A program made the position numbers and the translations under genes. Positions 1 through 64,000 of a stretch of 64,000 nucleotides of DNA are shown piece by piece (the first letter of the stretch is position 1; every line of letters starts with the position of its first letter). The notes below the pieces were generated by a model that ran no database searches, had not been told where the DNA came from, and was given only the letters and a program-made list of their open reading frames with translations. The stretch covers positions 186,001 through 250,000 of the forward strand of contig DASYUH010000032.1 of NCBI GenBank assembly GCA_036001465.1, written 5' to 3'. Source of the DNA: Candidatus Polarisedimenticolia bacterium. Its GTDB lineage: Bacteria; Acidobacteriota; Polarisedimenticolia; Gp22-AA2.

Positions 1-1848
1 GACGCGGTCGCCGACCGGGATCAAAAGGTCCGCGAGGTCATGGGCTCGCTCCTCGAAGGCGTGCCGCTCGAGCGTGCCGGGCGCTCCGACGAGCAGCAGG
101 CGCGGTGGCTCCTGGCCTACATGCTCGAGTGGCACCGGCGCGAGGACAAGGCGACCTGGTGGGAGTTCTTCCGCCTGCGCGAGCTGTCCGACGAGGCCCT
201 GCTCGACGAGAAGGCGGCGATCTCGGGGCTCGAGTACGTCGGGCGCGTCGTGGGCGAGGGTGGAGCGGCGAACCGGTACCGCTTCCCGCTGCAGGAGACC
301 AGCATCCGCGAGGGGGACACCCTGAAGGTCCCGCTCCCGCACGATCAGGAGTTCGGCGAGGTCGTCGCGATCGACCTGGCGGCCCGGACCATCGACGTCA
401 AGAAGCGCGGCGCCGCGGCCCACCTGCATCCGGCCAGCGTCTTTGCTCATGAATACGTCCGCACGCACGAGCAGGCCGCCTCCCTGCTCCGCCTCGGCCG
501 GTGGATCCTCGAGAACGGCATCGACGCCACCGGCCCGCATCGCGCCGCGCGCGATCTCCTGCTGGGGCGCCCGCCGCGGATCGTCGGCCATGCGGGCGGT
601 TCCCTGCGCCGCGCGGACGAGACCGGCATCGGCGCGGCGCGCCGGCTCGTCGCGAGGCTCGGGCACGGCACGCTCGCGATTCAGGGGCCTCCCGGGACCG
701 GCAAGACGTACACGGGGGCCCGGATGATCTGCGATCTCGTGCGGGCCGGAAAGAAGGTCGGCGTCTGCGCCACGAGCCACAAGGTGATCCGCAACCTGCT
801 CGACGAGGTCGTTCGGGCCGGGAAGGAGGCAGGCGTCTCGCCGCGCTGCTATCACAAGGTGCCGCAGATGACCCGTGGACCCGCCGGCGACATCGCCGAG
901 GTCACCGACAACGCCCGCGCCCTGCGCGCCGTGAGCACGGGCGCAGCCCGGGCGCTCGGCGGGACCGCCTGGCTCTGGTCGCGCGAGGAGTTCTTCGAGA
1001 CCGTGGACATCCTGTTCGTCGACGAGGCCGGCCAGATGTCCCTCGCCAACGTCCTGGCGATCGCCCAGTGCGCCGGCTCCCTGGTCCTGCTGGGCGATCC
1101 CCGCCAGCTCGACCAGCCGCTCCAGGGCACTCACCCCGAAGGAACCGACGTCTCCGCCCTCGAGCACCTGCTCCAGGGCAAGAAGACGATCTCCGAGGAC
1201 CGCGGCCTCTTCCTCGAAGAGACCTGGCGCCTGCACCCCTCGATCTGCGCCCTCACGTCGGAGCTGTTCTACGACGGCCGCCTGAAGCCGCACGCGGGCC
1301 TCGAGCGCCAGTCCATCCTGGGCCCGGTGCCGATCGCCGGCGCCGGCCTCTGGTTCCTTCCCGTCGCGCACGACGGCAACCAGAGCTCGAGCCCCGAGGA
1401 GGTGACCGCCGTCGCCGCGCTCGTCGAGCGCCTGACCGCCCGCGACGTGCGCTGGCGGAAGCAGGACGGGACCGAGCATCCCCTGCGGCTCGAGGACATC
1501 CTGGTCATCGCCCCTTACAATGCCCAGGTCGCCGACCTGAGCGCCCGCCTGCCGCGGGACGCGCGGGTCGGCACCGTCGACCGGTTCCAGGGGCAGGAGG
1601 CGCCGGTGGTCATCTATTCCATGACGACGTCGACCCCCGCCGACGCCCCGCGCGGCATGGAGTTCCTCTACAGCCTCAACCGCTTCAACGTCGCCACGTC
1701 CCGCGCCCGCTGCGCCTGTGTCGTCGCCGGAAACCCGCGGTTGTTCGAGCCCGAGTGCAAGACTCCTAAGGAGATGCAGCTCGCCAACGCCTGCTGCCGC
1801 TATCTCGAGCTGGCGCAGGAGCTGAAGGGCGAGGAGGTCCGCCGCTGA
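1..1848 (+). CDS. RecB-like nuclease/DNA2-type superfamily 1 helicase, 5' end outside window
   Basis: The frame is open from base 1, so the gene starts upstream; an internal ATG at 40 is probably not the real start. The visible part is the helicase half: Walker A GPPGTGKT near codon 225, Walker B-like DEAGQ, GDPRQLDQP, then the C-terminal signatures VDRFQGQEA and LNRFNVATSRAR, all typical of UPF1/DNA2-like SF1 helicases. Its length and N-terminal part suggest the bacterial family where a TM0106-type RecB-like nuclease is fused to such a helicase; the nuclease part would lie outside the window, which is inference. Likely role: DNA end processing or repair in the cytoplasm. Its stop overlaps the start of the zinc-finger gene (TGATG), so the two are probably co-translated. 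Confidence 0.85.
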   Translation, partial: DAVADRDQKVREVMGSLLEGVPLERAGRSDEQQARWLLAYMLEWHRREDKATWWEFFRLRELSDEALLDEKAAISGLEYVGRVVGEGGAANRYRFPLQETSIREGDTLKVPLPHDQEFGEVVAIDLAARTIDVKKRGAAAHLHPASVFAHEYVRTHEQAASLLRLGRWILENGIDATGPHRAARDLLLGRPPRIVGHAGGSLRRADETGIGAARRLVARLGHGTLAIQGPPGTGKTYTGARMICDLVRAGKKVGVCATSHKVIRNLLDEVVRAGKEAGVSPRCYHKVPQMTRGPAGDIAEVTDNARALRAVSTGAARALGGTAWLWSREEFFETVDILFVDEAGQMSLANVLAIAQCAGSLVLLGDPRQLDQPLQGTHPEGTDVSALEHLLQGKKTISEDRGLFLEETWRLHPSICALTSELFYDGRLKPHAGLERQSILGPVPIAGAGLWFLPVAHDGNQSSSPEEVTAVAALVERLTARDVRWRKQDGTEHPLRLEDILVIAPYNAQVADLSARLPRDARVGTVDRFQGQEAPVVIYSMTTSTPADAPRGMEFLYSLNRFNVATSRARCACVVAGNPRLFEPECKTPKEMQLANACCRYLELAQELKGEEVRR

Positions 1849-2405
1849 TGCCCCATCTCTTCGAGCCTGCCCCGACCGGTCGCGCCAAGTGCCGCGGCTG
1901 CGGACGGCCCATCGCAAAGGGGGAGCTGCGCTTCGGCGAGCGGATCCCGAACCCCTTCGCCGAGGGGGAGACCACGCTCTGGTTCCATCCCCTCTGCGCC
2001 GCCTACAAGCGACCGGAGGCGCTGCTCGACACCGTCCTTCAGTCGCCCGGAAGCGTGCCCGATCCTGAAGCGCTCGAGCGCGCGGCCCACAGTGTCTCGG
2101 CCCACCGCCGCCTCCCCCGCATCGACGGCGCCGAGCGCGCCCCGACCAGCCAGGCCAGGTGCCGCAACTGCCACGAGCCGATCCCCCGCGGCGCCTGGCG
2201 CATCCGCCTCGTGTTCTACGAGGAAGGCCGCTTCAATCCCGCCGGCTTCGTGCATCTCTCCTGCCGCGCGGCCTACTTCGAGGGGGCCGACATCCTGGCT
2301 CCCCTGCTTCACTTCAGCCCGGACCTGAGCGACGAGGACCGCGCGGAGCTGGCGCGCGCAGGCGGCGATGCGGCCGGCCCGCCCGCGCCGGGCCGTCAGC
2401 CCTGA
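1848..2405 (+). CDS. Protein with two PARP-type zinc fingers
   Basis: This 185-residue protein has two similar zinc-binding units. The first is C-x2-C-x28-H-x2-C (CRGC ... HPLC), exactly the spacing of the PARP-type zinc finger, which recognises DNA breaks in eukaryotic PARP1 and DNA ligase III. The second is C-x2-C-x27-H-x2-C (CRNC ... HLSC). The rest is low-complexity linker, with a Pro/Ala-rich tail. The start overlaps the stop of the helicase gene, so both are likely made together; I infer a DNA-break-sensing partner for the helicase-nuclease. No catalytic domain is present. The zinc ligands are visible; the function is inferred from family knowledge. Confidence 0.8.
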   Translation: MPHLFEPAPTGRAKCRGCGRPIAKGELRFGERIPNPFAEGETTLWFHPLCAAYKRPEALLDTVLQSPGSVPDPEALERAAHSVSAHRRLPRIDGAERAPTSQARCRNCHEPIPRGAWRIRLVFYEEGRFNPAGFVHLSCRAAYFEGADILAPLLHFSPDLSDEDRAELARAGGDAAGPPAPGRQP

Positions 2406-2627
2406 TGGAGGGCAGTCATTGACGGATGCTCAATCTGAATGGGAAGCGTTCTCTCGCTAAAGCGACGTTCAAGCAGTCGATCGCGAAGGACCCGACCGAC
2501 GTCTGGAACACCGTCACCATGGCCGGATCGTGTCTTGGCGTGATGCCGGACTGACGCCTCCACCCGGCTTCGCCGAAACGGCTTCAGATTTCAGAGTCCC
2601 GCCCGAGTCATCGCCAACGGAGGAATC

Positions 2628-3068
2628 ATGAGAAAGCTCAAGCTTCAGATGCAGATCACCGTGGACGGTTTTGTCGCGGGCCCGGAAGGGCAGCTGGACT
2701 GGATGACCTGGGACATGGACGAGAAGCTCGTGGGCTTCATCAACCATCTGACCGACACCAGCGACACCATCCTGCTCGGCCGGAAGATGACCGAGGGGTT
2801 CGTCAAGTACTGGGAGGGGGTGGTCGCCAAGCCGTCCAGCCCCGAGTATGCCTTCGGCCGGAAGATGGTCGACATGCCCAAGATCGTCTTCAGCAAGACG
2901 CTGACCCGTGTCGAGGGGCGTAACGTGCGTGTCGAGGGCGGCCCCCTGCCCCAGGCGGTCAGGCGGCTCAAGGAGCAGGCGGGCAAGGACATCGTCGTCT
3001 ATGGCGGGGCGACCTTTCGTCTCCTCCCTGATCGTCTCGTTGGTCGTGTCGCGCCCGATTGTCGTTGA
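2628..3068 (+). pseudogene. Dihydrofolate reductase-family protein (RibD C-terminal type), frameshifted
   Basis: The first 128 codons match the RibD-C/YwjB family of small dihydrofolate reductase-like proteins: it begins RKLKLQMQITVDGFVAGPEG, then has ILLGRKM, a KIVFSKTL strand and the VYGGATF strand. After GGATF the frame leaves the family consensus. Dropping one base near 3017 would restore TFVSSLI, the usual continuation, but the sequence after that is also degraded and the C-terminal strand is missing. At 146 residues it is shorter than the usual 180 or so. I call it a recent pseudogene. A good ribosome site (GGAGG at about 2620) precedes the ATG. Confidence 0.65.
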
Positions 3069-3136
3069 CCGTCAGCACGGCTCGTCCTCGCAGGATTCGT
3101 TTCCGCCGCGCCGCCGGCGCCCGCGTTTCCCGCCAA

Positions 3137-3636
3137 CGTCCAAGTCAACAACGACGCGCCCGATCGGCATCGAAGAGATTCCGCGCCAGCCGATCGACCA
3201 GCGCCGGCCGGGCGAGGCACTCCTGGATCCGGAAGGAGTCGTTACCCAGGGCGGCGCATACCTCCCTCAGGCGCTCCGAAATCATCGTCCGCCGTGCCAT
3301 GCGCCCCATTTCCTGCAGCATGTCGGCGGTGACCCGGTTGTTCCAGAACCGATCCAGGGCCGGTCTTCTTCAGGTAATCGCGGACCTTCCTCTGGAGGAG
3401 ATCGCGCGCCTCCTCGAATCGGCGCGTCTCGGCGATCTGGTGCGCAAAGTAGCGCGTTCGATCGCCCCCTGGGCTTCGATGCGATCGGCGATGGTGAGAT
3501 CGCGAGCCGCGGCATCGGACGCCGCGAAGGACACGGCGCCCCACAGAGCGAAGGTCGATGCAGGCAGACGGCCATATCCCAACTCCATGGGTCGAAGGAG
3601 GCGGGCCCGGCGGGGCCCGAAGGTCGATGGGATCAA
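3137..3636 (-). pseudogene. Remnant of a secreted protein N-terminus with multiple frameshifts
   Basis: Read leftwards from 3636, three frames together give one sensible protein. It begins with a secretion-like start (MELGYGRLPAS) and reads ADRIEAQGAIER. It then shifts frame into YFAHQIAETRRFEEARDLLQRKVRDYLKK. It shifts again into ALDRFWNNRVTADMLQEMGR and ERLREVCAALGNDSFRIQE. The pattern R-I-E-A-Q-x-A-I-E-R followed by a W-x-x-x-x-T-A-x-x-L-Q-x-E block and an ALGNDxFxIxExLARPxL block resembles the conserved N-terminus of large secreted acidobacterial proteins. No single open frame spans it, so it is a decayed gene. The family assignment is from memory and moderate. Confidence 0.5.
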
Positions 3637-3712
3637 ACTCCCTCACGATCCGCCCCGCGCAACCACAATTCGCCCTCTTTCGCCGGCGACGCCGCCCGGC
3701 CGCGGTTCCGGC

Positions 3713-6700
3713 TCAGGGCACGGTCTTGATGGCCAGCCTGTCGACCTTCAGCGTGTCGAGGCTGCTGCCCGAGTTGCTCGGATTGCTGTCGCGCACCTGG
3801 ATGTAGATCCGTCCGCTCAGGGCCCCGGATCCGAACACCGGCTGCAGCACTTGATCCGAGCCGACCTGCGTGACCGTCGATCCCGGAATGGCCGGGCTGT
3901 AGGTCACGTTGTCGGTCGAATAATAGAAGAGGAAATCGTCGTCCCCTGCCGCCAGTTTCTGAGCCTCGATAGAGAGCTTGTGGGCGTAGCCGGCCGGCAC
4001 GTTGTCGAAGATCCAGGTGTGAACGAGCCTGGACATGTTGCTGACCTTCGCCTCCTTCAGAGTCTGCCAGGCATCGTCCGAAACCTGGGTCAGGACGTAC
4101 GACCCGGTCACGGTGCCGGTGCCGAGGATCTGCCCGGAGGTCGTCACGTCCGGAGGCGCCACCCGGCACGATTCGCGATCGTCCAGGTCCGCGAGCCCGT
4201 TGCAGTTGTTGTCCTTGCCGTCGGAGCAGTTGGCGTTGCCCGGCGGCCCTTCGGTCAGACCCGGGCTTTCCTGCCCGTCGGCATCGTCGCAGTCCACCAC
4301 CGGGCAGTAGCGGTTGAAGCATCCCGAGCAGCTCGCCGTGTAGCCGTCGTGGTCCGCGTCGGCGCAATTCGTCAGGGAAGCCGGCGTCAGGAACAGGCGG
4401 TCGATGGAGACCGTGTCGGCCTGGTTGTCTCCGGCCTGGTCCTCGATCTTGATGCAGAGGAACGGGCTGCTGTTGGTCACCGTCCCCACCGAAGCGGTCT
4501 GCAGCGTGTCCAGGTCGGATCCGACCTTGCTGACGGACACCGGCGTGCTGGTGTAGGTCTCGGTCGTGCCGCAGGCGGCGCTGTTGGCATAGCCGATCGA
4601 GAAGACCTCCGACGTGTTGTTCTTGAATCCTTCGAAGTTCACGGTGTATTCCAGATTGTTCACGCCGGGGAAGGTGTAGATCACCTTCATCCGCTTGCTG
4701 CTCTTCGAGCCCCCCTCGGTCAGCGTCTGGTAGACGTTGTTGGGAGAGGAGGTCGCGTCGATGTTGCTCAACGGCCCGCTGACCAGTGTCTGCAGGAACG
4801 GGGCATAGGCCGTGGGGTTGACGGCGCAATCCAGATCGATGAGGCCGTCGCAGTCGTTGTCGATCTGATCGCGGCACGCCGGCAGGTTCGTGACGTCCTC
4901 CGGAGCCGGAATGGACGGGTTGAGGTCCTGGCAGTCCAGAGGGCAGGAGCCGAGGTCCTGGCAGTCGGGGTTGCAGAGCACGCCGTCGCCGTCCGCGTCG
5001 CAGTCGACGCAGTTCTTGATCCCGTCGCCATCGAGGTCGGGGAACCCTTCGTCCACGCTGCCGTCGCAGTCTTCGTCCTTCCCGTTGCACAGCTCGGCGG
5101 CGCCGTGGTGGATCGTCGGATCGAAGGGCGCGCAGTCGAGATCGTCCGGGTCGCCGTCGTCGTCGTCATCGTTGTCCTCGTCGGCGCAGTTGATCACCAG
5201 GGCGAAGGGTTGACGCATCGGGTTGGAGTCTCCGAAGCCGATGTGTGTGCCGGTGACCTCGACGTTCCAGGTGCCAAGCGTCAGGGGCCCGAGGACGATG
5301 ACCCCTTCGACGTTGTTGCGAGCGTCCGGCTGGAGGTTCGGGTCGGTCTCCGGGTCGGCCACCGAATGAGCCAACCCGGGGCTGGCGGTCCGGGAAAAGA
5401 CGTTGCCCCAATAGACCGTACCCTGGGGCGATCGGACGACCAGGTCGAGATTGTTGACCAGCGTCGGGGCCGTGAGCTGGGTGACGTCGGGGTTGCAATT
5501 GATTTCAAGGCCGGGCTCCGGGTCGGTCCAGACGAGCGTGGCCTCGAGCGGTCCGCACGTCGGCGTGACGTTGAACGCATAGCCCATCGTCACGTGGTCC
5601 GTCACGCCGACCCTCTCGTCGTGCACCTCCAGGAGCTGCGCCTCGCCCTGGAACTTGAGCGATTGATCCAGATTGATCCGTCCCCAGCCCTGCTGGTTGT
5701 TGGGGAAGAAGGTCTCGCCGTTCTCGTAGGCCCCCGCGCCGGTCATCTCCACCGCTCCGTTGATCAGGGTCGCCTTGACCAACGCGCCCGAGGGGGTCAG
5801 CACGCCGCCCGGGTAGTAGCCGCCCATGTAGTACTCCCGGACGAGGGCGGCGGCCCCCGCGGCCACGGGGGTGGCCATGCTGGTGCCGGTGAGCCGGCGG
5901 TAGCCTCCGCAATGATCGTGCTGCGGGAGGCAGGCCAGCAACGGACACGGATGCTGGGCGTCACAGGTGCCGCCGCTGACCTCGCAGCCGTCAATATTGC
6001 ACGTCTCACGGCAGTCCTGGGAGGTGTCGCAGTCTCTGCCGATGATCTCGCACCTCCCGAATCTCGGGGGGTCACAGCCTGCGGCCGACCAGAGGGATCG
6101 TCCCGGCGCCATGACGTCCGGCTTGATCCGGCCGTCGCAGGTCGGTCCGCGCGAGCTGAAGTGGCGGGTTCCGGAGATCGGATCGGTCGCGAAGTCGTTC
6201 GCATCCTCCCCGTTTCCCGACGCACCGACGGTCAGGCTGTTCTTGGCGGAGGCCTGCGGTCCGATGGAGTAATCCGCGTCGAAGTAGCCGCGATTGCCGG
6301 CCGCGAAGAGCACGAGGAGATCCGGGTTGTCCCACATGGAGTCGTCGATCTCGCGGGATTTGGTCGTGTAGCTCGGATCCGTGAATGCGCCCCAGCTGTT
6401 GGTGTGGATGAAGGAGGCCGGCGCGGGCGGCGTCACGGGAAGGCAAGCCGGCTCGCCGAGGTCCTGCGTCCGCAGGCTCGGGTCCACGGCCGTGAGGAAA
6501 AGATCATGAAGGTCGCTGGGAGGGTGGATCCCGATGCTGAATCGCGACAGATCCTGGACCTGGAGCTGCGCCCGGTAGGCGATTCCGTCATGAGGGCCGG
6601 GGGTTTCGATCGGATCCGATTCCATGATCCCGTTGCCGTCGAACACACCCCAGGTCGCATCGTCGCCGGCCGCCGTGCCCGCGACGTGCGTGCCATGCTG

Positions 6701-7714
6701 GATCGGCTCCGGAGTATCGGGCGGAGCATTAGGGTCGTCCGGGTCGGGATTCTCGTGACAGTCCCCCCCCGCGTCCCCCGGCACGTAATAGGCCGTCACC
6801 TTGCGATGGCCCGCGCCGGGTGGCTCGTGGGTGCCATCCCCGAGAAAATCGACGAAGGCGTCGTGGTCCCAGTCGATCCCGGAGTCGCCGACCGTGATCG
6901 TCTGGCCGAGGCCAGAGAGCCCGCGCAGGTGCTCGGTCCTCTGCTTGGTCGGGATATCGTTGCTCTGTACGACCCAGGCCGCCCGGTCGTTCGCGAAAGA
7001 GACGGGCAGTTCCCGCTCGATCCAGATCACCCCCGCTTGTTGCGCCAGGCGATGGAGCAGGCCGCGGGGCACCTTGCCCCCCACCGTGCCACCCTCGTGC
7101 CGGGGCTCGGTCACCTCGGTGGCGTCATTGCCCTTCAGGAATCTGGCGACGTCCTGCGCCTTGCCCCGCCCCAGGACGCGCAGACGCACCGGCAGAACCA
7201 GCGTCGAGTCCACCTTCTCCGGTCGTTTTCCGACCGCGCGGTCTTCGGGACTCTGGACCTCCTCGGACATCCTGTTGATCACCTGATCGAACTCGACCGC
7301 CAGATTAGGCGAGAGCTTGAACGCCGGCTCCAGGAGCCCGGCCCAGCGGACCGAGGCGAGCTCCCTGGCGTCGTCGACCTGGAGCGCGTTCGCCTCCACG
7401 AGATAGGCATCGACGGGGATGTACCCGAGCACGCGGATGCCCAGGCCTTCCAGTTCCTGCCTCATCGAGCCTGTGATCGACGTCTTGAACTGGACGATGT
7501 AGGCGATCCGCTCCTGCGGCGACGGCGGCGCGTAACGCAGCCCCGCCGGCAGGTCGGGCAGGCCGATCAGAGGATCGAAGCGGTAGGTGTTGACGTAGAT
7601 GAGCTTGGACGACTGGCTCGCGCGTGAGGCCTTTGGCGTCTTCGCCCCTGTTTCGAAGGACGGGAGCAGCAGCGCTGCGGCGATGATCAGCATCGGCGCG
7701 ATACGTGTTCGCAT
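3713..7714 (-). CDS. Secreted S8 family serine protease (subtilase) with Cys-rich calcium-binding tail
   Basis: This is a 1333-residue secreted protease. The start at 7714 is chosen because a strong ribosome site (GGGGGAGG) lies just upstream and the next residues form a signal peptide (MRTRIAPMLIIAAALLLPS). The catalytic triad is visible: Asp near 277 (VGDSGIDWDHD), His near 340 (HGTHVAGT) and Ser near 612 (GTSMATPVAAG). After the protease domain come beta-sandwich segments, then Asp/Cys-rich MopE/thrombospondin type 3-like repeats (CNGKDEDCDGS, DLDGDGIKNCVDCD) that probably bind calcium, split by two beta-rich modules. The gene diverges from the TPR-CHAT gene at 7888. The substrate is unknown; an extracellular degradative role is likely. 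Confidence 0.9.
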   Translation of the reverse strand: MRTRIAPMLIIAAALLLPSFETGAKTPKASRASQSSKLIYVNTYRFDPLIGLPDLPAGLRYAPPSPQERIAYIVQFKTSITGSMRQELEGLGIRVLGYIPVDAYLVEANALQVDDARELASVRWAGLLEPAFKLSPNLAVEFDQVINRMSEEVQSPEDRAVGKRPEKVDSTLVLPVRLRVLGRGKAQDVARFLKGNDATEVTEPRHEGGTVGGKVPRGLLHRLAQQAGVIWIERELPVSFANDRAAWVVQSNDIPTKQRTEHLRGLSGLGQTITVGDSGIDWDHDAFVDFLGDGTHEPPGAGHRKVTAYYVPGDAGGDCHENPDPDDPNAPPDTPEPIQHGTHVAGTAAGDDATWGVFDGNGIMESDPIETPGPHDGIAYRAQLQVQDLSRFSIGIHPPSDLHDLFLTAVDPSLRTQDLGEPACLPVTPPAPASFIHTNSWGAFTDPSYTTKSREIDDSMWDNPDLLVLFAAGNRGYFDADYSIGPQASAKNSLTVGASGNGEDANDFATDPISGTRHFSSRGPTCDGRIKPDVMAPGRSLWSAAGCDPPRFGRCEIIGRDCDTSQDCRETCNIDGCEVSGGTCDAQHPCPLLACLPQHDHCGGYRRLTGTSMATPVAAGAAALVREYYMGGYYPGGVLTPSGALVKATLINGAVEMTGAGAYENGETFFPNNQQGWGRINLDQSLKFQGEAQLLEVHDERVGVTDHVTMGYAFNVTPTCGPLEATLVWTDPEPGLEINCNPDVTQLTAPTLVNNLDLVVRSPQGTVYWGNVFSRTASPGLAHSVADPETDPNLQPDARNNVEGVIVLGPLTLGTWNVEVTGTHIGFGDSNPMRQPFALVINCADEDNDDDDDGDPDDLDCAPFDPTIHHGAAELCNGKDEDCDGSVDEGFPDLDGDGIKNCVDCDADGDGVLCNPDCQDLGSCPLDCQDLNPSIPAPEDVTNLPACRDQIDNDCDGLIDLDCAVNPTAYAPFLQTLVSGPLSNIDATSSPNNVYQTLTEGGSKSSKRMKVIYTFPGVNNLEYTVNFEGFKNNTSEVFSIGYANSAACGTTETYTSTPVSVSKVGSDLDTLQTASVGTVTNSSPFLCIKIEDQAGDNQADTVSIDRLFLTPASLTNCADADHDGYTASCSGCFNRYCPVVDCDDADGQESPGLTEGPPGNANCSDGKDNNCNGLADLDDRESCRVAPPDVTTSGQILGTGTVTGSYVLTQVSDDAWQTLKEAKVSNMSRLVHTWIFDNVPAGYAHKLSIEAQKLAAGDDDFLFYYSTDNVTYSPAIPGSTVTQVGSDQVLQPVFGSGALSGRIYIQVRDSNPSNSGSSLDTLKVDRLAIKTVP

Positions 7715-7887
7715 CGTCGACCTCCCCCTTGCGGACCGTCTCGTTGATGGACTGGCGGTTGTCACGAATCCTTCTGATCCTTCGGTTTCGCCTCGTCCTG
7801 GTTCCGGAAAATATTTGCCGAGATCCTCGCGAAGCCTGCGGCCTTGTTCAGGCGAGCGTTGTACTATTGTCCTGATCTCACACAACG

Positions 7888-10800
7888 GTGGAGTCGAGAT
7901 TGCATCCACGCGGGCTGGTCGTCGCATTCCTGCTGCCGGCGCTCACCCTGACCGCCGGCCTGTCTCGAGGCGCGGAGGACGACTCCCTCGAGACGATGCG
8001 ACGGCTGGTGGCCGACGGCGCCTACGCGCAGGGCGAGACGCTGGCGCGCCGGTACATCGAGCAGGAGCAGCAGGCCGGACGCGGAGAGACGACGAACGTC
8101 GCGGAAGCGATGCTGGTGATGGTCGAGGCTCTCTGGAGAGGCGGCAAGGAGCGGGCCCCCGGAACGCGCGAGGCGGCCGAGCGCAGCGTCGAGCTCTGCC
8201 GCAGGATCTACGGCGTGGAGCACCCGAAATACGCCACGAGTCTCACCGCCCTCGCCATCGTGCTCAGGCGAAACGACGACGTGGAAGGAGCCAAGGCTCT
8301 TTCGTACCGCGTCCTGGCGCTCCGGGAGAAGATCTTCGGTCCCCGCAGCATCGAGGTCGCGCAGACGCTCAGCAATCTGGCCGCTCCGGAAGGCATGTCG
8401 GGGAACTTCTCCGCGGCTAAGGCGGCGCTGGAGCGCGCCTCCTCCATCTGCGAGGAGCTGGGTGCGCGGGACGAATTCTTCAGCAATGTGCTCTACAACC
8501 TCGGGTTCCTGAACGAGCAGCTCGGAGATTACGCGACCTCCACGGAGGATTTCGAGCGATCTCTCGAGATCCGCAGGCAGATCCTGCCCCCCGGCCATCC
8601 CTCGATCGCCGTCGCGCTGTTCGGCCTCGGGATGGCGCTCACCCGCCTGGGCGAGTTCGACGCGGCGCGCGCCTCCTGCGAGCAGGCGCTGGCGATGCAG
8701 GAGAAGACCCTGGGGCCGGATCACCCCGAGTTCGCCGAAAGCCTCGACCGGCTGGCAGTCGTCCTGGCGAGCACGGGACGCCCCGCGGACGCGCGTCCTC
8801 TCCAGGAGCGGGCGCTGGCGATCCTGGAACGGGCCCTCGGAAGCGACCACAGTCGAGTCTCGCAGGTGCGCGGCGATCTGGCCTCCCTGCTCGCCGGCAT
8901 GGGAGAGGGCGCGGAAGCGAAGCGGCTCATGGAGATCACCGTCGCGAACCAGGAGCGCGTGCTCGGTCCCGACCACGCCGACCTGGGACGGAGTCTGAAC
9001 CGGCTCGCCGATGTGGAATTGCAGCTCGGCGATCTCGCCGCCGCGCAGCGGCACCTGGCTCGCGCCCGGGCCATCCTCGAAGCGATCTATGGCAAGGCAC
9101 ACCCGGACGTGGCCACGAGCCTCGACGGGCTCGCCCGCCTGCGTCGCCTGCAGGGAGAGTACGCGCCCGCGGAGAGCCTGTTCCTGCAGGCCCTCGACAT
9201 CCGGCGCTCCAGGCTCGGAGCCTCGCATCCTCTGATGGCCGAGGATCTGAGCGGGCTGGCCAGGGTCCAATGGGCCCAGGGCAAAGCCCAAACCGCCTTC
9301 GAGAATTCGCTCCAGGCCGAGGCGATCCTGCGATCCCAGTTCGGCCGCGCCCTCGGCGGCCTGTCAGAGCGGGAGGCTCTGGACTACGAGAAGGTGCGCA
9401 GCTCGGGCCTCGATACGGTGCTGTCGATCCTGGCTTCGAAGCGGGCCCGCGATCTGCCGGACAACGCGGTCGAGCGCGCGTGGATGGCCGTGGTTCGATC
9501 CCGCGCCCTGGTGCTGGACCGAATGGCGAGCATGCATCGGACGGCGGGGGGACAGGACGATCCCGTGGTGGCCGCTCTGCTGCGCGATCTCGTGGCGGCG
9601 ACGCACCGGCTCGCCGCGCTCGTCGTGCGAGGTCCCGATCCCGCTCGTCCGGACCGTTATCTCCCGGAGCTGACGCGGGCCGGCGAGGAGAAGGAGGATC
9701 TCGAGAGGCGGCTCGCGGACAAGAACGCGTCGTTCAGGAGGCGCCTGGAGCAGGGCGATGCGACGTTCGCAGCGCTCAAACGATCGCTTCCGCGGACGAC
9801 GGCGCTCGTCGCCTACGTGCTGTACAAGCGGAGCGAACCGGGCAAGAACCCGCCCGCGGCCGTGCCGGCTTACCTGGCCTTCATCCTCGGGCCCAGAATC
9901 GAGCATCCGCTTTCCATCCCCATCGGCGGCGCCGCGGAGATCGATCGGCTCGTCGAGGATTGGAGACAGGTATCGACTTCGCCCTCCGCTTCCCTGGCGC
10001 TGGACAGGGAACGGCATGAAAGGGAATTGCGGGAGATCGGCGGTCGTCTGCGCTCGCGCCTGTGGGGCCCCGTGGCCAGGGCCCTGCAAGACTGCGCTCA
10101 GGTCCTCGTCGTGCCCGACGGGGCCGTCAACCTTCTCAATCTCGCGACCCTCCCGGCCGGCCCGGATCGGTTTCTCGTCGACGACGGCCCGCGATTTCAC
10201 TACCTCTCGGCGGAGCGCGATCTGCCGGACCTCGGACAGGCGCAATCGGCCCGCGGGAGCGGCATCCTCCTGGTCGGAGGCCCGGACTTCGACAGGGGGC
10301 ACGAGACGCCTGCGCCGACCGGAGTCGTCCGCTACCGGGGCGGCGCCGCGTCCTGCAGCGACTTCGGGACCATGCGATTCGATCCTCTGCCCGCTTCGAT
10401 CAAGGAGGTCGACGAGATCCGGTCGCTGCTCGCGGCAGAAGCGTCGGGCTCCAATCCGGCCATGTCGGACGTGATCGCGCTGACGGCCGCCGAAGCCAGC
10501 GAAGCGGCGGTCAAGAGCGTCGCACCCGGACACCGCATATTGCATCTCGCGACTCACGGCTTTTTCGTGGACGATCGGTGCCCTTCTTCCCTGCGCTCCG
10601 GCTCCGCCGTGGACGGGCCGCTCCTGCTCTCAGGCCTGGCGCTGGCCGGAGCCAACCGCCGACGAGAGGCATCTCCCGAATCCGAAGACGGCATTCTGAC
10701 CTCCGAGGAGATCGCGGCCCTCGACCTCGGGGGGGTCGACTGGGTCGTCCTGTCGGCGTGCGAGAGCGGCATCGGGCGTATCCAGAGCGGAGAAGGAGTG

Positions 10801-11046
10801 CTCGGGCTCCGACGCGCCTTTCAGGTCGCCGGAGTCAGGACGCTCATCACCAGCCTCTGGAAAGTCGAGGACGACGTCACCAAGGAGTGGATGCGGCATC
10901 TGTACGAGCGGCGGCTGGGCGGCCTGTCGACCTCCGAGGCCGTGCGCGACGCCAGCGTCGCAGTCCTGAACGCCCGGCGCGCGAAAGGGCTGAGCACGGA
11001 CCCCTTCTTCTGGGGCGCGTTTGTCGCTGCAGGAGACTGGCGGTGA
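7888..11046 (+). CDS. TPR-CHAT protein (caspase-like peptidase domain)
   Basis: This is a 1052-residue protein beginning with GTG and a hydrophobic signal-like segment (residues 9-28). Residues about 30-480 are tetratricopeptide repeats of the kinesin-light-chain type, with repeated A-x-x-L-x-x-R-A-L-A-I and G-P-x-H-P motifs. The C-terminal 330 residues are a CHAT domain: the His of HLATHGFF (about 890) and the Cys of VVLSACESG (about 958) form the caspase-like dyad, followed by GEGVLGLRRAFQVAG and SLWKVEDD. CHAT domains are proteases, some of them activated through TPR partners. It converges on the anti-sigma gene (13 bp apart), suggesting a link to that signalling pair. The target is unknown. 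Confidence 0.88.
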   Translation: MESRLHPRGLVVAFLLPALTLTAGLSRGAEDDSLETMRRLVADGAYAQGETLARRYIEQEQQAGRGETTNVAEAMLVMVEALWRGGKERAPGTREAAERSVELCRRIYGVEHPKYATSLTALAIVLRRNDDVEGAKALSYRVLALREKIFGPRSIEVAQTLSNLAAPEGMSGNFSAAKAALERASSICEELGARDEFFSNVLYNLGFLNEQLGDYATSTEDFERSLEIRRQILPPGHPSIAVALFGLGMALTRLGEFDAARASCEQALAMQEKTLGPDHPEFAESLDRLAVVLASTGRPADARPLQERALAILERALGSDHSRVSQVRGDLASLLAGMGEGAEAKRLMEITVANQERVLGPDHADLGRSLNRLADVELQLGDLAAAQRHLARARAILEAIYGKAHPDVATSLDGLARLRRLQGEYAPAESLFLQALDIRRSRLGASHPLMAEDLSGLARVQWAQGKAQTAFENSLQAEAILRSQFGRALGGLSEREALDYEKVRSSGLDTVLSILASKRARDLPDNAVERAWMAVVRSRALVLDRMASMHRTAGGQDDPVVAALLRDLVAATHRLAALVVRGPDPARPDRYLPELTRAGEEKEDLERRLADKNASFRRRLEQGDATFAALKRSLPRTTALVAYVLYKRSEPGKNPPAAVPAYLAFILGPRIEHPLSIPIGGAAEIDRLVEDWRQVSTSPSASLALDRERHERELREIGGRLRSRLWGPVARALQDCAQVLVVPDGAVNLLNLATLPAGPDRFLVDDGPRFHYLSAERDLPDLGQAQSARGSGILLVGGPDFDRGHETPAPTGVVRYRGGAASCSDFGTMRFDPLPASIKEVDEIRSLLAAEASGSNPAMSDVIALTAAEASEAAVKSVAPGHRILHLATHGFFVDDRCPSSLRSGSAVDGPLLLSGLALAGANRRREASPESEDGILTSEEIAALDLGGVDWVVLSACESGIGRIQSGEGVLGLRRAFQVAGVRTLITSLWKVEDDVTKEWMRHLYERRLGGLSTSEAVRDASVAVLNARRAKGLSTDPFFWGAFVAAGDWR

Positions 11047-11059
11047 CCGATGCCTTGAT

Positions 11060-11890
11060 CTATCTGGGTTCCGTCAGGACAAGGGCGGAGCGATAGGACG
11101 ATTCCTCGGGGCTTTCGGCCGGCGCGAGCCTGAATTCGTACCGACCGGGCGTCAACGAAGCGTTGGGCACGAGCAGCGTCACGAGCTCCGCGCCCTCCCC
11201 CAGGTGCCTGCGCACGTCGGCCGCGCTCATGATCCTGGACCACACCGCTCCCGCGCCCTCCCGTCGAATCTCATATCGAAACAGCCTCTCGGGCGGCGCG
11301 CTGTCCGGGATGGACGCCGGGCAGGCGACGACCAGGAACGTCCGGCCCGGATCGAGCGCATACGTCACCGACGTCTCCTCCCCCCTGAGAGCGCGCGGCA
11401 GGACGAGGAGGGGCCCGGCCGACGCTTCCGCAGGGCCAGGCGGGGTCTCCAACGACGGTCGAGATGGCCCCGGCGCTCTCCCCGCGCCGATCCATGCCGA
11501 GAGCCCGGCGCCGACCGCGAGCCCGGCCGCCGTGGCGAGAGCGATCGAGGCCCAGCGCGTAAGCGGGGCGGTCGTGTCCGCCTGCCTCCTCCACGCTCCG
11601 ACGTGGAGCGAGCAGGATGCGCAGACATCGAGGTGACGCGCCACGCCTTCCATTCCGGAAGCCTTGCCTGCCCGGGCGTACCGCCGGAGAGTCGATTCCG
11701 AGGGATGCGGCTCGAACAGGGCCTCTCCCCCCTCGCGCAACGCCCTCGCGAGCGGCATGAAGGTCTCGAGCATCTCCCGACAATCCTGACAGCCGCCGAG
11801 ATGCTCTTCGACCCTCCGGCCGGCGTCCGGTTCGAGCCGTGAAGCGGCGTAGGCCGCAAGCTCGAGCTGGATCTCCTCATGACTGCTCAT
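11060..11890 (-). CDS. Zinc-finger (zf-HC2) anti-sigma factor, membrane-anchored
   Basis: The 276-residue protein has two cysteine clusters. The first, HLGGCQDCREML, is the classic zf-HC2 anti-sigma domain (H-x3-C-x2-C), and the second, HLDVCASCSLH, repeats the pattern. A transmembrane helix follows (SIALATAAGLAVGAGLSAWIG, about residues 130-150), and then an external C-terminal domain of beta-rich character. The start at 11890 gives MSSHEE and excludes a long unlikely extension. It lies 67 bp downstream of the ECF sigma factor gene in the same direction, the usual operon order. It should hold the sigma factor at the membrane until an external signal releases it. Confidence 0.85.
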   Translation of the reverse strand: MSSHEEIQLELAAYAASRLEPDAGRRVEEHLGGCQDCREMLETFMPLARALREGGEALFEPHPSESTLRRYARAGKASGMEGVARHLDVCASCSLHVGAWRRQADTTAPLTRWASIALATAAGLAVGAGLSAWIGAGRAPGPSRPSLETPPGPAEASAGPLLVLPRALRGEETSVTYALDPGRTFLVVACPASIPDSAPPERLFRYEIRREGAGAVWSRIMSAADVRRHLGEGAELVTLLVPNASLTPGRYEFRLAPAESPEESSYRSALVLTEPR

Positions 11891-11957
11891 GCTTCTCGCC
11901 TCTCGCTCTATATTCGGGCCGCCTCCGGTCCAGTTCCCTTTCGCGGCGACGCCCACG

Positions 11958-12515
11958 TCATGGGCGTCCCCGATGCCGCTTTCGTAGCGGGCTCGAGAGA
12001 ATGCTCCGATGCGCGCCCTCCAGGCACCGGAAGAGGCGGGACTTGACCGTCCCGACCGGCACACCAAGCCCCTGCGCTATTTCCTCATAACTGCGCGCCT
12101 CGAAAAAATAGAGGCGGAACAGCTCGCGGCAGTCCTCCGAAGCGGAGTCCAGCACCAGGCGCGCGAGCTGGCGGTCGATCACCGCCGCCTCCGGGTTGAC
12201 TGCGGTTTCATCCGCCGCTGCGCCGGGGTTCGCGGATGGCCGCTGCTGCGCCCTCCGGTCGAGACTCTGCAGGCACACGAAGCGCGCGACCCCCTGCACG
12301 TAGACCCGGAAATCGCGGGCCGCGTCGAACCGCTCGAGTCGAAGACTCTCCACCACGCGCGCCAGACTCTCCTGCATCAGGTCGGACCATTCTCCCCGAA
12401 GGGACCAGAAGCGCGACGACGTCAGCGTGGCCGCTATCCACCGGATCGCCTGCTCCAGCGCCTCGGGGTCGTTCTTCAACAGTCGTCCGGCGAGGCTTTG
12501 ATCGGGGTAGGGCAC
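11958..12515 (-). CDS. ECF-type RNA polymerase sigma factor
   Basis: This is a 185-residue protein with a region 2 helix containing DLMQESLARVVESLRLERFDAARDFRVYVQGVARF (promoter melting and core binding). Its region 4 helix-turn-helix reads YFFEARSYEEIAQGLGVPVGTVKSRLFRCLEGA. The length and domain pair are typical of extracytoplasmic-function sigma factors with an R-F-D/FRVYV core. It forms an operon with the downstream anti-sigma factor. The target promoters cannot be read from this window; the nearby TPR-CHAT gene is a candidate by position only. Confidence 0.88.
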   Translation of the reverse strand: MPYPDQSLAGRLLKNDPEALEQAIRWIAATLTSSRFWSLRGEWSDLMQESLARVVESLRLERFDAARDFRVYVQGVARFVCLQSLDRRAQQRPSANPGAAADETAVNPEAAVIDRQLARLVLDSASEDCRELFRLYFFEARSYEEIAQGLGVPVGTVKSRLFRCLEGAHRSILSSPLRKRHRGRP

Positions 12516-12647
12516 GTGGCGGCTCCCGCTTCAGGCGCGAGTATCGGCGATCAAGCCTTTCTCAGGCAATCGAAGAAGGGGCCCCGATAGATGCCAGGAG
12601 CGGCGGCACCTGCTATCATGGTTCCATTGTTGGCGTGAGGGAACTCC

Positions 12648-13526
12648 ATGATGGCCGAACGGCGCCTTCCCCACCCCTGGCCCGCCCTCATGATCCTTGT
12701 CTGCGCCGCGCTCCTTGCGTCTCCGACCGCCGCGGCCAACTGGAAGTTTCGCGCCTACGAACATGCCCGGATCGAAGTGAACGGGAATGCGCAGACGGAC
12801 GGTAGGCTTCTGGCGACCGATGCTCCCGGCATCTATCTCGTGGAGCTTCCCTTCGATTCGAAGTACGTCCTGGTCGACGTTCGGTCGCGATCGGCGATCC
12901 TCCTGATGCGGAGCGAGGTGAAGCGGGTCAAGAGCGAAGATCGGGGCAACGTCATCCTGATCGACCAGCGCTCGGCGCTCGCCACGCCGTCGTACGCGCT
13001 CCGCTCGGAAGGGCGGGCTTTCGATTTCCAGACCGACATCTCCTCCGTGCACGTGGATCTGACGGACCCGAAATCCGAGACGGAGGGTGGCGGTGCGGCG
13101 AAGACGGAGGTGGCGCCGGCCAAGCCGGTCCCTGAAACGCCGGCATCCCCGAGCCCGGGGATCGCGACGGAGCCTCCGGGCTCAGGGACACCGCCGGTCG
13201 CCGACAGTGCCGCGGCGCGCGCCTGCGTGCGACTCGAAACGATCCCGTCGGCGCTCACACCCGGCTGCACGAAGTCGGTCTACGTCCGGAACACGTGCGA
13301 CAGACCGGTCGTCGCGGTGGTTGGCCAGACCCAGCGTCTGATGAGCGGCCCGCTTTCCGACAGGGTCTCCGTCCCGGTTCCCCCACGAGGGGAAACCTGG
13401 GTCGCCTGCGCCTGGTGGAGCGGCGCCATGGCTCCGGCCACGCACGATCTGATCGGCACCGGATTCGTGGAGCCTCCCCCGCACCATGGACACGGCGGCC
13501 ACCGCCGCGACGGGAAAGGTCCCTGA
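12648..13526 (+). CDS. Secreted hypothetical protein with proline-rich linker
   Basis: I do not recognise this 292-residue protein. It has a clear signal peptide (WPALMILVCAALLASPTAAA, cleavage near residue 30). A beta-rich domain follows (residues 30-130), then a Pro/Ala/Glu linker (about 145-185), then a second small domain with Cys residues (RACVRLETIPSALTPGCTKSVYVRNTC) and a His/Gly-rich tail (HHGHGGHRRDG) that could bind metal. It stands alone between the divergent sigma operon and the VOC gene. An alternative start one codon later is possible because the gene begins ATGATG. Confidence 0.7.
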   Translation: MMAERRLPHPWPALMILVCAALLASPTAAANWKFRAYEHARIEVNGNAQTDGRLLATDAPGIYLVELPFDSKYVLVDVRSRSAILLMRSEVKRVKSEDRGNVILIDQRSALATPSYALRSEGRAFDFQTDISSVHVDLTDPKSETEGGGAAKTEVAPAKPVPETPASPSPGIATEPPGSGTPPVADSAAARACVRLETIPSALTPGCTKSVYVRNTCDRPVVAVVGQTQRLMSGPLSDRVSVPVPPRGETWVACAWWSGAMAPATHDLIGTGFVEPPPHHGHGGHRRDGKGP

Positions 13527-13538
13527 GCAGTTGCCCTC

Positions 13539-14426
13539 TCAGTTCCCCCGGAACGCCTTCTCCAGGGCCGCGAGGTCGAATTTCTTCATCTTGAGGAACG
13601 CTTCGGTCACGCGGGCCATGGCCTTCTTGTCCTTGGACCTCATCATGTCGTCCATGGCGTTCGGGACGATCTGCCAGGAGACGCCGAACTTGTCCTTCAG
13701 CCAGCCGCACTGCTCCGCCTTGGGATGGGCGGAGAGTTTGCCCCAGTAGTAGTCCATCTCCTTCTGGGTCTCGCAGTGCACCATGAACGAGATCGCTTCG
13801 TTGAAGGTGAAGGGGTGGGGACGGGCGCTGTCCATGGCGGCGAACTCCCCCCCTTCGAGCGTGAAGGCGGCGTGCTTGATCGTCCCCTCCCGGTCGGGCC
13901 CGTCCCCCTTGGCGTGGCGGAGGATGTCCCCCACCCGGGCGTCGTGGAAGACCGACATGTAGAACTGGATGGCTTCCTCGGCCTTGCCGCAGACGCCCCC
14001 GACGAACATGAGGGTGGGCGTGATCTTCTGCCTGATCGGCCGGTCCCCCATGAACATGATCTGCCACGACAGCCCGTACCTGTCATGCAGCCAGCCGTAC
14101 CGCTCGCTGAACGGGTAGCGGCCCAGCTCCATCAGCACCGAGCCCCCCTTCTCGAGCGACTTCCACAGCTCGTCGGCCTCCCCCGTGGTGCGGCAGGCGA
14201 CGTGAAACGACACGGCGGGAGTGAACTTGAACAGCGGCCCCGCCGACAGGAGGGTGAACTCCTGGCCCGCGAGATCGACCGTGACGATGTCCACGGCGCC
14301 CGAAGGAGTGCCCTCGAGCGTCGTCGTGTCCTTGACCTTGGAATTCTTGAACAGCGAGGTGTAGAGCTTGCCGGCTTCCCTGGCTTCCTTGTCGAACCAC
14401 AGATGGGTCGTGATCCTCGGCTTCAT
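13539..14426 (-). CDS. Two-domain PhnB-like VOC protein
   Basis: The 295-residue protein is a tandem of two PhnB/3-demethylubiquinone-type glyoxalase-fold domains. The first starts ITTHLWFDKEAREAGKLYTSLFKNSKV, with the repeat motif WKSLEKGGSVLMELGRYPFSERYGWLHDRYGLSWQ. The second has EEAIQFYMSVFHDARVGDI and YYWGKLSAHPKAEQCGWLKDKFGVSWQIVP. The VOC fold catalyses varied metal-dependent reactions, but members of this branch lack an assigned substrate. The start at 14426 follows GAGGAGGG and removes a long unsupported extension. It stands alone, next to a decayed gene. Confidence 0.85.
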   Translation of the reverse strand: MKPRITTHLWFDKEAREAGKLYTSLFKNSKVKDTTTLEGTPSGAVDIVTVDLAGQEFTLLSAGPLFKFTPAVSFHVACRTTGEADELWKSLEKGGSVLMELGRYPFSERYGWLHDRYGLSWQIMFMGDRPIRQKITPTLMFVGGVCGKAEEAIQFYMSVFHDARVGDILRHAKGDGPDREGTIKHAAFTLEGGEFAAMDSARPHPFTFNEAISFMVHCETQKEMDYYWGKLSAHPKAEQCGWLKDKFGVSWQIVPNAMDDMMRSKDKKAMARVTEAFLKMKKFDLAALEKAFRGN

Positions 14427-14469
14427 GGTCGTGTGTCCCTCCTCATTCACGATACCCGTTCGCGCGCGC

Positions 14470-14740
14470 ATCGACCACCGTCCCCGGATGGCGACCGGAT
14501 CGCGGCGAGCCCTCGAAGCGGGGAAGGGCCGGCTTGATATCCACGACCGGCGGCCGCGCCTAGTGCAGCCAGGTGATGATGACGGTGTCGTCGCCCACCT
14601 CGAGCCCCTCGAGGCAGGATGCCGCGGCGGGGCCCGCTTCGAGCCAGACGTCAGGCGCGCCTGCTGGGCGGAGAGCGGCGCGCAGGCCCGCTGAGCCGCC
14701 CGGTCGACCCGGGCGATCTCGGCGAAGACAACGCCAGGTC
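14470..14740 (-). pseudogene. Decayed TrmO/TsaA-like fragment
   Basis: Read leftwards, one frame gives LEAGPAAASCLEGLEVGDDTVIITWLH followed by a stop. This resembles the LDGIEVGDxIxVLTWLH block of the TrmO/TsaA family (tRNA threonylcarbamoyladenosine methyltransferase). About 20 bases further on, PPVVDIKPALPRFEG resembles that family's conserved GTPVLDIKPY block. In an intact gene these blocks are separated by about 70 residues that are missing here, and the upstream part is also out of frame. I therefore read it as a deletion-bearing pseudogene; only the two short matches support this. Confidence 0.4.
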
Positions 14741-14881
14741 GGGCCGGGTCCGGTCGAATCTCTTGTCTCCCGCGAAATCCCGTGCTAGTCTCCATTCTCA
14801 TCCGGGGAGCGCCCTGCCAGCGCCCCGATGCGGCAGCATGGGTCGGAGCCGACCCCGAGCCTTCGTAGAACCGGACCCCTC

Positions 14882-15340
14882 GTGCCCATCAAGCTGACCG
14901 TGAACGGCAAGGCCACAACCGTCGACGCGCCGGCGGACATGCCGCTTCTGTGGGTCCTGCGCGACATCCTCGATCTGAAAGGCACGAAGTACGGGTGCGG
15001 CATGTCGGTCTGCGGCATGTGCACGGTGCACGTCGACGGCGAAGCGACGCGCTCGTGCGTCACGACTGTCGCGAGCGTCGAGGGGAAGCGGATCACGACG
15101 ATCGAGGGTCTGTCGCGCGACGGGTCGCATCCGCTGCAGAAGGCCTGGATGGATCTGGACGTGGCCCAGTGCGGCTACTGCCAGGCCGGCCAGATCATGT
15201 CGGCCGCGGCCCTGCTGTCCAAGACAAAGAAGCCTTCGGATGCGCAGATCCACGAGGCGATGGACGGGACCCTCTGCCGCTGCGGGACCTACATGCGCAT
15301 CCGCGAGGCGATTCGCAAGGCGGCCTCCGCCAAGGGTTGA
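14882..15340 (+). CDS. iorA: Isoquinoline 1-oxidoreductase-type small subunit, 2x[2Fe-2S]
   Basis: This is a 152-residue electron-transfer subunit of the xanthine oxidase family. The N-terminal plant-type ferredoxin domain has the cluster ligands [18 protein letters not shown] and a downstream Cys (TRSCVTT). The C-terminal helical domain has CGYCQAG and CRCGTY, the ligands of the second cluster. The start is GTG at 14882 ([10 protein letters not shown]), which gives the usual family length; no strong ribosome site is visible, so an upstream ATG at 14828 cannot be excluded. It is followed after 5 bp by the large subunit, together forming a periplasmic molybdenum hydroxylase. The substrate is unknown; many relatives oxidise N-heterocycles or aldehydes. 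Confidence 0.88.
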
Positions 15341-15345
15341 GTCCG

Positions 15346-17559
15346 ATGAAAACCGTGAGCATCGATCGTCGCGCCTTCCTTCGCGTCAGCGCCCTCGCCG
15401 GCGGCGGGATGCTGATCGGCCTGTCGTTCGAGCCGGGCGCGCGCGCCCAGGCGCAGCCCGCTGCGGGCCAGCCTCCTCTGAACGCGTTCATCCGCATCGC
15501 GGCCGACGGGACCGTGACCATCCTGGCGAAGAATCCCGAGGTCGGGCAGGACGTCAAGACCCTCCTGCCGATGCTGATCGCCGACGAGCTGGACGTCGAC
15601 TGGAAGACGGTGCGGGTCGAACAGGCCGATCTCGACGAGGCCAGGTACGGCGAGCAGTTCGCCGGCGGCAGCCTGGCCGTGCCGGAGCAGTGGCTCCCGA
15701 TGCGACAGGTCGGCGCGGGGGCCAGACAGATGCTCATCGCGGCGGCGGCCGGCGGGTGGAAGGTGCCGGAGTCGGAGTGCTCGACCGCCTCGGGGCGCGT
15801 GCACCATCGGTCGACGAAGCGCTCGATCGGCTACGGCGAGCTGGCCGCCAGAGCCGCCACGCTCACGCCCCCCGATCCGAAGACGCTCAGGCTCAAGGAT
15901 CCGAAGGATTACACGATCATCGGCAAGCCGATCCCCGGCGTCGACAATCTCGCCATCGTGACCGGCAAGCCGCTCTTCGGGATCGACGTCACGGTGCCGG
16001 GCATGCTCTACGCCGCCTACGAAAAATGTCCGGTCTACGGCGGCAAGGTCGTGTCGGCCAATCTCGAAGCGATCAAGGCCCTGCCGGGGGTGAGACGCGT
16101 TTTCGTCGTCGAGGGTGGAACGGAGCTCGCCGGTCTACTCGGCGGGGTCGCCATCGTCGCCGACAACTGGTGGGCGGCCCAGAGCGCGCGAGGCAAGCTC
16201 GAGGTGAAGTGGGACGAAGGTGCGACCTCCTCCCAGAGCAGCGAGGGATTCGCGCGCCGCGCGGAGGAGCTCGCCAAGCAGCCGCCCGCGCGCACGCTGC
16301 GCAGCGACGGCGACGCGGAGGCGGCGCTCAAGTCCGCCGCCCGGGTCCTGGAGGCGTCGTACACGTATCCCTTCCTCGCGCACGCCTCCGCCGAGGTCAT
16401 GAACTGCACGGCGCGCTTCGCCGACGGCAAGATGGAGATCTGGGCCCCCAGCCAGACGCCGCAGTCCGGCCGTGAGCTGGTCGCGAAAACGCTCGGCATC
16501 CCGGAGCGGGACATCACGATCCACCTGACGCGCATCGGCGCCTGCTTCGGCCGCCGCCTGAACAACGACTACATGGTCGAGGCCGCCTGGATCGCGCGGG
16601 AGTCGAAAGCACCCGTCAAGCTGGTGTGGACCCGGGAGGACGACATCCGGCATGACTTCTACCGCCCGGGCGGGTTCCATTACCTGAAGGGCGGGGTCGA
16701 TGCCGCCGGCAGGATCGTCGCCTGGCGCGATCATTTCATCAGCTTCGGCGAAGGCGAGCGCTTCGTGCGCGGCGCGAGCATGTCGGAGAGTGACTTCCCG
16801 GCGCGCTTCGTGCCGAACTACGCGCTGCATGCCTCGGTCATGCCGCTGGGAGTGCCCACCGGCGCGCTGCGCGCTCCGAAGGACAACGCCGTCTGCTTCG
16901 TCGTGCAGTCGTTCATCGACGAGCTGGCGCACGCGGCGGGAAAGGACCCGCTACGGTTCCGGCTGGCGATGCTCGACGGTCCGGCTCTTCCGCCGGCGGC
17001 GGACGGAGAGCCCCTCGCGCGCTTCGACGCGAAACGGATGCGCGGCGTCTACGACCTCGCGGCCGCGAAGTCCGGCTGGGGCTCGCGCGCGCTGCCGAAG
17101 GGAACCGCCCTGGGCGTCGGCGGTCACTTCTGCCACTACGGTTATTGCGCCGCCGTGGCCGAGGTCCGGGTCGACGCCCACAACGCCGTGAGCGTGAACA
17201 AGGTCTGGACCGCCACCGACGTCGGGCGCCCGATCATCAATCCCAGCGGCGCGGCCCAGCAGGTGCAGGGCTCGGTGATCGACGGCCTGGGCCATCTGAT
17301 GAACCTGGAGATCACCTTCGAGCGCGGGCGCGCCGTGCAGAGCAACCTGCACGAATACACCCCGCTGCGCATCTCGGAAGCGCCCGCCGCCATCGAGACG
17401 CACTTCCTGCAGACCGACAACCCCCCGACGGGACTCGGCGAGCCCGCTCTGCCTCCGGTCCTTCCCGCGGTCGCCAACGCCATCTTCACCGCCACGGGCA
17501 AGCGCGTCCGGGCCCTGCCGCTCTCGAAGCTGGGCTACACGTGGGCCGCGAAGGCCTGA
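15346..17559 (+). CDS. iorB: Isoquinoline 1-oxidoreductase-type large subunit (molybdopterin-binding)
   Basis: This is the 737-residue catalytic subunit. It begins with a twin-arginine signal ([16 protein letters not shown]), so the folded, cofactor-loaded enzyme should be exported. The rest follows the IorB/CoxL pattern: [23 protein letters not shown] near the start, [15 protein letters not shown], a [25 protein letters not shown] block in the substrate/cofactor region, and [30 protein letters not shown] at the C-terminus, the Mo-near Glu motif. It lies 5 bp after the iron-sulphur subunit gene. No maturation factor (XdhC type) is present in the window. Confidence 0.9.
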
Positions 17560-17763
17560 GTCTCCCGCTCGTCGTTTCGCCGGCTGGCGCCCCGGGGGCG
17601 CGGCCTTCCGGCTTGACCGCCCACCCGTCCCCGGCCGTAGGATAGGACCCGAAGCCTTCACGTCGAGGAGCGAGATCCTTTGCCGCGGCGCGGGGAGGTC
17701 CGCCGCGCCCGGCCCTGCGCGCGGCGGGGCGGCTCCTCCGGAGGCTTGCCGCGAGGATCGCCG

Positions 17764-18033
17764 ATGGGACAGGCTCCGAAGCGCGCGTTCCGCCTGGCGA
17801 CGGCCTGCGTCGCGCTGGCGGCGCTCGCCGAGGATCGCGACGGGAGCCTCTGGATCGGGACGTACGGCGGCGGCCTCACCCGCATGCGGGACGGGGCCTT
17901 CACGGCGCTCACGGCGAAAGAGGGACTTCCGAGCGACATCGTGCGGACGCTCTACGCCGACCGGTCGGGGGCGCTCTGGGTCGGCACCGACGGCAGCGGG
18001 CTGGCCCGGGTCGAGGGAGGAAACGGCGTGAAC
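17764..18033 (+). pseudogene. Fragment of a two-component-regulator-type propeller protein
   Basis: The frame from ATG 17764 starts with a signal-like segment (AFRLATACVALAALA) and passes abruptly into two Reg_prop propeller blades, DGSLWIGTYGGGLTRM and SGALWVGTDGSGLARV, with GLPSDIVRTLYAD between them. Such blades normally occur by the dozen in sensors of more than 700 residues. Here the similarity stops near 18033 and the frame runs into unrelated sequence. This looks like an internal-deletion remnant rather than a working gene. Confidence 0.55.
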
Positions 18034-18037
18034 GATT

Positions 18038-18244
18038 GTGAAACTTTGTCAACGCGCCCGCGTCGGGGCGCGGTCCGTGAACGGCGTCCGGATCGACAGC
18101 ACGACGCTCGGGTACACTCAGGTGATCGAATACGGCATCGTCGACGGGCCGAATCGCTTCGAGGTCGTCGCCGTCGACGAGGCGGGCAACCGGTCCGCGC
18201 CGGTCTCGGCCACCTTCGATCTGTTCGGCTGCATCACGCCCTGA
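18038..18244 (+). pseudogene. C-terminal fragment of a secreted Fn3-like protein
   Basis: In a different frame from the preceding fragment, codons up to the stop at 18244 read VNGVRIDSTTLGYTQVIEYGIV and then FEVVAVDEAGNRSAPVSATFDLFGCITP. The EAGNRSAP motif and the short beta-strand pattern are typical of the last strands of an immunoglobulin-like or fibronectin type III domain in secreted proteins. There is no plausible N-terminus or ribosome site, so this is a gene fragment joined to the propeller remnant. Confidence 0.45.
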
Positions 18245-18341
18245 GAGATCGCAGCAGGGCGACGATGGGGGCGTTCCCGGCGGCCTGCATCCGGCAGGCC
18301 GGCGGGAGTATGCTGACGGGCGGCCGTCCGTTGAGAGCGTC

Positions 18342-19865
18342 ATGATGAGCCTACGGGACTTGCTTCGTCGCCTCTGGTTCGCGATCCCGATCGCGGTCAT
18401 CGCCTCCGCCGGCGTCGCGATCTCCGCCGTGCCGCCGACCTTTTCGACCAAGCGGCTCATCAATTCCATCATCAACGGACTGCTGCCGTTCGACGTCCGC
18501 ACGGAAGACATCGACCGGGACGGGGACCTGGACATCTACACCGCCAATTACAGCGGGCGGATCTCCTGGTTCGAGAACGACGGTCGGCGTCCGCCCGGTC
18601 CCTGGGTCGAGCACATCCTCACCGAGTTCGCCGACGGCGCCGAGGCGGCCGTCGCCTGCCGCGTGGACGGGGATGCCGACATCGATTTCCTGTCGGCGGC
18701 GTTCAACAGGGACGAGATCGCCTGGTACGAGAACGGCGGCGACGGCCGGACCTGGACCCCGATGCCGATCACCCTCGATGTGCGCCTGGCGGTGGACGTG
18801 TGGGCCGCGGACCTGGACGGCGACGGCGACAACGACGCCATCTCCGCCTCCGGTTTCGACAGCCAGGTCGTCTGGTTCGAGAACGCGGGCGCTTTCGGCA
18901 ACTTCTGGACGCCCCATGTCATATCGGCCGCGGCCGGCGAATCGGTCGAGGCGGCGGACATCGACCAGGACGGCGACCTCGACGTCGTCGCCGGCCTTCT
19001 CTGGTTCGACAGCGACGGAGGCTCCCCGCCCACCTTCACGCGGCGTGTCATCCCCACCCTTCCGGTCTCGGCGAACGCCATCGCCGTCCTGGACGTGGAC
19101 CGCGACGGCGACCCGGACGTCCTCTCGGCGGGCCAGGAGAGCGACCAGATCGCCTGGCACGAGAATGACGGCAGTCTCCCGCCCCACTGGACCACGCACC
19201 TCGTTTCGACGACGGCCGATTTCGCCACGGGGGTCTATGCGGCGGACCTCGACGGCGATGCCGACGTGGACATCCTGTCCGCTTCGTTCTTCGACAACAC
19301 GATCGCGTGGTACGAAAACGACGGCGGCTCGCCTCCGTCGTGGACCGAGCGCGCCATCTCCACGTCTGCCATGGGGGCCCGCTCGGTCTTCGCGGCGGAT
19401 CTGGACGTCGACGGGGACATGGACGTCCTCTCGGCCAGCCAGAGCGACGCGAAGGTCGTCTGGCACGTGAACGATGCCGACTACCCCGACGCGGACCGCG
19501 ACGGCATGCGCGACGAGCTCGACTGCGCTCCCGCCGACGGGACGGCGTTCGCGGTCCCGCGCGAGGTCGGCGGCGTGCGCTTCCGTTCCGGCACGCTTCT
19601 CGAATGGAACAGCGCCGTCGCCGGGTCGGGCAGCGGCGCCCGTCACGAGGTTATGCGGGGGGCGCTGTCGCAGCTGCCTACGGGTTCGGGCTCCGCGGAA
19701 ACCTGCCTCGCGAGCGACGCGCCGGCGAGGGCCCTGACCGACGAAACGATCCCCGCGACTGGAACAGGCTTCTACTACCTCGTCAGGGCGTCGAACGCCT
19801 GCGGGACCGGCACCTTCGGCTCAGGCTCGTCGGGCGTTCCCCGGGATACAGGGGTGTGCCGGTGA
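18342..19865 (+). CDS. Secreted FG-GAP/VCBS-repeat propeller protein
   Basis: This is a 507-residue exported protein: a signal helix at residues 8-28 (LLRRLWFAIPIAVIASAGVAI), then about seven propeller repeats of roughly 55 residues built on the motif DxDxDGDxDxxSA...WYENDGG (for example DIDRDGDLDIYTANYSGRISWFENDG), which bind calcium in VCBS/FG-GAP domains. After a short DADRDGMRDELDC linker comes a C-terminal module of about 100 residues (AVPREVGGVRF ... GTGFYYLVRASNACGTGTFG) that is also found at the end of the 45013-48261 protein in the mobile element. The role is likely adhesion or binding outside the cell; no catalytic site is seen. Confidence 0.85.
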   Translation: MMSLRDLLRRLWFAIPIAVIASAGVAISAVPPTFSTKRLINSIINGLLPFDVRTEDIDRDGDLDIYTANYSGRISWFENDGRRPPGPWVEHILTEFADGAEAAVACRVDGDADIDFLSAAFNRDEIAWYENGGDGRTWTPMPITLDVRLAVDVWAADLDGDGDNDAISASGFDSQVVWFENAGAFGNFWTPHVISAAAGESVEAADIDQDGDLDVVAGLLWFDSDGGSPPTFTRRVIPTLPVSANAIAVLDVDRDGDPDVLSAGQESDQIAWHENDGSLPPHWTTHLVSTTADFATGVYAADLDGDADVDILSASFFDNTIAWYENDGGSPPSWTERAISTSAMGARSVFAADLDVDGDMDVLSASQSDAKVVWHVNDADYPDADRDGMRDELDCAPADGTAFAVPREVGGVRFRSGTLLEWNSAVAGSGSGARHEVMRGALSQLPTGSGSAETCLASDAPARALTDETIPATGTGFYYLVRASNACGTGTFGSGSSGVPRDTGVCR

Positions 19866-19961
19866 GCCGGCGCTCCTCCGTCGTCTGCCGACCGCGCCGG
19901 CTCTGGCCATCGTCGGCGTGGTCGCGGAGGCGGATGGGAGCAAGTCATAGAACGTGACAGG

Positions 19962-20025
19962 TGGTGGAGGCGGCGGGGACAGTTCCCGCGTCCAAGATCT
20001 CGCCCTTTGTTCTCAGTAGGTCAAG
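19962..20025. repeat. Degenerate ssrA-3'-end copy plus element right-end sequence
   Basis: The first 16 bases equal the beginning of the 29-base ssrA terminal repeat (TGGTGGAGGCGGCGGG). The next part is diverged, then CAGTTCCCGCGTCCAAG and TCTCGCCC follow. Almost the same string occurs at 31062-31090, just left of the third ssrA-end copy. This is interpreted as the right end of an older insertion whose body has been lost or lies to the left. Confidence 0.6.
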
Positions 20026-20054
20026 TGGCGGAGGCGGCGGGAGTCGAACCCGCG
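20026..20054. repeat. Attachment-site copy 1 (ssrA 3' end, one mismatch)
   Basis: These 29 bases match the terminal 29 bases of the tmRNA gene at 60777-60805 with a single difference (base 20029, C for T). No tRNA or tmRNA body surrounds it. It marks the left end of segment I. Confidence 0.75.
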
Positions 20055-20180
20055 CCACCTCAGAACGCTTAACTGGCTGATGGCGCACGACTTTTCGTCG
20101 CAGCCGGCTGACAGCTGGCTCCCAACGCGTTTGTCCTTCACGCCCTGCTCGATTCTATCTACCAGCCAATCCGTCAACCC
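20055..20180 (-). pseudogene. Integrase 3'-end/attachment-arm remnant of segment I
   Basis: The sequence after attachment copy 1 closely matches that after copy 2 (25061 onward): both contain AACTGGCTGATGGCGC, then GACTTTTCGTCG. On the minus strand the short frame entering the core reads VLRWRGFDSRRLRH, as in the tail of tyrosine integrases that run into a tRNA-type attachment site. Only the tail survives. No promoter or domain can be seen. Confidence 0.45.
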
Positions 20181-20191
20181 GTCCTTTGTTC

Positions 20192-20197
20192 TATAAT
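20192..20197 (+). promoter_or_regulatory. -10 element of the kinase gene
   Basis: A perfect TATAAT lies 13 bases before the ATG at 20210. With a start point 6-8 bases downstream, the transcript would be nearly leaderless, which fits the lack of a ribosome site. No good -35 is seen. Confidence 0.45.
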
Positions 20198-20209
20198 CCG
20201 CCGAACTCA

Positions 20210-22897
20210 ATGCCCCTGTCGCCCGGAACCAAGCTCGGCCCATACGAAATAGCAGCGCCGCTCGGTGCCGGCGGCATGGGAGAGGTTTACAAAGCGCGCG
20301 ACCCGCGGCTCGACCGCACGGTCGCCGTCAAGATACTTCCCACGCACCTTTCCGGCGATCCGCTGCTGCGCCAGCGTTTCGAGCGCGAAGCCAAAGCGGT
20401 CTCCAGCCTGAACCACCCGCACATCTGCACGCTGCACGACGTCGGCAGCCAGGATGGTACGGACTACCTGGTGATGGAATTCCTCGAGGGCGAAACGCTT
20501 GAGGTGCGCCTGGAGAGGGGCCCGCTGCCCCTGGCGCAGGTGCTGAAGTACGGCATCCAGATTGCCGACGCGCTCGACAAGGCGCACCGCCAAGGTGTGG
20601 TGCACCGCGACCTGAAGCCCGGCAACATCATGCTGACTACCGCCGGCGCCAAGCTGCTTGACTTCGGCCTGGCCAAGGCCGGCGCGCCGATCGCGCCCGG
20701 CTCGAACCTCACGGTCGCGCCGACCAGGACTTCGCCCGTCACGCAGCACGGCATGATTGTCGGCACCTTCCAGTACATGTCGCCGGAACAGGTGGAGGGC
20801 CGCGACGTGGATGCGCGCAGCGACCTCTTCGCTTTCGGCGCTACGCTTTACGAGATGGTCACCGCGCGCCGCGCCTTTCCGGGCAAGAGTTCGCTCAGCG
20901 TGGCCTCGGCCATCCTGGAGAGGGATCCCGAGCCGATCAGCACGCTGGCGCCGATGACGCCCCCCGCGCTCGACCGCACCATACGCAAGTGCCTGGCCAA
21001 GGACCCGGAGGATCGCTGGCAGACGGCGCGCGATTTGCTGCTCGAATTGAAGTGGATTGAAGAGGCGGGCTCCCAGGCCGGCGTTCCGGCGGTGGTCTCG
21101 ACGCGTCGCAGAATCGCGGAGCGCGCGTGGATGGTCGGCGTCGCGGCCCTCCTGCCGGCCACGGCCGCGCTGGGCGTCCTCTACTACCGCAGCGTTTCGG
21201 TGGAACCCCAGGTCGTGCGGGCTTTCATTCCAGCGCCGGAGAAGGGCAATTTTCGTTTCAGCGGCGGGGGAAATCAGGGTCCGGTGACTATTTCACCCGA
21301 CGGGCGCATGCTTGCTTTCTCCGCGCAAGGCGCCGACGGCATCCAGTTGCTCTACGTCCGACCTGTCGATTCGACCACGGCGCAGCCGCTGGCCGGCACG
21401 GCAGGCGCCGGGATGCCTTTCTGGTCTCCCGACAGCCGCAGCATCGGCTTTTTCGCGGACGGAAAACTGAAGCGAATCGAAGCCAGTGGCGGTCCGGCGC
21501 TGACCCTCTGCGAAGTGGGCGTCGTCGGGCGCGGCGGCACGTGGAACCGCGAGGGCGTGATCGTTTTCGCTCCGACTCCCAACGGCCCCCTTTACAAGGT
21601 TCGGGACACCGGCGGCCAATCCACGCCCGTCACTCACGTGGATACGGCCCGCGGTGAAACCTCCCATCGCTGGCCGCAGTTCCTGCCCGATGGAAGGCAT
21701 TTCCTTTTCTTTGCGCGACTCGGCGCTCTGGGCACTTCGAACGAGAACAACGGCATTCATGTTGGCTCTTTGGATGGACACCCCCCGAAGTTTCTGTTTG
21801 GCACGCAGACCAACGCGGCCTATGCATCGGGCTACATGCTCTTCCTGCGCGGAAACACACTGATGGCCCAGCCTTTCCATCTGGAAAGGCTCGACCTGGT
21901 TGGAGAAGCCGTGCCCCTTGCCGAGCAGATTCAGGAAGAACCCTCCAGCGCCATCGGAGTGTTCTCCGCCTCACAAACCGGAGTGCTGGCCTATCAGACT
22001 GGCGGAGAAATGGTCGGGTCCAATTTGTTTTGGCGCGACCGTGCAGGGAAGCAGACCGGCGCGCTGGGTGACCCGGCCGGTTACATGGACCTCAGCATAT
22101 CGCGCGACCGGCGGAAGGTCGCCGTGAGCATGGTGGACCCGAGCGCGGGCCCGCCGGATATCTGGATTTACGAAGTGTCACGGGGCTTGCGGTCACGCTT
22201 CACTTTCGATCCGGCCGTGGATCGTTGGCCCATCTGGTCGCCGGACAGCACGCGCGTCGCTTTCAGTTCCAACCGCAGGGGGCAATTCAACCTGTACATC
22301 AAGTCGTACGCGGGCTCCGGGATCGAGGAATCACTCCTGGAAGATGACCGCGATAAGATTCTCACCGACTGGTCTTCCGACGGCCGTTATGTCCTGTATG
22401 AGACCCGGGGTGACCCCAAAACCCAGTCCGACGTGTGGGCCCTGCCATTATCCGGCGACCGCAAGCCGATCCCTGTGCTCCAGACTCCGTTCCGCGAGCT
22501 CGAGGCCGTCTTTTCCCCCGATGGGCGCTGGATCGCCTACACCTCGGATGAGTCGGGACGGGGCGAGGTGTATGTCACTTCCTTCCCCGGGCCGGGACGA
22601 AAGTGGCAGGTTTCCACCAGCGGCGGCGTTCTGCCCCGCTGGTCCGGCACCGGGAGAGAGGTTTTCTTTGATGGTCCGGGCGAACGCATCATGGCGGCTG
22701 CGGTGAGCGTCCGCGGTGATACGTTCGAGGTGGGAGGCACGCAACAGCTCTTTGAGATTCGCTCGCAGCGACCGGGAAACGTCTTCGACGTCACACCGGA
22801 CGGCCAGCGGTTTCTGGTGAACACCGCCACACAGGCGCAAAACTCCGTGCCCATGACTCTGGTGGTGAATTGGCCCGCTGAACTGAAGAAGAAGTAG
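20210..22897 (+). CDS. Ser/Thr protein kinase fused to TolB-like beta-propeller
   Basis: This is an 895-residue membrane kinase. Residues 1-275 are a Hanks-type kinase: GAGGMGEVYKARD glycine loop, VAVKIL lysine, HRDLKPGN catalytic loop (His about 132), DFGLAK and the MSPEQ/ARSDLFAFG region. A single transmembrane helix follows (VGVAALLPATAALGVLYY, about 310-330). The external part is a WD40/PD40 TolB-like propeller with repeated SPDGR motifs (ISPDGRMLAFSA, WSPDSRSIGFF, FSPDGRWIAYTSDESGRGEVYV). This architecture is very common in Acidobacteria. The start at ATG 20210 is preferred over TTG 20186. It is alone on its strand inside segment I. The substrate and sensed signal are unknown. Confidence 0.9.
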   Translation: MPLSPGTKLGPYEIAAPLGAGGMGEVYKARDPRLDRTVAVKILPTHLSGDPLLRQRFEREAKAVSSLNHPHICTLHDVGSQDGTDYLVMEFLEGETLEVRLERGPLPLAQVLKYGIQIADALDKAHRQGVVHRDLKPGNIMLTTAGAKLLDFGLAKAGAPIAPGSNLTVAPTRTSPVTQHGMIVGTFQYMSPEQVEGRDVDARSDLFAFGATLYEMVTARRAFPGKSSLSVASAILERDPEPISTLAPMTPPALDRTIRKCLAKDPEDRWQTARDLLLELKWIEEAGSQAGVPAVVSTRRRIAERAWMVGVAALLPATAALGVLYYRSVSVEPQVVRAFIPAPEKGNFRFSGGGNQGPVTISPDGRMLAFSAQGADGIQLLYVRPVDSTTAQPLAGTAGAGMPFWSPDSRSIGFFADGKLKRIEASGGPALTLCEVGVVGRGGTWNREGVIVFAPTPNGPLYKVRDTGGQSTPVTHVDTARGETSHRWPQFLPDGRHFLFFARLGALGTSNENNGIHVGSLDGHPPKFLFGTQTNAAYASGYMLFLRGNTLMAQPFHLERLDLVGEAVPLAEQIQEEPSSAIGVFSASQTGVLAYQTGGEMVGSNLFWRDRAGKQTGALGDPAGYMDLSISRDRRKVAVSMVDPSAGPPDIWIYEVSRGLRSRFTFDPAVDRWPIWSPDSTRVAFSSNRRGQFNLYIKSYAGSGIEESLLEDDRDKILTDWSSDGRYVLYETRGDPKTQSDVWALPLSGDRKPIPVLQTPFRELEAVFSPDGRWIAYTSDESGRGEVYVTSFPGPGRKWQVSTSGGVLPRWSGTGREVFFDGPGERIMAAAVSVRGDTFEVGGTQQLFEIRSQRPGNVFDVTPDGQRFLVNTATQAQNSVPMTLVVNWPAELKKK

Positions 22898-23086
22898 CAG
22901 TCCTGCTGTCCCCTTGCCATGGAGCTGGACGCTCACGGCGACTTCCCAGGCTGCATCACGCGCCTGGCGAACGACTGGCGCGGCAGCGGATGGATATCGA
23001 TGGCGGGCGACTCGTCTCCTGCGCCGCGCGGCTGGTTGAGGCGGCGGGAGCCCAGCCCGTGCGGCCGCAAGCGCTTCCGCGGGTTT

Positions 23087-24775
23087 CTACCGGCTCGTGA
23101 CGCGCGAGGAGTCCGCCTGGAGGAACGCCTTCGCGCGGGCCATCTCCGGCCGCTGGCCGTCTCCGTCCTTGGCGAGATCCAGCAACCGACGATAGTGCTC
23201 GCGCGCCGTCTCCGCCTTGCCGGCACGCTCGGCCGCGAGCGCGGCGCCGGCCGTCGCACGATAGCGGCCCGGATTGATCTGCAGCGACCGCTCGAAGGCG
23301 GCCAGCGCGTCATCCGGCCGCTTCAGCTCCAGATACAGATCGCCCAGCAGCTCGCGGATCGGAACGATCGCGCCGGGACTGACCGGGTGCTTGCCAAGCG
23401 CGTCCTCCTCATCGGCCGCATAGCGAAGAAGGGCGATCGCCTCGTCGTGACGGCTCTCCGACCATGCGATCCAGCCGGCCACGGCAAGCATCTGCAGCTC
23501 CAACTGCCTGCGGAAGAAGGTGGCGCTGGGGTGGCTGCTGGCGTCGCGAAGCTCCTTCATTTTCGCCATCGCCTGGCGGGCGCCGGGCGCGTCAGCGGTG
23601 CGCACTCTCCCGAGCGCGCGGGCGAACTCGACGTGCGCGGCATCGAAGGGGAACTTCTCCACGAGAGCCTGGCGCGGCGGAGCCAGGGAGACGGCTTCCT
23701 GCCAGGCCTGACGCTCGACGACCAGACGCGCCGGGATCGCCCCGGCGGCGTAGGCCACCGCGAAGTCCACCTCAGGGTACGTCCTGGCGATCTTCGCCAG
23801 CCGGTCCGCCACCTCTCGAGCCTTGGCGTCCTGGGCCGTCTGCAGATACCCGTACGCCAGGTAGTCGAGGGCGTGCAGCTCGTTGTAGTTCGCCGCGTCG
23901 GGATGGTATTTGCGGGAATACTCCCTGGCGGCCTGGGAGGACGCCAGGTTGGCGTCGATCGACTTCTGCCACATGCCGAGGCGCGTGTAGATGTGCGACG
24001 GCATGTGAAGCGCGTGCGGGACCCACGGGGCGAGGCTGGCGTACTGATCGGCGGCCGCGAGGCCTTTCGGAGCCAGCGACGGATAGTCGTACGCATGAAT
24101 CAGGTAGTGCACCAGGCCCGGGTGGTTCGGGTTCTTCTTCCAGAGCGGCTCCAGGATCCCGGCGGCCTTCAACTGGATCGGGAGGTCCTCCTCCTTCGGA
24201 CTCGACAGGATCAGCGACAGGGCGTAGAAGGCCGCCGCTTCGACGTCGGCCGGGTATTTGGCGTGGACCTTCTCCATCGCCTGCGAAAAAGCGGCCCGCC
24301 TGGTGCGGTAATCCGTCGGCCCGTGGCAGCTCTGTCCAGCCGGACCCGTGGCGGTCTCCTTCGCGGCATCATAAAAAGCGGCCAGGGCCCCGATGTAGTC
24401 GCGCTCCCGCTCGCTGACGGTCCCGGCGGCTTGGGCCTTCGAGATCGCCTCGAGCCCCGCCTTGAGCTCGTCGTCGGTCGGAGGCGCCCAGATCGGGTGG
24501 TAATACGTCATGGCCACCCCCCAGTGCGCCATGGCGCAGGAAGGGTCCAGCGTGGCCGCCGACGTGAACACGCGCCGCGCTTCCTCATAGAAGAACGAGT
24601 GCAGCAGCGCCACACCGCGCAGGAACTCGGGCTGCGCCTTCGCGCTGCACGAGGTCGGGAATTCGACGGTGCCGACCTTGCTCAGGTCGCCCAGGACGGG
24701 CGACTCGGCCGCCAGGGAGTCGAGAGCCCTGGGCGCAAGCACCAGCAGGATTGGGATCAGGATTGATCGTCTCAT
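23087..24775 (-). CDS. Exported tetratricopeptide-repeat protein
   Basis: This is a 562-residue protein with a signal peptide (MRRSILIPILLVLAPRALDSLAAE). The body is alpha-helical TPR: EFLRGVALLHSFFYEEARRVFTSAATLDPSCAMAHWGVAMTYYHP, HALHMPSHIYTRLGMWQKSIDANLASS, and C-terminal repeats such as ELKRPDDALAAFERSLQINPGRYRATAGAALAAERAGKAETAREHYRRLL. The opening block with HxWGVAMTYYHP and the central LVHYLIHAYDYP and HMPSHIYxRLGxW motifs define a recognisable bacterial family of unknown function. The start at 24775 begins the signal sequence. It converges with the kinase gene (190 bp apart). A role in envelope protein assembly is only a guess. Confidence 0.8.
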   Translation of the reverse strand: MRRSILIPILLVLAPRALDSLAAESPVLGDLSKVGTVEFPTSCSAKAQPEFLRGVALLHSFFYEEARRVFTSAATLDPSCAMAHWGVAMTYYHPIWAPPTDDELKAGLEAISKAQAAGTVSERERDYIGALAAFYDAAKETATGPAGQSCHGPTDYRTRRAAFSQAMEKVHAKYPADVEAAAFYALSLILSSPKEEDLPIQLKAAGILEPLWKKNPNHPGLVHYLIHAYDYPSLAPKGLAAADQYASLAPWVPHALHMPSHIYTRLGMWQKSIDANLASSQAAREYSRKYHPDAANYNELHALDYLAYGYLQTAQDAKAREVADRLAKIARTYPEVDFAVAYAAGAIPARLVVERQAWQEAVSLAPPRQALVEKFPFDAAHVEFARALGRVRTADAPGARQAMAKMKELRDASSHPSATFFRRQLELQMLAVAGWIAWSESRHDEAIALLRYAADEEDALGKHPVSPGAIVPIRELLGDLYLELKRPDDALAAFERSLQINPGRYRATAGAALAAERAGKAETAREHYRRLLDLAKDGDGQRPEMARAKAFLQADSSRVTSR

Positions 24776-25031
24776 CGTCGCAGACTCTCCACAGGGCAAT
24801 CCTCGGAACGGGTGATCCTCACCGCGAGGCGGTTGCCGTATCCCGCAAGGCTAGCAGAACGGATGAGGGGCTGCAAAGTAATCAGCGATTCACATAAGGC
24901 GCGCCACCAACGCGATCGCGTACGCCGCGGACGGGTCAGCCAGTGGTCCGGCGCGTGCCGGGAGCTTGGTGTCCATCCGCTTGGCGTCACTCGACGAGAT
25001 TGGCCAAGCCCCGACTGCCCGAAGAAATAAT

Positions 25032-25060
25032 TGGTGGAGGCGGCGGGAGTCGAACCCGCG
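25032..25060. repeat. Attachment-site copy 2 (ssrA 3' end, exact)
   Basis: These 29 bases are identical to 60777-60805. They mark the junction of segments I and II. Confidence 0.8.
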
Positions 25061-25375
25061 CCGCCCCAAAACGCTAACTGGCTGATGGCGCGCGACTTTT
25101 CGTCGTAACTGGCTGGAAATTCGTTGCCTTGTTGTCAATTCGTTGTGCTCTGGAGTGCTCTGCTGTGCTCTGGAGTGCTCCCCAGTCTTGGAGATATGTT
25201 GGAGACGGCCGACAGGAGCTATTGCCAGCCACACGGGGACTGGTCGCGCGATCCAGCTCGCTGGGCTCGGTGCTGAAGGCGGCAACGCGAAGACGTGGCA
25301 ACAGCGGGAATTCACCTTGGCCGCGCCGGGCAGCCGCGGACGGACCGCCTCCTGGCGGTCAGTCGTCACCAGCAT
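25061..25375 (-). pseudogene. Integrase tail remnant of segment II
   Basis: On the minus strand an open frame enters attachment copy 2 and reads RRGFDSRRLHQLF across it, the usual appearance of an integrase C-terminus running into a tRNA-type site. The first 75 bases resemble those at 20055. The remaining part is AC-rich and repetitive (GAGCACTCCAGAGCAC units) and has no recognisable catalytic residues. I read it as the surviving end of a lost integrase gene. The stretch from 25376 to 25883 holds repeats but no convincing gene. Confidence 0.4.
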
Positions 25376-25495
25376 GCGGTCTCGCGGGCTCAGCAGGCCC
25401 CGCCCACCCCGATTCAGGACGTGCGTGTAGATCGCCGTGTCGACGTCTTGTGCTCTGGAGTCCTCCCGAGTCTTGGAGATATGTTGGAGACGGAG
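25162..25495. repeat. Pair of 45-50 bp direct repeats
   Basis: The block at 25162-25210 (TGCTCTGGAGTGCTCC ... CTTGGAGATATGTTGGAGACGG) recurs at 25450-25495 with a few changes. The copies are about 285 bp apart. They lie in the non-coding left part of segment II and may be integrase arm sites or remnants of a duplicated integrase tail. Confidence 0.6.
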
Positions 25496-25883
25496 TTGGC
25501 ACCTCTGGTCTCAAACAACAGGGTCTCCCGATAGCCCGGGACGGTCCACCTTCGTCCGGAGCGACGACCTCGGCGCGGCCCGGGCGCTGTTGCGCCGTCG
25601 CAGGGCGGCGCCCGGACGGGTCGGCCTGTTTCCATCCAAACCAAAGCCTTTCCGCCTCACCGAAAACCGGTTGCGGGGCCATTCTTTTCGCGGTATATGG
25701 CTGCTCAAGCTGCGGTTTGAGGAAACACGGCGCGCACTCGGTCGAGGAGGGGGCAACCTCGGGCGGTTCCAGGGGCGTGGGTTCGTAGAGCCTGGAGTGC
25801 AGCCGGCGTCCATCACAAAAACTCCATCCGCGAGACCGACGCCTCGCATGTGGGGAGCCATCGCGCCCAGAGGAGGATCGGTC

Positions 25884-28800
25884 ATGTCGTCCGTCTCTTG
25901 GCTCCATCGTCATCGATACGCGCTGGTTGTCTCGCTAGCAGTTGCCCTGGCCGGGAGCCGCATCTACCTGGGCGGGGCCGTCGGGACGGACGCGGCAACC
26001 TCTCCCGCGATCTCTGCGACGCCGAGCAGGTTCGGGTCGGGTCAGACCGTGAAGGTCAAAGGGTCGGGGTTCGATCCGAGCGTCAGCGTCGTCGTCTGGT
26101 TCGACGCCAACGGAAACGGCACGAAGGAGTCGGGCGAGGCCGGGACGACGGTCGCGACCGACTCGGCCGGGAGCTTCGCCGGGGCCTCCATCGACGTGTT
26201 CGGCTCCCCCGGCTCTTACCCCATCCGCGCGAGCAGCCCGGGCTCGTCGACCGTGCGGGCAACGATCAGCATCGGCAGCTGCTGGGTCCAGGATGAGGGC
26301 TGCACGATCAATGGAGCCCAATACATCTGTCTCCTCGGGGACTCGCCGAGTGACATGATCTCGGACTGCAAGGCGATCGACTCCAACTACTCCGACACGA
26401 CGAAGTTTCCGAATGGCTGGGACCTGTCGAACGTGGGGCCGCGGTTCGCGGGCGCTGGCGTTCTTGCCGCGGCGGCCGTCAGCGTCAATCCGGTTCCGCT
26501 GTCGGGTTGTATCGCGATGACGAACGCGATCTCGGTCGCGACAGGCCTGCCATACAACAACATCGTCCCGGACCAGTTCTACGCGTTGGAGCCCACGCAT
26601 GGATTACTGAGCACCGCCTGCGGCGTTCCGGCCCTGGGCATCCCACCCTTCGATCTGCCCCTCTACCTCACGCACGCCGCCATCGAGGCGGCGCTACCAG
26701 GCCATCACGGGCTCCCGGACCCCGCCCTGGACGACGCCGCCGTCATCGAGGCGGTCGTCGCGGGGATCCAGGCCGCCGCCGCGACCGCCGAGCTCCAGCT
26801 TCCGGGATCTGGCGTGACTCTGCTAATCGCCGCCCAACAGGCCCTGGCCGCAGCCGCTGTGGACGGCGCCATCGCCTGCGGCTTCGTGAACTACTACTGC
26901 AACGGCAGCGACATAACCGGAAACATCATCGCCCACAGCAATCTGCAGAAGCAGCTGCTGCCCTTCAAGTTCGGGGGCTCCACGCGTTGGGGGGACATCA
27001 TCGGCTGGGCCAGACCCGCGTGCCGCAGCAACGTGATCCCGCCAGAAGGCGAGGTCGGTGAGTGCTCGACGCCCGACACCCTCCCCAATCCCGGCTCCGC
27101 GGGTGACCTCAACATTCTCGCGGACGAGATTTGTGCGACCGGTCCGATCGTCGGGCTCAGCATCGGCTATGACGGTGACCTGAGCTTCGACATCAACGAC
27201 AACCCCGATCCGGAGCTGGGCCCCGGTCCCGCCATCGAGAGTCTGACCAACTACCACAACTTCCAGCCGGGCCCTGGTGGGTCGGAGCCTCCGAGTGGAC
27301 TCGACATCGAGATCCCGCTGGCGGATCGCGGGCTCTTCCTGCCGACGCTCGAGAAGCTTCGGATAGGGACAACGGTGGAGGTCTGCGGTCGATGGGTCGC
27401 GGACATGCACCAGTCCTGGAACGAGCTCCATCCGGTCACGTCGATCACGATCCTCGACGAAACGCCGCCGGTCATCGCGCCGACGGTCGCGCTGGTGAAG
27501 GACATCAACCCCGTCGGCGGCAGCTCGGTCTTCGGGGCCGGTGTCAACGTGAACGGGGTGCTGTTCGTCGCGGCCAATGACGGGGTCCATGGGCTCGAGC
27601 TGTGGAAGAGCGACGGGACGGCGGGGGGCACGGTGCTGGTGAAGGACATCTACCCCTCCGGCGACTCGCTTCCCCAAGGGCTCGAGGGCACGAACGTCAA
27701 CGGGACGCTGTTCTTCCGGGCCGCCGACGGGGTCCACGGGTTCGAGCTGTGGAAGAGTGACGGCACGGCGGCGGGCACGGTTCTCGTGAAGGACATCAAC
27801 CCCGGCGCCGGCACGGCGTTCCCGCAGAACATGACAAACGTCAACGGTGTGCTGTTCTTCACGGCCGATGACGGCCTCCAGGGGCGCGAGCTGTGGATGA
27901 GCGACGGCACGGCGGCGGGCACCCTTATCGTGGAGGACATCAACCTTGGCGCCGGCAGTTCGCTTACCCAGGGGCCCGCGCTGCTCACGAACGTCAACGG
28001 GAGGCTGTTCTTCCCGGCCGATGACGGGGTCCAGGGGCGCGAGCTGTGGACGAGCGACGGGACGGAGGTGGGTACCCAGCTCGTGGCGGACTTCACCCCC
28101 GTCCCCGGCTGGTCCTCGATTCCCTACGAGCTGACGAACGTCAACGGGACGCTGTACTTCGGGCTGGTCAATTGGATTCTTGATGGAGTGTACCACCTGA
28201 ACGTGTTCGATCTCTTTACCTTGAGGGGGCTGGTCAAGGACATCAACCCCCCCAACATCGTCGGAGGCGCGCTTGTCGGCGGCCTGACAAATGTGAGCGG
28301 AACGCTGTTCTTCACGGCGGATGACGGGGTCCACGGGCGCGAGCTGTGGCGGAGCAACGGGTCGGAGGGTAGCACTCAGCTGGTGAAGGACATCCAGCCC
28401 CCGACCGGGGCTAGCCCCAGCAGACTGACGAACGTGAACGGGACGCTGTTCTTCGTGGTCAGTGACGGGACTCAGGCCGGGGGTCACGGGGCCGAGCTGT
28501 GGAAAAGTGACGGCACGGAGGAGGGCACCGTGCTCGTGAAGGACATCTATCCCGGCCCCAGCAGCTCGAATCCCGGCATCCTCACGAACGTGAACGGGAC
28601 GCTTTTCTTCCAGGCCACGGACGGGATCCACGGGCTCGAGCTGTGGATGAGCGATGGGTCGGAGGCGGGCACCGTGCTCGTGGCGGACATCAATCCCGGC
28701 GCCGGCGACTCGAATCCGAGCAACCTGACGAACGTGAACGGGACGCTCTTCTTCCAGGCCACGGACGGGATCCACGGGACTGAGCTGTGGGCAACGCGAT

Positions 28801-30476
28801 CTCGAGTCGTCCAGGCCGAGTCGGCGACGGGCGCCGGTCCAGTGCGCTTCGAGACGAGCGCGGGCGCCTTGATCAACCTCCAGGCCGTGAGCGAAAGCAG
28901 CCTGCCCACAGCCGGCAAACCGGCGGGCGTGACCTTCCCGTTCGGCTTCTTCGGGTGGACGATCGGCGACCTGACGCCGGGTCAGATGGTAACGATTCGC
29001 ATGGACTTTCCGTCCGCGGTGCCGTTGCCGCCTCAGTACTGGAAGGTGGACAACAACGGGGTGTGGGCGAACCTGTGTCTGCAAGTGCCGTGCGTCGTCA
29101 AGGGCAGCAAGACCCTCGAGCTCACCATGACCGACGGCGGCGTGGGCGATCTCGACGGTACGGCGAATGGCACGATCCGCGACCCGGGTGGGCCGGGATC
29201 GGCGGGCGGATCCGAGCCGATCCCGGTGGCGAACGCCGGGCCGGACCAGACCGTGGACGAGGGCACTGTCGTCACGCTGGACGGCTCGGCGAGCACGGGG
29301 TCCGGCCTGAGCTTCGCCTGGTCACAAATCGCAGGCCCCGCGGTCTTGCTCTCCAGCGCGACGAGCCCGACGCCAGGCTTCACGGCACCCCTCCTGCCGG
29401 GCGGACTCGGCGCCAATCAGACTCTCACCTTCCATCTCACCGTCAGCAGCGGCGGGGTCTCCAGTACCGACACCGTGGACATCAGCGTGCGGAACGCCAA
29501 TCACCCCCCGGTGGCCGACGCAGGGGCCGACCAGAACGTCAGCGAGGAGAGCCCGGTCACGCTGAGCGCCGTCAACAGCTTCGATCCCGACGGAGACCCC
29601 CTCGTCGCCTACCAGTGGACACAGACAGGCGGGCCGGCCGTGGTTCTGGACGACGCAGCGACGACCCAGGCCACGTCCACCGCGCCTCTGCTGCCCGGCG
29701 GCGTGGGCGGCGGCGCGGTCCTGACCTTCCAGGTCACGGTCTCGGACGGCCAGCTCACGAGCACGGACGAGGTTGTGGTGACGGTCGAGCAGGTGAACCA
29801 CCCCCCGATCGCGAACGCCGGGGCCGATCAGACGAAGGAGGAAGGCAGCCCCGTGACGCTGAACGGCGCCGAGAGCAGCGACCCGGACGGGGACCCGCTG
29901 ACGTACGCGTGGAGCCAGGTGAGCGGACCGCCCGTCACCCTCTCGAACCCCGGGAGTCCGACGCCGAGCTTCACGGCCCCCGCGGTGGGGCCTGACGGGG
30001 CGACGGTCGTCCTCGAGCTCGTCGTGAGTGACGGGATGGCCACGGGCGGTCCGCACCAAGTCCGCATCAACGTGCTGAACGTCAACGACTCACCGGCCTG
30101 CAACCTGGCGCAGCCGAGCCGGGCGCTTCTCTGGCCGCCGAACCACAAGCTGCTGCCCGTCGAGATCCTCGGGGTGACGGACACGAGCAACGGTCAGGTG
30201 GCGATCACCATCACCGGGGTGACGCAGGACGAGCCTGTGAACGACCTCGGCGACGGTGACACGAGCCCGGACGCCGTGCTTCAGGGCAGCACGGTCCTGC
30301 TCCGGGCGGAGCGGGCCGGTGACGGAGACGGCCGGGTCTACGAGGTGTCCTTCATGATCAGCGATGGGCAGGGAGGGAGCTGCACCGGATCGGTCCGCGT
30401 CGGCGTGCCCCGCAGGATGAAGGCGGAGACGGGCGCGATCGACGACGGCCAGCTCTACGACGCCACCCAACCGTGA
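25884..30476 (+). CDS. Giant secreted ELK-repeat/PKD-domain protein
   Basis: This is a 1530-residue exported protein. The start at 25884 has an ideal ribosome site (AGAGGAGGATC) and a signal helix (YALVVSLAVALAGSRIYLGG). Then come an IPT-like domain (SRFGSGQTVKVKGSGFDP), a Cys-containing region, and about eleven ELK propeller repeats of the form GVHGLELWKSDGTAAGTVLVKDINPG with NVNGTLFF between them. Next are three PKD/K319L-like domains (ANAGPDQTVDEGTVVTLDGS, ADAGADQNVSEESPVTLS, ANAGADQTKEEGSPVTLNG) and a terminal module containing LLWPPNHKLLPVEI. These are adhesion or surface-binding architectures; no enzyme is visible. It is the only sizeable gene in segment II. Confidence 0.88.
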   Translation: MSSVSWLHRHRYALVVSLAVALAGSRIYLGGAVGTDAATSPAISATPSRFGSGQTVKVKGSGFDPSVSVVVWFDANGNGTKESGEAGTTVATDSAGSFAGASIDVFGSPGSYPIRASSPGSSTVRATISIGSCWVQDEGCTINGAQYICLLGDSPSDMISDCKAIDSNYSDTTKFPNGWDLSNVGPRFAGAGVLAAAAVSVNPVPLSGCIAMTNAISVATGLPYNNIVPDQFYALEPTHGLLSTACGVPALGIPPFDLPLYLTHAAIEAALPGHHGLPDPALDDAAVIEAVVAGIQAAAATAELQLPGSGVTLLIAAQQALAAAAVDGAIACGFVNYYCNGSDITGNIIAHSNLQKQLLPFKFGGSTRWGDIIGWARPACRSNVIPPEGEVGECSTPDTLPNPGSAGDLNILADEICATGPIVGLSIGYDGDLSFDINDNPDPELGPGPAIESLTNYHNFQPGPGGSEPPSGLDIEIPLADRGLFLPTLEKLRIGTTVEVCGRWVADMHQSWNELHPVTSITILDETPPVIAPTVALVKDINPVGGSSVFGAGVNVNGVLFVAANDGVHGLELWKSDGTAGGTVLVKDIYPSGDSLPQGLEGTNVNGTLFFRAADGVHGFELWKSDGTAAGTVLVKDINPGAGTAFPQNMTNVNGVLFFTADDGLQGRELWMSDGTAAGTLIVEDINLGAGSSLTQGPALLTNVNGRLFFPADDGVQGRELWTSDGTEVGTQLVADFTPVPGWSSIPYELTNVNGTLYFGLVNWILDGVYHLNVFDLFTLRGLVKDINPPNIVGGALVGGLTNVSGTLFFTADDGVHGRELWRSNGSEGSTQLVKDIQPPTGASPSRLTNVNGTLFFVVSDGTQAGGHGAELWKSDGTEEGTVLVKDIYPGPSSSNPGILTNVNGTLFFQATDGIHGLELWMSDGSEAGTVLVADINPGAGDSNPSNLTNVNGTLFFQATDGIHGTELWATRSRVVQAESATGAGPVRFETSAGALINLQAVSESSLPTAGKPAGVTFPFGFFGWTIGDLTPGQMVTIRMDFPSAVPLPPQYWKVDNNGVWANLCLQVPCVVKGSKTLELTMTDGGVGDLDGTANGTIRDPGGPGSAGGSEPIPVANAGPDQTVDEGTVVTLDGSASTGSGLSFAWSQIAGPAVLLSSATSPTPGFTAPLLPGGLGANQTLTFHLTVSSGGVSSTDTVDISVRNANHPPVADAGADQNVSEESPVTLSAVNSFDPDGDPLVAYQWTQTGGPAVVLDDAATTQATSTAPLLPGGVGGGAVLTFQVTVSDGQLTSTDEVVVTVEQVNHPPIANAGADQTKEEGSPVTLNGAESSDPDGDPLTYAWSQVSGPPVTLSNPGSPTPSFTAPAVGPDGATVVLELVVSDGMATGGPHQVRINVLNVNDSPACNLAQPSRALLWPPNHKLLPVEILGVTDTSNGQVAITITGVTQDEPVNDLGDGDTSPDAVLQGSTVLLRAERAGDGDGRVYEVSFMISDGQGGSCTGSVRVGVPRRMKAETGAIDDGQLYDATQP

Positions 30477-30652
30477 GCAGCCATATCTGAGCGCGGGCAA
30501 GCTTCTGCCGGCCCGGGAGGCGTCGCGGCACCTCCAGGCGTCTCGCCGGTTGCCGGGGAGCAGGTCCGGGCTTGCGCATGATGTGCCGTCACATCCCAGC
30601 GAGCAGTCGGATGGCCTCATCCTCGTCGGGCGGACAGCCCATAGGAAGTTCA

Positions 30653-30930
30653 GTGCGACCAGGCAAGGCTGGTCGAAGCGGATAGGAGGAGGCGATGCCT
30701 CCGTGAAACATCTTGAGTTGTCCAGCGGATGCAAATCCCTCCCGGTAAGGGGTGAGCCCGCATGGGCTGGTCGCGAGCCTGGCGACGGCACCGGCAACGG
30801 GTTCGGCGATGCGTAGGCACGCGAGTCGGTGGGCCATGGGTAGGTAGCCAGGAAGACTATGTCATTCCGGTGGGCCCAGGGCGTTGAATTGCCTGAACGC
30901 GACCGCGGCCATTACGTGGCGCCGGCTTTT
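30653..30930 (+). mobile_element. Probable group II intron 5' (domain I) remnant
   Basis: The sequence starts with GTGCGAC, the group II intron 5' consensus, and folds into consecutive hairpins: GACCAG/CTGGTC (30657-30674), GGAGGC/GCCTCC, and AGCCC/GGGCT. CAGCGGATGCAAATCC and CCCGGTAAGGGG resemble domain I of bacterial introns. No reverse transcriptase and no domain V hairpin follow, so only the 5' part would remain. The rest of 30477-31045 shows no gene. Confidence 0.45.
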
Positions 30931-31045
30931 CCTCTACTACCCCGGTCGACGGCAGCTACCCGCCGCGCTCTCGGCGCTCATCGAGGCACTGCGATTGAGG
31001 TAAGGGAGTCACCTCCGCCAGGCACCAGGCATATACACGTCCCCA

Positions 31046-31106
31046 TGGAGACGGCGAGGTCAGTTCCCGCGTCCAAGATCTCGCCCCTTGTTATCAGCAA
31101 ATTGAG
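31046..31106. repeat. Degenerate ssrA-end copy/right end of segment II
   Basis: This is homologous to 19962-20025: CAGTTCCCGCGTCCAAG, then TCTCGCCCCTTGTTATCAG. It lies directly left of attachment copy 3, as its partner lies left of copy 1. Confidence 0.6.
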
Positions 31107-32298
31107 TGGTGGAGGCGGCGGGAGTCGAACCCGCGGCCAAACCTACTAAACCCCTGTTTCCGTTACGACTTGCTTTGGCACCGGTTTCGCGTTGTGCTCC
31201 TGTTGTGCTGGCGACCTTCAGGGAACGCCCAACGACCTCTGTCATCTCAACGAGCCGATCCTTCCGAGCCCGCCCATAGACGTTCATAGTCAGGTTTGCG
31301 GTCGAATGCCGCGCCAGGACCTGGGCTTCCTTTGCCGAGGCGCCGGCTTCGAGAATCAAGCTGACAAACGCCGTACGGAAGGCATGAAAATCGATCTTCC
31401 CCTCGGAGGACCACTTCGCAATGCCGGCCCACTTTAGATCTTGGTCCAGGTCACGCCCAGGATGGCTCGGAACGAAGGCAAGTGCCTCTTCCGGTCCCTT
31501 GTCCTTCACAGCCTCGTGAAGCTGCTTTACGAGCCAGCTTGGCAGGGGCTGAAACCCCGCCTTCCGGTTCTTCGTCCACGAAGCCTCGAGATGAACGCCA
31601 CACAGGGCAGGGTCGAGATTACGGACTCTGAGGGCGCGCAGCTCGCCGGCACGCAACCCGGAAGCGCACGCCAATTGATAGGCGCGACGTCGGTGCGGAG
31701 CACAGGAGCGCAGAAGGCGAGCTATCTCATCGCCGGTCATTGCCCGTCTCCTAGTCCGCGGCGACGTATCGAAAGCCGCGAGGCCCCCGAGCGGGTCACT
31801 CTCCAAGTAGCCGCGAGAAACCGACCAGTCGCAGAACGCGGCCAAGGCTTCCGCACGGTTCTGGACGGTCTTGCCGGACTTGCCGTCCGACTCCAACTCA
31901 CGAAGCGCTTTCTCTACCTCAGGCAGAGACCCCGGCAGGTCCCCGAGAGTCTCTAAACCGAGCGTGTCCTTCCACCACTTCAGATGCGCCTTGCGCATCC
32001 GCGCGTGAGTCACGCCCCAAGCATGTCCAGCGCGACCGCCCTGCGATCGACCCCAGGCCAGGTACTCTGAAATCACCCCCGCGACAGCCCTCGGGAGGTC
32101 AGAGGGCTTGGGCGCCGGCTTCCATCCATTGCGAATCGCGTCCTGCTCAGTTTGCACGTGGAGCGCGAGCTTCTCTGTACCCGAGCGACTCGTTGTTCCC
32201 AGAGCCGTTCTCCTGCGTCCATCATGGGCCGTGTACTGGAATCGAAACCGAGGATGGGGCTTCCCGTTCCTGTCCTTCGTCTGAAACACGTATGGCAT
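31060..32298 (-). CDS. Tyrosine integrase of segment III
   Basis: This 412-residue site-specific recombinase has an N-terminal arm-binding region (YTAHDGRRRTALGT), a core-binding SAM-like domain (about 70-175) and a catalytic domain. The catalytic residues are Arg216 (SGLRAGELRALR), Lys243, His305-x2-Arg308 (HAFR), His331 (LARHS) and Tyr341 (NVYGRA), so the enzyme looks complete. The last 25 residues are encoded by the attachment core and by DNA beyond it: AGSTPAAST comes from the core and TQFADNKG... from the neighbour. In the excised circle the frame would instead continue into 60776-60451. It probably integrates at the ssrA 3' end. Confidence 0.92.
   Translation of the reverse strand: MPYVFQTKDRNGKPHPRFRFQYTAHDGRRRTALGTTSRSGTEKLALHVQTEQDAIRNGWKPAPKPSDLPRAVAGVISEYLAWGRSQGGRAGHAWGVTHARMRKAHLKWWKDTLGLETLGDLPGSLPEVEKALRELESDGKSGKTVQNRAEALAAFCDWSVSRGYLESDPLGGLAAFDTSPRTRRRAMTGDEIARLLRSCAPHRRRAYQLACASGLRAGELRALRVRNLDPALCGVHLEASWTKNRKAGFQPLPSWLVKQLHEAVKDKGPEEALAFVPSHPGRDLDQDLKWAGIAKWSSEGKIDFHAFRTAFVSLILEAGASAKEAQVLARHSTANLTMNVYGRARKDRLVEMTEVVGRSLKVASTTGAQRETGAKASRNGNRGLVGLAAGSTPAASTTQFADNKGRDLGRGN
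31107..31135. repeat. Attachment-site copy 3, left end of segment III (attL)
   Basis: These 29 bases are identical to the ssrA 3' end at 60777-60805. The integrase reading frame runs through it (residues 388-397), so the core is coding. With copy 4 it bounds a 29.7 kb element with the integrase at one end, the standard layout for a site-specific insertion. Confidence 0.85.
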
Positions 32299-32335
32299 GG
32301 CGTCTCTCCGTTTCCCTTCCCCTAACTGTTATCGG

Positions 32336-32731
32336 TCATGATAACCGGTTCTCCGTATCATGAAGCGACCTAGCAGCACGCTGCGCATCGCGGGCCAGCC
32401 GGTCCGCACGTGCCTCGAACCATGCGAGCACGCGGCCTACCTGCCAGGTCGAACGGCCGGCGAACCGGACCGGAGGCGGGAGTTCATGGCGAGCGACCAT
32501 TCTTCGAACTGTCCGCTTGCTAACGCAGAGCGCCGCAGATAACGCCCGCTCGTCCACCAAGGCCCGGTCGGGGAGTTCAGCGAGGGTGGTTACGACCACG
32601 CCTACCGACCTCGGCACGCACCCGGCGGTCCGAGGATTGACATCCCTCAGCGGCTCCGTCGGCACCATTTCCGACGACCCCGCTGTGTCTGGTTCGTCCG
32701 CTTCTGGCAGAGAGGAGTCCGACTGCTTCAT
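32336..32731 (-). CDS. AlpA-like helix-turn-helix protein, probable excisionase
   Basis: This protein of about 131 residues (143 if GTG at 32767 is used) has an unstructured acidic N-terminus (SSLPEADEPDTAGSSEM). Its C-terminal winged helix-turn-helix of the MerR/AlpA type reads LVDERALSAALCVSKRTVRRMVARHELPPPVRFAGRSTWQVGRVLAWFEARADRL. The pattern 'S.RTV.RM......P.PV...GR..W....V..W' is characteristic of AlpA/Xis regulators. It lies 38 bp upstream of the integrase on the same strand and is probably its recombination directionality factor or regulator. Neither start has a clear ribosome site. Confidence 0.75.
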   Translation of the reverse strand: MKQSDSSLPEADEPDTAGSSEMVPTEPLRDVNPRTAGCVPRSVGVVVTTLAELPDRALVDERALSAALCVSKRTVRRMVARHELPPPVRFAGRSTWQVGRVLAWFEARADRLARDAQRAARSLHDTENRLS

Positions 32732-32855
32732 GGCATTTTTATAAACGATTCCGGCGCCATTGGACACTGCATTTGGAGTGTAAGGCGGGTCTCATGCTTG
32801 CACCATTGCCCGGCTTGATGCCCGGGGAAGGCCGTTTCATACGGGTACGACTGAA

Positions 32856-32880
32856 GCACAGGTCACGGACGTGACCGTGC
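32856..32880. promoter_or_regulatory. Inverted repeat, possible operator
   Basis: GCAC-A-GGTCACG-GA-CGTGACC-GTGC is an almost perfect 25-base palindrome upstream of the AlpA-like gene and just beyond the terminator of the structured RNA candidate. It could bind a dimeric regulator or the excisionase. Confidence 0.5.
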
Positions 32881-32888
32881 GAAGGCTA

Positions 32889-32919
32889 CAAAAAGCCCTT
32901 CATACCAAGATATGAAGGG
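32889..32919 (-). terminator. Rho-independent terminator, leftward
   Basis: A nine-pair stem (CCCTTCATA/TATGAAGGG, loop CCAAGA) is followed on the minus strand by a U-run from AAAAA at 32889-32894. It would end transcripts coming from the structured region. Confidence 0.65.
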
Positions 32920-33175
32920 TCACCGGCTCTTCGCTTCGCCAGAAATGGCTCAGCTCAGCCTAATTGCGGCGGTTGTGTCGGACGCTACGCGCCGCCACCC
33001 CGATTTTCTTCCCTCGGTGCGGCTGACACCGCACTGGACCTCGGGCTTCGACCGCCCCTTGTAGAGCACGGGGCAGGTCTCGTCCTTCGCCCCCGAATGG
33101 GGCTACGGATTCGAAAATCGGGGTGTCGGCGCTGCTCGCTTTCGCTCGCCGCTGCCGGACACAACCGCCGCAAAA
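32890..33175 (-). ncRNA. Candidate structured RNA, multi-hairpin
   Basis: A 16-bp perfect stem (32964-32979 with 33158-33173) encloses a second stem of 19 pairs and one mismatch (32989-33008 with 33113-33132). Inside it are three hairpins: 33017-33034 (GTGCGG/CCGCAC), 33054-33074 (GCCCC/GGGGC) and 33089-33103 (GCCCC/GGGGC). The minus strand shows a GC-GAAA-GC tetraloop in the right arm near 33135-33150, and ends with a hairpin plus U-run (32896-32919, then As on the plus strand), so I assign it to the minus strand. No open frame spans it. It could also be a single-stranded DNA structure such as an oriT or priming site. Confidence 0.5.
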
Positions 33176-33271
33176 ACTAATTCATCCCGCGCGGAGGCGG
33201 GCCGGGGTCAATTTGCCTTACGGCGAGATCGCCGGCGAAAGCCTCTGTCGCGGGAGTTATAAAGCACTAGC

Positions 33272-34246
33272 ATGGAGCATGAATCCAAACCGAGGCGCCT
33301 TCCAAGATACAAGCGCGACCCGGACCAGTTCGGTCGGTTCGAACTGACCGAACGCGACCAAGCGATACTTCGATTGGTCCATAGCTATCGCTTCGTCACT
33401 AGCGACCACATCATCGCACTCATCCCCGGCTCAAAGCGGCAGATCGCTAAACGCTTGCAGGGCATGTTCCATCATGGTCTGGTGGCCCGGCTTCTCCCCC
33501 AACTTCGCGTTCGGGGAGGAGTCCCAGAAACGGGCCTCGGGTCGCCAAAGGTTACCTACGCCCTGGACTCCGCAGGAGTGCAGGCGCTCTGTCGTGCAGA
33601 TGGCCTATCGCCGCACGACGTGAATTGGGATCCAAGTCAGAACGCTACCATGCACTGGTTCATGGAGCACCGACTCATGGTATCTACGTTCAGGGCCACA
33701 CTGGAGCTCGCCCTGGAGCAGCACTCACACCTCGAGCATCTCGGCTGGGCAGACGAGGAGGCGCTTCGGGACTCCGTCAGAGTCCGGTACCCTGACGGTG
33801 AGGAGAGAGTCCACCGCGTCGCTCCGGACGGATATTTCGCGGTTGACGACGCTGGGGTACGCCGAAACTTTTTTCTCGAAGCTGACCGTGGTACCGAGGA
33901 GCATCCTCGCATCCTCGCCAAGCTCCTGTCTTACTGGTGGTACTTTGGCGATACTTCACCCTACAATCAAAAGTACGACAACCCTAGAAACCGGCTCGTG
34001 CTTTTCGTCTGCACTTCCGAAAGGCGGATGGCTGCCATCCGAAAGACCCTCGCACGGGTAGACGACAGGCAGCGCGGCCTACGCCAGTTTTGGTTTACGA
34101 CGGCGAGCCAGTACGATCTCGCACGGCCGGCAGCTATCCTCGAGCCCATCTGGCACGTAGGACCTCGTACGGCCAATAACAGCACGCGAGGCGCCGAGGA
34201 TTCTCCTAGACGCCTCTTCGACATAGAAGAACGTAGAGCCCGCTGA
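33272..34246 (+). CDS. Replication-relaxation family protein
   Basis: This is a 324-residue protein of the Replic_Relax family. The N-terminus is a winged helix (RFELTERDQAILRLVHSYRFVTSDHIIALIPGSKRQIAKRLQGMFHHGLVARL). The centre contains the family's hallmark FFLEADRGTEEHPRILAKLLSYWWYF, an acidic E-x-D-x-G-T patch reminiscent of nuclease folds, followed by VLFVCTSERR. Family members occur on plasmids and integrative elements and were linked to plasmid replication and DNA relaxation. It is probably the replication/mobilization accessory protein of segment III. It is the first gene right of the structured RNA and ends in a terminator hairpin. Confidence 0.75.
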   Translation: MEHESKPRRLPRYKRDPDQFGRFELTERDQAILRLVHSYRFVTSDHIIALIPGSKRQIAKRLQGMFHHGLVARLLPQLRVRGGVPETGLGSPKVTYALDSAGVQALCRADGLSPHDVNWDPSQNATMHWFMEHRLMVSTFRATLELALEQHSHLEHLGWADEEALRDSVRVRYPDGEERVHRVAPDGYFAVDDAGVRRNFFLEADRGTEEHPRILAKLLSYWWYFGDTSPYNQKYDNPRNRLVLFVCTSERRMAAIRKTLARVDDRQRGLRQFWFTTASQYDLARPAAILEPIWHVGPRTANNSTRGAEDSPRRLFDIEERRAR

Positions 34247-34262
34247 CATCTCAGCGGGCTCT
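34235..34262 (+). terminator. Perfect 12-bp hairpin at the gene end
   Basis: AGAGCCCGCTGA-CATC-TCAGCGGGCTCT overlaps the stop codon of the preceding gene. The T-run is weak (GTTCATC). Confidence 0.6.
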
Positions 34263-34320
34263 GTTCATCATGTACCTGCCTTACGCCGACCGATCCATCG
34301 TTCCGGGCGTATAGTATTCG

Positions 34321-34352
34321 CCAAGAGCGAGGTCTAGCCACCTCGCTCCTGG
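34321..34352 (+). other. Leader hairpin upstream of the zinc-ribbon gene
   Basis: GAGCGAGGT-CTAGCC-ACCTCGCTC, extended by CCA/TGG, gives a 12-pair hairpin about 45 bases before the ATG at 34397. TATAGT at 34310-34315 could be its -10 element. It may be an attenuator. Confidence 0.45.
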
Positions 34353-34396
34353 CCCGTCGAAGTTCTGACGGCGCGTCACCATGAAGAGGAGGCTAC

Positions 34397-35218
34397 ATGG
34401 AGACACGCCCCAAAACTCGAAAGCGTGAGGATTGCGAACATTGCGGCAATCCTCTTCCGCCTGGACAAAAACAATTCTGTCCAGATACGTCTTGCGCAGT
34501 TGATGCCCGCAACAAGAGACGCAGGGAAGACCCTGTTAAGCAGGCGAATAACAGGGAGGACCAACGCCGTCACCGGGCGCAGAACCCCGGCTGGGTCGCG
34601 GTAAAGCGTCACGCGGATGGGATGCTTCACCGCATCAACTCCAGCAAGCCGCCTGAGGACCGGTGGGCAGCTCGACTGTCGCGCGCGCCTTTCTTAGAAC
34701 ACGTCAAACGGCTCTACGGATTCCCGGATCATGAGTCCCCCCTTGTTCTCGGGAAACTCCATCTCAACGGTAAGGTGGCGGCGCTTGCACAGCTCGTCTT
34801 TCGTGCTGACCAGGTTATTCCGGAAACCAAAAGGGAATTCGACGCGATCTACCTGCCCAAACCGGGCGCGGACTTTCATGGGGACATCACGCCCCGGCGC
34901 GGTGAAGGTCGCACCGTGTACGACAGCGTCGATCCGCGAGGGTGGTTCCCGATCTCTACGAAGTGGCCGGGCCGGAAGGAACTTGAATACTGCATCGATC
35001 GAATCGCATGCTGTTTGCCTGTCGATGAAAGACGCGGCTGGGTCATTCAAGTCAGGACCCTTCCTGGCACCAACAAGCTAGGGGAACAACGACTTCGTCT
35101 CGCGGTTACGGCCCATAAGCAACTGGCGGCGTACCGACATTACCTGCCCGTGCCGGCGCAGGGAGCCAAAACCGGAAAGGTCACCCCCTTATCAAAGCGC
35201 AGGGTTCGACATGGTTGA
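34397..35218 (+). CDS. Hypothetical protein with N-terminal zinc ribbon
   Basis: I do not recognise this 273-residue protein. It begins after a strong AGGAGG site. Residues 13-33 hold a compact zinc-binding pattern (CEHCGNPLPPGQKQFC-x4-C) followed by a basic stretch (RNKRRRED ... NREDQRRHRAQ) that may bind nucleic acid. The rest is mixed alpha/beta with few cysteines (YCIDRIACCLP near 205) and a basic C-terminus (PLSKRRVRHG). It sits between the replication-relaxation gene and a long structured intergenic region, in the plasmid-like backbone of segment III. Confidence 0.65.
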   Translation: METRPKTRKREDCEHCGNPLPPGQKQFCPDTSCAVDARNKRRREDPVKQANNREDQRRHRAQNPGWVAVKRHADGMLHRINSSKPPEDRWAARLSRAPFLEHVKRLYGFPDHESPLVLGKLHLNGKVAALAQLVFRADQVIPETKREFDAIYLPKPGADFHGDITPRRGEGRTVYDSVDPRGWFPISTKWPGRKELEYCIDRIACCLPVDERRGWVIQVRTLPGTNKLGEQRLRLAVTAHKQLAAYRHYLPVPAQGAKTGKVTPLSKRRVRHG

Positions 35219-35282
35219 CCGCTTACCATGGTGCGCACGCCCCCGAACCAATGGGAATCCCGAGGGGGGAGTGAACGACAAA

Positions 35283-35350
35283 GGGACTGTGACCACCTAC
35301 GACGTTGAGCGTGAGGCGCTCAGCTCCGGATAGGTGTGAAGTGCAGTCCC
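35283..35350. ncRNA. Three-tier nested hairpin, candidate structured element
   Basis: Three inverted repeats are nested: GGGACTG (35283-35289) with CAGTCCC (35344-35350), CACCTA (35294-35299) with TAGGTG (35331-35336), and TGAGCG (35306-35311) with CGCTCA (35317-35322). The result is a 68-base rod with two internal loops. The strand cannot be decided. Confidence 0.4.
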
Positions 35351-35592
35351 AAGGATAGGCCGTGATTGCTTTTGGAAGCCCACAGCACGATCGTGGGTGG
35401 TTGGGCACGCGACGGGGCTTGAGTTAAGGCCATTTCATCTCGGCCATCAGGGATGGCGAGGTGCCCTCAGAACGTCGTGTGAGAAGTTTCATCGTGGTGA
35501 GTTGGTAAAGCGGACTGTACCTGTTCGCCTCGCGCTCACCGCTTGGAGCATCTCATGCGGCGCTTTTCTATTCCTACCCACACCGACGCATC

Positions 35593-35708
35593 GCGCACCC
35601 CCGTGCGCGGTCCGCCTTGATTGCGGATGTTCGCGTTCCGGTGCGTGTCCACCACAAAGGAAAACCGGACGGAGAGTTCTAGGCTCCCGCGTCCGGCGGT
35701 GACGCACC
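35593..35708 (+). ncRNA. Cluster of hairpins in the intergenic region
   Basis: In order: GCGCAC-CCCC-GTGCGC (35593-35608), TCCGC/GCGGA (35611-35627), and a large stem GGTGCGT (35640-35646) with ACGCACC (35702-35708). The large stem encloses CCGGACG/CGTCCGG (35665-35671, 35690-35696), which in turn encloses GGAG/CTCC. An AGGAGG follows at 35731. It may be a cis-regulatory leader or an origin of transfer. Confidence 0.4.
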
Positions 35709-35742
35709 AAACCCTTAAGCCCATCAGCCAAGGAGGAATTTG

Positions 35743-35949
35743 GTGTTGGTCGTCGTCTTCATCATCAGGCAGCGGGCCTCAGGAATCAATAGGGATTGTC
35801 AAGGCCTGGCGCCCGTCCGTCTGCGTGCCACCCTCCAACTGAATCCGGCGCACCCGCATCCGCCGCTCGCGGCCGGCCTGCTGTGGCGCTCCCTTCTCTT
35901 CAGATGCGATTCCCCGCGCCCGTTCGCGAACGGGCTTCCAGGAGAGTGA
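35743..35949 (+). CDS. Possible small ORF before the membrane protein gene
   Basis: A GTG at 35743 follows a perfect AGGAGG at a good distance, and the 68-codon frame (VLVVVFIIRQ at its start, hydrophobic) stops one base before the ATG at 35951, so translational coupling would be possible. The rest is Pro/Arg/Leu-rich and not protein-like, and it overlaps a perfect palindrome. I keep it as a weak candidate; the ribosome site is the only strong support. Confidence 0.25.
   Translation: MLVVVFIIRQRASGINRDCQGLAPVRLRATLQLNPAHPHPPLAAGLLWRSLLFRCDSPRPFANGLPGE
35918..35935. promoter_or_regulatory. Perfect 18-bp palindrome before the membrane protein gene
   Basis: GCCCGTTCGCGAACGGGC lies 15 bases before the ATG at 35951 and 5' of its AGGAGA ribosome site. 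It could be an operator or a hairpin limiting translation. Confidence 0.55.
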
Positions 35950-35950
35950 A

Positions 35951-37066
35951 ATGGACGAGAATCTCGACTTCGTAGCTTTGTTGGTGTCGGCCTGCATCGT
36001 CACCGCACTTGCACTCGCGCTATGGGAACTCTGGCGGCGCCTCAAAGTCACAGCTACCCCGCCTGCGACAGGGACTCCAGAGCACCGAACGCTCGCGCTG
36101 GCGGCTGACGGGCGGGAGGTGTTTACCCCAGAACCGCTGCTTGTCGGCCGGGTGTACAGAGTCCAGGTGACGGGCGTTTACAGCTTCAAGCGCGGAGAAG
36201 TCAGTCGCTGCGCGGACGCGTTTCATGCCACTGACGAACACGGCAATTTCGTCGATCATCACAACAGACTCTTTCTTGGCAATCAGCAGCTGGCCCATGT
36301 ACCACACATCGTGGAGATGGCCGACCGCGACGCGCATGCGTACTGCTTCTTGATCGATGGGAACGGCGAGAAGTTTGCAATTGCGTTGCGCTCTCTCGGG
36401 ACCTGTCCGTCGGGCACGCTGCGCGTCGAGGTCGTCCTGCTCGATCCCGCAGAGAGAACCGTGGCGCTCCAGCGTGAAGAAGAAGCACACCGGGCCGCTA
36501 TAAACAAGATCAAGCAACAGATTGCACAGCTGCGGGTGTCGTCCGAAGTCAATCGGAACTGGGGCGACCCGGCGTTCGTGGCGGACGTCTCGAAAAGCCG
36601 CGCTGCATCTCTGATTGCAGACCAGCATGGCATCCGCCAGCACTTCATCGCGCTCCACGAGAGCAACCCGCAACTCGTTGGGTACATGCGGGAGCACGAG
36701 CCGGACCTTTGGGCCCGGCTGACCGGCCCGCTGGAGGCCTTCCTCGCAGCAGAGCGCCGAGACGCAAAACCCACGAAAGCCGGCGTCGAGTCTGGGCCGA
36801 AAGAGAAGAAGCCGAGACCCACGGCCGAGCAGGTTCGCGCGCGCATCGTTCGCCGTCTGACGGTGGCGAGCGATGACCAGAAGGCCGCGCTTAAGAGCGT
36901 CCTGACGGCATGGGAAGACAAGGCCGCCATTCTCCGCGGGTTCGGGCTCGAAGAGGAGGAAGTCGCGGAGGCCCTCGGCACGAAGGCCGAGGCGCTTAAT
37001 GACGTGCTCAGCGAGCTCGCCGAAAGGAAAGGAGGGTCCCATGCGACACCGCAACAGTTGGCGTAA
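35951..37066 (+). CDS. Membrane-anchored hypothetical protein upstream of the TraG-like ATPase
   Basis: The 371-residue protein has one N-terminal membrane helix (FVALLVSACIVTALALALWELWRRL, about residues 6-30). A beta-rich domain follows (40-170), then a predicted coiled coil (EREEEAHRAAINKIKQQIAQLR and neighbours, about 180-205), an alpha-helical segment and a charged C-terminal helix pair (LRGFGLEEEEVAEALGTKAEALNDVLSELAERKGG). Its end overlaps the ATPase start by 26 bases, so the two are co-translated. By position it may be the membrane partner of the soluble-looking TraG-like ATPase. I recognise no family. Confidence 0.7.
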   Translation: MDENLDFVALLVSACIVTALALALWELWRRLKVTATPPATGTPEHRTLALAADGREVFTPEPLLVGRVYRVQVTGVYSFKRGEVSRCADAFHATDEHGNFVDHHNRLFLGNQQLAHVPHIVEMADRDAHAYCFLIDGNGEKFAIALRSLGTCPSGTLRVEVVLLDPAERTVALQREEEAHRAAINKIKQQIAQLRVSSEVNRNWGDPAFVADVSKSRAASLIADQHGIRQHFIALHESNPQLVGYMREHEPDLWARLTGPLEAFLAAERRDAKPTKAGVESGPKEKKPRPTAEQVRARIVRRLTVASDDQKAALKSVLTAWEDKAAILRGFGLEEEEVAEALGTKAEALNDVLSELAERKGGSHATPQQLA

Positions 37067-39047
37067 CCCCCCTGGTGCAAGCGGTCGGGTTCGGAGCCGC
37101 GGCGTCTTCATTGGCACCTTAGCGGAGACGGGCGCGCCGCTGAGGCTCAATCCGGATCTCTTTTCCACGCACCTGGAGATTGTCGGGTCTCCCGGCACGG
37201 GCAAGACGCGAGAGCAAATGTGGCTCTTTTCACAGGTTGCGCGGGTTCCCAAGGCGACTGTGATCGCCATCAACCCGAAGGGCTCTTCGGGTGAAGAGCT
37301 TCGAGACTGGGTGATAGGTCACGGCCTCGCCAAACGTCTCATTTGGTTCGATCCGGGGGAGGAGGGAGACCACGTACTGGGCTGGAACCCGCTCCAGCCC
37401 AACGGCTTGCCTATTGCGACCCACGCGAAGGCGACCCGCGAGGCCATTCGCGCGTCGTGGGGGCAGTCGGACTTCGACCAGACGGCACAGCTGGCCAGGT
37501 TTCTCTACTTGGCGCTAGCCGTCACGCGGGAGCTTGAACTCACTCTCGTGGAGGCGCTGGCGGTCCTCGATCCAGGATCGCCTCTTCGTCGGGAGATCCT
37601 GCCGCAGCTGCGGGACCCATTCGTGCGAGCTTCGCTCACGCGCCTTGACTCGTATCCCTTGGCGCTGCAAGAGCAGCTTGTCGCGAGCACGGTGGCGCGC
37701 CTCGAGTCTTTTGTTTTGGATCCTGCCATACGTTTTATTTTGGCCCGTCGCAGCAACTGCCTGCGCATAGCCGATGTCGTAGACCAGGGTCGTATCATGG
37801 TGGTCAACATGCCAGTCTACGCCCCACTGCGCGCCGACGATGTGAGGCTCCTCGGCCGCCTCCTGATCAACGACATCCTGAGCTACGTGTTCTCACGCCC
37901 CAAGGAGGCACGCACCCCCGTCTACCTGCTGATTGACGAGGTGCAAATGCTTGCCACTGAAGATCTTGCGGTGGCCTGCGAAGCCGGCCGCGAGCTAAAT
38001 TTGAACTGCATTTTGGGACACCAATACCCTGAGCAGCTCCGCACCGAGGCATCGGACAGGCTCTACCACGCCGTCATGAACTGCTGCCGGACGAAGATGG
38101 TGTTCGGAGGGCTATCGACGGAGCAACTCGACACGATCACCCGCGAAGTCACGATCGAGCAGTACGACCCGAAGGCGGTCAAGGATGAGCTGTATGCCTT
38201 AGAGATTGAGCCCGTCGAAGCCGTGCGCGTGGTGCGCACCTTCAGCAGCACAGAGTCAACAAGCCGCGGCCACAGCCATGGTCGCGGCGAGGCCACGTCT
38301 GACGGCGTCACACGCGGCGGGTTCAGGGCTTACGGGAAAACGAAAGGTCGGTCGGAGAGTGAGTCTCAGATGACATCAAGTGCGCACGCCGCCGGCTACC
38401 AGGCGGTCATGGGCACGGGCCAGGTCGTGATGCCGGACGGCCAGATCGTATCGACGAACTCACACGATGGTTCGGGTGTCTCGTCCGCATCGATTGCTGG
38501 GTCTGCAACCGCGCGCGGTAGCGCCACGAGCGAGAGCGAATCCGTTCAGCACGGACGGTCGGTGGCGCAGACAAAGGTCTCTCAGGTCAGCACGAACGAG
38601 AGCGAGAGCGAGGCCGAGAGCACAAGCTCTGGCTCTGCGTTCTCGATCATCCCTTGGAACGCCTGCATCAAACGGCTGCGCGTCGCGTCGCGAACGTTCT
38701 GGACGGAGGCAGAATACCTGACGGAGCAGCTTAAGAAGATTAAGGGGCTTCCCAAGGCGCACTTTCTCCTCAAAACCCCATCGAGCCCTGCTGTTGTTGT
38801 ACGTGCGCCCTATGTGCCGACGCCGGTCATTGGGAAGATTAGGCGGCAACAAGCGCTTGCCCTAGTCTACGCGCAGCCGTTCTACGCTCGGCGCGATGAG
38901 ATCTCGGCGGATGAGCAGAGGTCGCTTCCGAAGAGTGCATCGACCGAAGCAGTCGTCATCCGCAAGGCGGAATCGGTCACCGGGGTCCGCCTCCGCCCGC
39001 CCTTTAAGAAGACAGTGGGAATCCTGCGAGCGAAAACAACGCGCTAG
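37041..39047 (+). CDS. TraG/VirD4-like conjugative coupling ATPase
   Basis: This is a 668-residue ATPase. The start at 37041 follows GGAAAGGAGGG and is preferred over an in-frame codon at 36999. It has the T4CP/TraG-type P-loop GSPGTGKTREQMWLF (about residue 50), INPKG and the WNPLQ motif common to TraD-like proteins. Walker B is PVYLLIDEVQML, followed by an RELN.N..LGHQYPEQL region. No transmembrane segment is visible, so the upstream membrane protein may anchor it. The C-terminal third contains a Ser/Thr/Gly-rich low-complexity region (STESTSRGHSHGRGEATS, SASIAGSATARGSATSESES). It is expected to bring DNA to a type IV channel, but no channel genes occur in the window, which suggests mobilization with a helper. 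Confidence 0.8.
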   Translation: MRHRNSWRNPPGASGRVRSRGVFIGTLAETGAPLRLNPDLFSTHLEIVGSPGTGKTREQMWLFSQVARVPKATVIAINPKGSSGEELRDWVIGHGLAKRLIWFDPGEEGDHVLGWNPLQPNGLPIATHAKATREAIRASWGQSDFDQTAQLARFLYLALAVTRELELTLVEALAVLDPGSPLRREILPQLRDPFVRASLTRLDSYPLALQEQLVASTVARLESFVLDPAIRFILARRSNCLRIADVVDQGRIMVVNMPVYAPLRADDVRLLGRLLINDILSYVFSRPKEARTPVYLLIDEVQMLATEDLAVACEAGRELNLNCILGHQYPEQLRTEASDRLYHAVMNCCRTKMVFGGLSTEQLDTITREVTIEQYDPKAVKDELYALEIEPVEAVRVVRTFSSTESTSRGHSHGRGEATSDGVTRGGFRAYGKTKGRSESESQMTSSAHAAGYQAVMGTGQVVMPDGQIVSTNSHDGSGVSSASIAGSATARGSATSESESVQHGRSVAQTKVSQVSTNESESEAESTSSGSAFSIIPWNACIKRLRVASRTFWTEAEYLTEQLKKIKGLPKAHFLLKTPSSPAVVVRAPYVPTPVIGKIRRQQALALVYAQPFYARRDEISADEQRSLPKSASTEAVVIRKAESVTGVRLRPPFKKTVGILRAKTTR

Positions 39048-39087
39048 AATGCCCTATGGCACGAGATCTCGACGGAGGTAAAGGTAG

Positions 39088-39270
39088 ATGACTTGGCCAT
39101 TCAGCAGGGAATGGCGTGTCAGGCGCCATCTCGAGAAGCACCAGCGAGAGAGAAGAGAGCTCGAGGACCGGGTCCGGGAGCTAGAACAAATCAAGCTCTC
39201 GGCCCGGGAGCAACTGAAGGAGCTCGAGGACGACCTGAAGCTCTGGAACACCGTCCAGCTCCACAAGTAG
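39088..39270 (+). CDS. Small coiled-coil protein
   Basis: This 60-residue protein is highly charged: REWRVRRHLEKHQRERRELEDRVRELEQ, then SAREQLKELEDDLK. The heptad-like Leu/charged pattern predicts a coiled coil through most of its length. It follows the ATPase gene by 40 bp in the same direction and has GGAGG upstream of the ATG. The function is unknown; it might be a small adaptor of the mobilization machinery. Confidence 0.6.
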   Translation: MTWPFSREWRVRRHLEKHQRERRELEDRVRELEQIKLSAREQLKELEDDLKLWNTVQLHK

Positions 39271-39311
39271 CGGGCAGGCACAGGGCTCTCTCCGTCTCAG
39301 CGACGCACGGC

Positions 39312-39339
39312 TTGACCGCTTCGTCTGCCTTGGTATAGT
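39312..39339 (+). promoter_or_regulatory. Sigma-70-type promoter
   Basis: TTGACC (39312-39317) and TATAGT (39334-39339) are separated by 16 bases. It would drive the small gene at 39465 and probably radC. Confidence 0.65.
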
Positions 39340-39366
39340 CCAGCCACCGCCCTGCTCACCGAAAAA

Positions 39367-39428
39367 GAGCGGCCGCCTAGGCCGCTCCGGTGGGCGAATA
39401 GGGCGCGCCGGCGGCCTTTTCCGGCCGC
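39367..39428 (+). other. Two GC-rich leader hairpins
   Basis: GAGCGGCC-GCCTA-GGCCGCTC (39367-39387) and GCGGCC-TTTTCC-GGCCGC (39411-39428) lie between the promoter and the ATG at 39465. They may be leader attenuators or stabilisers. Confidence 0.5.
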
Positions 39429-39464
39429 GGCCCTTCGTACCTTCCCCCCAACAGGAGCGAACCC

Positions 39465-39617
39465 ATGACCCCATCCGAGGCGCTCATCTACCTGAGCGCT
39501 CTCCTCGACGACACCCTCGACCACAACGATCCCGTTGACGCCAAGCGCATCGAGGCTGTCGAGCTCGCAATCGAGATCGTGAAGAAGGAGGACGTCCGCT
39601 CGAAGGCCGCCAGGTAG
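39465..39617 (+). CDS. Small acidic helical protein
   Basis: This is a 50-residue protein with ATG at 39465 after ACAGGAGCG and stop TAG at 39615. It is acidic and helical (EALIYLSALLDDTLDHNDPVD, AVELAIEIVKKEDVRSK). It lies downstream of a good promoter and a hairpin-rich leader, and 79 bp before radC. The codon usage and ribosome site support a real gene. I recognise no family. Confidence 0.6.
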   Translation: MTPSEALIYLSALLDDTLDHNDPVDAKRIEAVELAIEIVKKEDVRSKAAR

Positions 39618-39696
39618 GTCCGCTCGTTACACTTTCTCGCCGCTCTTTCCAGCTGTTCCCATTTTTCCCCGTTCCTTACAACCCATAGGAGGACGT

Positions 39697-40413
39697 ATGC
39701 CCGCACTTGATGAGGGCAAAGCTGCGGCTAGCTTGCAGCCAACGCCCACCAACAATCAGGCCCCCGCCACGGTGCGCCTGCGCGAAAAAGCTATACGGTC
39801 CGGCACCAGCTCTCTCACCAACGTCGAACTCCTCGCCCTGCTGCTTGGAAGCGGCTCCGCTCGACACAACGCTCTTGCAGTTGCGGAGCAGCTCGTCGAG
39901 CAGTACGGAGCCGAGAAGTTACCGGACCTTCCCGTCACAACCTGGCAGAGCGTCCGCGGCATGGGAGGCGCGAACGCCTGCCGTATGGCGGCCGCGTTCG
40001 AACTCGGCCGACGTCTCATGACCTCGCCGAACGCCGACGAGCCGCGCGTCAGTTCTCCGGCCGAAGCCTACGCCCTTGTGCGCGACTTGAAGAAAGCACG
40101 GAAGGAGCACTTGGTCGCCCTTTACCTCGACGCTCAGAACCGGCTCATTACCCGTGAGACCGTTTCAGTCGGCAGCCTCAATACCACCCGCACCCATCCC
40201 CGCGAGGTCCTGCAGCCTGCGATCGTTAATTCCGCGCTCGCGTTCATCCTGGTTCACAACCACCCAAGCGGGAGCCTCGACCCCAGTCGGGACGACGTTG
40301 AGTTCACCCGGACCATGGCTCGCGCCGGCGAGCTCATGGGCATCAACCTCTACGACCACATCATCGTGAGTCGGCGGGGTTTCGTGAGCCTCAAAGAGCG
40401 AGGTCTACTCTAG
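39697..40413 (+). CDS. radC: RadC family JAB-domain protein
   Basis: This is a 238-residue protein of the RadC/YeeS family. It has an N-terminal helix-hairpin-helix part (LREKAIRSGTSSLTNVELLALLLGSG, VRGMGGANACRMAAAFELGRRL). The C-terminal MPN+/JAB1 metal site HNHPSGSLDPSRDD fits H-x-H-P-S-G-x-x-x-P-S-x-x-D. It ends with ISRRGFVSLKERGLL-like sequence (VSRRGFVSLKERGLL). RadC-like genes are common on plasmids and integrative elements; the biochemical role is uncertain despite the historic DNA repair name. It follows AGGAGG. Confidence 0.9.
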   Translation: MPALDEGKAAASLQPTPTNNQAPATVRLREKAIRSGTSSLTNVELLALLLGSGSARHNALAVAEQLVEQYGAEKLPDLPVTTWQSVRGMGGANACRMAAAFELGRRLMTSPNADEPRVSSPAEAYALVRDLKKARKEHLVALYLDAQNRLITRETVSVGSLNTTRTHPREVLQPAIVNSALAFILVHNHPSGSLDPSRDDVEFTRTMARAGELMGINLYDHIIVSRRGFVSLKERGLL

Positions 40414-40459
40414 GCCGCCGCCTCGTCCTTTCAAGCGTACCAGCGAGCCTCGTCACCAG

Positions 40460-40581
40460 GTCAAGGTGTTCCCTTCGGGCGTCCACCTTGACAGGTGCCC
40501 CTTCCTCACTGGCCTTGCTGTCAGGGCCGCGGCGGCAGGTCGAACGTCACGGCTCTAACAAGCTGACGAAGGAGAAGTCCT
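40460..40581 (+). promoter_or_regulatory. Control block copy A (leader of the 89-residue gene)
   Basis: A nine-pair hairpin (GTCAAGGTG/CACCTTGAC, 40460-40492) runs into TTGACAGGTGCCCC and then CACTGGCCTTGCTGTCAGG, GGCGGCAGGTCGAACG and GGCTCTAACAA. A close relative precedes the gene at 53974 and an inverted one lies at 53671-53722. Confidence 0.55.
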
Positions 40582-40851
40582 ATGACGTTCAAGTTCCAAC
40601 TCGGGCGCACTGTTATAACCAGGAACGCCTTCGACCGGCTCTCGAACGACGACGTGCAGATTGCCTTGGCACGTCACGGAGCTGGGGACTGGGGCGATGT
40701 CGGCCCGGAGGACCGGCAAGAGAATGAGCTTTCGCTCCGCGAGGGGTTCCGCTTGCTCTCGGTCTACCAGTCGAAGGCAGGAGAAAAGTTTTGGGTCATC
40801 ACCGAAGCGGACCGCTCGGTGACTACCATCCTCCTGCCGGAGGACTACTGA
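40582..40851 (+). CDS. Conserved small plasmid-type protein (89 residues)
   Basis: The sequence contains IALARHGAGDWGDVGPEDRQENE, LREGFRLLSVYQSKAGEKFWVITEADRSVTTILLPEDY. This is a small conserved protein seen widely on plasmids and integrative elements, sometimes misnamed as a restriction subunit. Its function is unknown to me; the compact beta-rich C-terminal half with FWVITEADRS is the conserved core. The ATG follows AAGGAGAAG. It ends just before a strong terminator, and its leader is control block copy A, so it is probably transcribed alone. Confidence 0.75.
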   Translation: MTFKFQLGRTVITRNAFDRLSNDDVQIALARHGAGDWGDVGPEDRQENELSLREGFRLLSVYQSKAGEKFWVITEADRSVTTILLPEDY

Positions 40852-40857
40852 AACACA

Positions 40858-40886
40858 AAGCCTCGTGCACCCTGCACGAGGCTTTC
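40858..40886 (+). terminator. Rho-independent terminator
   Basis: AAGCCTCGTGCA-CCC-TGCACGAGGCTT with a following T-rich tract (TTTCTTC). It closes the 40582 gene and, facing the other way, may insulate the defence gene ending at 40962. Confidence 0.85.
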
Positions 40887-40961
40887 TTCATGCCCCCTTC
40901 CCCGGATTCCGTGCGGCCGGTGCCACCCCCCGCACGGAGATACGGCCGCCGAGGGCGCTTC

Positions 40962-43900
40962 CTAGGCCTGTCGCAGCTCGACAGCAACCTGCCCCCGTGC
41001 GGAAAACGCCAGCTTGAATGTCACCCGCATGTCTTTGACCAGCAACAATCGACCGAATTTGGAGCCGTGACAGAAAATATCCGGATACCCAGGAGCCCTG
41101 AGAAAAGCATATCCTGGACCAACTTTCACGACTGTGCCTTCCAACCTCCAGGGATTTTGCCGTTCCTTCGGATCACCCGGCGCGAACTCCACGCGCGTGG
41201 ACTCATCGAAGCTAAAGCCCGCGGTTTTCGCGGCCGCGAAGATCTGATTTGCTTCTGAGAAGTCACCATTAACGAACAGCATCCCACCTAGGGTCGCTAC
41301 GTATCGTGGGTCTCTCTTTCCGTAGAGTTCCCCCAACCTAATCACTGCGATCGCCTTTGAATAGGGATCACCGAGATCCACCAAACATTGCGCATACTCA
41401 ACCCCAGCCCGGAACTCGTTCGGATCGCTCTCAACCGCACCCCGCAGTATACTTGCTGCCTTCTCCAGCTCACCGCCTCGCCGATAGGCTCTTCCCAATA
41501 AATACCGTGCGATCGGACTTCCCGGGCTCGCAAGGACAGCCTTCTCAAGCGCAGCAATAGTCTCCGGTCGCTTACCCAACCATTTTTCGATCTCTGACGA
41601 CATGATCCACAGACCGGAACGTTCTCTCGCCTGTCTCAACCCTGTACTAATAATCCCCTCAGCTCTGCTGACGTATTCAGACTGTTCTTCTCCTTGAGTG
41701 CGTTTAGCCCATCCCAGGTATAGGCCCGCCAAACCCTGATAGGAATACGCATCCTTGGGATCGGCGCTGAGCGCTTGCCGGTAGGCCTCTTCGCTTTGCG
41801 CCATCCGCTTTCGCCCTATCTCGGCACTCGCTGCGCTTAACGCTAGCTGTTGTAATACCGAACCCTTCGTGTGATACAGGACTCGTACGCCGGGCGCCAC
41901 ATCGATGGCGTGTTCAATTTGCGCGAGCGCAAGCTCTAATTTGTCCATCCTGAGGAGCATTCGCGCATAGTGCTGCAACACATACGGGTTTTCTGGATTC
42001 TTTCTGCAAGCAGCCTCGAAGAATCTAATCCGTCCGTCAAGCGACGCGATGCTATCCACTTGTCTGTCGCTTCGGATAAACGACTCGAACGCGCGCACAT
42101 CCGTGTAATATGTAAGGTTCAGCTTGTTCAACACCGATAAGATGATTGTCTCTTTGTCCGAATCAGCTACGCACCGGTTCCAGACGATCTCAGCGATAAC
42201 TTGATGACGCGTACGAGCCCCATAGACACCACTCGACTCGTCAAGGCAGTCCCAATGAATCACACCCTCAGTTGCATCCTTTGTCGCCGCATGCAGTGAT
42301 GCGATATCCACGTCGAGAACCCCGCTGAGAACGCCGTCCCTTAGATACGTTCTAACGGACGAGCCACAGCTTACAGCTGCGTACAGTCGACGGGCCGACT
42401 CATTCTCTAGGCTTCTATACTCGTCTTCAATTATCGCATCGAATCCCCGATTCTCCGTGGCTTCGCGCATTACGACCAAGAGCTGTTTACCGTGTTTCTC
42501 CTTTATCGCCGCAACCTGGAGGTCGTGATCCAACGGCTCCAGTGCCTTAAGAGCGTCCTCGCGTCCCAAGAACTCTAATAGCCGCTCGATCTCAGCATCA
42601 CTGAGTTCTTTAACTGAATACTCTTTCGCGCGAAGCCTGCTGTGGACCTGTCGCCACTCGTTCAATCTTTCCCCCAATACTAAGAGGGCCGGCCTTCCTA
42701 ACTCGCGAAGTCGCTGCAGAACCGTCCTGATTTCAGTGCTGTGGTCGGCGGCGTTATCAATGAAATAGAAGGTCCTGGCCTGATCGAGGGAGCCAGCGTA
42801 TTCCACATCCCCTTCTAACATGGGGGTGCCCCTTCGATGCATGAAGACCGCACCTGCTCTGTCAGCCGCCAATTTGGCAGCCAGCGTCATGAGAACTGTT
42901 GAGACTCCGTATCCTGCTGAGCCTAGTAGAATTATGCTCCCCGCGCTCGGGGTGGTAGCAGTTGCAAAGTCTATTAGATCATCGTAAACCGACTCTTCGA
43001 CATCTCTCTCGAACGTAAGATGCCTCGCGACGAGTCCCCAATTTGGCAAATCTCCCGATAGAAATGCTTTGATGTTTGGGGCCTCTTGAAACTGGGCCTG
43101 ATTGACGTAGGTCCACGAATTCAATAGCCGCATCGTCGCCGCGGGGTTCGCGTCGAAGGCCGACACCAGGTCTGATGGGACGCTGGACTTGAGCGCGTCA
43201 AGCCGGCTCGGATCAATCTTCAGCGCTTTCAGGGTGTCGCTCGCCCCTTGCGCGAAATCCGCAAGGGAGCTTGCGATAGTCTCAATTCCATGCGATCGGA
43301 GGATTTCCTCGTCGAGTGGATCGGTGTCGAGTGCAACTCGGTACGAGGGTGGGGGTGATGATGGTGAAAACTCTGAACGGAGTTCAGAGTGGACCATTCG
43401 CCAATCTAGGTCCTCGTGTGCGTAGCCGACGTAGAGGATCGTTGACGTAGCAAACTCTTTTCTAAGCGTTTCAAAAAGCATTCGGCGTGGTTCGCGAAAC
43501 GCTACGTAGTCCTCTTCCGTGATTAGGATCCGCGCTTTTTCCGTTCCGAACAGAGTTCCGTGTAGGTGATAGACGGGAACCTGGAAGCGAGGATCGTAGG
43601 GAACGAAAGCGGCAGTGCTGGAGATTGTTACTGGGGTCTGTTGTGGTTCGCCGCTTAGCTCGTAGGTTCTCTGGATCAGAGAGTCATAGTTTGTCGTGAA
43701 AACCGCCTTCCACCGCAAGGAAAATAGCCACTTCAGATGATCGTCAGGCTCCAATCCGGTCAAACGTTTTCCTAGATATGCCTCTAATTCTCTTCGTCCA
43801 CGTCGGAGCTCTACGATCTGCGCGATTTTGGGCAGGCTGGGTGTTTCAGTCGCCTCGATGCCAAACTGTATCGCAAGGTCCTTCGCAAGCTGCCTTCCTA

Positions 43901-44018
43901 ACGGAGCCGGCTCCCCGTTCTTGTCCCTCGCACACGCGCCAACCCCAGAACCCACAAAGAGGACGCACTGCCCGGATTCGAGGGCGTTTCGTAGCCCTAG
44001 GGGAACCAACTCATCCAT
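40962..44018 (-). CDS. SIR2-STAND-TPR protein, probable antiviral NADase
   Basis: This is a 1018-residue protein. Residues 1-250 are a SIR2-like NAD-consuming domain: FVGSGVG, AVFTTNYDSLI (Asn110 region) and VYHLHGT with the catalytic-type His153. Residues about 340-600 resemble a STAND NTPase. Its P-loop position reads GSAGYGVST (366-374), so the usual Walker A Lys is Val372. About residues 640-940 are TPR repeats (YVLQHYARMLLRMDKLELALAQIEHAI; YLLGRAYRRGGELEKAASIL). The last 60 residues (KVGPGYAFLRAPGYPDIFCHGS) look like a cold-shock/OB fold. SIR2-STAND proteins such as Avs5 abort phage infection by depleting NAD. The start at 44018 removes a weak extension. The gene is AT-richer than its neighbours, suggesting separate acquisition. 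Confidence 0.8.
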   Translation of the reverse strand: MDELVPLGLRNALESGQCVLFVGSGVGACARDKNGEPAPLGRQLAKDLAIQFGIEATETPSLPKIAQIVELRRGRRELEAYLGKRLTGLEPDDHLKWLFSLRWKAVFTTNYDSLIQRTYELSGEPQQTPVTISSTAAFVPYDPRFQVPVYHLHGTLFGTEKARILITEEDYVAFREPRRMLFETLRKEFATSTILYVGYAHEDLDWRMVHSELRSEFSPSSPPPSYRVALDTDPLDEEILRSHGIETIASSLADFAQGASDTLKALKIDPSRLDALKSSVPSDLVSAFDANPAATMRLLNSWTYVNQAQFQEAPNIKAFLSGDLPNWGLVARHLTFERDVEESVYDDLIDFATATTPSAGSIILLGSAGYGVSTVLMTLAAKLAADRAGAVFMHRRGTPMLEGDVEYAGSLDQARTFYFIDNAADHSTEIRTVLQRLRELGRPALLVLGERLNEWRQVHSRLRAKEYSVKELSDAEIERLLEFLGREDALKALEPLDHDLQVAAIKEKHGKQLLVVMREATENRGFDAIIEDEYRSLENESARRLYAAVSCGSSVRTYLRDGVLSGVLDVDIASLHAATKDATEGVIHWDCLDESSGVYGARTRHQVIAEIVWNRCVADSDKETIILSVLNKLNLTYYTDVRAFESFIRSDRQVDSIASLDGRIRFFEAACRKNPENPYVLQHYARMLLRMDKLELALAQIEHAIDVAPGVRVLYHTKGSVLQQLALSAASAEIGRKRMAQSEEAYRQALSADPKDAYSYQGLAGLYLGWAKRTQGEEQSEYVSRAEGIISTGLRQARERSGLWIMSSEIEKWLGKRPETIAALEKAVLASPGSPIARYLLGRAYRRGGELEKAASILRGAVESDPNEFRAGVEYAQCLVDLGDPYSKAIAVIRLGELYGKRDPRYVATLGGMLFVNGDFSEANQIFAAAKTAGFSFDESTRVEFAPGDPKERQNPWRLEGTVVKVGPGYAFLRAPGYPDIFCHGSKFGRLLLVKDMRVTFKLAFSARGQVAVELRQA

Positions 44019-44180
44019 CGATGGGTTCCTCAACAACCAGTGACTGAGATGCACACAGCGTCGAATGGCCGAAGGCTACCACACCTAGGCAGGTGCTGAT
44101 CGGTTGCGGTCGGGAGGTGGCGGCCAACATGTGGTCCTCGACTTGCGGGCAATGGTGGCCAGGGGTGGGCATGTCCTACC

Positions 44181-44789
44181 TCAGGATTCGCCGAGGATCC
44201 TCATCCCCCGATAGATCGAACTGCGGCTCACGCCGAGCTGTCTTGCGATGGCGGCCTTCTTCTTCCCCGCAGTGAGAAGGTCCTGCACGGCCGCCGGTTT
44301 CTCCTTCGTCAGCCTGTGCCTCTGCCCGCGCTTCTTTCCGCCCCACCGCTTTCCCTTCGCGCGGGCCTGAGCGATGCCGGCGCGGATGCGTTCGGAGATG
44401 ACCTCGCGCTCATACTCGGCAAAGCCGGCGATGATGGTCCGCATGAGCCGGCCCGTGGCCGTGCTGGTGTCCAGCCCGTCCCGCAGTGACACAAACCTGA
44501 CGCCGGCCTCACCCAGGCCATCGAGAAAAGTGATTGTCTGGCCGGCTGTTCTGCCCAACCGATCTAGGCGCCACACGACCAAGGTCTCAATCCTTCCTCC
44601 CCGAACATCCTCCTCTAGCTTCCGCATTCCTGGCCGCTCCAGCGTGGAGCCCGTGAACCGGTCGCGGTACCACAGGACCGTCCTGCCTCGACCGTGGGCG
44701 CGGAGCCACGCACGAAGGTCCGGCTCCTGGGATCTCACGTCCTGGCCAGTGGTCGAGACTCGCAGATAGACGGCAATCGCCTTCTTCAT
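44181..44789 (-). CDS. Serine recombinase of the resolvase/invertase family
   Basis: This is a 202-residue protein starting MKKAIAVYLRVSTTGQDVRSQ; the Ser of YLRVSTTGQD is the nucleophile. It also has WRLDRLGRTAGQTI, FVSLRDGLDTSTATGRLMRTIIAGFAEYEREVISERIRAGI, and the C-terminal helix-turn-helix KKKAAIARQLGVSRSSIYRGMRIL. All catalytic Arg positions of the domain seem present. The start at 44789 is the family start; a longer one at 44810 adds seven residues. It lies between the SIR2 gene and the BNR-repeat gene and may have helped bring in this cargo. Confidence 0.9.
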   Translation of the reverse strand: MKKAIAVYLRVSTTGQDVRSQEPDLRAWLRAHGRGRTVLWYRDRFTGSTLERPGMRKLEEDVRGGRIETLVVWRLDRLGRTAGQTITFLDGLGEAGVRFVSLRDGLDTSTATGRLMRTIIAGFAEYEREVISERIRAGIAQARAKGKRWGGKKRGQRHRLTKEKPAAVQDLLTAGKKKAAIARQLGVSRSSIYRGMRILGES

Positions 44790-45012
44790 GCCGTTAGTGT
44801 AGCAAATCAACTAATGATGAAATAAAACACGCACACCAATGGTCGGGATCCTGGGAAAGGTAAGCGGGTCAAGACTTGCCGGGCTTACCCAGACTGTTGA
44901 AATGGTGCGGGGGGGGGTGCCCCTTCCATCATGGAAGCCACATCAAAGGTCAACGCCTGACCGGAGGACGGAAACACAAGAAGCTTCACCGCCCCTTGCA
45001 GTATTCACACTT

Positions 45013-48000
45013 CTAGGGGCAGGCACTACTCAGCCGTTCAGTCCCGTCACTCTGGTATCCGTACGTCCCATTCCCCAGGGCGTTGCGGCCGCGAACGAGA
45101 TACCAGAACCCTTGTCCACTCTGCGGGAGAGTGGGATCATCGTTTGTGACGGTTGATATGCCGGCAGCAACGCAAGTAGGAGTCGAGCCGGCGACGGGTA
45201 GCGAGTACAGATCGCCCCGAATCACGTCGTGCACCGTCGCGATGCCCGCCTGCGTCGTCGCCGAACCCCACGCCAGTGCTGTCGCCGAGGAAAACAGGAG
45301 GCCGCTTACTTCCGCGGGGACCGCGATAAGCGTGGGATCCTGTGGGGCCGAATCGCACGCATCGCCAGCGCCGTCATTGTCGGAATCTACCTGGTCGGGG
45401 TTGTGGACAGACGGACAATTGTCCTGACTTTCGCAATAGCCATCGCCATCGATGTCGTTCTGAGCGTCCCAAGGGCATGGGTCCACGTTCGCGCAGAGTC
45501 CGTCGTGATCCAAATCATTCTCTGGATCGTTCGGGCAAGCGTCACAGGCATCCCCGACTCCGTCGCCATCCGCATCGCTCTGCGCGACGTTACTCGTCGT
45601 TGGACAATTGTCGCAAACGTCGTGGATGGTGTCACCGTCCGCGTCGCTCGAAAAGGAGGTGCCCAGCCCGATCCGTGAGAGGAGCAGCAGGGCGCCCCCG
45701 TCAGCACCCAACCCGAGCACCTCGAGCAGCGCATCACCGGTGGTCGGCGATCCCGACGGGATCGAGGTTACTGAGTCCACCGAGCCGCTACCATCGGCGG
45801 TCGCCGTAGCAAAATCGACCTCATAAGTGCCGTCGTCAGCGACCAACCGAATAATGAGTCCTGCTCCGGCGCCATAGCCTTTGCCTAGTAACCGCACCGC
45901 CTGACCGGGAACGTAGAATCCATGGCTGTCGCATGGCGGCGCAACCGCGGGCTCGACCCTGAGATCTCCAAGGGACGGGAGCACTGTCAGGGAGCCCGCG
46001 GCGACGCGTGCTCCTGTCCCCATCGGATTTGGGTTCGCCGGCAGACCAGTCGGTAGTATGGGCCAGCCAGGAGTTGCTAATCGATTCTGAATATACGAGA
46101 GCAATCTCTTCGCATACTGATTCTGTCCGAAGGAATTCGGATGGAACGACCCGGAATGATTAGGAATCCAAACGGGGTTCCAACCATTGAGCCACTCAAG
46201 GGGCGCACATACTTCGTGTCCGCTGAAGCGAGTGGTCACATCGATAAAATGAACGCCCTGAGCTGCGGCCACCGACTGAAGTGTAACGTTCAGGTTGTCG
46301 GCAGCGTTGTTGAGGAACGTCCGCTCGGCGCTGTCGAACAACAGGCCTTCCGGTTGTAGGCAATCCCCAGCCGCAAACAAGTGAGGATAGTCGAGCACGA
46401 ATACTGCTGCGTCTGGGGCAAACTGCTTGATCTCCTCGTAGATGATCGCGACGCGCGGTGCTGTAATCAGTGAAATCCGATCAGCAAGGATCTTGTTCAG
46501 TGGCCTCGTATCGGCCGGCGCGAAAGGAACGAAGGAACTTGAATCGCAACGCCGGGTGGTCCCACAGAGGGTCAGAACCTCGTCAAACCCCACATCGTTG
46601 CCACCAATGGTAATCGTGACCATGTCGGTGTTCTCGTTGACGATGTAGGTGTTTGGATCGGCATCGTACACTCGGTCGAGCTGCGGTGGTTCGCCAGGGG
46701 CACTGTCTGGAGAAATGCCCCCATGCGCGACGTTATACGTTCGCGCGCCGCTGCAGGCGAGGAACTCCTCGTCACCGAGGGCGACTCCAGGAAACTTGAA
46801 CTGGAAACCGTAGGCCCTTGTAGAGCGGTGGCACTCGTTGACGCCCTTGTTCGCCGTGCCAGGAAGGTAGCCAGGAACCCCCTCTCCCGACGAGTACGAA
46901 TCCCCAAGGGCTGCATAGAGGATGCCACTGCGCGACATGAGGACGTCGAAGTCAGGGCCGAACCTACCGCTTGAGTACCAAACCGCCATCCAGTTGCCCG
47001 CGCCATCCGTAGTGACTTTAGGATAGGAGTCGTCATAGGGGTCTGTCGCGGCGTCGGTGTTCAGAGCCTGTGGCGGAGTCCAGGTCGCACCGTTGTTGGT
47101 GCTGCGCGAGACGATGATGTCCATGCTAGACCCGAACCTACCCCATGAGTCCCACACCGTCACCCAGTTGCCCGCCCCATCCGTCGTGACTTGAGGAAAG
47201 CGGTCGTCGCCGTATTCCGGATCTGTCGCGGCGTCGGTGTTCAGAGCCTGTGGCGGAGTCCAGGTCGCACCGTTGTTGGTGCTGCGCGAGACGATGATGT
47301 CGGCGTCACCGCCGAACCCACCCCTTGAGGACCACACCGCCACCCAGTTGCCCGCGCCATCCGTCGTGACTTGAGGCTCAGAGTCAACGGCGCTGTCCGT
47401 CGCGGCGTCGGTGTTCAGAGTCTGTGGCGGAGTCCAGGTCGCGCCGTTGTTGGTGCTGCGCGACATGATGATGTCGGCATCAGTGCCGAACCTACCAGCC
47501 GAGTACCACACCGCCACCCAGTTGCCCGCGCCATCCGTCGTGACTTGAGGGAAGTAATCGAACGCGCTATCCGTCGCGGCGTCAGTGTTCAGGGCCTGTG
47601 CCGGAGTCCAAAATGCACCATTGTTCGTGCTGCGCGAGACGATGATATCGACAGTAGTGCCGAACCTATATCCGAACCACACCGCGACCCAATTGCCCGC
47701 GCCATCCGTCGCGACTTGAGGCGAGTAGTCATCATTGGATTCTGTCGCGGCGTCGGTGTTCAGAGCCTGTGGCGGAGTCCAGGTCGCGCCGTTGTTGGTG
47801 CTGCGCGAGACGATGATGTCGGCGTCACCGCCGAACCTGCCCCTTGAGGACCACACCGCCATCCAGTTGCCCGCGCCATCCGTCGTAACTTGAGGCTCGG
47901 CGTCAACGGCGTTGTCCGTCGCGGCGTCGGTGTTCAGAGCCTGTGGCGGAGTCCAGGTCGCGCCGTTGTTGGTGCTGCGCGAGACGATGATGTCGGCGTC

Positions 48001-48261
48001 AGCGCCGAACCTACCCCCCGAGTACCACACCGCTACCCAGTTACCCGCGCCATCCGTCGCGACTTGAGGAAGGTAGTCGATGGCGCTGTCTGTCGCGGCG
48101 TCGGTGTTCAAAGGCTGCGGTGGGGTTTGGTCCCCCCCGAAGTAGCCAAGCAAGTTGCTTTCGGCAGAGAACGCCGCCCAAACGACCAAAACCAGCCATA
48201 GATCCCTCAGCTTCACCGGCGCACCGGACCGCGTTGCAAAGCGTCGCTGCCTTTTGCTCAT
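45013..48261 (-). CDS. Secreted BNR-repeat/SGNH-hydrolase protein with thrombospondin type 3 repeats
   Basis: This 1082-residue exported protein starts after AGGAAGG with a signal helix (LRDLWLVLVVWAAFSAESNLLG). Residues about 55-460 are seven near-identical 58-residue repeats (SRSTNNGATWTPPQALNTDAATD, TTDGAGNWVAVWYS), a sialidase-type BNR propeller. Next is an SGNH/GDSL esterase: YAALGDSYSSGEG (Ser block I), GGNDVGF and the SFHPNSFGQNQYA His block. Then come calcium-binding TSP3 repeats (DADGDGVGDACDACPNDPEND and similar) and a C-terminal module (AVPAEVSGLLFSSATALAW ... GFWYLVRGRNALGNGTYG) shared with the chromosomal 18342-19865 protein. It probably acts on an extracellular ester polymer. 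Confidence 0.88.
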   Translation of the reverse strand: MSKRQRRFATRSGAPVKLRDLWLVLVVWAAFSAESNLLGYFGGDQTPPQPLNTDAATDSAIDYLPQVATDGAGNWVAVWYSGGRFGADADIIVSRSTNNGATWTPPQALNTDAATDNAVDAEPQVTTDGAGNWMAVWSSRGRFGGDADIIVSRSTNNGATWTPPQALNTDAATESNDDYSPQVATDGAGNWVAVWFGYRFGTTVDIIVSRSTNNGAFWTPAQALNTDAATDSAFDYFPQVTTDGAGNWVAVWYSAGRFGTDADIIMSRSTNNGATWTPPQTLNTDAATDSAVDSEPQVTTDGAGNWVAVWSSRGGFGGDADIIVSRSTNNGATWTPPQALNTDAATDPEYGDDRFPQVTTDGAGNWVTVWDSWGRFGSSMDIIVSRSTNNGATWTPPQALNTDAATDPYDDSYPKVTTDGAGNWMAVWYSSGRFGPDFDVLMSRSGILYAALGDSYSSGEGVPGYLPGTANKGVNECHRSTRAYGFQFKFPGVALGDEEFLACSGARTYNVAHGGISPDSAPGEPPQLDRVYDADPNTYIVNENTDMVTITIGGNDVGFDEVLTLCGTTRRCDSSSFVPFAPADTRPLNKILADRISLITAPRVAIIYEEIKQFAPDAAVFVLDYPHLFAAGDCLQPEGLLFDSAERTFLNNAADNLNVTLQSVAAAQGVHFIDVTTRFSGHEVCAPLEWLNGWNPVWIPNHSGSFHPNSFGQNQYAKRLLSYIQNRLATPGWPILPTGLPANPNPMGTGARVAAGSLTVLPSLGDLRVEPAVAPPCDSHGFYVPGQAVRLLGKGYGAGAGLIIRLVADDGTYEVDFATATADGSGSVDSVTSIPSGSPTTGDALLEVLGLGADGGALLLLSRIGLGTSFSSDADGDTIHDVCDNCPTTSNVAQSDADGDGVGDACDACPNDPENDLDHDGLCANVDPCPWDAQNDIDGDGYCESQDNCPSVHNPDQVDSDNDGAGDACDSAPQDPTLIAVPAEVSGLLFSSATALAWGSATTQAGIATVHDVIRGDLYSLPVAGSTPTCVAAGISTVTNDDPTLPQSGQGFWYLVRGRNALGNGTYGYQSDGTERLSSACP
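47048..48120. repeat. Seven tandem ~174 bp coding repeats
   Basis: The string GCGGCGTCGGTGTTCAGAG or a close variant starts at 47048, 47228, 47402, 47575, 47747, 47921 and 48095 (spacings 172-180). The units encode the BNR repeats. High DNA identity points to recent expansion. Confidence 0.85.
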
Positions 48262-48386
48262 CGTGCCTTCCTTTATTGCCTGGGAGGGAATTTTGTTCTA
48301 GTTGGACCAATGATCCCCCAATCACTGCTGGGACGTCAAGAATCTTTGGTAGCCACCTACCTAGTTCTGCTCCACGCGGTCAGCCA

Positions 48387-48716
48387 GAAGGAGCTCTCAT
48401 TACGGCATTGCGCGGCTCTTCTGGGGCGACGCCCCTCTTCCGGACGATGGGCGAGAAGCGGCAGCTCACCGCCGAGCGGATCACCCGGAACGACATCCTC
48501 CGGATGGTCAAGCACCGGGCCTTGGCCGCGGGGCTACCCGACACGACTTCCTGCCATACCTTCCGAGCAACCGGAATCACCGCCTTCCTCGAGAACGGCG
48601 GCACCATCGAGAACGCGCAGTTGATCGCCGCCCATGAGTCCCGCAGGACGACCGAGCTTTACGACCGGAGCTCGGACGAGATCACCCTGGACGAGGTCGA
48701 GCGGATCGCGATCTGA
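48387..48716 (+). pseudogene. C-terminal fragment of a tyrosine recombinase
   Basis: The frame reads EGALITALRGSSGATPLFRTMGEKRQL ... ILRMVKHRALAAGLPDTTSCHTFRATGITAFLENGG ... AQLIAAHESRRTTELYDRSSDEIT. The H-x-x-R box (HTFR), the second His (AAHES) and the Tyr nucleophile (LYDR) are present, but the core-binding domain and the first catalytic Arg are missing and there is no start with a ribosome site. It is the broken end of an integrase placed immediately beside the secreted BNR gene, in divergent orientation. It probably marks the edge of an older cargo insertion. The following 332 bases (48717-49048) show no gene. Confidence 0.7.
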
Positions 48717-49048
48717 CCTGGCCGTCCCACGTCAGCCAAAGATGAAAAGGTACACTTATCTCGGAGCAAGCCTCTTGAAAACAATGGCTTTTACAAACCC
48801 TAAGTGGGAGTGGGTTGAAATGAGACATTCTTGCCGTCAGCGAGACGCTACGACGTGACCGGCGGGCCCCAGCTTGCGACCGCTTCTTCGACGGCGCCTA
48901 TTGGAGGCGCAGCCATCTGTCTTAACTCGCCGGCGGCAGGCGTTTCGCAGCACGCGACGCGCCCGCCTGTGAGTGCCTGCTTCTCGTCGAAAAGCTCGCA
49001 GCTATTGTGGCTCTGGTACGCCCCGAAACTGTTTAGGCTGAACCATAC

Positions 49049-50161
49049 TCAGATAAACCGCCACCAAGTGGCTCTCTCGGCATCACTGATCGTCATCTGT
49101 GTCGTCCCGTTACCCCTACCCTCCTCAAGGCTCGCCATAATCTGGTTGCCCTGCGGGGACCCCATATCGTACGTTTCATACATGATACCTTCTGGCGTTC
49201 GCTCAAATCGGGCCACCGGCTGGGTGAACTCTCTCATCTCCGGGATTTCCATCTTCATCGTATTCCGACCGCCTCTGGCGGAGGCTTCTATGATGGCGTG
49301 TCCTTGTCCGGAGTGTCTGCTCCGAACCTCCGCGGCGCCTTTGAAAAACGTGTCCACAACCCGGAAAGGTATCTGTGTCTGCGTCGGGCGGTCGGTTACA
49401 TGCGCTTTCCTCAGCCGCATCAGAAGAACGGTCCCCGATGGAACAGTGATTTCTGCCGCTGGCCGGGCAGGCCGCCGGGCTCGCTCACGTGCGGCAACTG
49501 CGCGCCCGGCTTCTACCGCTGCGCGAGCCGGGGCCCCAAATCGCCGTGACCCGAACAACGGGGGGCCTTCGCGGCCAGGCCCTCGTTCTCTCTCCCGCTG
49601 GATTTGAGCTCGTACCACTGCTTCGTCTGGCACATACCCTTCCCTTCGCAATCGCGCAAGAAACTCCTGATCCAGCCGTGCCGCGAGTCTACCGGCCGTG
49701 TCCTTCCAGGACGATAGTGCGTCGAGCGTCTGGGCCACGACTGGCTCGTCCACGCCCATGTCTACCTGCAAGCCCGCCTCCACATTCACGTACAGGCCAT
49801 ACTCAGTGAGGTTGTTCGACCCCACGATCAAACGTGCTTCCTCCTCATTTCGGAAGAGGTACAGCTTCGGATGGAAAATGCTGCCTGCTTCGTTGTGGTA
49901 GACGAAGGTCTCGGACCGTCCATACTGCTCCAGAGCCAGCAGAGCCTCTAGACCTTCTCGCGTCGTGTTGCGGAGATCAATCCCTACGATGAACGATGCC
50001 TCGCCGCCCTGCCTCAAGAAATTCGCAAGCGGTTCGGTAAGATACGCCATCCCAGAGGCGCGCACCCAAGCTACAGCTATGTCGATCTTGTCCCAGAACG
50101 GATCTACGTGACGGATCAGCTCGTTTCCAAAGCGGACTGCTAACGGCTGATTGTAGAGCAA
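49049..50161 (-). CDS. PLD-fold nuclease of a restriction-like operon
   Basis: This is a 370-residue protein. Residues 1-190 are a phospholipase-D-like nuclease domain: IDIAVAWVRASGMAYL, IVGIDLRNTTREGLEAL and the single HKD-type motif FHPKLYLFRNEEEARLIVGSNNLTEYGLYVNVEAG (His, Lys and GSNN). A Arg/Ala-rich linker leads to a C-terminal domain of about 140 residues that I do not recognise. One PLD motif per chain and this length resemble dimeric restriction nucleases such as BfiI or the NgoFVII family. It lies 48 bp downstream of the second methyltransferase gene on the same strand, so it is likely the nuclease of a restriction-modification-like set. Confidence 0.75.
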   Translation of the reverse strand: MLYNQPLAVRFGNELIRHVDPFWDKIDIAVAWVRASGMAYLTEPLANFLRQGGEASFIVGIDLRNTTREGLEALLALEQYGRSETFVYHNEAGSIFHPKLYLFRNEEEARLIVGSNNLTEYGLYVNVEAGLQVDMGVDEPVVAQTLDALSSWKDTAGRLAARLDQEFLARLRREGYVPDEAVVRAQIQRERERGPGREGPPLFGSRRFGAPARAAVEAGRAVAARERARRPARPAAEITVPSGTVLLMRLRKAHVTDRPTQTQIPFRVVDTFFKGAAEVRSRHSGQGHAIIEASARGGRNTMKMEIPEMREFTQPVARFERTPEGIMYETYDMGSPQGNQIMASLEEGRGNGTTQMTISDAERATWWRFI

Positions 50162-50209
50162 GGCGTCTCTCTCTTATTGCGGCCGCGTTCTTGTCGGGAC
50201 GGTGACGAA

Positions 50210-51100
50210 CTAGAGCGCATCTCCGTTCACCACACGGTCCATCCCCGCGACAAGGTCGCGGTACACCTTTACTTTTGGACCCTTCGTTTTCGACAATGCC
50301 GGTTTGGCGAAAATCAGAACGTACTCGTGCACGTTCTTGAACAGGAAATTTGGGGGATAAGGATAGCTCCCGAATATCGGGCGCTGCGCTCCATAGGAAC
50401 CCCACTTTCCGCCAGTACCGTTCTTCGACCAGATAATTTCATTGACCATCACAAATCCGATCTCACGCAGAAGGACCGCGAAGTCGGTCGCCAAGGGAAA
50501 CGTCAGCAGGCCATGATCCGTATGCTGGTTCACATTGGCGGTGACAACGCACATCTTTCGACCCGGCATCAGAACACGAAAACATTCCTCGAAAACCGGA
50601 CGTACGCTCTCGAGAAAAGAGCTGTAGCTCTCGATCTTGCCGAGGTTACTCTGTGAATGACCGTAATCCGCCTTATTCCAGTACGGCGGGCTGGTGACGA
50701 CCAGGGCGATGCTGTTGTCTCGGACGAAGCCAAGCTTCCGGCTGTCACCGCAGACAGCTTCCAGCGCCTCGAACGCCGGCGAATGGCCGTTGCTGAGATT
50801 CTTGCATTCCTTCTTGATGGTGCGCACGTACTTCGCGTTCTGGTCCACGCACAGAGCGCGCCGTCCCAACGGGATCACCGCCCGCGCCGTCGTGCCCGTT
50901 CCGGCAAACGGATCAAGTACCGTTTCACCGTAGAAGCTGAAGAGCTTCGCCAAGCGAAGAGGGATTTCCTCGGGGAACACCGCCGGATGGTCATCCCGGC
51001 TCGTGTTTGCGATCATCCAGACGGTCTTGGTGTATTCCCTCCACTCGTCCTTTGTGACCTTGCTCTTTTCCTTAATAGACTTGGCTACGCTTTGCGTCAT
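50210..51100 (-). CDS. DNA methyltransferase (DPPY/SPPY type)
   Basis: This is a 296-residue amino-methyltransferase. Motif I is VLDPFAGTGTTARAV (S-adenosylmethionine binding), and motif IV is VTSPPYWNKADYG (catalytic). Other family blocks include FEECFRVLMPGRKMCVVTANVNQ and FVMVNEIIWSKNGTGGKWGSYG. SPPY favours N4-cytosine methylation and N6-adenine is possible. Motif I precedes motif IV. Its start overlaps the stop of the larger methyltransferase by four bases (ATGA), a strong sign of co-translation. The target sequence cannot be predicted. With its partner it would protect DNA from the PLD nuclease. Confidence 0.85.
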   Translation of the reverse strand: MTQSVAKSIKEKSKVTKDEWREYTKTVWMIANTSRDDHPAVFPEEIPLRLAKLFSFYGETVLDPFAGTGTTARAVIPLGRRALCVDQNAKYVRTIKKECKNLSNGHSPAFEALEAVCGDSRKLGFVRDNSIALVVTSPPYWNKADYGHSQSNLGKIESYSSFLESVRPVFEECFRVLMPGRKMCVVTANVNQHTDHGLLTFPLATDFAVLLREIGFVMVNEIIWSKNGTGGKWGSYGAQRPIFGSYPYPPNFLFKNVHEYVLIFAKPALSKTKGPKVKVYRDLVAGMDRVVNGDAL

Positions 51101-53247
51101 ACCTCTTCATCCCCCTCGGCATCCGTCATCGCTTGGTCTCTCAATTCGGCCGCCACGGTTCGCGCTGTAAATTGCTGAAGCTCGTCCACGAATGCCTTCT
51201 CCAAGCCCGCAATGACCGCGAGCGTCTCATCAGCCTGGCGCCTAATGTCGTCATGACCATTCGGCGAATACGCGAGGGACGTCCGCCCCCGGTTCAGGCT
51301 AATGACGGGCTTCGTTCTTATCGCAGACCAAAGCGCTGCGCCGCTTTCCGAAAGAGACCGCGCCACCTCCTTGCGAAACGCTTCAACACCAAACGGAAAA
51401 TCAGTGATGAAGCGCCTCGACACATGAAACCCATCGCCGTGCGTGTGCCACCACCAGTACGCGAGATGACTAGAGAGTATGGCGAACACGGCGAGAGCGT
51501 CCCTCTCCGAAGCGCACCTGACCGCGTGCAGGGCATTCTCCGAAAGTGTCTCCTTACCAGAAATGTGGTCTCTCCGCGGCTTCAGGAATACGTTGAGAAA
51601 ATTGTAGGCAGTAGGCCCCACGAAGACGGTGCGCTTGTCCGCATCTGGTGTCCCAGCCAGACCCACTCGCTCGATCACCTGCGCCACTTGCTCCAGACGC
51701 TCCCACCGATTACCAAGCGCTTGCATTGCCCTTGCTTGAAGAGCCCCTTCGATTTTCGGGATCCCAGCCCGTATGTCACCTTCCACCGTCGTAAAGGTCA
51801 GACTGTGGAACATCGCCGCCCGGCTGTCGCCGCGCCATTTTCTCAGTGGACCCGTGGATACAACTGGGCACGTGTCCGAAGGCGTCCTCGACCACAGCAC
51901 GATGGTGTTACGAGTTTTTACGTCTTCGCCAAAGAGCGCGTGCGGCTCCCTATCGAAGAACGCGAACCGCCATCGCCCGCGCGTTTTCGCAATCAACTCT
52001 CGCGCGGTAGTAAATTGCGGCCCAACATTGCAGGCCAACGAAAGCGGGACTACGAGCGCCCCTGAGCAGCTCTCCCGATCGCCCAGACGTATCATCTGCT
52101 CCACGAACGCCAAGAAGATTTCAGCGCCAGGCTGTGGCTTGGCAGCGATTGTTTCGTATGTGCGGGCGAGTTCCGATAAGTCCCGTCGCAGCCCCAGATC
52201 CGCGTATGGCGGATTCCCCAGGATGACGGTTGGCCTGCCCTTCAACGTGGGGAACAAGCTGGCAAGTGGAGTGCGGATACCAGCCCCTCCGCTTTCCCCT
52301 AGGACGTTCCCCTCGGCATCGATGCGCAGCGTATCAATGCAGGTAAGATTCTCGCGCAACTGACGCCACACCTTCCCCGGCGATGTCCCGTTCCCTTCCG
52401 AGCAAGGCCAGCAATCTGAGAATAGAACGAAAGCTGCCGCATCGAGCGGCCACGGGTCGATGTCAGCTCCGAAAAGACACTCTGACGCCAGCCGAAGCAC
52501 GCCCTTCTCGGGATGGCGTCGCCTCATTTCCTCCAGCGCCGCCCGAAGAAAGACGCCGGTCCCGCAGGCAGGGTCGAATATTCTTGGAAGAATCCCGGGG
52601 GCGGCTTCAGCCAAGCAAGCCGAAGCCATGTATTCCGCGACATCGGCGGGCGTATAAAAGACGCCCGCCTCGCGCTTGCGCTTTCGTGCCAAGTGCGTCG
52701 CAGGATCGCGCCTCACGCTGAGTCTGCTGCCAGGTCCGTGAGGATCGAGGATGTATGGCAACAACTGAAGGTACGCCGAAGCATTTGCCTCGCCCCGCAA
52801 GGCAGCTGCAGCCTTATCGATTCCATGCTCCGAGGCCAGCCCCGTCAACCTCTCCCGCGTAGAATCTCCCCAAAACCACTGCTCAGCTTCCGTCAGTGAG
52901 GCCGAGGTGGCAATCCCTTTCACCGCGACTCCGGCCACCCACATCGCGACAATCGCCCACGCGGTCATCTCTGCATCTGTCCGCCCTGAATCTCTCTCAA
53001 GCCGCCCCCGCAGCGGCGACAGAAGAGCCGCTCGGGCTTCTGAACAATCCGTTCGCTCAAGCGACTCTGAGAGGGCGGCGACGGCCTCCCGAATCGGCCT
53101 CCCGTAGGTTTCGACGGTCGTTGAAAGAACGTGCCCCCGCCGCGGAATCGCCAATCGTAACACCTCGCACTGGACCGGATCCCACACAGGGCGCAGCCTT
53201 TCAAGCACGCCTACTTGCTCCCGGGTTCCAACCGTCGCTGCCGTCAA
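51097..53247 (-). CDS. Large Eco57I-like N6-adenine DNA methyltransferase
   Basis: This is a 716-residue protein. Residues about 195-215 are REAGVFYTPADVAEYM, followed by motif I IFDPACGTGVFLRAALEEM and a helper GADIDPWPLDAAAFVL. Motif IV is VILGNPPYADLG. The downstream part (FFDREPHALFGEDVKTRNTIVLWSRT; FDREP being typical) matches the Eco57I-like class in which methylation and target recognition share one chain; no nuclease motif is seen. The N-terminal 190 residues are helical and may contact partners. It is the first methyltransferase of the leftward operon, starting 36 bp after the ribbon-helix-helix gene. Confidence 0.85.
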   Translation of the reverse strand: MTAATVGTREQVGVLERLRPVWDPVQCEVLRLAIPRRGHVLSTTVETYGRPIREAVAALSESLERTDCSEARAALLSPLRGRLERDSGRTDAEMTAWAIVAMWVAGVAVKGIATSASLTEAEQWFWGDSTRERLTGLASEHGIDKAAAALRGEANASAYLQLLPYILDPHGPGSRLSVRRDPATHLARKRKREAGVFYTPADVAEYMASACLAEAAPGILPRIFDPACGTGVFLRAALEEMRRRHPEKGVLRLASECLFGADIDPWPLDAAAFVLFSDCWPCSEGNGTSPGKVWRQLRENLTCIDTLRIDAEGNVLGESGGAGIRTPLASLFPTLKGRPTVILGNPPYADLGLRRDLSELARTYETIAAKPQPGAEIFLAFVEQMIRLGDRESCSGALVVPLSLACNVGPQFTTARELIAKTRGRWRFAFFDREPHALFGEDVKTRNTIVLWSRTPSDTCPVVSTGPLRKWRGDSRAAMFHSLTFTTVEGDIRAGIPKIEGALQARAMQALGNRWERLEQVAQVIERVGLAGTPDADKRTVFVGPTAYNFLNVFLKPRRDHISGKETLSENALHAVRCASERDALAVFAILSSHLAYWWWHTHGDGFHVSRRFITDFPFGVEAFRKEVARSLSESGAALWSAIRTKPVISLNRGRTSLAYSPNGHDDIRRQADETLAVIAGLEKAFVDELQQFTARTVAAELRDQAMTDAEGDEEV

Positions 53248-53283
53248 TGGCAGCCTCTTTTCGGTTTCGTGGACGGTCGCACG

Positions 53284-53481
53284 CTAGTCTCCCCCCCGGG
53301 ACAGCGGCGCCCGATCCGCGACGTACTTCTCCGCTGCGTCACGCACAACCCAAGCGATCGAAACCTTCTTCTCTCGCGCGATTTCTTCAAGCGTGCGGTA
53401 GAGCTCAGGCGGGAAACTCACTGAGGCCCGCAGGGCGGTTGGGGGGTTCATCCTCCGTCTCTTCTCTCTTTTCACAGGCAC
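53284..53481 (-). CDS. Ribbon-helix-helix (CopG-like) regulator
   Basis: This is a 65-residue basic protein. The RHH core is ALRASVSFPPELYRTLEEIAREKKVSIAWVVRDAAEKYVAD, a beta strand followed by two helices as in CopG/Arc dimers. It starts at GTG 53481 after CGGAGG, or alternatively at ATG 53451. As first gene of the leftward operon it probably represses its own promoter; control block copy C lies 190 bp upstream in the right orientation. Such a regulator would delay nuclease expression until DNA is methylated. Confidence 0.75.
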   Translation of the reverse strand: MPVKREKRRRMNPPTALRASVSFPPELYRTLEEIAREKKVSIAWVVRDAAEKYVADRAPLSRGGD

Positions 53482-53561
53482 CTAGTGGGCCTCCGAATCA
53501 TTTTCTGCACCACCTTACACCAACTTGGTGCTCCGTGGCTAGCAGGAAAATGAGACTCTCG

Positions 53562-53880
53562 CTTCCCGGTCAGACGAGTCCACCTCGCACGTTCCACCCG
53601 TATGAAAATCGCAAGTCGGGAAGCTGCGCTTCCCCTCCACCCACCAGGGCGCCAGCCTCACGGGAGAGAGGTCGCCGTCTCGTTCTTCGCATCGTACCAG
53701 TGGCACCCCCCGCTATAAAGGGTCGCCCTGCCCGCTGCGAGACCGACCTTGCGCGCCGGCGGTCGCGACTGTGCCTTCGGCACAGCAAGCGTCGTCGCCC
53801 CTGCGAGGCTCCGATCGTCGCGATCGCGTCGCCGGTCTCTTGCTTCCCGGTCAGTCGAATCCACCGCGCACGTTCCACCC
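53562..53880. repeat. 38-bp direct repeats flanking an inverted control block
   Basis: Copies at 53562-53599 and 53843-53880 agree at 35 of 38 positions (CTTCCCGGTCAG ... CGCACGTTCCACCC). The second runs straight into TTGACA of control block B. Between them lie control block C (53671-53722) and a UUCG-type hairpin (53769-53785). No gene is supported in 53482-53973. Confidence 0.65.
53671..53722 (-). promoter_or_regulatory. Control block copy C, facing the RHH-methyltransferase operon
   Basis: On the minus strand it reads CCCTTTATAGCGGGGGGTGCC, then ACTGG ... GAGACGGCGACC, aligned with copies A and B. The -35-like TTGACA is TTTATA here. Confidence 0.4.
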
Positions 53881-53973
53881 TTGACAGCGGGTGCCCCCCA
53901 CTGGCCTCGCTCAGGCACCGAGACGGCGGTCGAACGCCTCGGTTCTAAAAAACTAACCAGAAAGGAAAAACAT
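53881..53973 (+). promoter_or_regulatory. Control block copy B (leader of the 62-residue gene)
   Basis: TTGACAGCGGGTGCCCC, CACTGGCCTCGCTCAGG, GAGACGGCGGTCGAACG and CGGTTCTAAAAAACTAAC align with copy A over about 90 bases up to the ribosome site AAAGGAAAAA. Confidence 0.55.
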
Positions 53974-54162
53974 ATGGCGTCATACAACGAGGAACTCTAC
54001 AAGCGCGCCTACCAACAGTTCAACGGCCTGGTGGACGTTGAAGAGGTCTACCACTTCGTGAAGACGGTTGCGCTTGAGAGCTTCAAGAACGGCCTTGCCG
54101 CGGGCAAAGCAAAGAGCGCCTCTCGGGCGAGAAGCGCTCAGACGACTACTCGTTCAGAGTAG
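53974..54162 (+). CDS. Small protein downstream of control block B
   Basis: This is a 62-residue protein beginning ASYNEELYKRAYQQFNGLVDVEEVYHF, with KTVALESFKNGLAAGKAKSA in the middle and a Ser/Thr/Arg tail. The ATG at 53974 follows AAAGGAAAA. It is helical and slightly basic; I recognise no family. Its leader is shared with the gene at 40582, so both are probably co-regulated. A strong terminator follows directly, so it is a single-gene transcript. Confidence 0.65.
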   Translation: MASYNEELYKRAYQQFNGLVDVEEVYHFVKTVALESFKNGLAAGKAKSASRARSAQTTTRSE

Positions 54163-54181
54163 CAAGTCCGTGGAATCGGTC

Positions 54182-54205
54182 AAGCCCCCCACCCGGGGGG
54201 CTTTT
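54182..54205 (+). terminator. Rho-independent terminator
   Basis: AAGCCCCCC-ACCC-GGGGGGCTT-TT after the 53974 gene. Confidence 0.85.
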
Positions 54206-54296
54206 CCGTGTTCGGCTGGCGCCCGATCCCCCACCCAAGTTGCGGGCGGCGCGCCCCCGCCCGCTCTTGCGACCACATTCTCACGCTTGCAATGAT

Positions 54297-54321
54297 AAGC
54301 CCCAGAGACTTCCTGGGGCTC
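54297..54321 (-). terminator. Hairpin after the YegP-like gene
   Basis: AGCCCCAG-AGACTTC-CTGGGGCT, 25 bases beyond the stop of the leftward gene at 54346. The U-run is poor. Confidence 0.6.
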
Positions 54322-54345
54322 ATCCTTGTCTGCCAAGCGTTGCTT

Positions 54346-54681
54346 CTAAGTCTGATCCGCGACTGGCGCCGTCCGTCCATGCGTCTTGCATGCCTCGATG
54401 CCATTCTCCATCGCTTGCCTCGAGGGATAGGTCTCGCCAGTGGCCAACACTTCGTTGTTCGCCCCACGCAGTACGAAGTAATACTGACCATTTGACGCTG
54501 TGCGCCGGTCATACCGATGGTCCCAGCGCGAGTTCTCGCGCGCGGACTCGATACCGTTCTGCGCCGATGCCTTCGCGGGGAAGGTCTCGGAGGTTAGCAG
54601 AACTTCGTTATTGTTTCCCTGCAACGTCCAGTAGAACGCCTTCCGGTCATCGGTCCGCTTCAATTCATAACGAGCAGGCAT
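54346..54681 (-). CDS. YegP-family (DUF1508) tandem-repeat protein
   Basis: This is a 111-residue protein with two copies of the YegP module: YELKRTDDRKAFYWTLQGNNNEVLLTSETFPAKASAQNGIESARENS and YYFVLRGANNEVLATGETYPSRQAMENGIEACKTHG. The modules pack as a domain-swapped beta-alpha unit; their function is unknown. The start at 54681 is preferred because AGGAGAAAG precedes it; a longer frame to 54729 lacks support. It is in the leftward small-gene cluster of the element. Confidence 0.85.
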   Translation of the reverse strand: MPARYELKRTDDRKAFYWTLQGNNNEVLLTSETFPAKASAQNGIESARENSRWDHRYDRRTASNGQYYFVLRGANNEVLATGETYPSRQAMENGIEACKTHGRTAPVADQT

Positions 54682-54834
54682 TGCTTTCTCCTCTGGACGC
54701 ACATCGCGCGTCCGAAAAAGGAACCGCATTCATTCCATCAGCACCAGGTCGAGCCCTTATACTTCCCCGGGGCCTCTGCCCTGTTCACTTCGCGCAGCAT
54801 TACCGCCAAGATCGCGAGCATCCCGTCCAGTCTG

Positions 54835-55068
54835 TTAGTGTCTTGTATCCTTCGGTGGATTTGGGTCCGGGCCGTACGAATCCTTGTCGCGAATCTTCCC
54901 GTGTTGGTTGTGAATCACAACCTCTCCGCCTGTCCGCTCCGCGATCTCTCGAGCTCGGTCGATTGCGTCGCGCTGCGTATCGTGGATGGAACTGACCCGC
55001 TCCGCGTGCGGTTTCTTGACTACCCAATCGGCACCGCGGCGAACAACATGCCTTTCCTTCTCGCTCAT
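54835..55068 (-). CDS. DUF2188 protein
   Basis: This is a 77-residue protein: SEKERHVVRRGADWVVKKPHAERVSS, then HDTQRDAIDRAREIAERTGGEVVIHNQHGKIRDKDSYGPDPNPP. The pattern H-V-V-x-x-x-x-x-W-x-V-K-x-x-x-A, A-x-x-x-A-R and EVVIHxxxGKIRDxDSYGxDP defines DUF2188. The function is unknown. AGAGG lies before the ATG. It is upstream of the YegP-like gene on the same strand; the two small folds often occur on mobile DNA. Confidence 0.85.
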   Translation of the reverse strand: MSEKERHVVRRGADWVVKKPHAERVSSIHDTQRDAIDRAREIAERTGGEVVIHNQHGKIRDKDSYGPDPNPPKDTRH

Positions 55069-55213
55069 CTAGGCACCTCTTTGAGAAATGGACCCATGAA
55101 TGGACCCGGCCTGCTTGAACAAAAACTCCCCTCCACGGCAGCAACCTCCGTCAACCGTCAAGGAGAGTGACACTGTAAGCATACGGTGACGCATACGGCA
55201 GCAAAAAAAATCA

Positions 55214-55912
55214 TCACAAGGTCCCCTGGCCGCTCTCTGGATAGAGCAGGTCCATTCGGATTCTCACGACCGCAGGGTTAACGTCGAACACCTCAGCGAG
55301 ATCCCGCACCGCATCACCTCGCAGTGTCTCCGGCAACGACATCAGGCCCAGTCGTCCCTTCGGCGCTACAAACTTTTCGATCGCCATCGCAACGAGCTTC
55401 TTCGGCAGCAGGAGGGCCGACATCGCGCGGTTTGCCTGGAACTCGTGCCACTCGTATCGAGGCTTCGCGCCGTTCCCGTCTTCGAGCTCACCTTCCCGGC
55501 ACATCACGCGTGGCGCCCCAGTGTCGTTGAAGTCTCCGAACAACAGCGGCTCATCAATCCCCAGAGCAAACAGATGCCCGTGTAACAGGATGTGCCCGGC
55601 CTCGTGGGCCATGGTCGTCCTGGCACGGCGAGATCCAACGAGGGAACCATCTTCCAGTGCCCTCGAGATTATTACCTGCTCTGCGCCGCGTTCCCCGAAG
55701 AGAGTCACACCAAGCACCCTGGAACCCAGGTCCTCATACTCCGGCGTGATGTTGAACCGCTTCTCTATGAACCAATCCACTCGTATGGGCTTTGGTGACG
55801 ATGGCATCAGCCCGACGCTTTCCAGTTCCGTCGAGGTGATTCTCTCGAACTGCACCTCCTTGTAATAAGGTCGCTCTGGAAAGCGCCCGCCGGAAGCGCG
55901 ATAGTTCCTCAC
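55214..55912 (-). CDS. ImmA/IrrE-type metallopeptidase
   Basis: This is a 232-residue protein. The zinc-protease helix is TMAHEAGHILLHGHLF (HExxH), preceded by strands typical of the ImmA/IrrE family (ITPEYEDLGSRVLGVTLF; EQVIISRAL) and followed by EFQANRAMSALLLPKKLV, the third-ligand region. It starts at GTG, overlapping the stop of the XRE gene by three to four bases. In ICEs and phages such pairs act as a switch: the protease cleaves the XRE repressor after a signal such as DNA damage. This pair probably controls excision or transfer genes of segment III. Confidence 0.85.
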   Translation of the reverse strand: MRNYRASGGRFPERPYYKEVQFERITSTELESVGLMPSSPKPIRVDWFIEKRFNITPEYEDLGSRVLGVTLFGERGAEQVIISRALEDGSLVGSRRARTTMAHEAGHILLHGHLFALGIDEPLLFGDFNDTGAPRVMCREGELEDGNGAKPRYEWHEFQANRAMSALLLPKKLVAMAIEKFVAPKGRLGLMSLPETLRGDAVRDLAEVFDVNPAVVRIRMDLLYPESGQGTL

Positions 55913-56268
55913 GAACCCCCGCCCCTCTTCCTCGACGCCAACTGCTTGAGTAGTTTGGCGAGCTCGTCGCCGCTCACGTCTTGATCAACTACGCGCCGCA
56001 GCGCGGCCGCGAGCTTTGGATCTCGCTCGCCACGCCGCTTCAACTCCTCGACAGGTGGTCGCGGATCGAGAGTCCGAAGCTCCTCGACAGTCACCTCCAG
56101 AACCTGCGCCATTTTCTCCATGATCGTCTCCGACGGGTACCTGCGCCCCAACTCAATATCCGAGAGGTAAGGGGCCGTGATACCGCCGAGCCGTTGGGCA
56201 AACTCTCGCAGCGACAGCTCCTTCTCCTGTCGCAGCTCCCGAATCCGCTGCCCGAAGGTCTTCGTCAC
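55909..56268 (-). CDS. XRE-family repressor paired with ImmA
   Basis: This is a 119-residue protein with an N-terminal lambda-repressor-type helix-turn-helix (FGQRIRELRQEKELSLREFAQRLGGITAPYLSDIELGRRYPSETIMEKMAQVLEV). The charged C-terminal part includes PPVEELKRRGERDPKLAAALRRVV and DELAKLLKQLASRKRGG. The helix-turn-helix is complete. It is translationally coupled to the protease gene. The likely role is repression of the element's mobility functions, relieved by ImmA cleavage. Confidence 0.85.
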   Translation of the reverse strand: MTKTFGQRIRELRQEKELSLREFAQRLGGITAPYLSDIELGRRYPSETIMEKMAQVLEVTVEELRTLDPRPPVEELKRRGERDPKLAAALRRVVDQDVSGDELAKLLKQLASRKRGGGS

Positions 56269-56303
56269 AGCCTAAGCATACCATGTACGAACCGTTCCCG
56301 AAC

Positions 56304-56341
56304 AAAAAAAGAGGCCACCAGACCTATTGGGTCGGTGGCCT
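56304..56341 (-). terminator. Rho-independent terminator, leftward
   Basis: AGGCCACC-A-GACC/GGTC-GGTGGCCT stem (56312-56341) followed on the minus strand by a run of seven Us (A-run 56304-56310). It ends the primase-SSB-small gene operon. Confidence 0.85.
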
Positions 56342-56356
56342 TGCCGTCTTCGGGCT

Positions 56357-56548
56357 TCAAAGATCGTTTAGCTTAAGCGCGTGCTGAAGCACTCGCCGTC
56401 GCTCCTTCTGCGACAAGTGCGTGATCGCCCCCAGGGCCTTCAGGGCATTCCCCCGCACGTCGTCTTTCGTGAACGTGACCTCGCGGGGTTTCCGCAGTTT
56501 TAGTCGCTTGCGGTCCTTCGGTGACAGGTCCTCGAGCTTGACCGCCAC
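56357..56548 (-). CDS. Small basic protein following ssb
   Basis: This is a 63-residue protein: VKLEDLSPKDRKRLKLRKPREVTFTKDDVRGNALKALGAITHLSQKERRRVLQHALKLNDL. It is highly basic and helical and may bind DNA. It lies 16 bp after ssb in the same direction, has AGGAGG-like sequence upstream, and precedes a strong terminator, so it completes a replication operon. I recognise no family. Confidence 0.65.
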   Translation of the reverse strand: MAVKLEDLSPKDRKRLKLRKPREVTFTKDDVRGNALKALGAITHLSQKERRRVLQHALKLNDL

Positions 56549-56564
56549 GCTTCACCTCCTGAAG

Positions 56565-56990
56565 TCAGAGCGGACTGTCATCCTCTGCCGGCCCCTCGTG
56601 CACGAGCGGTTCCGCCGGCGCCGCGGGTATCTCGCCGCCAGCCGGCACCTTCCTATCCTCGGGCCGACCCAGCAGCTGAATGCGTTGCGCGATAACCTCG
56701 GTGACGAACCGCTGCTCCTTCTCCTTGCCCAGGTACCCCCTGGTCTGAAGGTGCCCCTCGACGTAGAGCTGGCTACCCTTCCTCACGTACTCGCCGATGA
56801 CCTCGGCCGTGCGCCCGAATGCCACGACACGGTGCCAGTCGGTGCGTTCCTCTGTCTTGCCCTTCTCGTCCGTCCAGCGCCTGGACGTTGCCAGGTTGAC
56901 GTTGACCACGGATTTCCCGTTCGTGGTCTTTCGAACCTCTGGGTCGTGCCCCAAGTTGCCCAGGAGCGTCACTCTGTTCACGCTAGCCAT
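56565..56990 (-). CDS. ssb: Single-stranded DNA-binding protein
   Basis: This is a 141-residue SSB. The OB fold is evident from VNRVTLLGNLGHDPEVRKTTNGKSVVNVNLATSRRWTDEKGKTEERTDWHRVVAFGRTAEVIGEYVRKGSQLYVEGHLQTRGY. The tail ends DDSPL, a slightly altered form of the acidic DDDIPF tip that recruits partner proteins. The start at 56990 follows GGAGGAGAGG. It lies between the primase and a small basic protein in one operon and serves element replication. Confidence 0.93.
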   Translation of the reverse strand: MASVNRVTLLGNLGHDPEVRKTTNGKSVVNVNLATSRRWTDEKGKTEERTDWHRVVAFGRTAEVIGEYVRKGSQLYVEGHLQTRGYLGKEKEQRFVTEVIAQRIQLLGRPEDRKVPAGGEIPAAPAEPLVHEGPAEDDSPL

Positions 56991-57024
56991 GATCCTCTCC
57001 TCCATTTGTGTGGTCCGTTACTTG

Positions 57025-58029
57025 TTAACCTAGTAGCCCTTTCAGCCTTTCATCCGAAAGGCTGTCGGGTTGCTCGCCGACTTCGAGATGGACCTCCTTC
57101 AGAAACAGCTTGCGCCGCAGTCGCCCGTACACCTTGCGAAGCCCCTCGTACCCGGCGTCATCTCCGTCGAACATCAAAGCCAGACTGTCAGTCGCCGCAA
57201 CCAGGAGCTCTTCCTGGTACTCACTCATGGTTGAGCCCATCAGCGCCACGACGTTCGGGAAGCCGGCCTGGTGCACCTTCATGGCGTCGAAGAACCCCTC
57301 CACCACGATGAGCCCGGATCCTGTGTTTTTGGTTGCGCGGTTCAGGTTCCAGACCACGCGTGCCTTCTGGAAGCCGTAGGGCAGCTTCCACTTTCCCTCC
57401 TCCTTCGCCAGCGTGTCGTCGATCGCGCGCCCGGCGTAGGCGACGAGCTCGTTTCTCTCGTTGTGAATAGCGATTGCAACGCGACCCTTCATCAGGCCCC
57501 GCGTGCAGAAGCCGACGTCGAACGTCTGAATCGTTTCCTTGGAGATCCCTCGTTCCTTCAGGTATGGATGCTCCCGGGCGAGAGTTTTCAGCGAGTGGTC
57601 CAACGGCGGATTGATTTCGAGGCTCGGCTCAGTCCGAGGAACCCGATCAACCCGTTTCAGTGCCGGTGACGCTTGTGCGGACTCCGTAGGCTGTCTCGAG
57701 CCATTCGCCTTCTTGTTGTTGTCCCGCACGAACTGGAGTGCGAACCACTCTGCCAGTTTTTCGCCGGCGTCCCGAACGCCACACTCCTCCACCTTGGAGA
57801 CGAGGTCGAGGATGTTCCCGCCTCCGCAGCGGCTGAAGCAGTTGAAGACGTTCTTCTCGACGTTCACGTGGAACGAATTGGGGTTCTTGCCACCATGGAT
57901 GGGACAAGCGCCGACGAGCTTCCCGTGGCCCTTGTCCTTCAGGCCATCCAGGTAGCCGTATTTCGCCAGCACGTCACGGATGGAGACCTGGGCTTTCAGT
58001 TCTCGAAAATCGATCCACTTGGCGGGCAT
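57025..58029 (-). CDS. DNA primase, CHC2 zinc finger plus Toprim
   Basis: This is a 334-residue protein, shorter than chromosomal DnaG (about 600). The zinc-binding CHC2 domain reads GACPIHGGKNPNSFHVNVEKNVFNCFSRCGGGNILDLV. The Toprim core has GLIVVEGFFDAMKVHQAGFPNVVALMGSTMS (Glu) and SLALMFDGDDAGYEGLRK (DxD). The helicase-interacting C-terminal domain of DnaG is missing. The start follows AAGGAGGG. The gene diverges from the replication initiator genes, with iteron-like repeats between, as expected for a plasmid-type replication module. Confidence 0.9.
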   Translation of the reverse strand: MPAKWIDFRELKAQVSIRDVLAKYGYLDGLKDKGHGKLVGACPIHGGKNPNSFHVNVEKNVFNCFSRCGGGNILDLVSKVEECGVRDAGEKLAEWFALQFVRDNNKKANGSRQPTESAQASPALKRVDRVPRTEPSLEINPPLDHSLKTLAREHPYLKERGISKETIQTFDVGFCTRGLMKGRVAIAIHNERNELVAYAGRAIDDTLAKEEGKWKLPYGFQKARVVWNLNRATKNTGSGLIVVEGFFDAMKVHQAGFPNVVALMGSTMSEYQEELLVAATDSLALMFDGDDAGYEGLRKVYGRLRRKLFLKEVHLEVGEQPDSLSDERLKGLLG

Positions 58030-58340
58030 GCGAAGCCCTCCTTGCGCGATGGTGTTCGAGCGCGCAGAAGCATCTGCCTGTAGGTTAAGGGGAAGTTAAG
58101 GAACCTGCACTCAGTTACTCAGAGTAAGGCAGGCTTGTCAATGCTCGGTGGCCCTGTAGGATGAAACCGCCGGCGAGCTCCCCTTCTATAGCCCACATAC
58201 CCGAGGCAGAGGGTGATGGACCGAAGCAGCTGGTCTCAGGGGCAGAGAGCCAATTGCCGGAGTTCGGCACGCCCCAGTCGCCGATCGCCGCGAAGGGGTC
58301 CCCTCGCCGGCCTACTGTCCCTTGGGATCCACAGGAGGAA

Positions 58341-58385
58341 CGGAACATGGTATAATTACTGTAAAGTATAGATATAAAAAGACTT
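58341..58385. other. AT-rich tract upstream of the iterons
   Basis: ATGGTATAATTACTG, then AAAGTATAGATATAAAAAG is strikingly AT-rich for this GC-rich element. TATAAT (58351-58356) may be a -10 box (-35 weak). It may also serve as a DNA unwinding region for the origin. The rest of 58030-58340 shows no convincing gene. Confidence 0.5.
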
Positions 58386-58389
58386 AAAT

Positions 58390-58785
58390 ATGCAGACCCA
58401 TCGAAGGCCCCCTAGCCATCCACCCCGACACGGACGGCTGGGTCGCGGGCCAGAGCACCAACTCCAGTATTTCGAAACAACCTGTGAAATCGAGGGCTAT
58501 CCGGGCACCCTCACCGTGTCCTTGCCTCGGCATCCTGACGACGTCACGCCCGAGGACGTGATTCAATTCCTACTAATGGTCAGCGGTACGCTCGCAAGAC
58601 AAATGAGTCTGGGTGGCCTTGTTACCGGGGCTGTTGATAAGTCGTGGAGCCTATACAGGAAAATGGTGGAACCTGCGCAGGCACGCGTGGAACCTGTGCA
58701 GGAACCGGTGGACGCTATGCAGGAAGTGGTGGAGCCTGTGCAGGGCCGAGTTTCGCACACAGGCGAAACATCCACCTATTCGTGA
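58390..58785 (+). CDS. Small protein with 7-residue repeats over iteron DNA
   Basis: This is a 131-residue frame with a mixed N-terminus (LQYFETTCEIEGYPGTLTVSLPRHPDDVTPEDVIQFLLMVSG) and a C-terminal half made of heptads: VEPAQAR, VEPVQEP, VDAMQEV, VEPVQGR. The heptads result from the 21-bp DNA repeats. The N-terminal two thirds look like a real protein. It precedes the initiator gene by 86 bp. It could be a regulator of replication, or the repeats may be primarily DNA signals with a coding by-product. Confidence 0.5.
   Translation: MQTHRRPPSHPPRHGRLGRGPEHQLQYFETTCEIEGYPGTLTVSLPRHPDDVTPEDVIQFLLMVSGTLARQMSLGGLVTGAVDKSWSLYRKMVEPAQARVEPVQEPVDAMQEVVEPVQGRVSHTGETSTYS
58644..58749 (+). repeat. Five iteron-like repeats, possible origin of replication
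   Basis: Repeats with consensus GTGGARCCTRTGCAGG start at 58644, 58666, 58687, 58708 and 58729, i.e. spacing 22, 21, 21 and 21, two helical turns. They lie directly upstream of an RPA-type replication initiator gene and downstream of an AT-rich tract. Confidence 0.7.
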
Positions 58786-58870
58786 GGTTTCGCGGGATCC
58801 CCCCCCGACGCTAGTACTAACTAAATCATTTCTAATTCACACACTAGGGCGCCAGCGGCCCGTGTGTCCC

Positions 58871-60454
58871 ATGCTAATGACTGGAGCTCCCTCAACAACA
58901 ACCGCACCGCACACCTCTAGCCTGACAGAGGCGGCTTACACTCGGGAATACATCGGCTTCGCGGAATTTCCGATCGTCACAACGTCCATCAAGCGCCCCC
59001 GCCACACGACAATCGAATGCACAGAGGTCATCGGCACCAGCCAGGCTGGACTGCCGATAGTTCGCACCTGGCAGGTCGTTGGCTCTCTGGAATACGGTTT
59101 GCCTCGACTACCTGACTTGGATGTCTTCGTCGGGATACTCAAGGTCCTCGAGCGTTACCATTACAAGAGCCGAATCGTTCCATGCACCCTCGGGGATATC
59201 TGCGAGATCGCCGGTCTCGCGCGCGGAGGGAAAACCTACCAACGCATCCGTGAAGCATTCCTTCGATTCCAGACGACCAGCTATATCGCGAAGAACCACT
59301 TCCTCGACCCCAAGACAGGGGAGCGCGTTCTCTCTGAAGGATGGAACATCATCACGGATCACCGCATCCTGTTCGGGGCGGCACGTAGGGAGGGTGGCGA
59401 CGGTCTGCCGCGGTCCTACTTCGCGGTGAGCGACGCGTTCCTCAACAGACTCAGTGAGGGGCAGTTTAAGCGTCTTGACCTGAGATTCTGGCGCGAGCTA
59501 GGACTCGGACTCGAAAAACCCCTGTTCCACTACCTGGACAAGAATCTCTATCGCAAGGACAAGCACGAAATCGGTCTCATCAAACTTAGTCAGCGAATCG
59601 GAACAACCGGCACGTACGACATCGCTCAACTCAAACGACTCTGCGCCAGGGCGCTTGCCCGCTTGGTAGAGAAAGGGTTTCTCAGAGCGTTCAAGTTCGA
59701 AAGGGCGAAGTCACCTCTCGACAGGTGGAAGCTCGTCGTCTACGTTGGCCCGAGGGCTCGCGGACATGTACCGGTTCATTCTGTGGATCCAGCATATCAA
59801 CCAACTCCTGAACCCTCGTCTCCGATCACTAGGGAGAGCGATTCAGCGGTACCAAAACTTCTGCCGGGACTTGGCCCCGAGCCCCGGGTCATTTCAGAAG
59901 CCAGTGTCACTGACCTTGTCCTGTACTTCCGGGAGAGGTTTCATGGGACTACCCAAGGAAGCATCGACGAGCGGGAGAGGATGTCCGCCCGCAAACTCTT
60001 GGAGCGCTGCGGAGGCGACGTTCAGCGCGCTATGTCCTGCATCCGCTGGACGCGCGAGAGGGCGGCTTGGATAGACAACTTCGCCGGCCTGCTCACCAAT
60101 AATTACCCGGACAGGGCCCTGGCGGAGTTGACAGCAGCATCCGCGAGAGAGGCTGCCGACGTCGAAACCAAAAGGCTGACCCAACTCAGGGACCGTTACG
60201 ATGCATGGCACCGGCAACTCATCGACAAGCGATTTCAGGCGTTGCCGGTGGAGGAGAGGGACCTGCTGCTCAGCCGAGCGCTTGCCGAGCTCCGCGAAGG
60301 ACCTGAAGGAGAGGGTTTTTGCAAATCACCCGAGCAGATCCAGTATCGCATCGCTGAGAAGAGGGTGCGCGGCCAGTTGGGCCGGGACCTTCCTTCGCTC
60401 GAGGAATGGAAGCCCGACGTTGCAGTGGAGGAGTCCCAGATAGGCACTCCCTAG
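58871..60454 (+). CDS. RPA-type plasmid replication initiator
   Basis: This is a 527-residue protein starting MLMTGAPS. Residues about 30-270 match the replication initiator A family: IGFAEFPIVTTSIKRP, WQVVGSLEYGLPRLPDLDVFVGILKVLERYH, RIREAFLRFQTTSYIAKNHFLDPKTGER and LFHYLDKNLYRKDKHEIGLIKLSQRIG, i.e. two winged helices that bind iterons. The C-terminal part is helical (ERCGGDVQRAMSCIRWTRERAAWIDNFAG; ELREGPEGEGFC). There is no good ribosome site; translational coupling with the upstream frame is possible. It should bind the 58644-58749 repeats to start replication. Its stop overlaps the stop of the integrase-tail frame from the other side. Confidence 0.8.
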   Translation: MLMTGAPSTTTAPHTSSLTEAAYTREYIGFAEFPIVTTSIKRPRHTTIECTEVIGTSQAGLPIVRTWQVVGSLEYGLPRLPDLDVFVGILKVLERYHYKSRIVPCTLGDICEIAGLARGGKTYQRIREAFLRFQTTSYIAKNHFLDPKTGERVLSEGWNIITDHRILFGAARREGGDGLPRSYFAVSDAFLNRLSEGQFKRLDLRFWRELGLGLEKPLFHYLDKNLYRKDKHEIGLIKLSQRIGTTGTYDIAQLKRLCARALARLVEKGFLRAFKFERAKSPLDRWKLVVYVGPRARGHVPVHSVDPAYQPTPEPSSPITRESDSAVPKLLPGLGPEPRVISEASVTDLVLYFRERFHGTTQGSIDERERMSARKLLERCGGDVQRAMSCIRWTRERAAWIDNFAGLLTNNYPDRALAELTAASAREAADVETKRLTQLRDRYDAWHRQLIDKRFQALPVEERDLLLSRALAELREGPEGEGFCKSPEQIQYRIAEKRVRGQLGRDLPSLEEWKPDVAVEESQIGTP

Positions 60455-60776
60455 TCTTTGTCCTCGCGCCTACTAGAGGCAGCCGCCCACACGAGCGCGA
60501 GGATGGCTTCTCGGATCGCCCTTGGCAAGCGAGGCCAGGCACGCATGACAGAGTCTAGGCTTTCGTCATCCACCTCCGGACATTTGGGGTCCGGATTCCC
60601 CATCTCGCGTTGTGTTCCTGTTGTGCTGCAGGCGAGTCCGGGCTTCGACCCGTTGAGTTCACCCGGCGTCCGGGTTGCGCCCTCGGTATCGCTTTCAACT
60701 TCTTGAGCCGGTCCGGGTTGCGACCAATCGAGACCGAGATGTGCTCGGTCTGGTCCGTCCTTTGAAAAATGAGAAT
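60451..60776 (-). CDS. Alternate integrase C-terminal exon-like frame (separated from integrase in the integrated state)
   Basis: A frame that is open through the ssrA-end core and leftwards to a stop at 60451 encodes 108 residues after the core. They include CSTTGTQREMGNPDPKCPEVDDESLDSVMRAWPRLPRAIREAILALVWAAA. It has no own start codon with a ribosome site outside ssrA. The frame through the core (AGSTPAAST) is the same as in the integrase, so in the excised circle it would be joined to integrase residue 397 and form a protein of about 505 residues. CSTTGTQRE also resembles ASTTGAQRE in the integrase. It may be a functional C-terminal domain used only in the circular form, or an unused remnant. 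Confidence 0.55.
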
Positions 60777-60805
60777 TGGTGGAGGCGGCGGGAGTCGAAC
60801 CCGCG
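60777..60805. repeat. Attachment-site copy 4, right end of segment III inside ssrA (attR)
   Basis: This is the 3'-terminal 29 bases of ssrA, up to and including the encoded CCA. The identical repeats at 31107 and 25032 and the near-identical one at 20026 show the crossover lies within the T-arm/acceptor region. Confidence 0.85.
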
Positions 60806-61123
60806 TCCGAAACAGATTGGCGTGGGACGTCTACGTGCGTAGCCACCTCGGCTGCTCTCGCCGGCCGCCACCCGAGGTGGCAAAGAAGCGGCCAGCCAGC
60901 CCGGTCATTTTCGCCTCAGGGCTTCGGGCGGACCCCGGGGCTATCCCGCTGTGCGTCGCCCATCCAGGCCCCCGCGGGAAAAAGGACCCGGTGGACGGGC
61001 TGCGTTAAGCAGCCAGCGCTAACGGTGAGTTGGCGCTTGCTTTTGGTTCCACCTGTTTAGCGAGGAGTGGGCCTCGGCACGCTTTCCCAGCCTCAACAGT
61101 CCCGTCGAAACCGTTTCGCCCCC
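60777..61123 (-). ncRNA. ssrA: Transfer-messenger RNA (tmRNA)
   Basis: The 5' end is GGGGGCGAAACGGTTTCGAC (61123 leftwards) and the 3' end is GGACGCGGGTTCGACTCCCG, then CCGCCTCCACCA. The seven-base acceptor arms GGGGGCG and CGCCTCC pair with one G-U. The tag frame runs from GCA (61040) to TAA (61005): ASANSPLALAA, with the hallmark LAA end. The length is 347 nt. It rescues stalled ribosomes and marks the unfinished proteins for degradation. The CCA is encoded. Confidence 0.95.
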
Positions 61124-61158
61124 ACTTGATTCGGTGTGTTGAGCCTGGTCGCCCGAAG

Positions 61159-61188
61159 AATATAGCACCTGCCCTCGCAGGCGGTCAA
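61159..61188 (-). promoter_or_regulatory. ssrA promoter
   Basis: On the minus strand TTGACC (61188-61183) is 18 bases from TATATT (61164-61159). Transcription would start about 30 bases before the mature tmRNA 5' end, leaving a short precursor for RNase P. Confidence 0.75.
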
Positions 61189-61248
61189 GGAAACGCCTGC
61201 CTCCCAAGGAGTTGACTGGCGATTCCCGTCGCGCGGACTGGCCCGGGC

Positions 61249-61668
61249 TCAGGCCGCTTTCGCGTCCTGGTTGACCAGCGCCACGACGACGCCGATGAGG
61301 AGCATGCCGATGACGTCGTAGACGATCTGCTTGACGACCATCGTCTCGGGCCACGGCTGCACGGCGTAATAGATGAGATACATCGGGATGCACATCATGA
61401 TGGCGACCGCCGCCCCGAAGCGCAACCCCTGACCGATGGCCGGCTTCCCCGCCTCGCGCCCCTTTCTATAGATCCAGGTCAGCCCGAAGGCCATGCAGAC
61501 GTGGGCGAGGATCATGTAGCCGAAGTGTCCCTGCGCGTCCGCCTCGGTCCGCATGAGGTTGGGAAGCTGGGCGTAGTCACCGTGCAGCAGGACGCGGTGC
61601 ACCACGAAGCCGACGAGCATCGAGACGACGAACATCACCACCACCGAGATCCAGAACCGACCCCCCAT
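61249..61668 (-). CDS. Four-helix membrane protein of unknown function
   Basis: This is a 139-residue membrane protein with four helices: WISVVVMFVVSMLVGFVVHRVLL, FGYMILAHVCMAFGLTWIYRKG, LRFGAAVAIMMCIPMYLIYYAV and IVYDVIGMLLIGVVVALVNQ. A short hydrophilic segment with GDYAQLPNLMRTEADAQGHF lies between the first two. The pattern resembles a common small DUF family but I cannot name it. The start follows AAGGAGGGG. It lies upstream of ssrA on the same strand with its own transcription probably ending before the ssrA promoter. Confidence 0.75.
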   Translation of the reverse strand: MGGRFWISVVVMFVVSMLVGFVVHRVLLHGDYAQLPNLMRTEADAQGHFGYMILAHVCMAFGLTWIYRKGREAGKPAIGQGLRFGAAVAIMMCIPMYLIYYAVQPWPETMVVKQIVYDVIGMLLIGVVVALVNQDAKAA

Positions 61669-61812
61669 TGGGCCCCTCCTTGGGATGGCGTGAAGCGCGG
61701 CCGCGGCAGGCGGCGAATCCTTTTACCCCAGCGCTCCCCGAAGCGCAAGACCCGAACGGGCCGGCCCCCGATGGGGCGGTCCGGTCGGGTCGAATGAGTC
61801 GGTCCGTTCTCG

Positions 61813-62883
61813 CTAGAAGCGGAGGCTGCGCGTCGTCGTCGAGCGGCAAGCCCCTTTGTAGGCGACCGCCACGTGGGCGCAGCGCGCGTAGCATTCGTTG
61901 GTGTAGGTCTTCCCATCCGTGCCGCAGACGGGATCGACAATCAAAAGGCAGGCGCACGGGGCGCAGAAGCTGGCGCAGCCGCACGCATTCGTGCACACGC
62001 CCGCCGGCTGGCACACGGCCCCAACGGGGCATTGGGCGTCCTCTCTGCAAACGGGCCGGCACTCGCCGGCGTAGAGCACCGTGACCCCGTGGCACGCGGC
62101 GTCCGCCGCCCCGCAACCGTAGGTGTGGCCGTCGGAGCCGCACACCGGGTCGTACGTGAAGCAGTAGAGCTCACAAGGCGGCTGGCACGCGTTGTCGCGG
62201 CAGACCGACCCAACCGGGCAGTCCGCGTTGCACCTGCACTGCCGGGTGCACTCGCCCGTATGGGCGATCTCGACCCCGGAGCAGCGCGCCGTGCATGCAT
62301 TCGGGTAGGTCTTTCCGTCCACGCCGCACACGGGGTCGTACACGTCCGGACAGACGCAGGGCGTGCAGTTCTCCGCGACGCAGGCGTCGAGGGCGGCGCG
62401 GGCGCGCTCGCTGCACAGGATCGGATCGTTCCCGGCGGCCACGCAATTCCTGTAGATCTCCTCGGACTTGGCGCCGCAGCGCTCCTCGCACGTCGGCCCG
62501 GGAACGCAGTTCTCTTCGATGCAGACGGTCAGGACGACCTTGGTCCTCTCGGCGCAGGCGTCACGCGGATGGCCGGCCTCGACACAGAGCCGGAAGAATT
62601 CATCGGCCTTCGCCTTGCAGCGATCCTCGCACGTGGGATCCGGCCGGCAGTTCTCCGCCACGCAGGCATCCAGCGCGGTGCGCGCCCGGATGGCGCAGGC
62701 TTCGGGGTCTCCGCCCGCCGCCATGCAGGCGCGGAAGATCTCCTCGGCGTGCATGCGACAACGATCGTCGCATGTCGGATCGGGTGGACATGTAAGAGCG
62801 TCCGATTGAGCGACAGCGCAGGGCGCCCAGGCCGTCAGGACGATGGCGCCGGCGAGGACAAGTTGCGAAAGAGAGATGCGCAT
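61813..62883 (-). CDS. Secreted Cys-rich protein with three Kazal-type inhibitor domains
   Basis: This is a 356-residue protein starting after AGGAGGTG with a signal peptide (ISLSQLVLAGAIVLTAWAPCAVA). Residues about 30-170 are three repeats of 46-48 residues of the form CxPDPTCxxRCxxxAEEIFRxCxxAGxDPxACAxRARTALDACVAENC. Then follow three Kazal-like domains, each with YDPVCG-x-DG-x-TY (CVCPDVYDPVCGVDGKTYPNAC; CFTYDPVCGSDGHTYGCG; CLLIVDPVCGTDGKTYTNEC), joined by CPVGxVC segments. Kazal domains inhibit serine proteases; a target could be a subtilase like the one at 3713, but this is only a guess. No cargo link to the mobile element. Confidence 0.85.
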   Translation of the reverse strand: MRISLSQLVLAGAIVLTAWAPCAVAQSDALTCPPDPTCDDRCRMHAEEIFRACMAAGGDPEACAIRARTALDACVAENCRPDPTCEDRCKAKADEFFRLCVEAGHPRDACAERTKVVLTVCIEENCVPGPTCEERCGAKSEEIYRNCVAAGNDPILCSERARAALDACVAENCTPCVCPDVYDPVCGVDGKTYPNACTARCSGVEIAHTGECTRQCRCNADCPVGSVCRDNACQPPCELYCFTYDPVCGSDGHTYGCGAADAACHGVTVLYAGECRPVCREDAQCPVGAVCQPAGVCTNACGCASFCAPCACLLIVDPVCGTDGKTYTNECYARCAHVAVAYKGACRSTTTRSLRF

Positions 62884-63079
62884 GGTCACCTCCTCGGACG
62901 ATGGGTTATGCGAATTCTGGATGCATCTTACTCCAGTTATCCCCCGGGTTGAAATCCTGGTTCTACCCCCCTGCCCGGACATTGCAAATCCGGCCCCCGG
63001 AGCCCAAATTGTGAGTGTGATGGCGGCGTCCGGAGGGGGGGGCCGAGGGGGCCCGCTTGCGCTTCCGGGAGGTTCGTGC

Positions 63080-64000
63080 ATGCCCGCATGGCCGCCTTTC
63101 AGCACCCTGACGCGAAAAGACGCCCTCGGGATGGGGTTGCTCGCCACGGCGTACGTCGTCGGCGGCAAGCTCGGCCTGCAGCTGGCCTCGGTGCACCCGA
63201 GCGCGACGGCGGTGTGGCCTCCGACCGGCATCGCACTCGCGGGCCTCCTGCTCCTCGGGATCCGAGTGTGGCCCGTCGTCTTCGTCTCCGCCTTCCTGGT
63301 GAACGTCACGACGGCCGGCACCGTGGCGACCTGCCTGGGAATCGCGGCCGGCAACACGCTCGAAGCCGTCGTGGGCGCGTGGCTGGTCGACCGGTTCGCC
63401 AGCGGCCGGCGCGCCTTCAACCGCACGCCGAACATCTTCCGTTTCGCGCTCTTCGCCGCGATGGCCGGCACGACGGTGAGCGCAACCATCGGCGTCACCA
63501 GCCTCATTCTCGGTCGCATTGCGCTGAGGCCCGACTTCTCGTCGATCTGGATGACCTGGTGGCTGGGCGATGCCGCCGGTGCCCTGATTTTCGCTCCGGC
63601 GATTCTTCTGTGGGCGCAGGACCCGATCGTGCGCTGGTCAAGAAACCAGGCGATCGAGGCGCTCGCCCTGCTCGTCGGTCTGTTGATCGCCGCCCAGGCG
63701 GTCTTCGGGGGGGTCCTGCCTGGAAACTCGAGTCACTATCCGGTCGATTTTCTCTGCATCCCGATCTTCGCCTGGGCGGCGTTCCGCTTCGGACGGCGAG
63801 GGGCGGCGATTGCAATCCTGCTCGTCTCGGCCGTCGCCATCCGGGGGACTCTCCAGGGGCACGGACCGTTCGCGGCATTCGGTGTCAACCCGGCGCTCCT
63901 TCTGCTGCAAGCGTTCCTCGCCGTGACCGCGCTGACGACCCAGATTCTGGCGACGGAGGTCGCCGAACGCCGCCTGGTGGAAGACCGCCTGCGGCAGCTG
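63080..64000 (+). CDS. MASE1-domain sensor protein, 3' end outside window
   Basis: The first 307 codons of a larger protein are visible. The N-terminus is a MASE1 membrane sensor: about eight helices, with ATAYVVGGKLGLQLASVHPSATAVWPPTGIALAGLLLLG as the hallmark, then WPVVFVSAFLVNVTTAG, MTWWLGDAAGALIFAPAILLW and AFLAVTALTTQILATEVAERRLVEDRLRQ, the start of a signalling helix. MASE1 is normally followed by PAS, GGDEF or histidine kinase domains; which one cannot be seen. Start ATG 63080 follows GGGAGG. It diverges from the Kazal protein gene. Confidence 0.8.
   Translation, partial: MPAWPPFSTLTRKDALGMGLLATAYVVGGKLGLQLASVHPSATAVWPPTGIALAGLLLLGIRVWPVVFVSAFLVNVTTAGTVATCLGIAAGNTLEAVVGAWLVDRFASGRRAFNRTPNIFRFALFAAMAGTTVSATIGVTSLILGRIALRPDFSSIWMTWWLGDAAGALIFAPAILLWAQDPIVRWSRNQAIEALALLVGLLIAAQAVFGGVLPGNSSHYPVDFLCIPIFAWAAFRFGRRGAAIAILLVSAVAIRGTLQGHGPFAAFGVNPALLLLQAFLAVTALTTQILATEVAERRLVEDRLRQL

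Follow-up and report, generated by a model that had tools for sequence, protein, structure and literature searches.

A mobile operon of two DNA methyltransferases and a predicted PLD-superfamily endonuclease, probably a BfiI-like restriction-modification system, in an Acidobacteriota genome

We studied a four-gene operon in a 64,000-nucleotide stretch of DNA from a Candidatus Polarisedimenticolia bacterium (hereafter the window; positions refer to it unless another locus is named). The four minus-strand ORFs at 49049-53481 were confirmed with the same coordinates, spacing and motifs as in the initial annotation: a ribbon-helix-helix (RHH) leader, two DNA methyltransferases (M1 and M2) and a predicted nuclease (R). 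All four run leftward and are tightly packed, with a 36-bp gap between the RHH gene and M1, a 4-bp ATGA overlap between M1 and M2, and a 48-bp gap between M2 and R. A helicase gene, sought within the operon, was not found, in agreement with the earlier claim. The features of the locus are collected in Table 1.

Table 1. Features of the operon, its island and one related locus (positions in the window, except for the last row)
Feature	Position	Strand	Remarks
Tyrosine integrase, left island end	31060..32298	-	Phage_integrase 7.1e-12
Left attachment repeat, 29 bp	31107..31135		Perfect copy of tmRNA 3' end
R, predicted PLD-superfamily restriction endonuclease with C-terminal B3-like domain, 370 aa	49049..50161	-	TTG start; PLDc_2; closest match BfiI, in sequence as well as fold
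C-terminal B3-like domain of R (likely), residues 241-370	49052..49441	-	LlaJI.R1 N-terminal domain match
R nuclease domain, residues 1-175	49637..50161	-	Aligned with PLD domains of SauUSI, BfiI and Nuc
Catalytic stretch of R, H97-x-K99 ... N117 ... E128	49778..49873	-	Invariant or nearly so in alignment of relatives
M2, short circularly permuted N6_N4_Mtase methyltransferase, 296 aa	50210..51100	-	ATG start; N6_N4_Mtase 1e-36
M1, predicted gamma-type N6-adenine DNA methyltransferase, 716 aa	51097..53247	-	TTG start; N6_Mtase 2.3e-6, Eco57I 5e-4
RHH leader, CopG-type, 65 aa	53284..53481	-	GTG start; RHH_1 8.9e-7; candidate operon repressor
13-bp palindrome CACCAAGTTGGTG, possible operator	53518..53530		37-49 bp upstream of RHH start
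Right attachment repeat	60777..60805		3' end of tmRNA gene (60777-61123, minus strand)
M1-M2 with solo domain replacing the PLD nuclease	2649-9351 (L113)		Paenarthrobacter plasmid pB

The operon is carried on a 29.7-kb integrative island (31107-60805) located in a tmRNA gene, with a GC content of 59.8% as compared with 67.5% outside. Genes for a Replic_Relax protein, a TraD-like coupling protein, a primase, an RPA-type initiator, RadC and a SIR2-STAND-TPR protein were found on the island. The last is a 1030-aa protein (40962-44054, minus strand) with SIR2, nSTAND5 and TPR parts, a candidate NADase-type defence gene whose SIR2 part matches ThsA (1.5e-17). A pair at 55214-56268 (minus strand), formed by an XRE repressor and an ImmA/IrrE-like metallopeptidase with weak CapH/CapP matches, probably serves as the switch of the island itself. 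The segment 45013-48716, located between the operon and a serine recombinase gene, carries an integrase remnant (48120-48716) and the gene for a 1082-aa protein in which BNR repeats, a GDSL lipase domain and thrombospondin-3 domains were matched. Relatives of the island primase and TraD-like genes also surround a divergent system in another genome (L119, see below).

The initial annotation held that the two methyltransferases are of different types, which their motifs and family matches bear out. M1 presented the motifs DPACGTG and NPPY (the latter at 52204-52215) and matched the N6_Mtase, MmeI and Eco57I models. In its predicted model (pTM 0.78), a helical domain at the N-terminus precedes the methyltransferase core, and a target-recognition-like region lies at the C-terminus; no nuclease domain was seen. 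The model resembles CamA (Z 23.1) and M.TaqI (about 21), whose target-recognition part is similar to the C-terminal region. We read M1 as an N6-adenine methyltransferase of the M.TaqI/CamA kind. In M2, HPAVFP/DPFAGTG comes first and SPPYW later (beginning at 50681-50692), and the match to the N6_N4_Mtase model consists of two stretches in inverted order, so that M2 is a short circular permutant of the usual arrangement. Judging from SPPYW and family membership, its product is probably N4-methylcytosine. M2 was the most conserved component, with 63-85% identity across the loci described below where it lies beside M1, whereas M1 relatives were 28-61% identical across all loci. An M2 64% identical to that of the window also occurs in a genome of the same phylum (L120, 8162-9094, minus strand) with neither M1 nor a PLD gene nearby. 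Since it is the most conserved part and is found there by itself, M2 probably recognises its own site unaided.

R matched the PLDc_2 family at 5.7e-5, below the curated cut-off, and NgoFVII weakly; a single HxK was confirmed, consistent with the one HKD-like motif annotated before. The earlier comparison with BfiI stands. Sequence searches of the PDB placed BfiI (2c1l) first, both with R itself (phmmer, E 0.05) and with a profile of its family (E 3e-4), and it was also the best Foldseek match of the predicted model (E 1.4e-9). In a pairwise alignment with 2c1l, residues H97, K99, N117 and E128 of R were in register with H105, K107, N125 and E136, the catalytic residues of BfiI (PMC4081073). 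Structure alignment of the model with BfiI by VIA-align 2 extended over residues 6 to 370 (Z 13.6), with an rmsd of 15.9 A that we read as a different domain arrangement. The C-terminal domain, regarded as new in the initial annotation, is probably a B3-like fold as in BfiI, NgoAVII and LlaJI: over 108 residues it aligned at 3.1 A (Z 8.0) with the N-terminal domain of LlaJI.R1, a B3 domain (PMC7680126), and a new fold was set aside because the fold search favoured B3 (LlaJI.R1, BfiI and R.NgoAVII). A sequence profile of this domain found nothing convincing in the PDB, and no sequence match to B3. The B3-like assignment is thus likely but not proven, as confidence in the R model is moderate (mean pLDDT 70, pTM 0.50).

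The same alignments raise the question of whether R needs an ATPase partner encoded elsewhere, as in NgoAVII and CglI, in which case the set would be incomplete. R aligned with R.NgoAVII (Z 9.9, rmsd 12.9) over a span that includes the C-terminal domain, R.NgoAVII is unable to cut without its N-protein (PMC4267653), and the PLD domain of R was closest to that of the ATP-dependent SauUSI (Z 16.0). Nevertheless, a family-model search that found its positive control in C. glutamicum detected no Z1 ATPase (PF10593) in the whole genome, no helicase recurs beside any relative, and the methyltransferases here are not of the C5-cytosine class found in NgoAVII and CglI. Membership in that group was rejected on the lack of both Z1 ATPase and recurring helicase, and we regard a missing ATPase partner as quite improbable.

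A genome-neighbourhood comparison, proposed earlier as a check on the set, showed that M1-M2-R recurs well beyond chance in eleven loci from several phyla, the window included. Ten further loci carried an R relative with at least 43% identity, and in all ten M1 and then M2 lay directly upstream in the same order. They comprise an IMG/VR contig (L002; R 71% identical, full-length), the Salipiger profundus plasmid pTPRO3 (L003; 57%) and eight loci from a species-genome scan (L007-L014; 43-73%) in Acidobacteria, Alphaproteobacteria and Chloroflexi. M1 and M2 were fused into a single protein of 985-986 aa in Salipiger and in Ruegeria (L011); the annotated start of the Salipiger fusion omits the first 153 residues. 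Co-occurrence of all four families was found in part: M1-M2-R was present in every relative and the RHH gene in six or seven. No additional gene, helicases included, recurred around most loci, which gives no indication of a helicase or any other partner. For the pairs with unsaturated dS, dN/dS was 0.04-0.11 for M1, M2 and R, values that point to strong purifying selection on the operon. That the genes are chance neighbours or a decaying remnant without function is highly implausible: two relatives look damaged (M1 of L007 and the PLD gene of L014 are frameshifted in their assemblies), but the window ORFs are intact, dN/dS is low and the order is conserved in all eleven loci, and this reading is refuted in the main because the set recurs.

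Within its own phylum the M1-M2-R set appears to be rare: in a sample of 396 genomes, a close M2 was found in two others, accompanied by M1 in one of them. No R relatives were found in phage genome records; a scan of viral contigs with M1 as query returned only the contig already known, and with M2 mostly generic methyltransferases. An M1-M2 pair was also observed on a phage-like contig (L034, 5452-8610) whose end falls inside M2, and whose neighbours, from our reading of the ORFs, would be tail-like and amidase-like genes. The Salipiger plasmid carries in addition a GmrSD-N (DUF262) gene and an AAA_15 ATPase gene (L003, 3157-6888, minus strand), possibly another defence locus.

The nuclease end of the system varies. 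In L119, from the same phylum, a PLD protein 35% identical to R in the nuclease part comes after M1 (35% identity) and M2 (66%). A profile search against shuffles detected no sequence relationship between its C-terminal domain and the one in the window R; the 28% identity given by a multiple alignment failed this search and was discarded as an artefact. On a plasmid of Paenarthrobacter ureafaciens, M1-M2 is immediately followed by an ORF for the L119-type domain by itself (35% identity, E 2e-31); a search with the L119 protein detected no PLD domain on this plasmid. This solo ORF is clearly related to the L119 domain, and its relationship to the C-terminal domain of the window R was unsupported. 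Divergently upstream of this M1-M2 set lie an AAA_5 ATPase gene, of the family that contains McrB, and a gene for a 281-aa protein that matched no family. Three arrangements were seen: PLD with the B3-like domain (window), PLD with a C-terminal domain unrelated in sequence (L119), and the latter domain solo with AAA_5 (Paenarthrobacter). They would fit, tentatively, a fixed M1-M2 modification chassis that takes different restriction effectors, one methylation mark serving several cutting machines. In L010, two genes convergent with the system (9234-11179, minus strand) encode a 369-aa protein and a 279-aa protein, the latter without family match; the former, its N-terminal part unassigned, lies beside the nuclease and ends in a window-type C-terminal domain (profile E 7e-38). 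This pair may be a second effector that recognises the same site in DNA.

These variants bear on whether the PLD protein belongs to some other kind of defence, as a modification-dependent or abortive nuclease or a DrmC-like accessory, the methyltransferases serving another purpose. The PLD-less Paenarthrobacter relative with its McrB-like neighbour would agree with this, as would the weak matches of R to the DrmC, MkoB and ZacB models. The DrmC score, however, was 20.6 against a cut-off of 133, no DrmB (NF038324) was detected by family-model search in the whole genome, and R resembles BfiI over its whole length, so that we consider this alternative unlikely.

The leader belongs to the RHH rather than the helix-turn-helix proteins according to its family match. 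An RHH ORF preceded M1 in L002, L003, L007, L008, L010 and L011, with a weak fragment in L009, and none was found upstream of M1 in L012, L013 and L014; being present in six or seven of the ten relatives, the gene is common but not obligatory. The palindrome upstream of the leader (Table 1) occurs only once in the window, as compared with 0.05 occurrences expected. No conserved RHH operator was found upstream of seven loci, nor any site like this palindrome near the relatives, and a scan for sigma-70 promoters gave matches at chance level only. Note that the long gap upstream of the operon also holds a 44-bp direct repeat (53556-53599 and 53837-53880, 91% identical, 281 bp apart). The RHH proteins Omega and PaaR are strict repressors that head toxin-antitoxin operons, while the C proteins of restriction-modification systems are helix-turn-helix proteins (PMC3874152). 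The position of the leader before an antidote and a poison corresponds to that of Omega and PaaR. An RHH-based timing control, akin to the transcriptional delay suggested at the outset, is plausible.

In eleven loci and in one order, then, methyltransferase genes are coupled to an endonuclease gene. This, with the BfiI-like R, upholds the restriction-modification reading: we assign a probability of roughly 80% to a mobile Type II system of BfiI-like architecture, probably Type IIS-like, in which M1 and M2 each modify one strand of one asymmetric site. M1 (N6-adenine) and M2 (probably N4-cytosine) would protect that site, and R would bind its unmethylated form through the B3-like domain and cut by means of one active site located where its PLD domains dimerise. 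We infer restriction itself, with cutting outside the recognition site and independent of ATP. The RHH protein most likely represses the promoter of its own operon, and the order M1-M2-R would let protection precede cutting. Among close members, conservation of the R C-terminal domain and of the M1 target-recognition region was roughly equal to that of the catalytic parts, an indication of one shared site; that M1, M2 and R share it is not certain, since M2 is far more conserved than M1 or R and was once found alone.

On the restriction-modification reading, a widespread mobile group would be added to the few studied PLD restriction endonucleases, a class that cuts DNA without metal ions; here the nuclease is accompanied by one adenine methyltransferase and one that is probably specific for N4 of cytosine. 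Given such a pair, a methylome could reveal the asymmetric site directly. Exchange of nucleases around an unchanged modification part could be studied in the L119 and Paenarthrobacter variants, the former with its swapped C-terminal domain and the latter PLD-less. Repression by the RHH protein, if it occurs, would represent a second solution, beside the helix-turn-helix C proteins, to the timing problem in a new host.

Among known systems, the closest are BfiI and BmrI (Type IIS, ACTGGG), which share with the operon a PLD nuclease with one HxK per monomer and H, K, N and E in register, two methyltransferases, no ATPase and, on the likely assignment for R, a C-terminal B3-like domain. The operon differs in its RHH leader, in the very low identity of R to BfiI, and in its methyltransferases: those of BfiI are reportedly two N4-cytosine enzymes of the same type, whereas here an NPPY gamma-type enzyme, of the N6-adenine type, stands beside a permuted SPPY enzyme. 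NgoAVII and CglI have the PLD-B3 endonuclease architecture that is likely for R, but with the Z1 ATPase and a C5-cytosine methyltransferase in place of the two methyltransferases of other classes found here. LlaJI, which also has two methyltransferases, besides a B3-AAA protein (R1) and R2, is alike in the B3-like domain that would act as site reader; it differs in that the nuclease here is of the PLD kind and the operon has no McrB-type motor; the related Paenarthrobacter pair, unlike the window operon, does adjoin an AAA_5 gene. DISARM likewise combines a DNA methyltransferase with a PLD protein (DrmC), but DrmB is absent, no drmA was seen near the operon and R falls far below the DrmC cut-off, so membership was rejected, as the initial annotation had anticipated. 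Restriction-modification systems under C-protein control have a helix-turn-helix controller in place of RHH_1. The Type II system MhoVII of Mycoplasma hominis (PMC12898733) also has two methyltransferases of distinct classes, acting on the two strands of one asymmetric site and joined in one fused M1-M2 protein, with the difference that both make 6mA. In the searchable literature, a scope outside which REBASE and most subscription papers lie, no published description of the M1-M2-PLD/B3 combination was found; more than 40 putative PLD enzymes are in REBASE (PMC4081073). The arrangement, first put forward as possibly novel, is new as a variant and not as a kind, since PLD-B3 endonucleases with separate methyltransferases are already known in BfiI, BmrI, NgoAVII and CglI.
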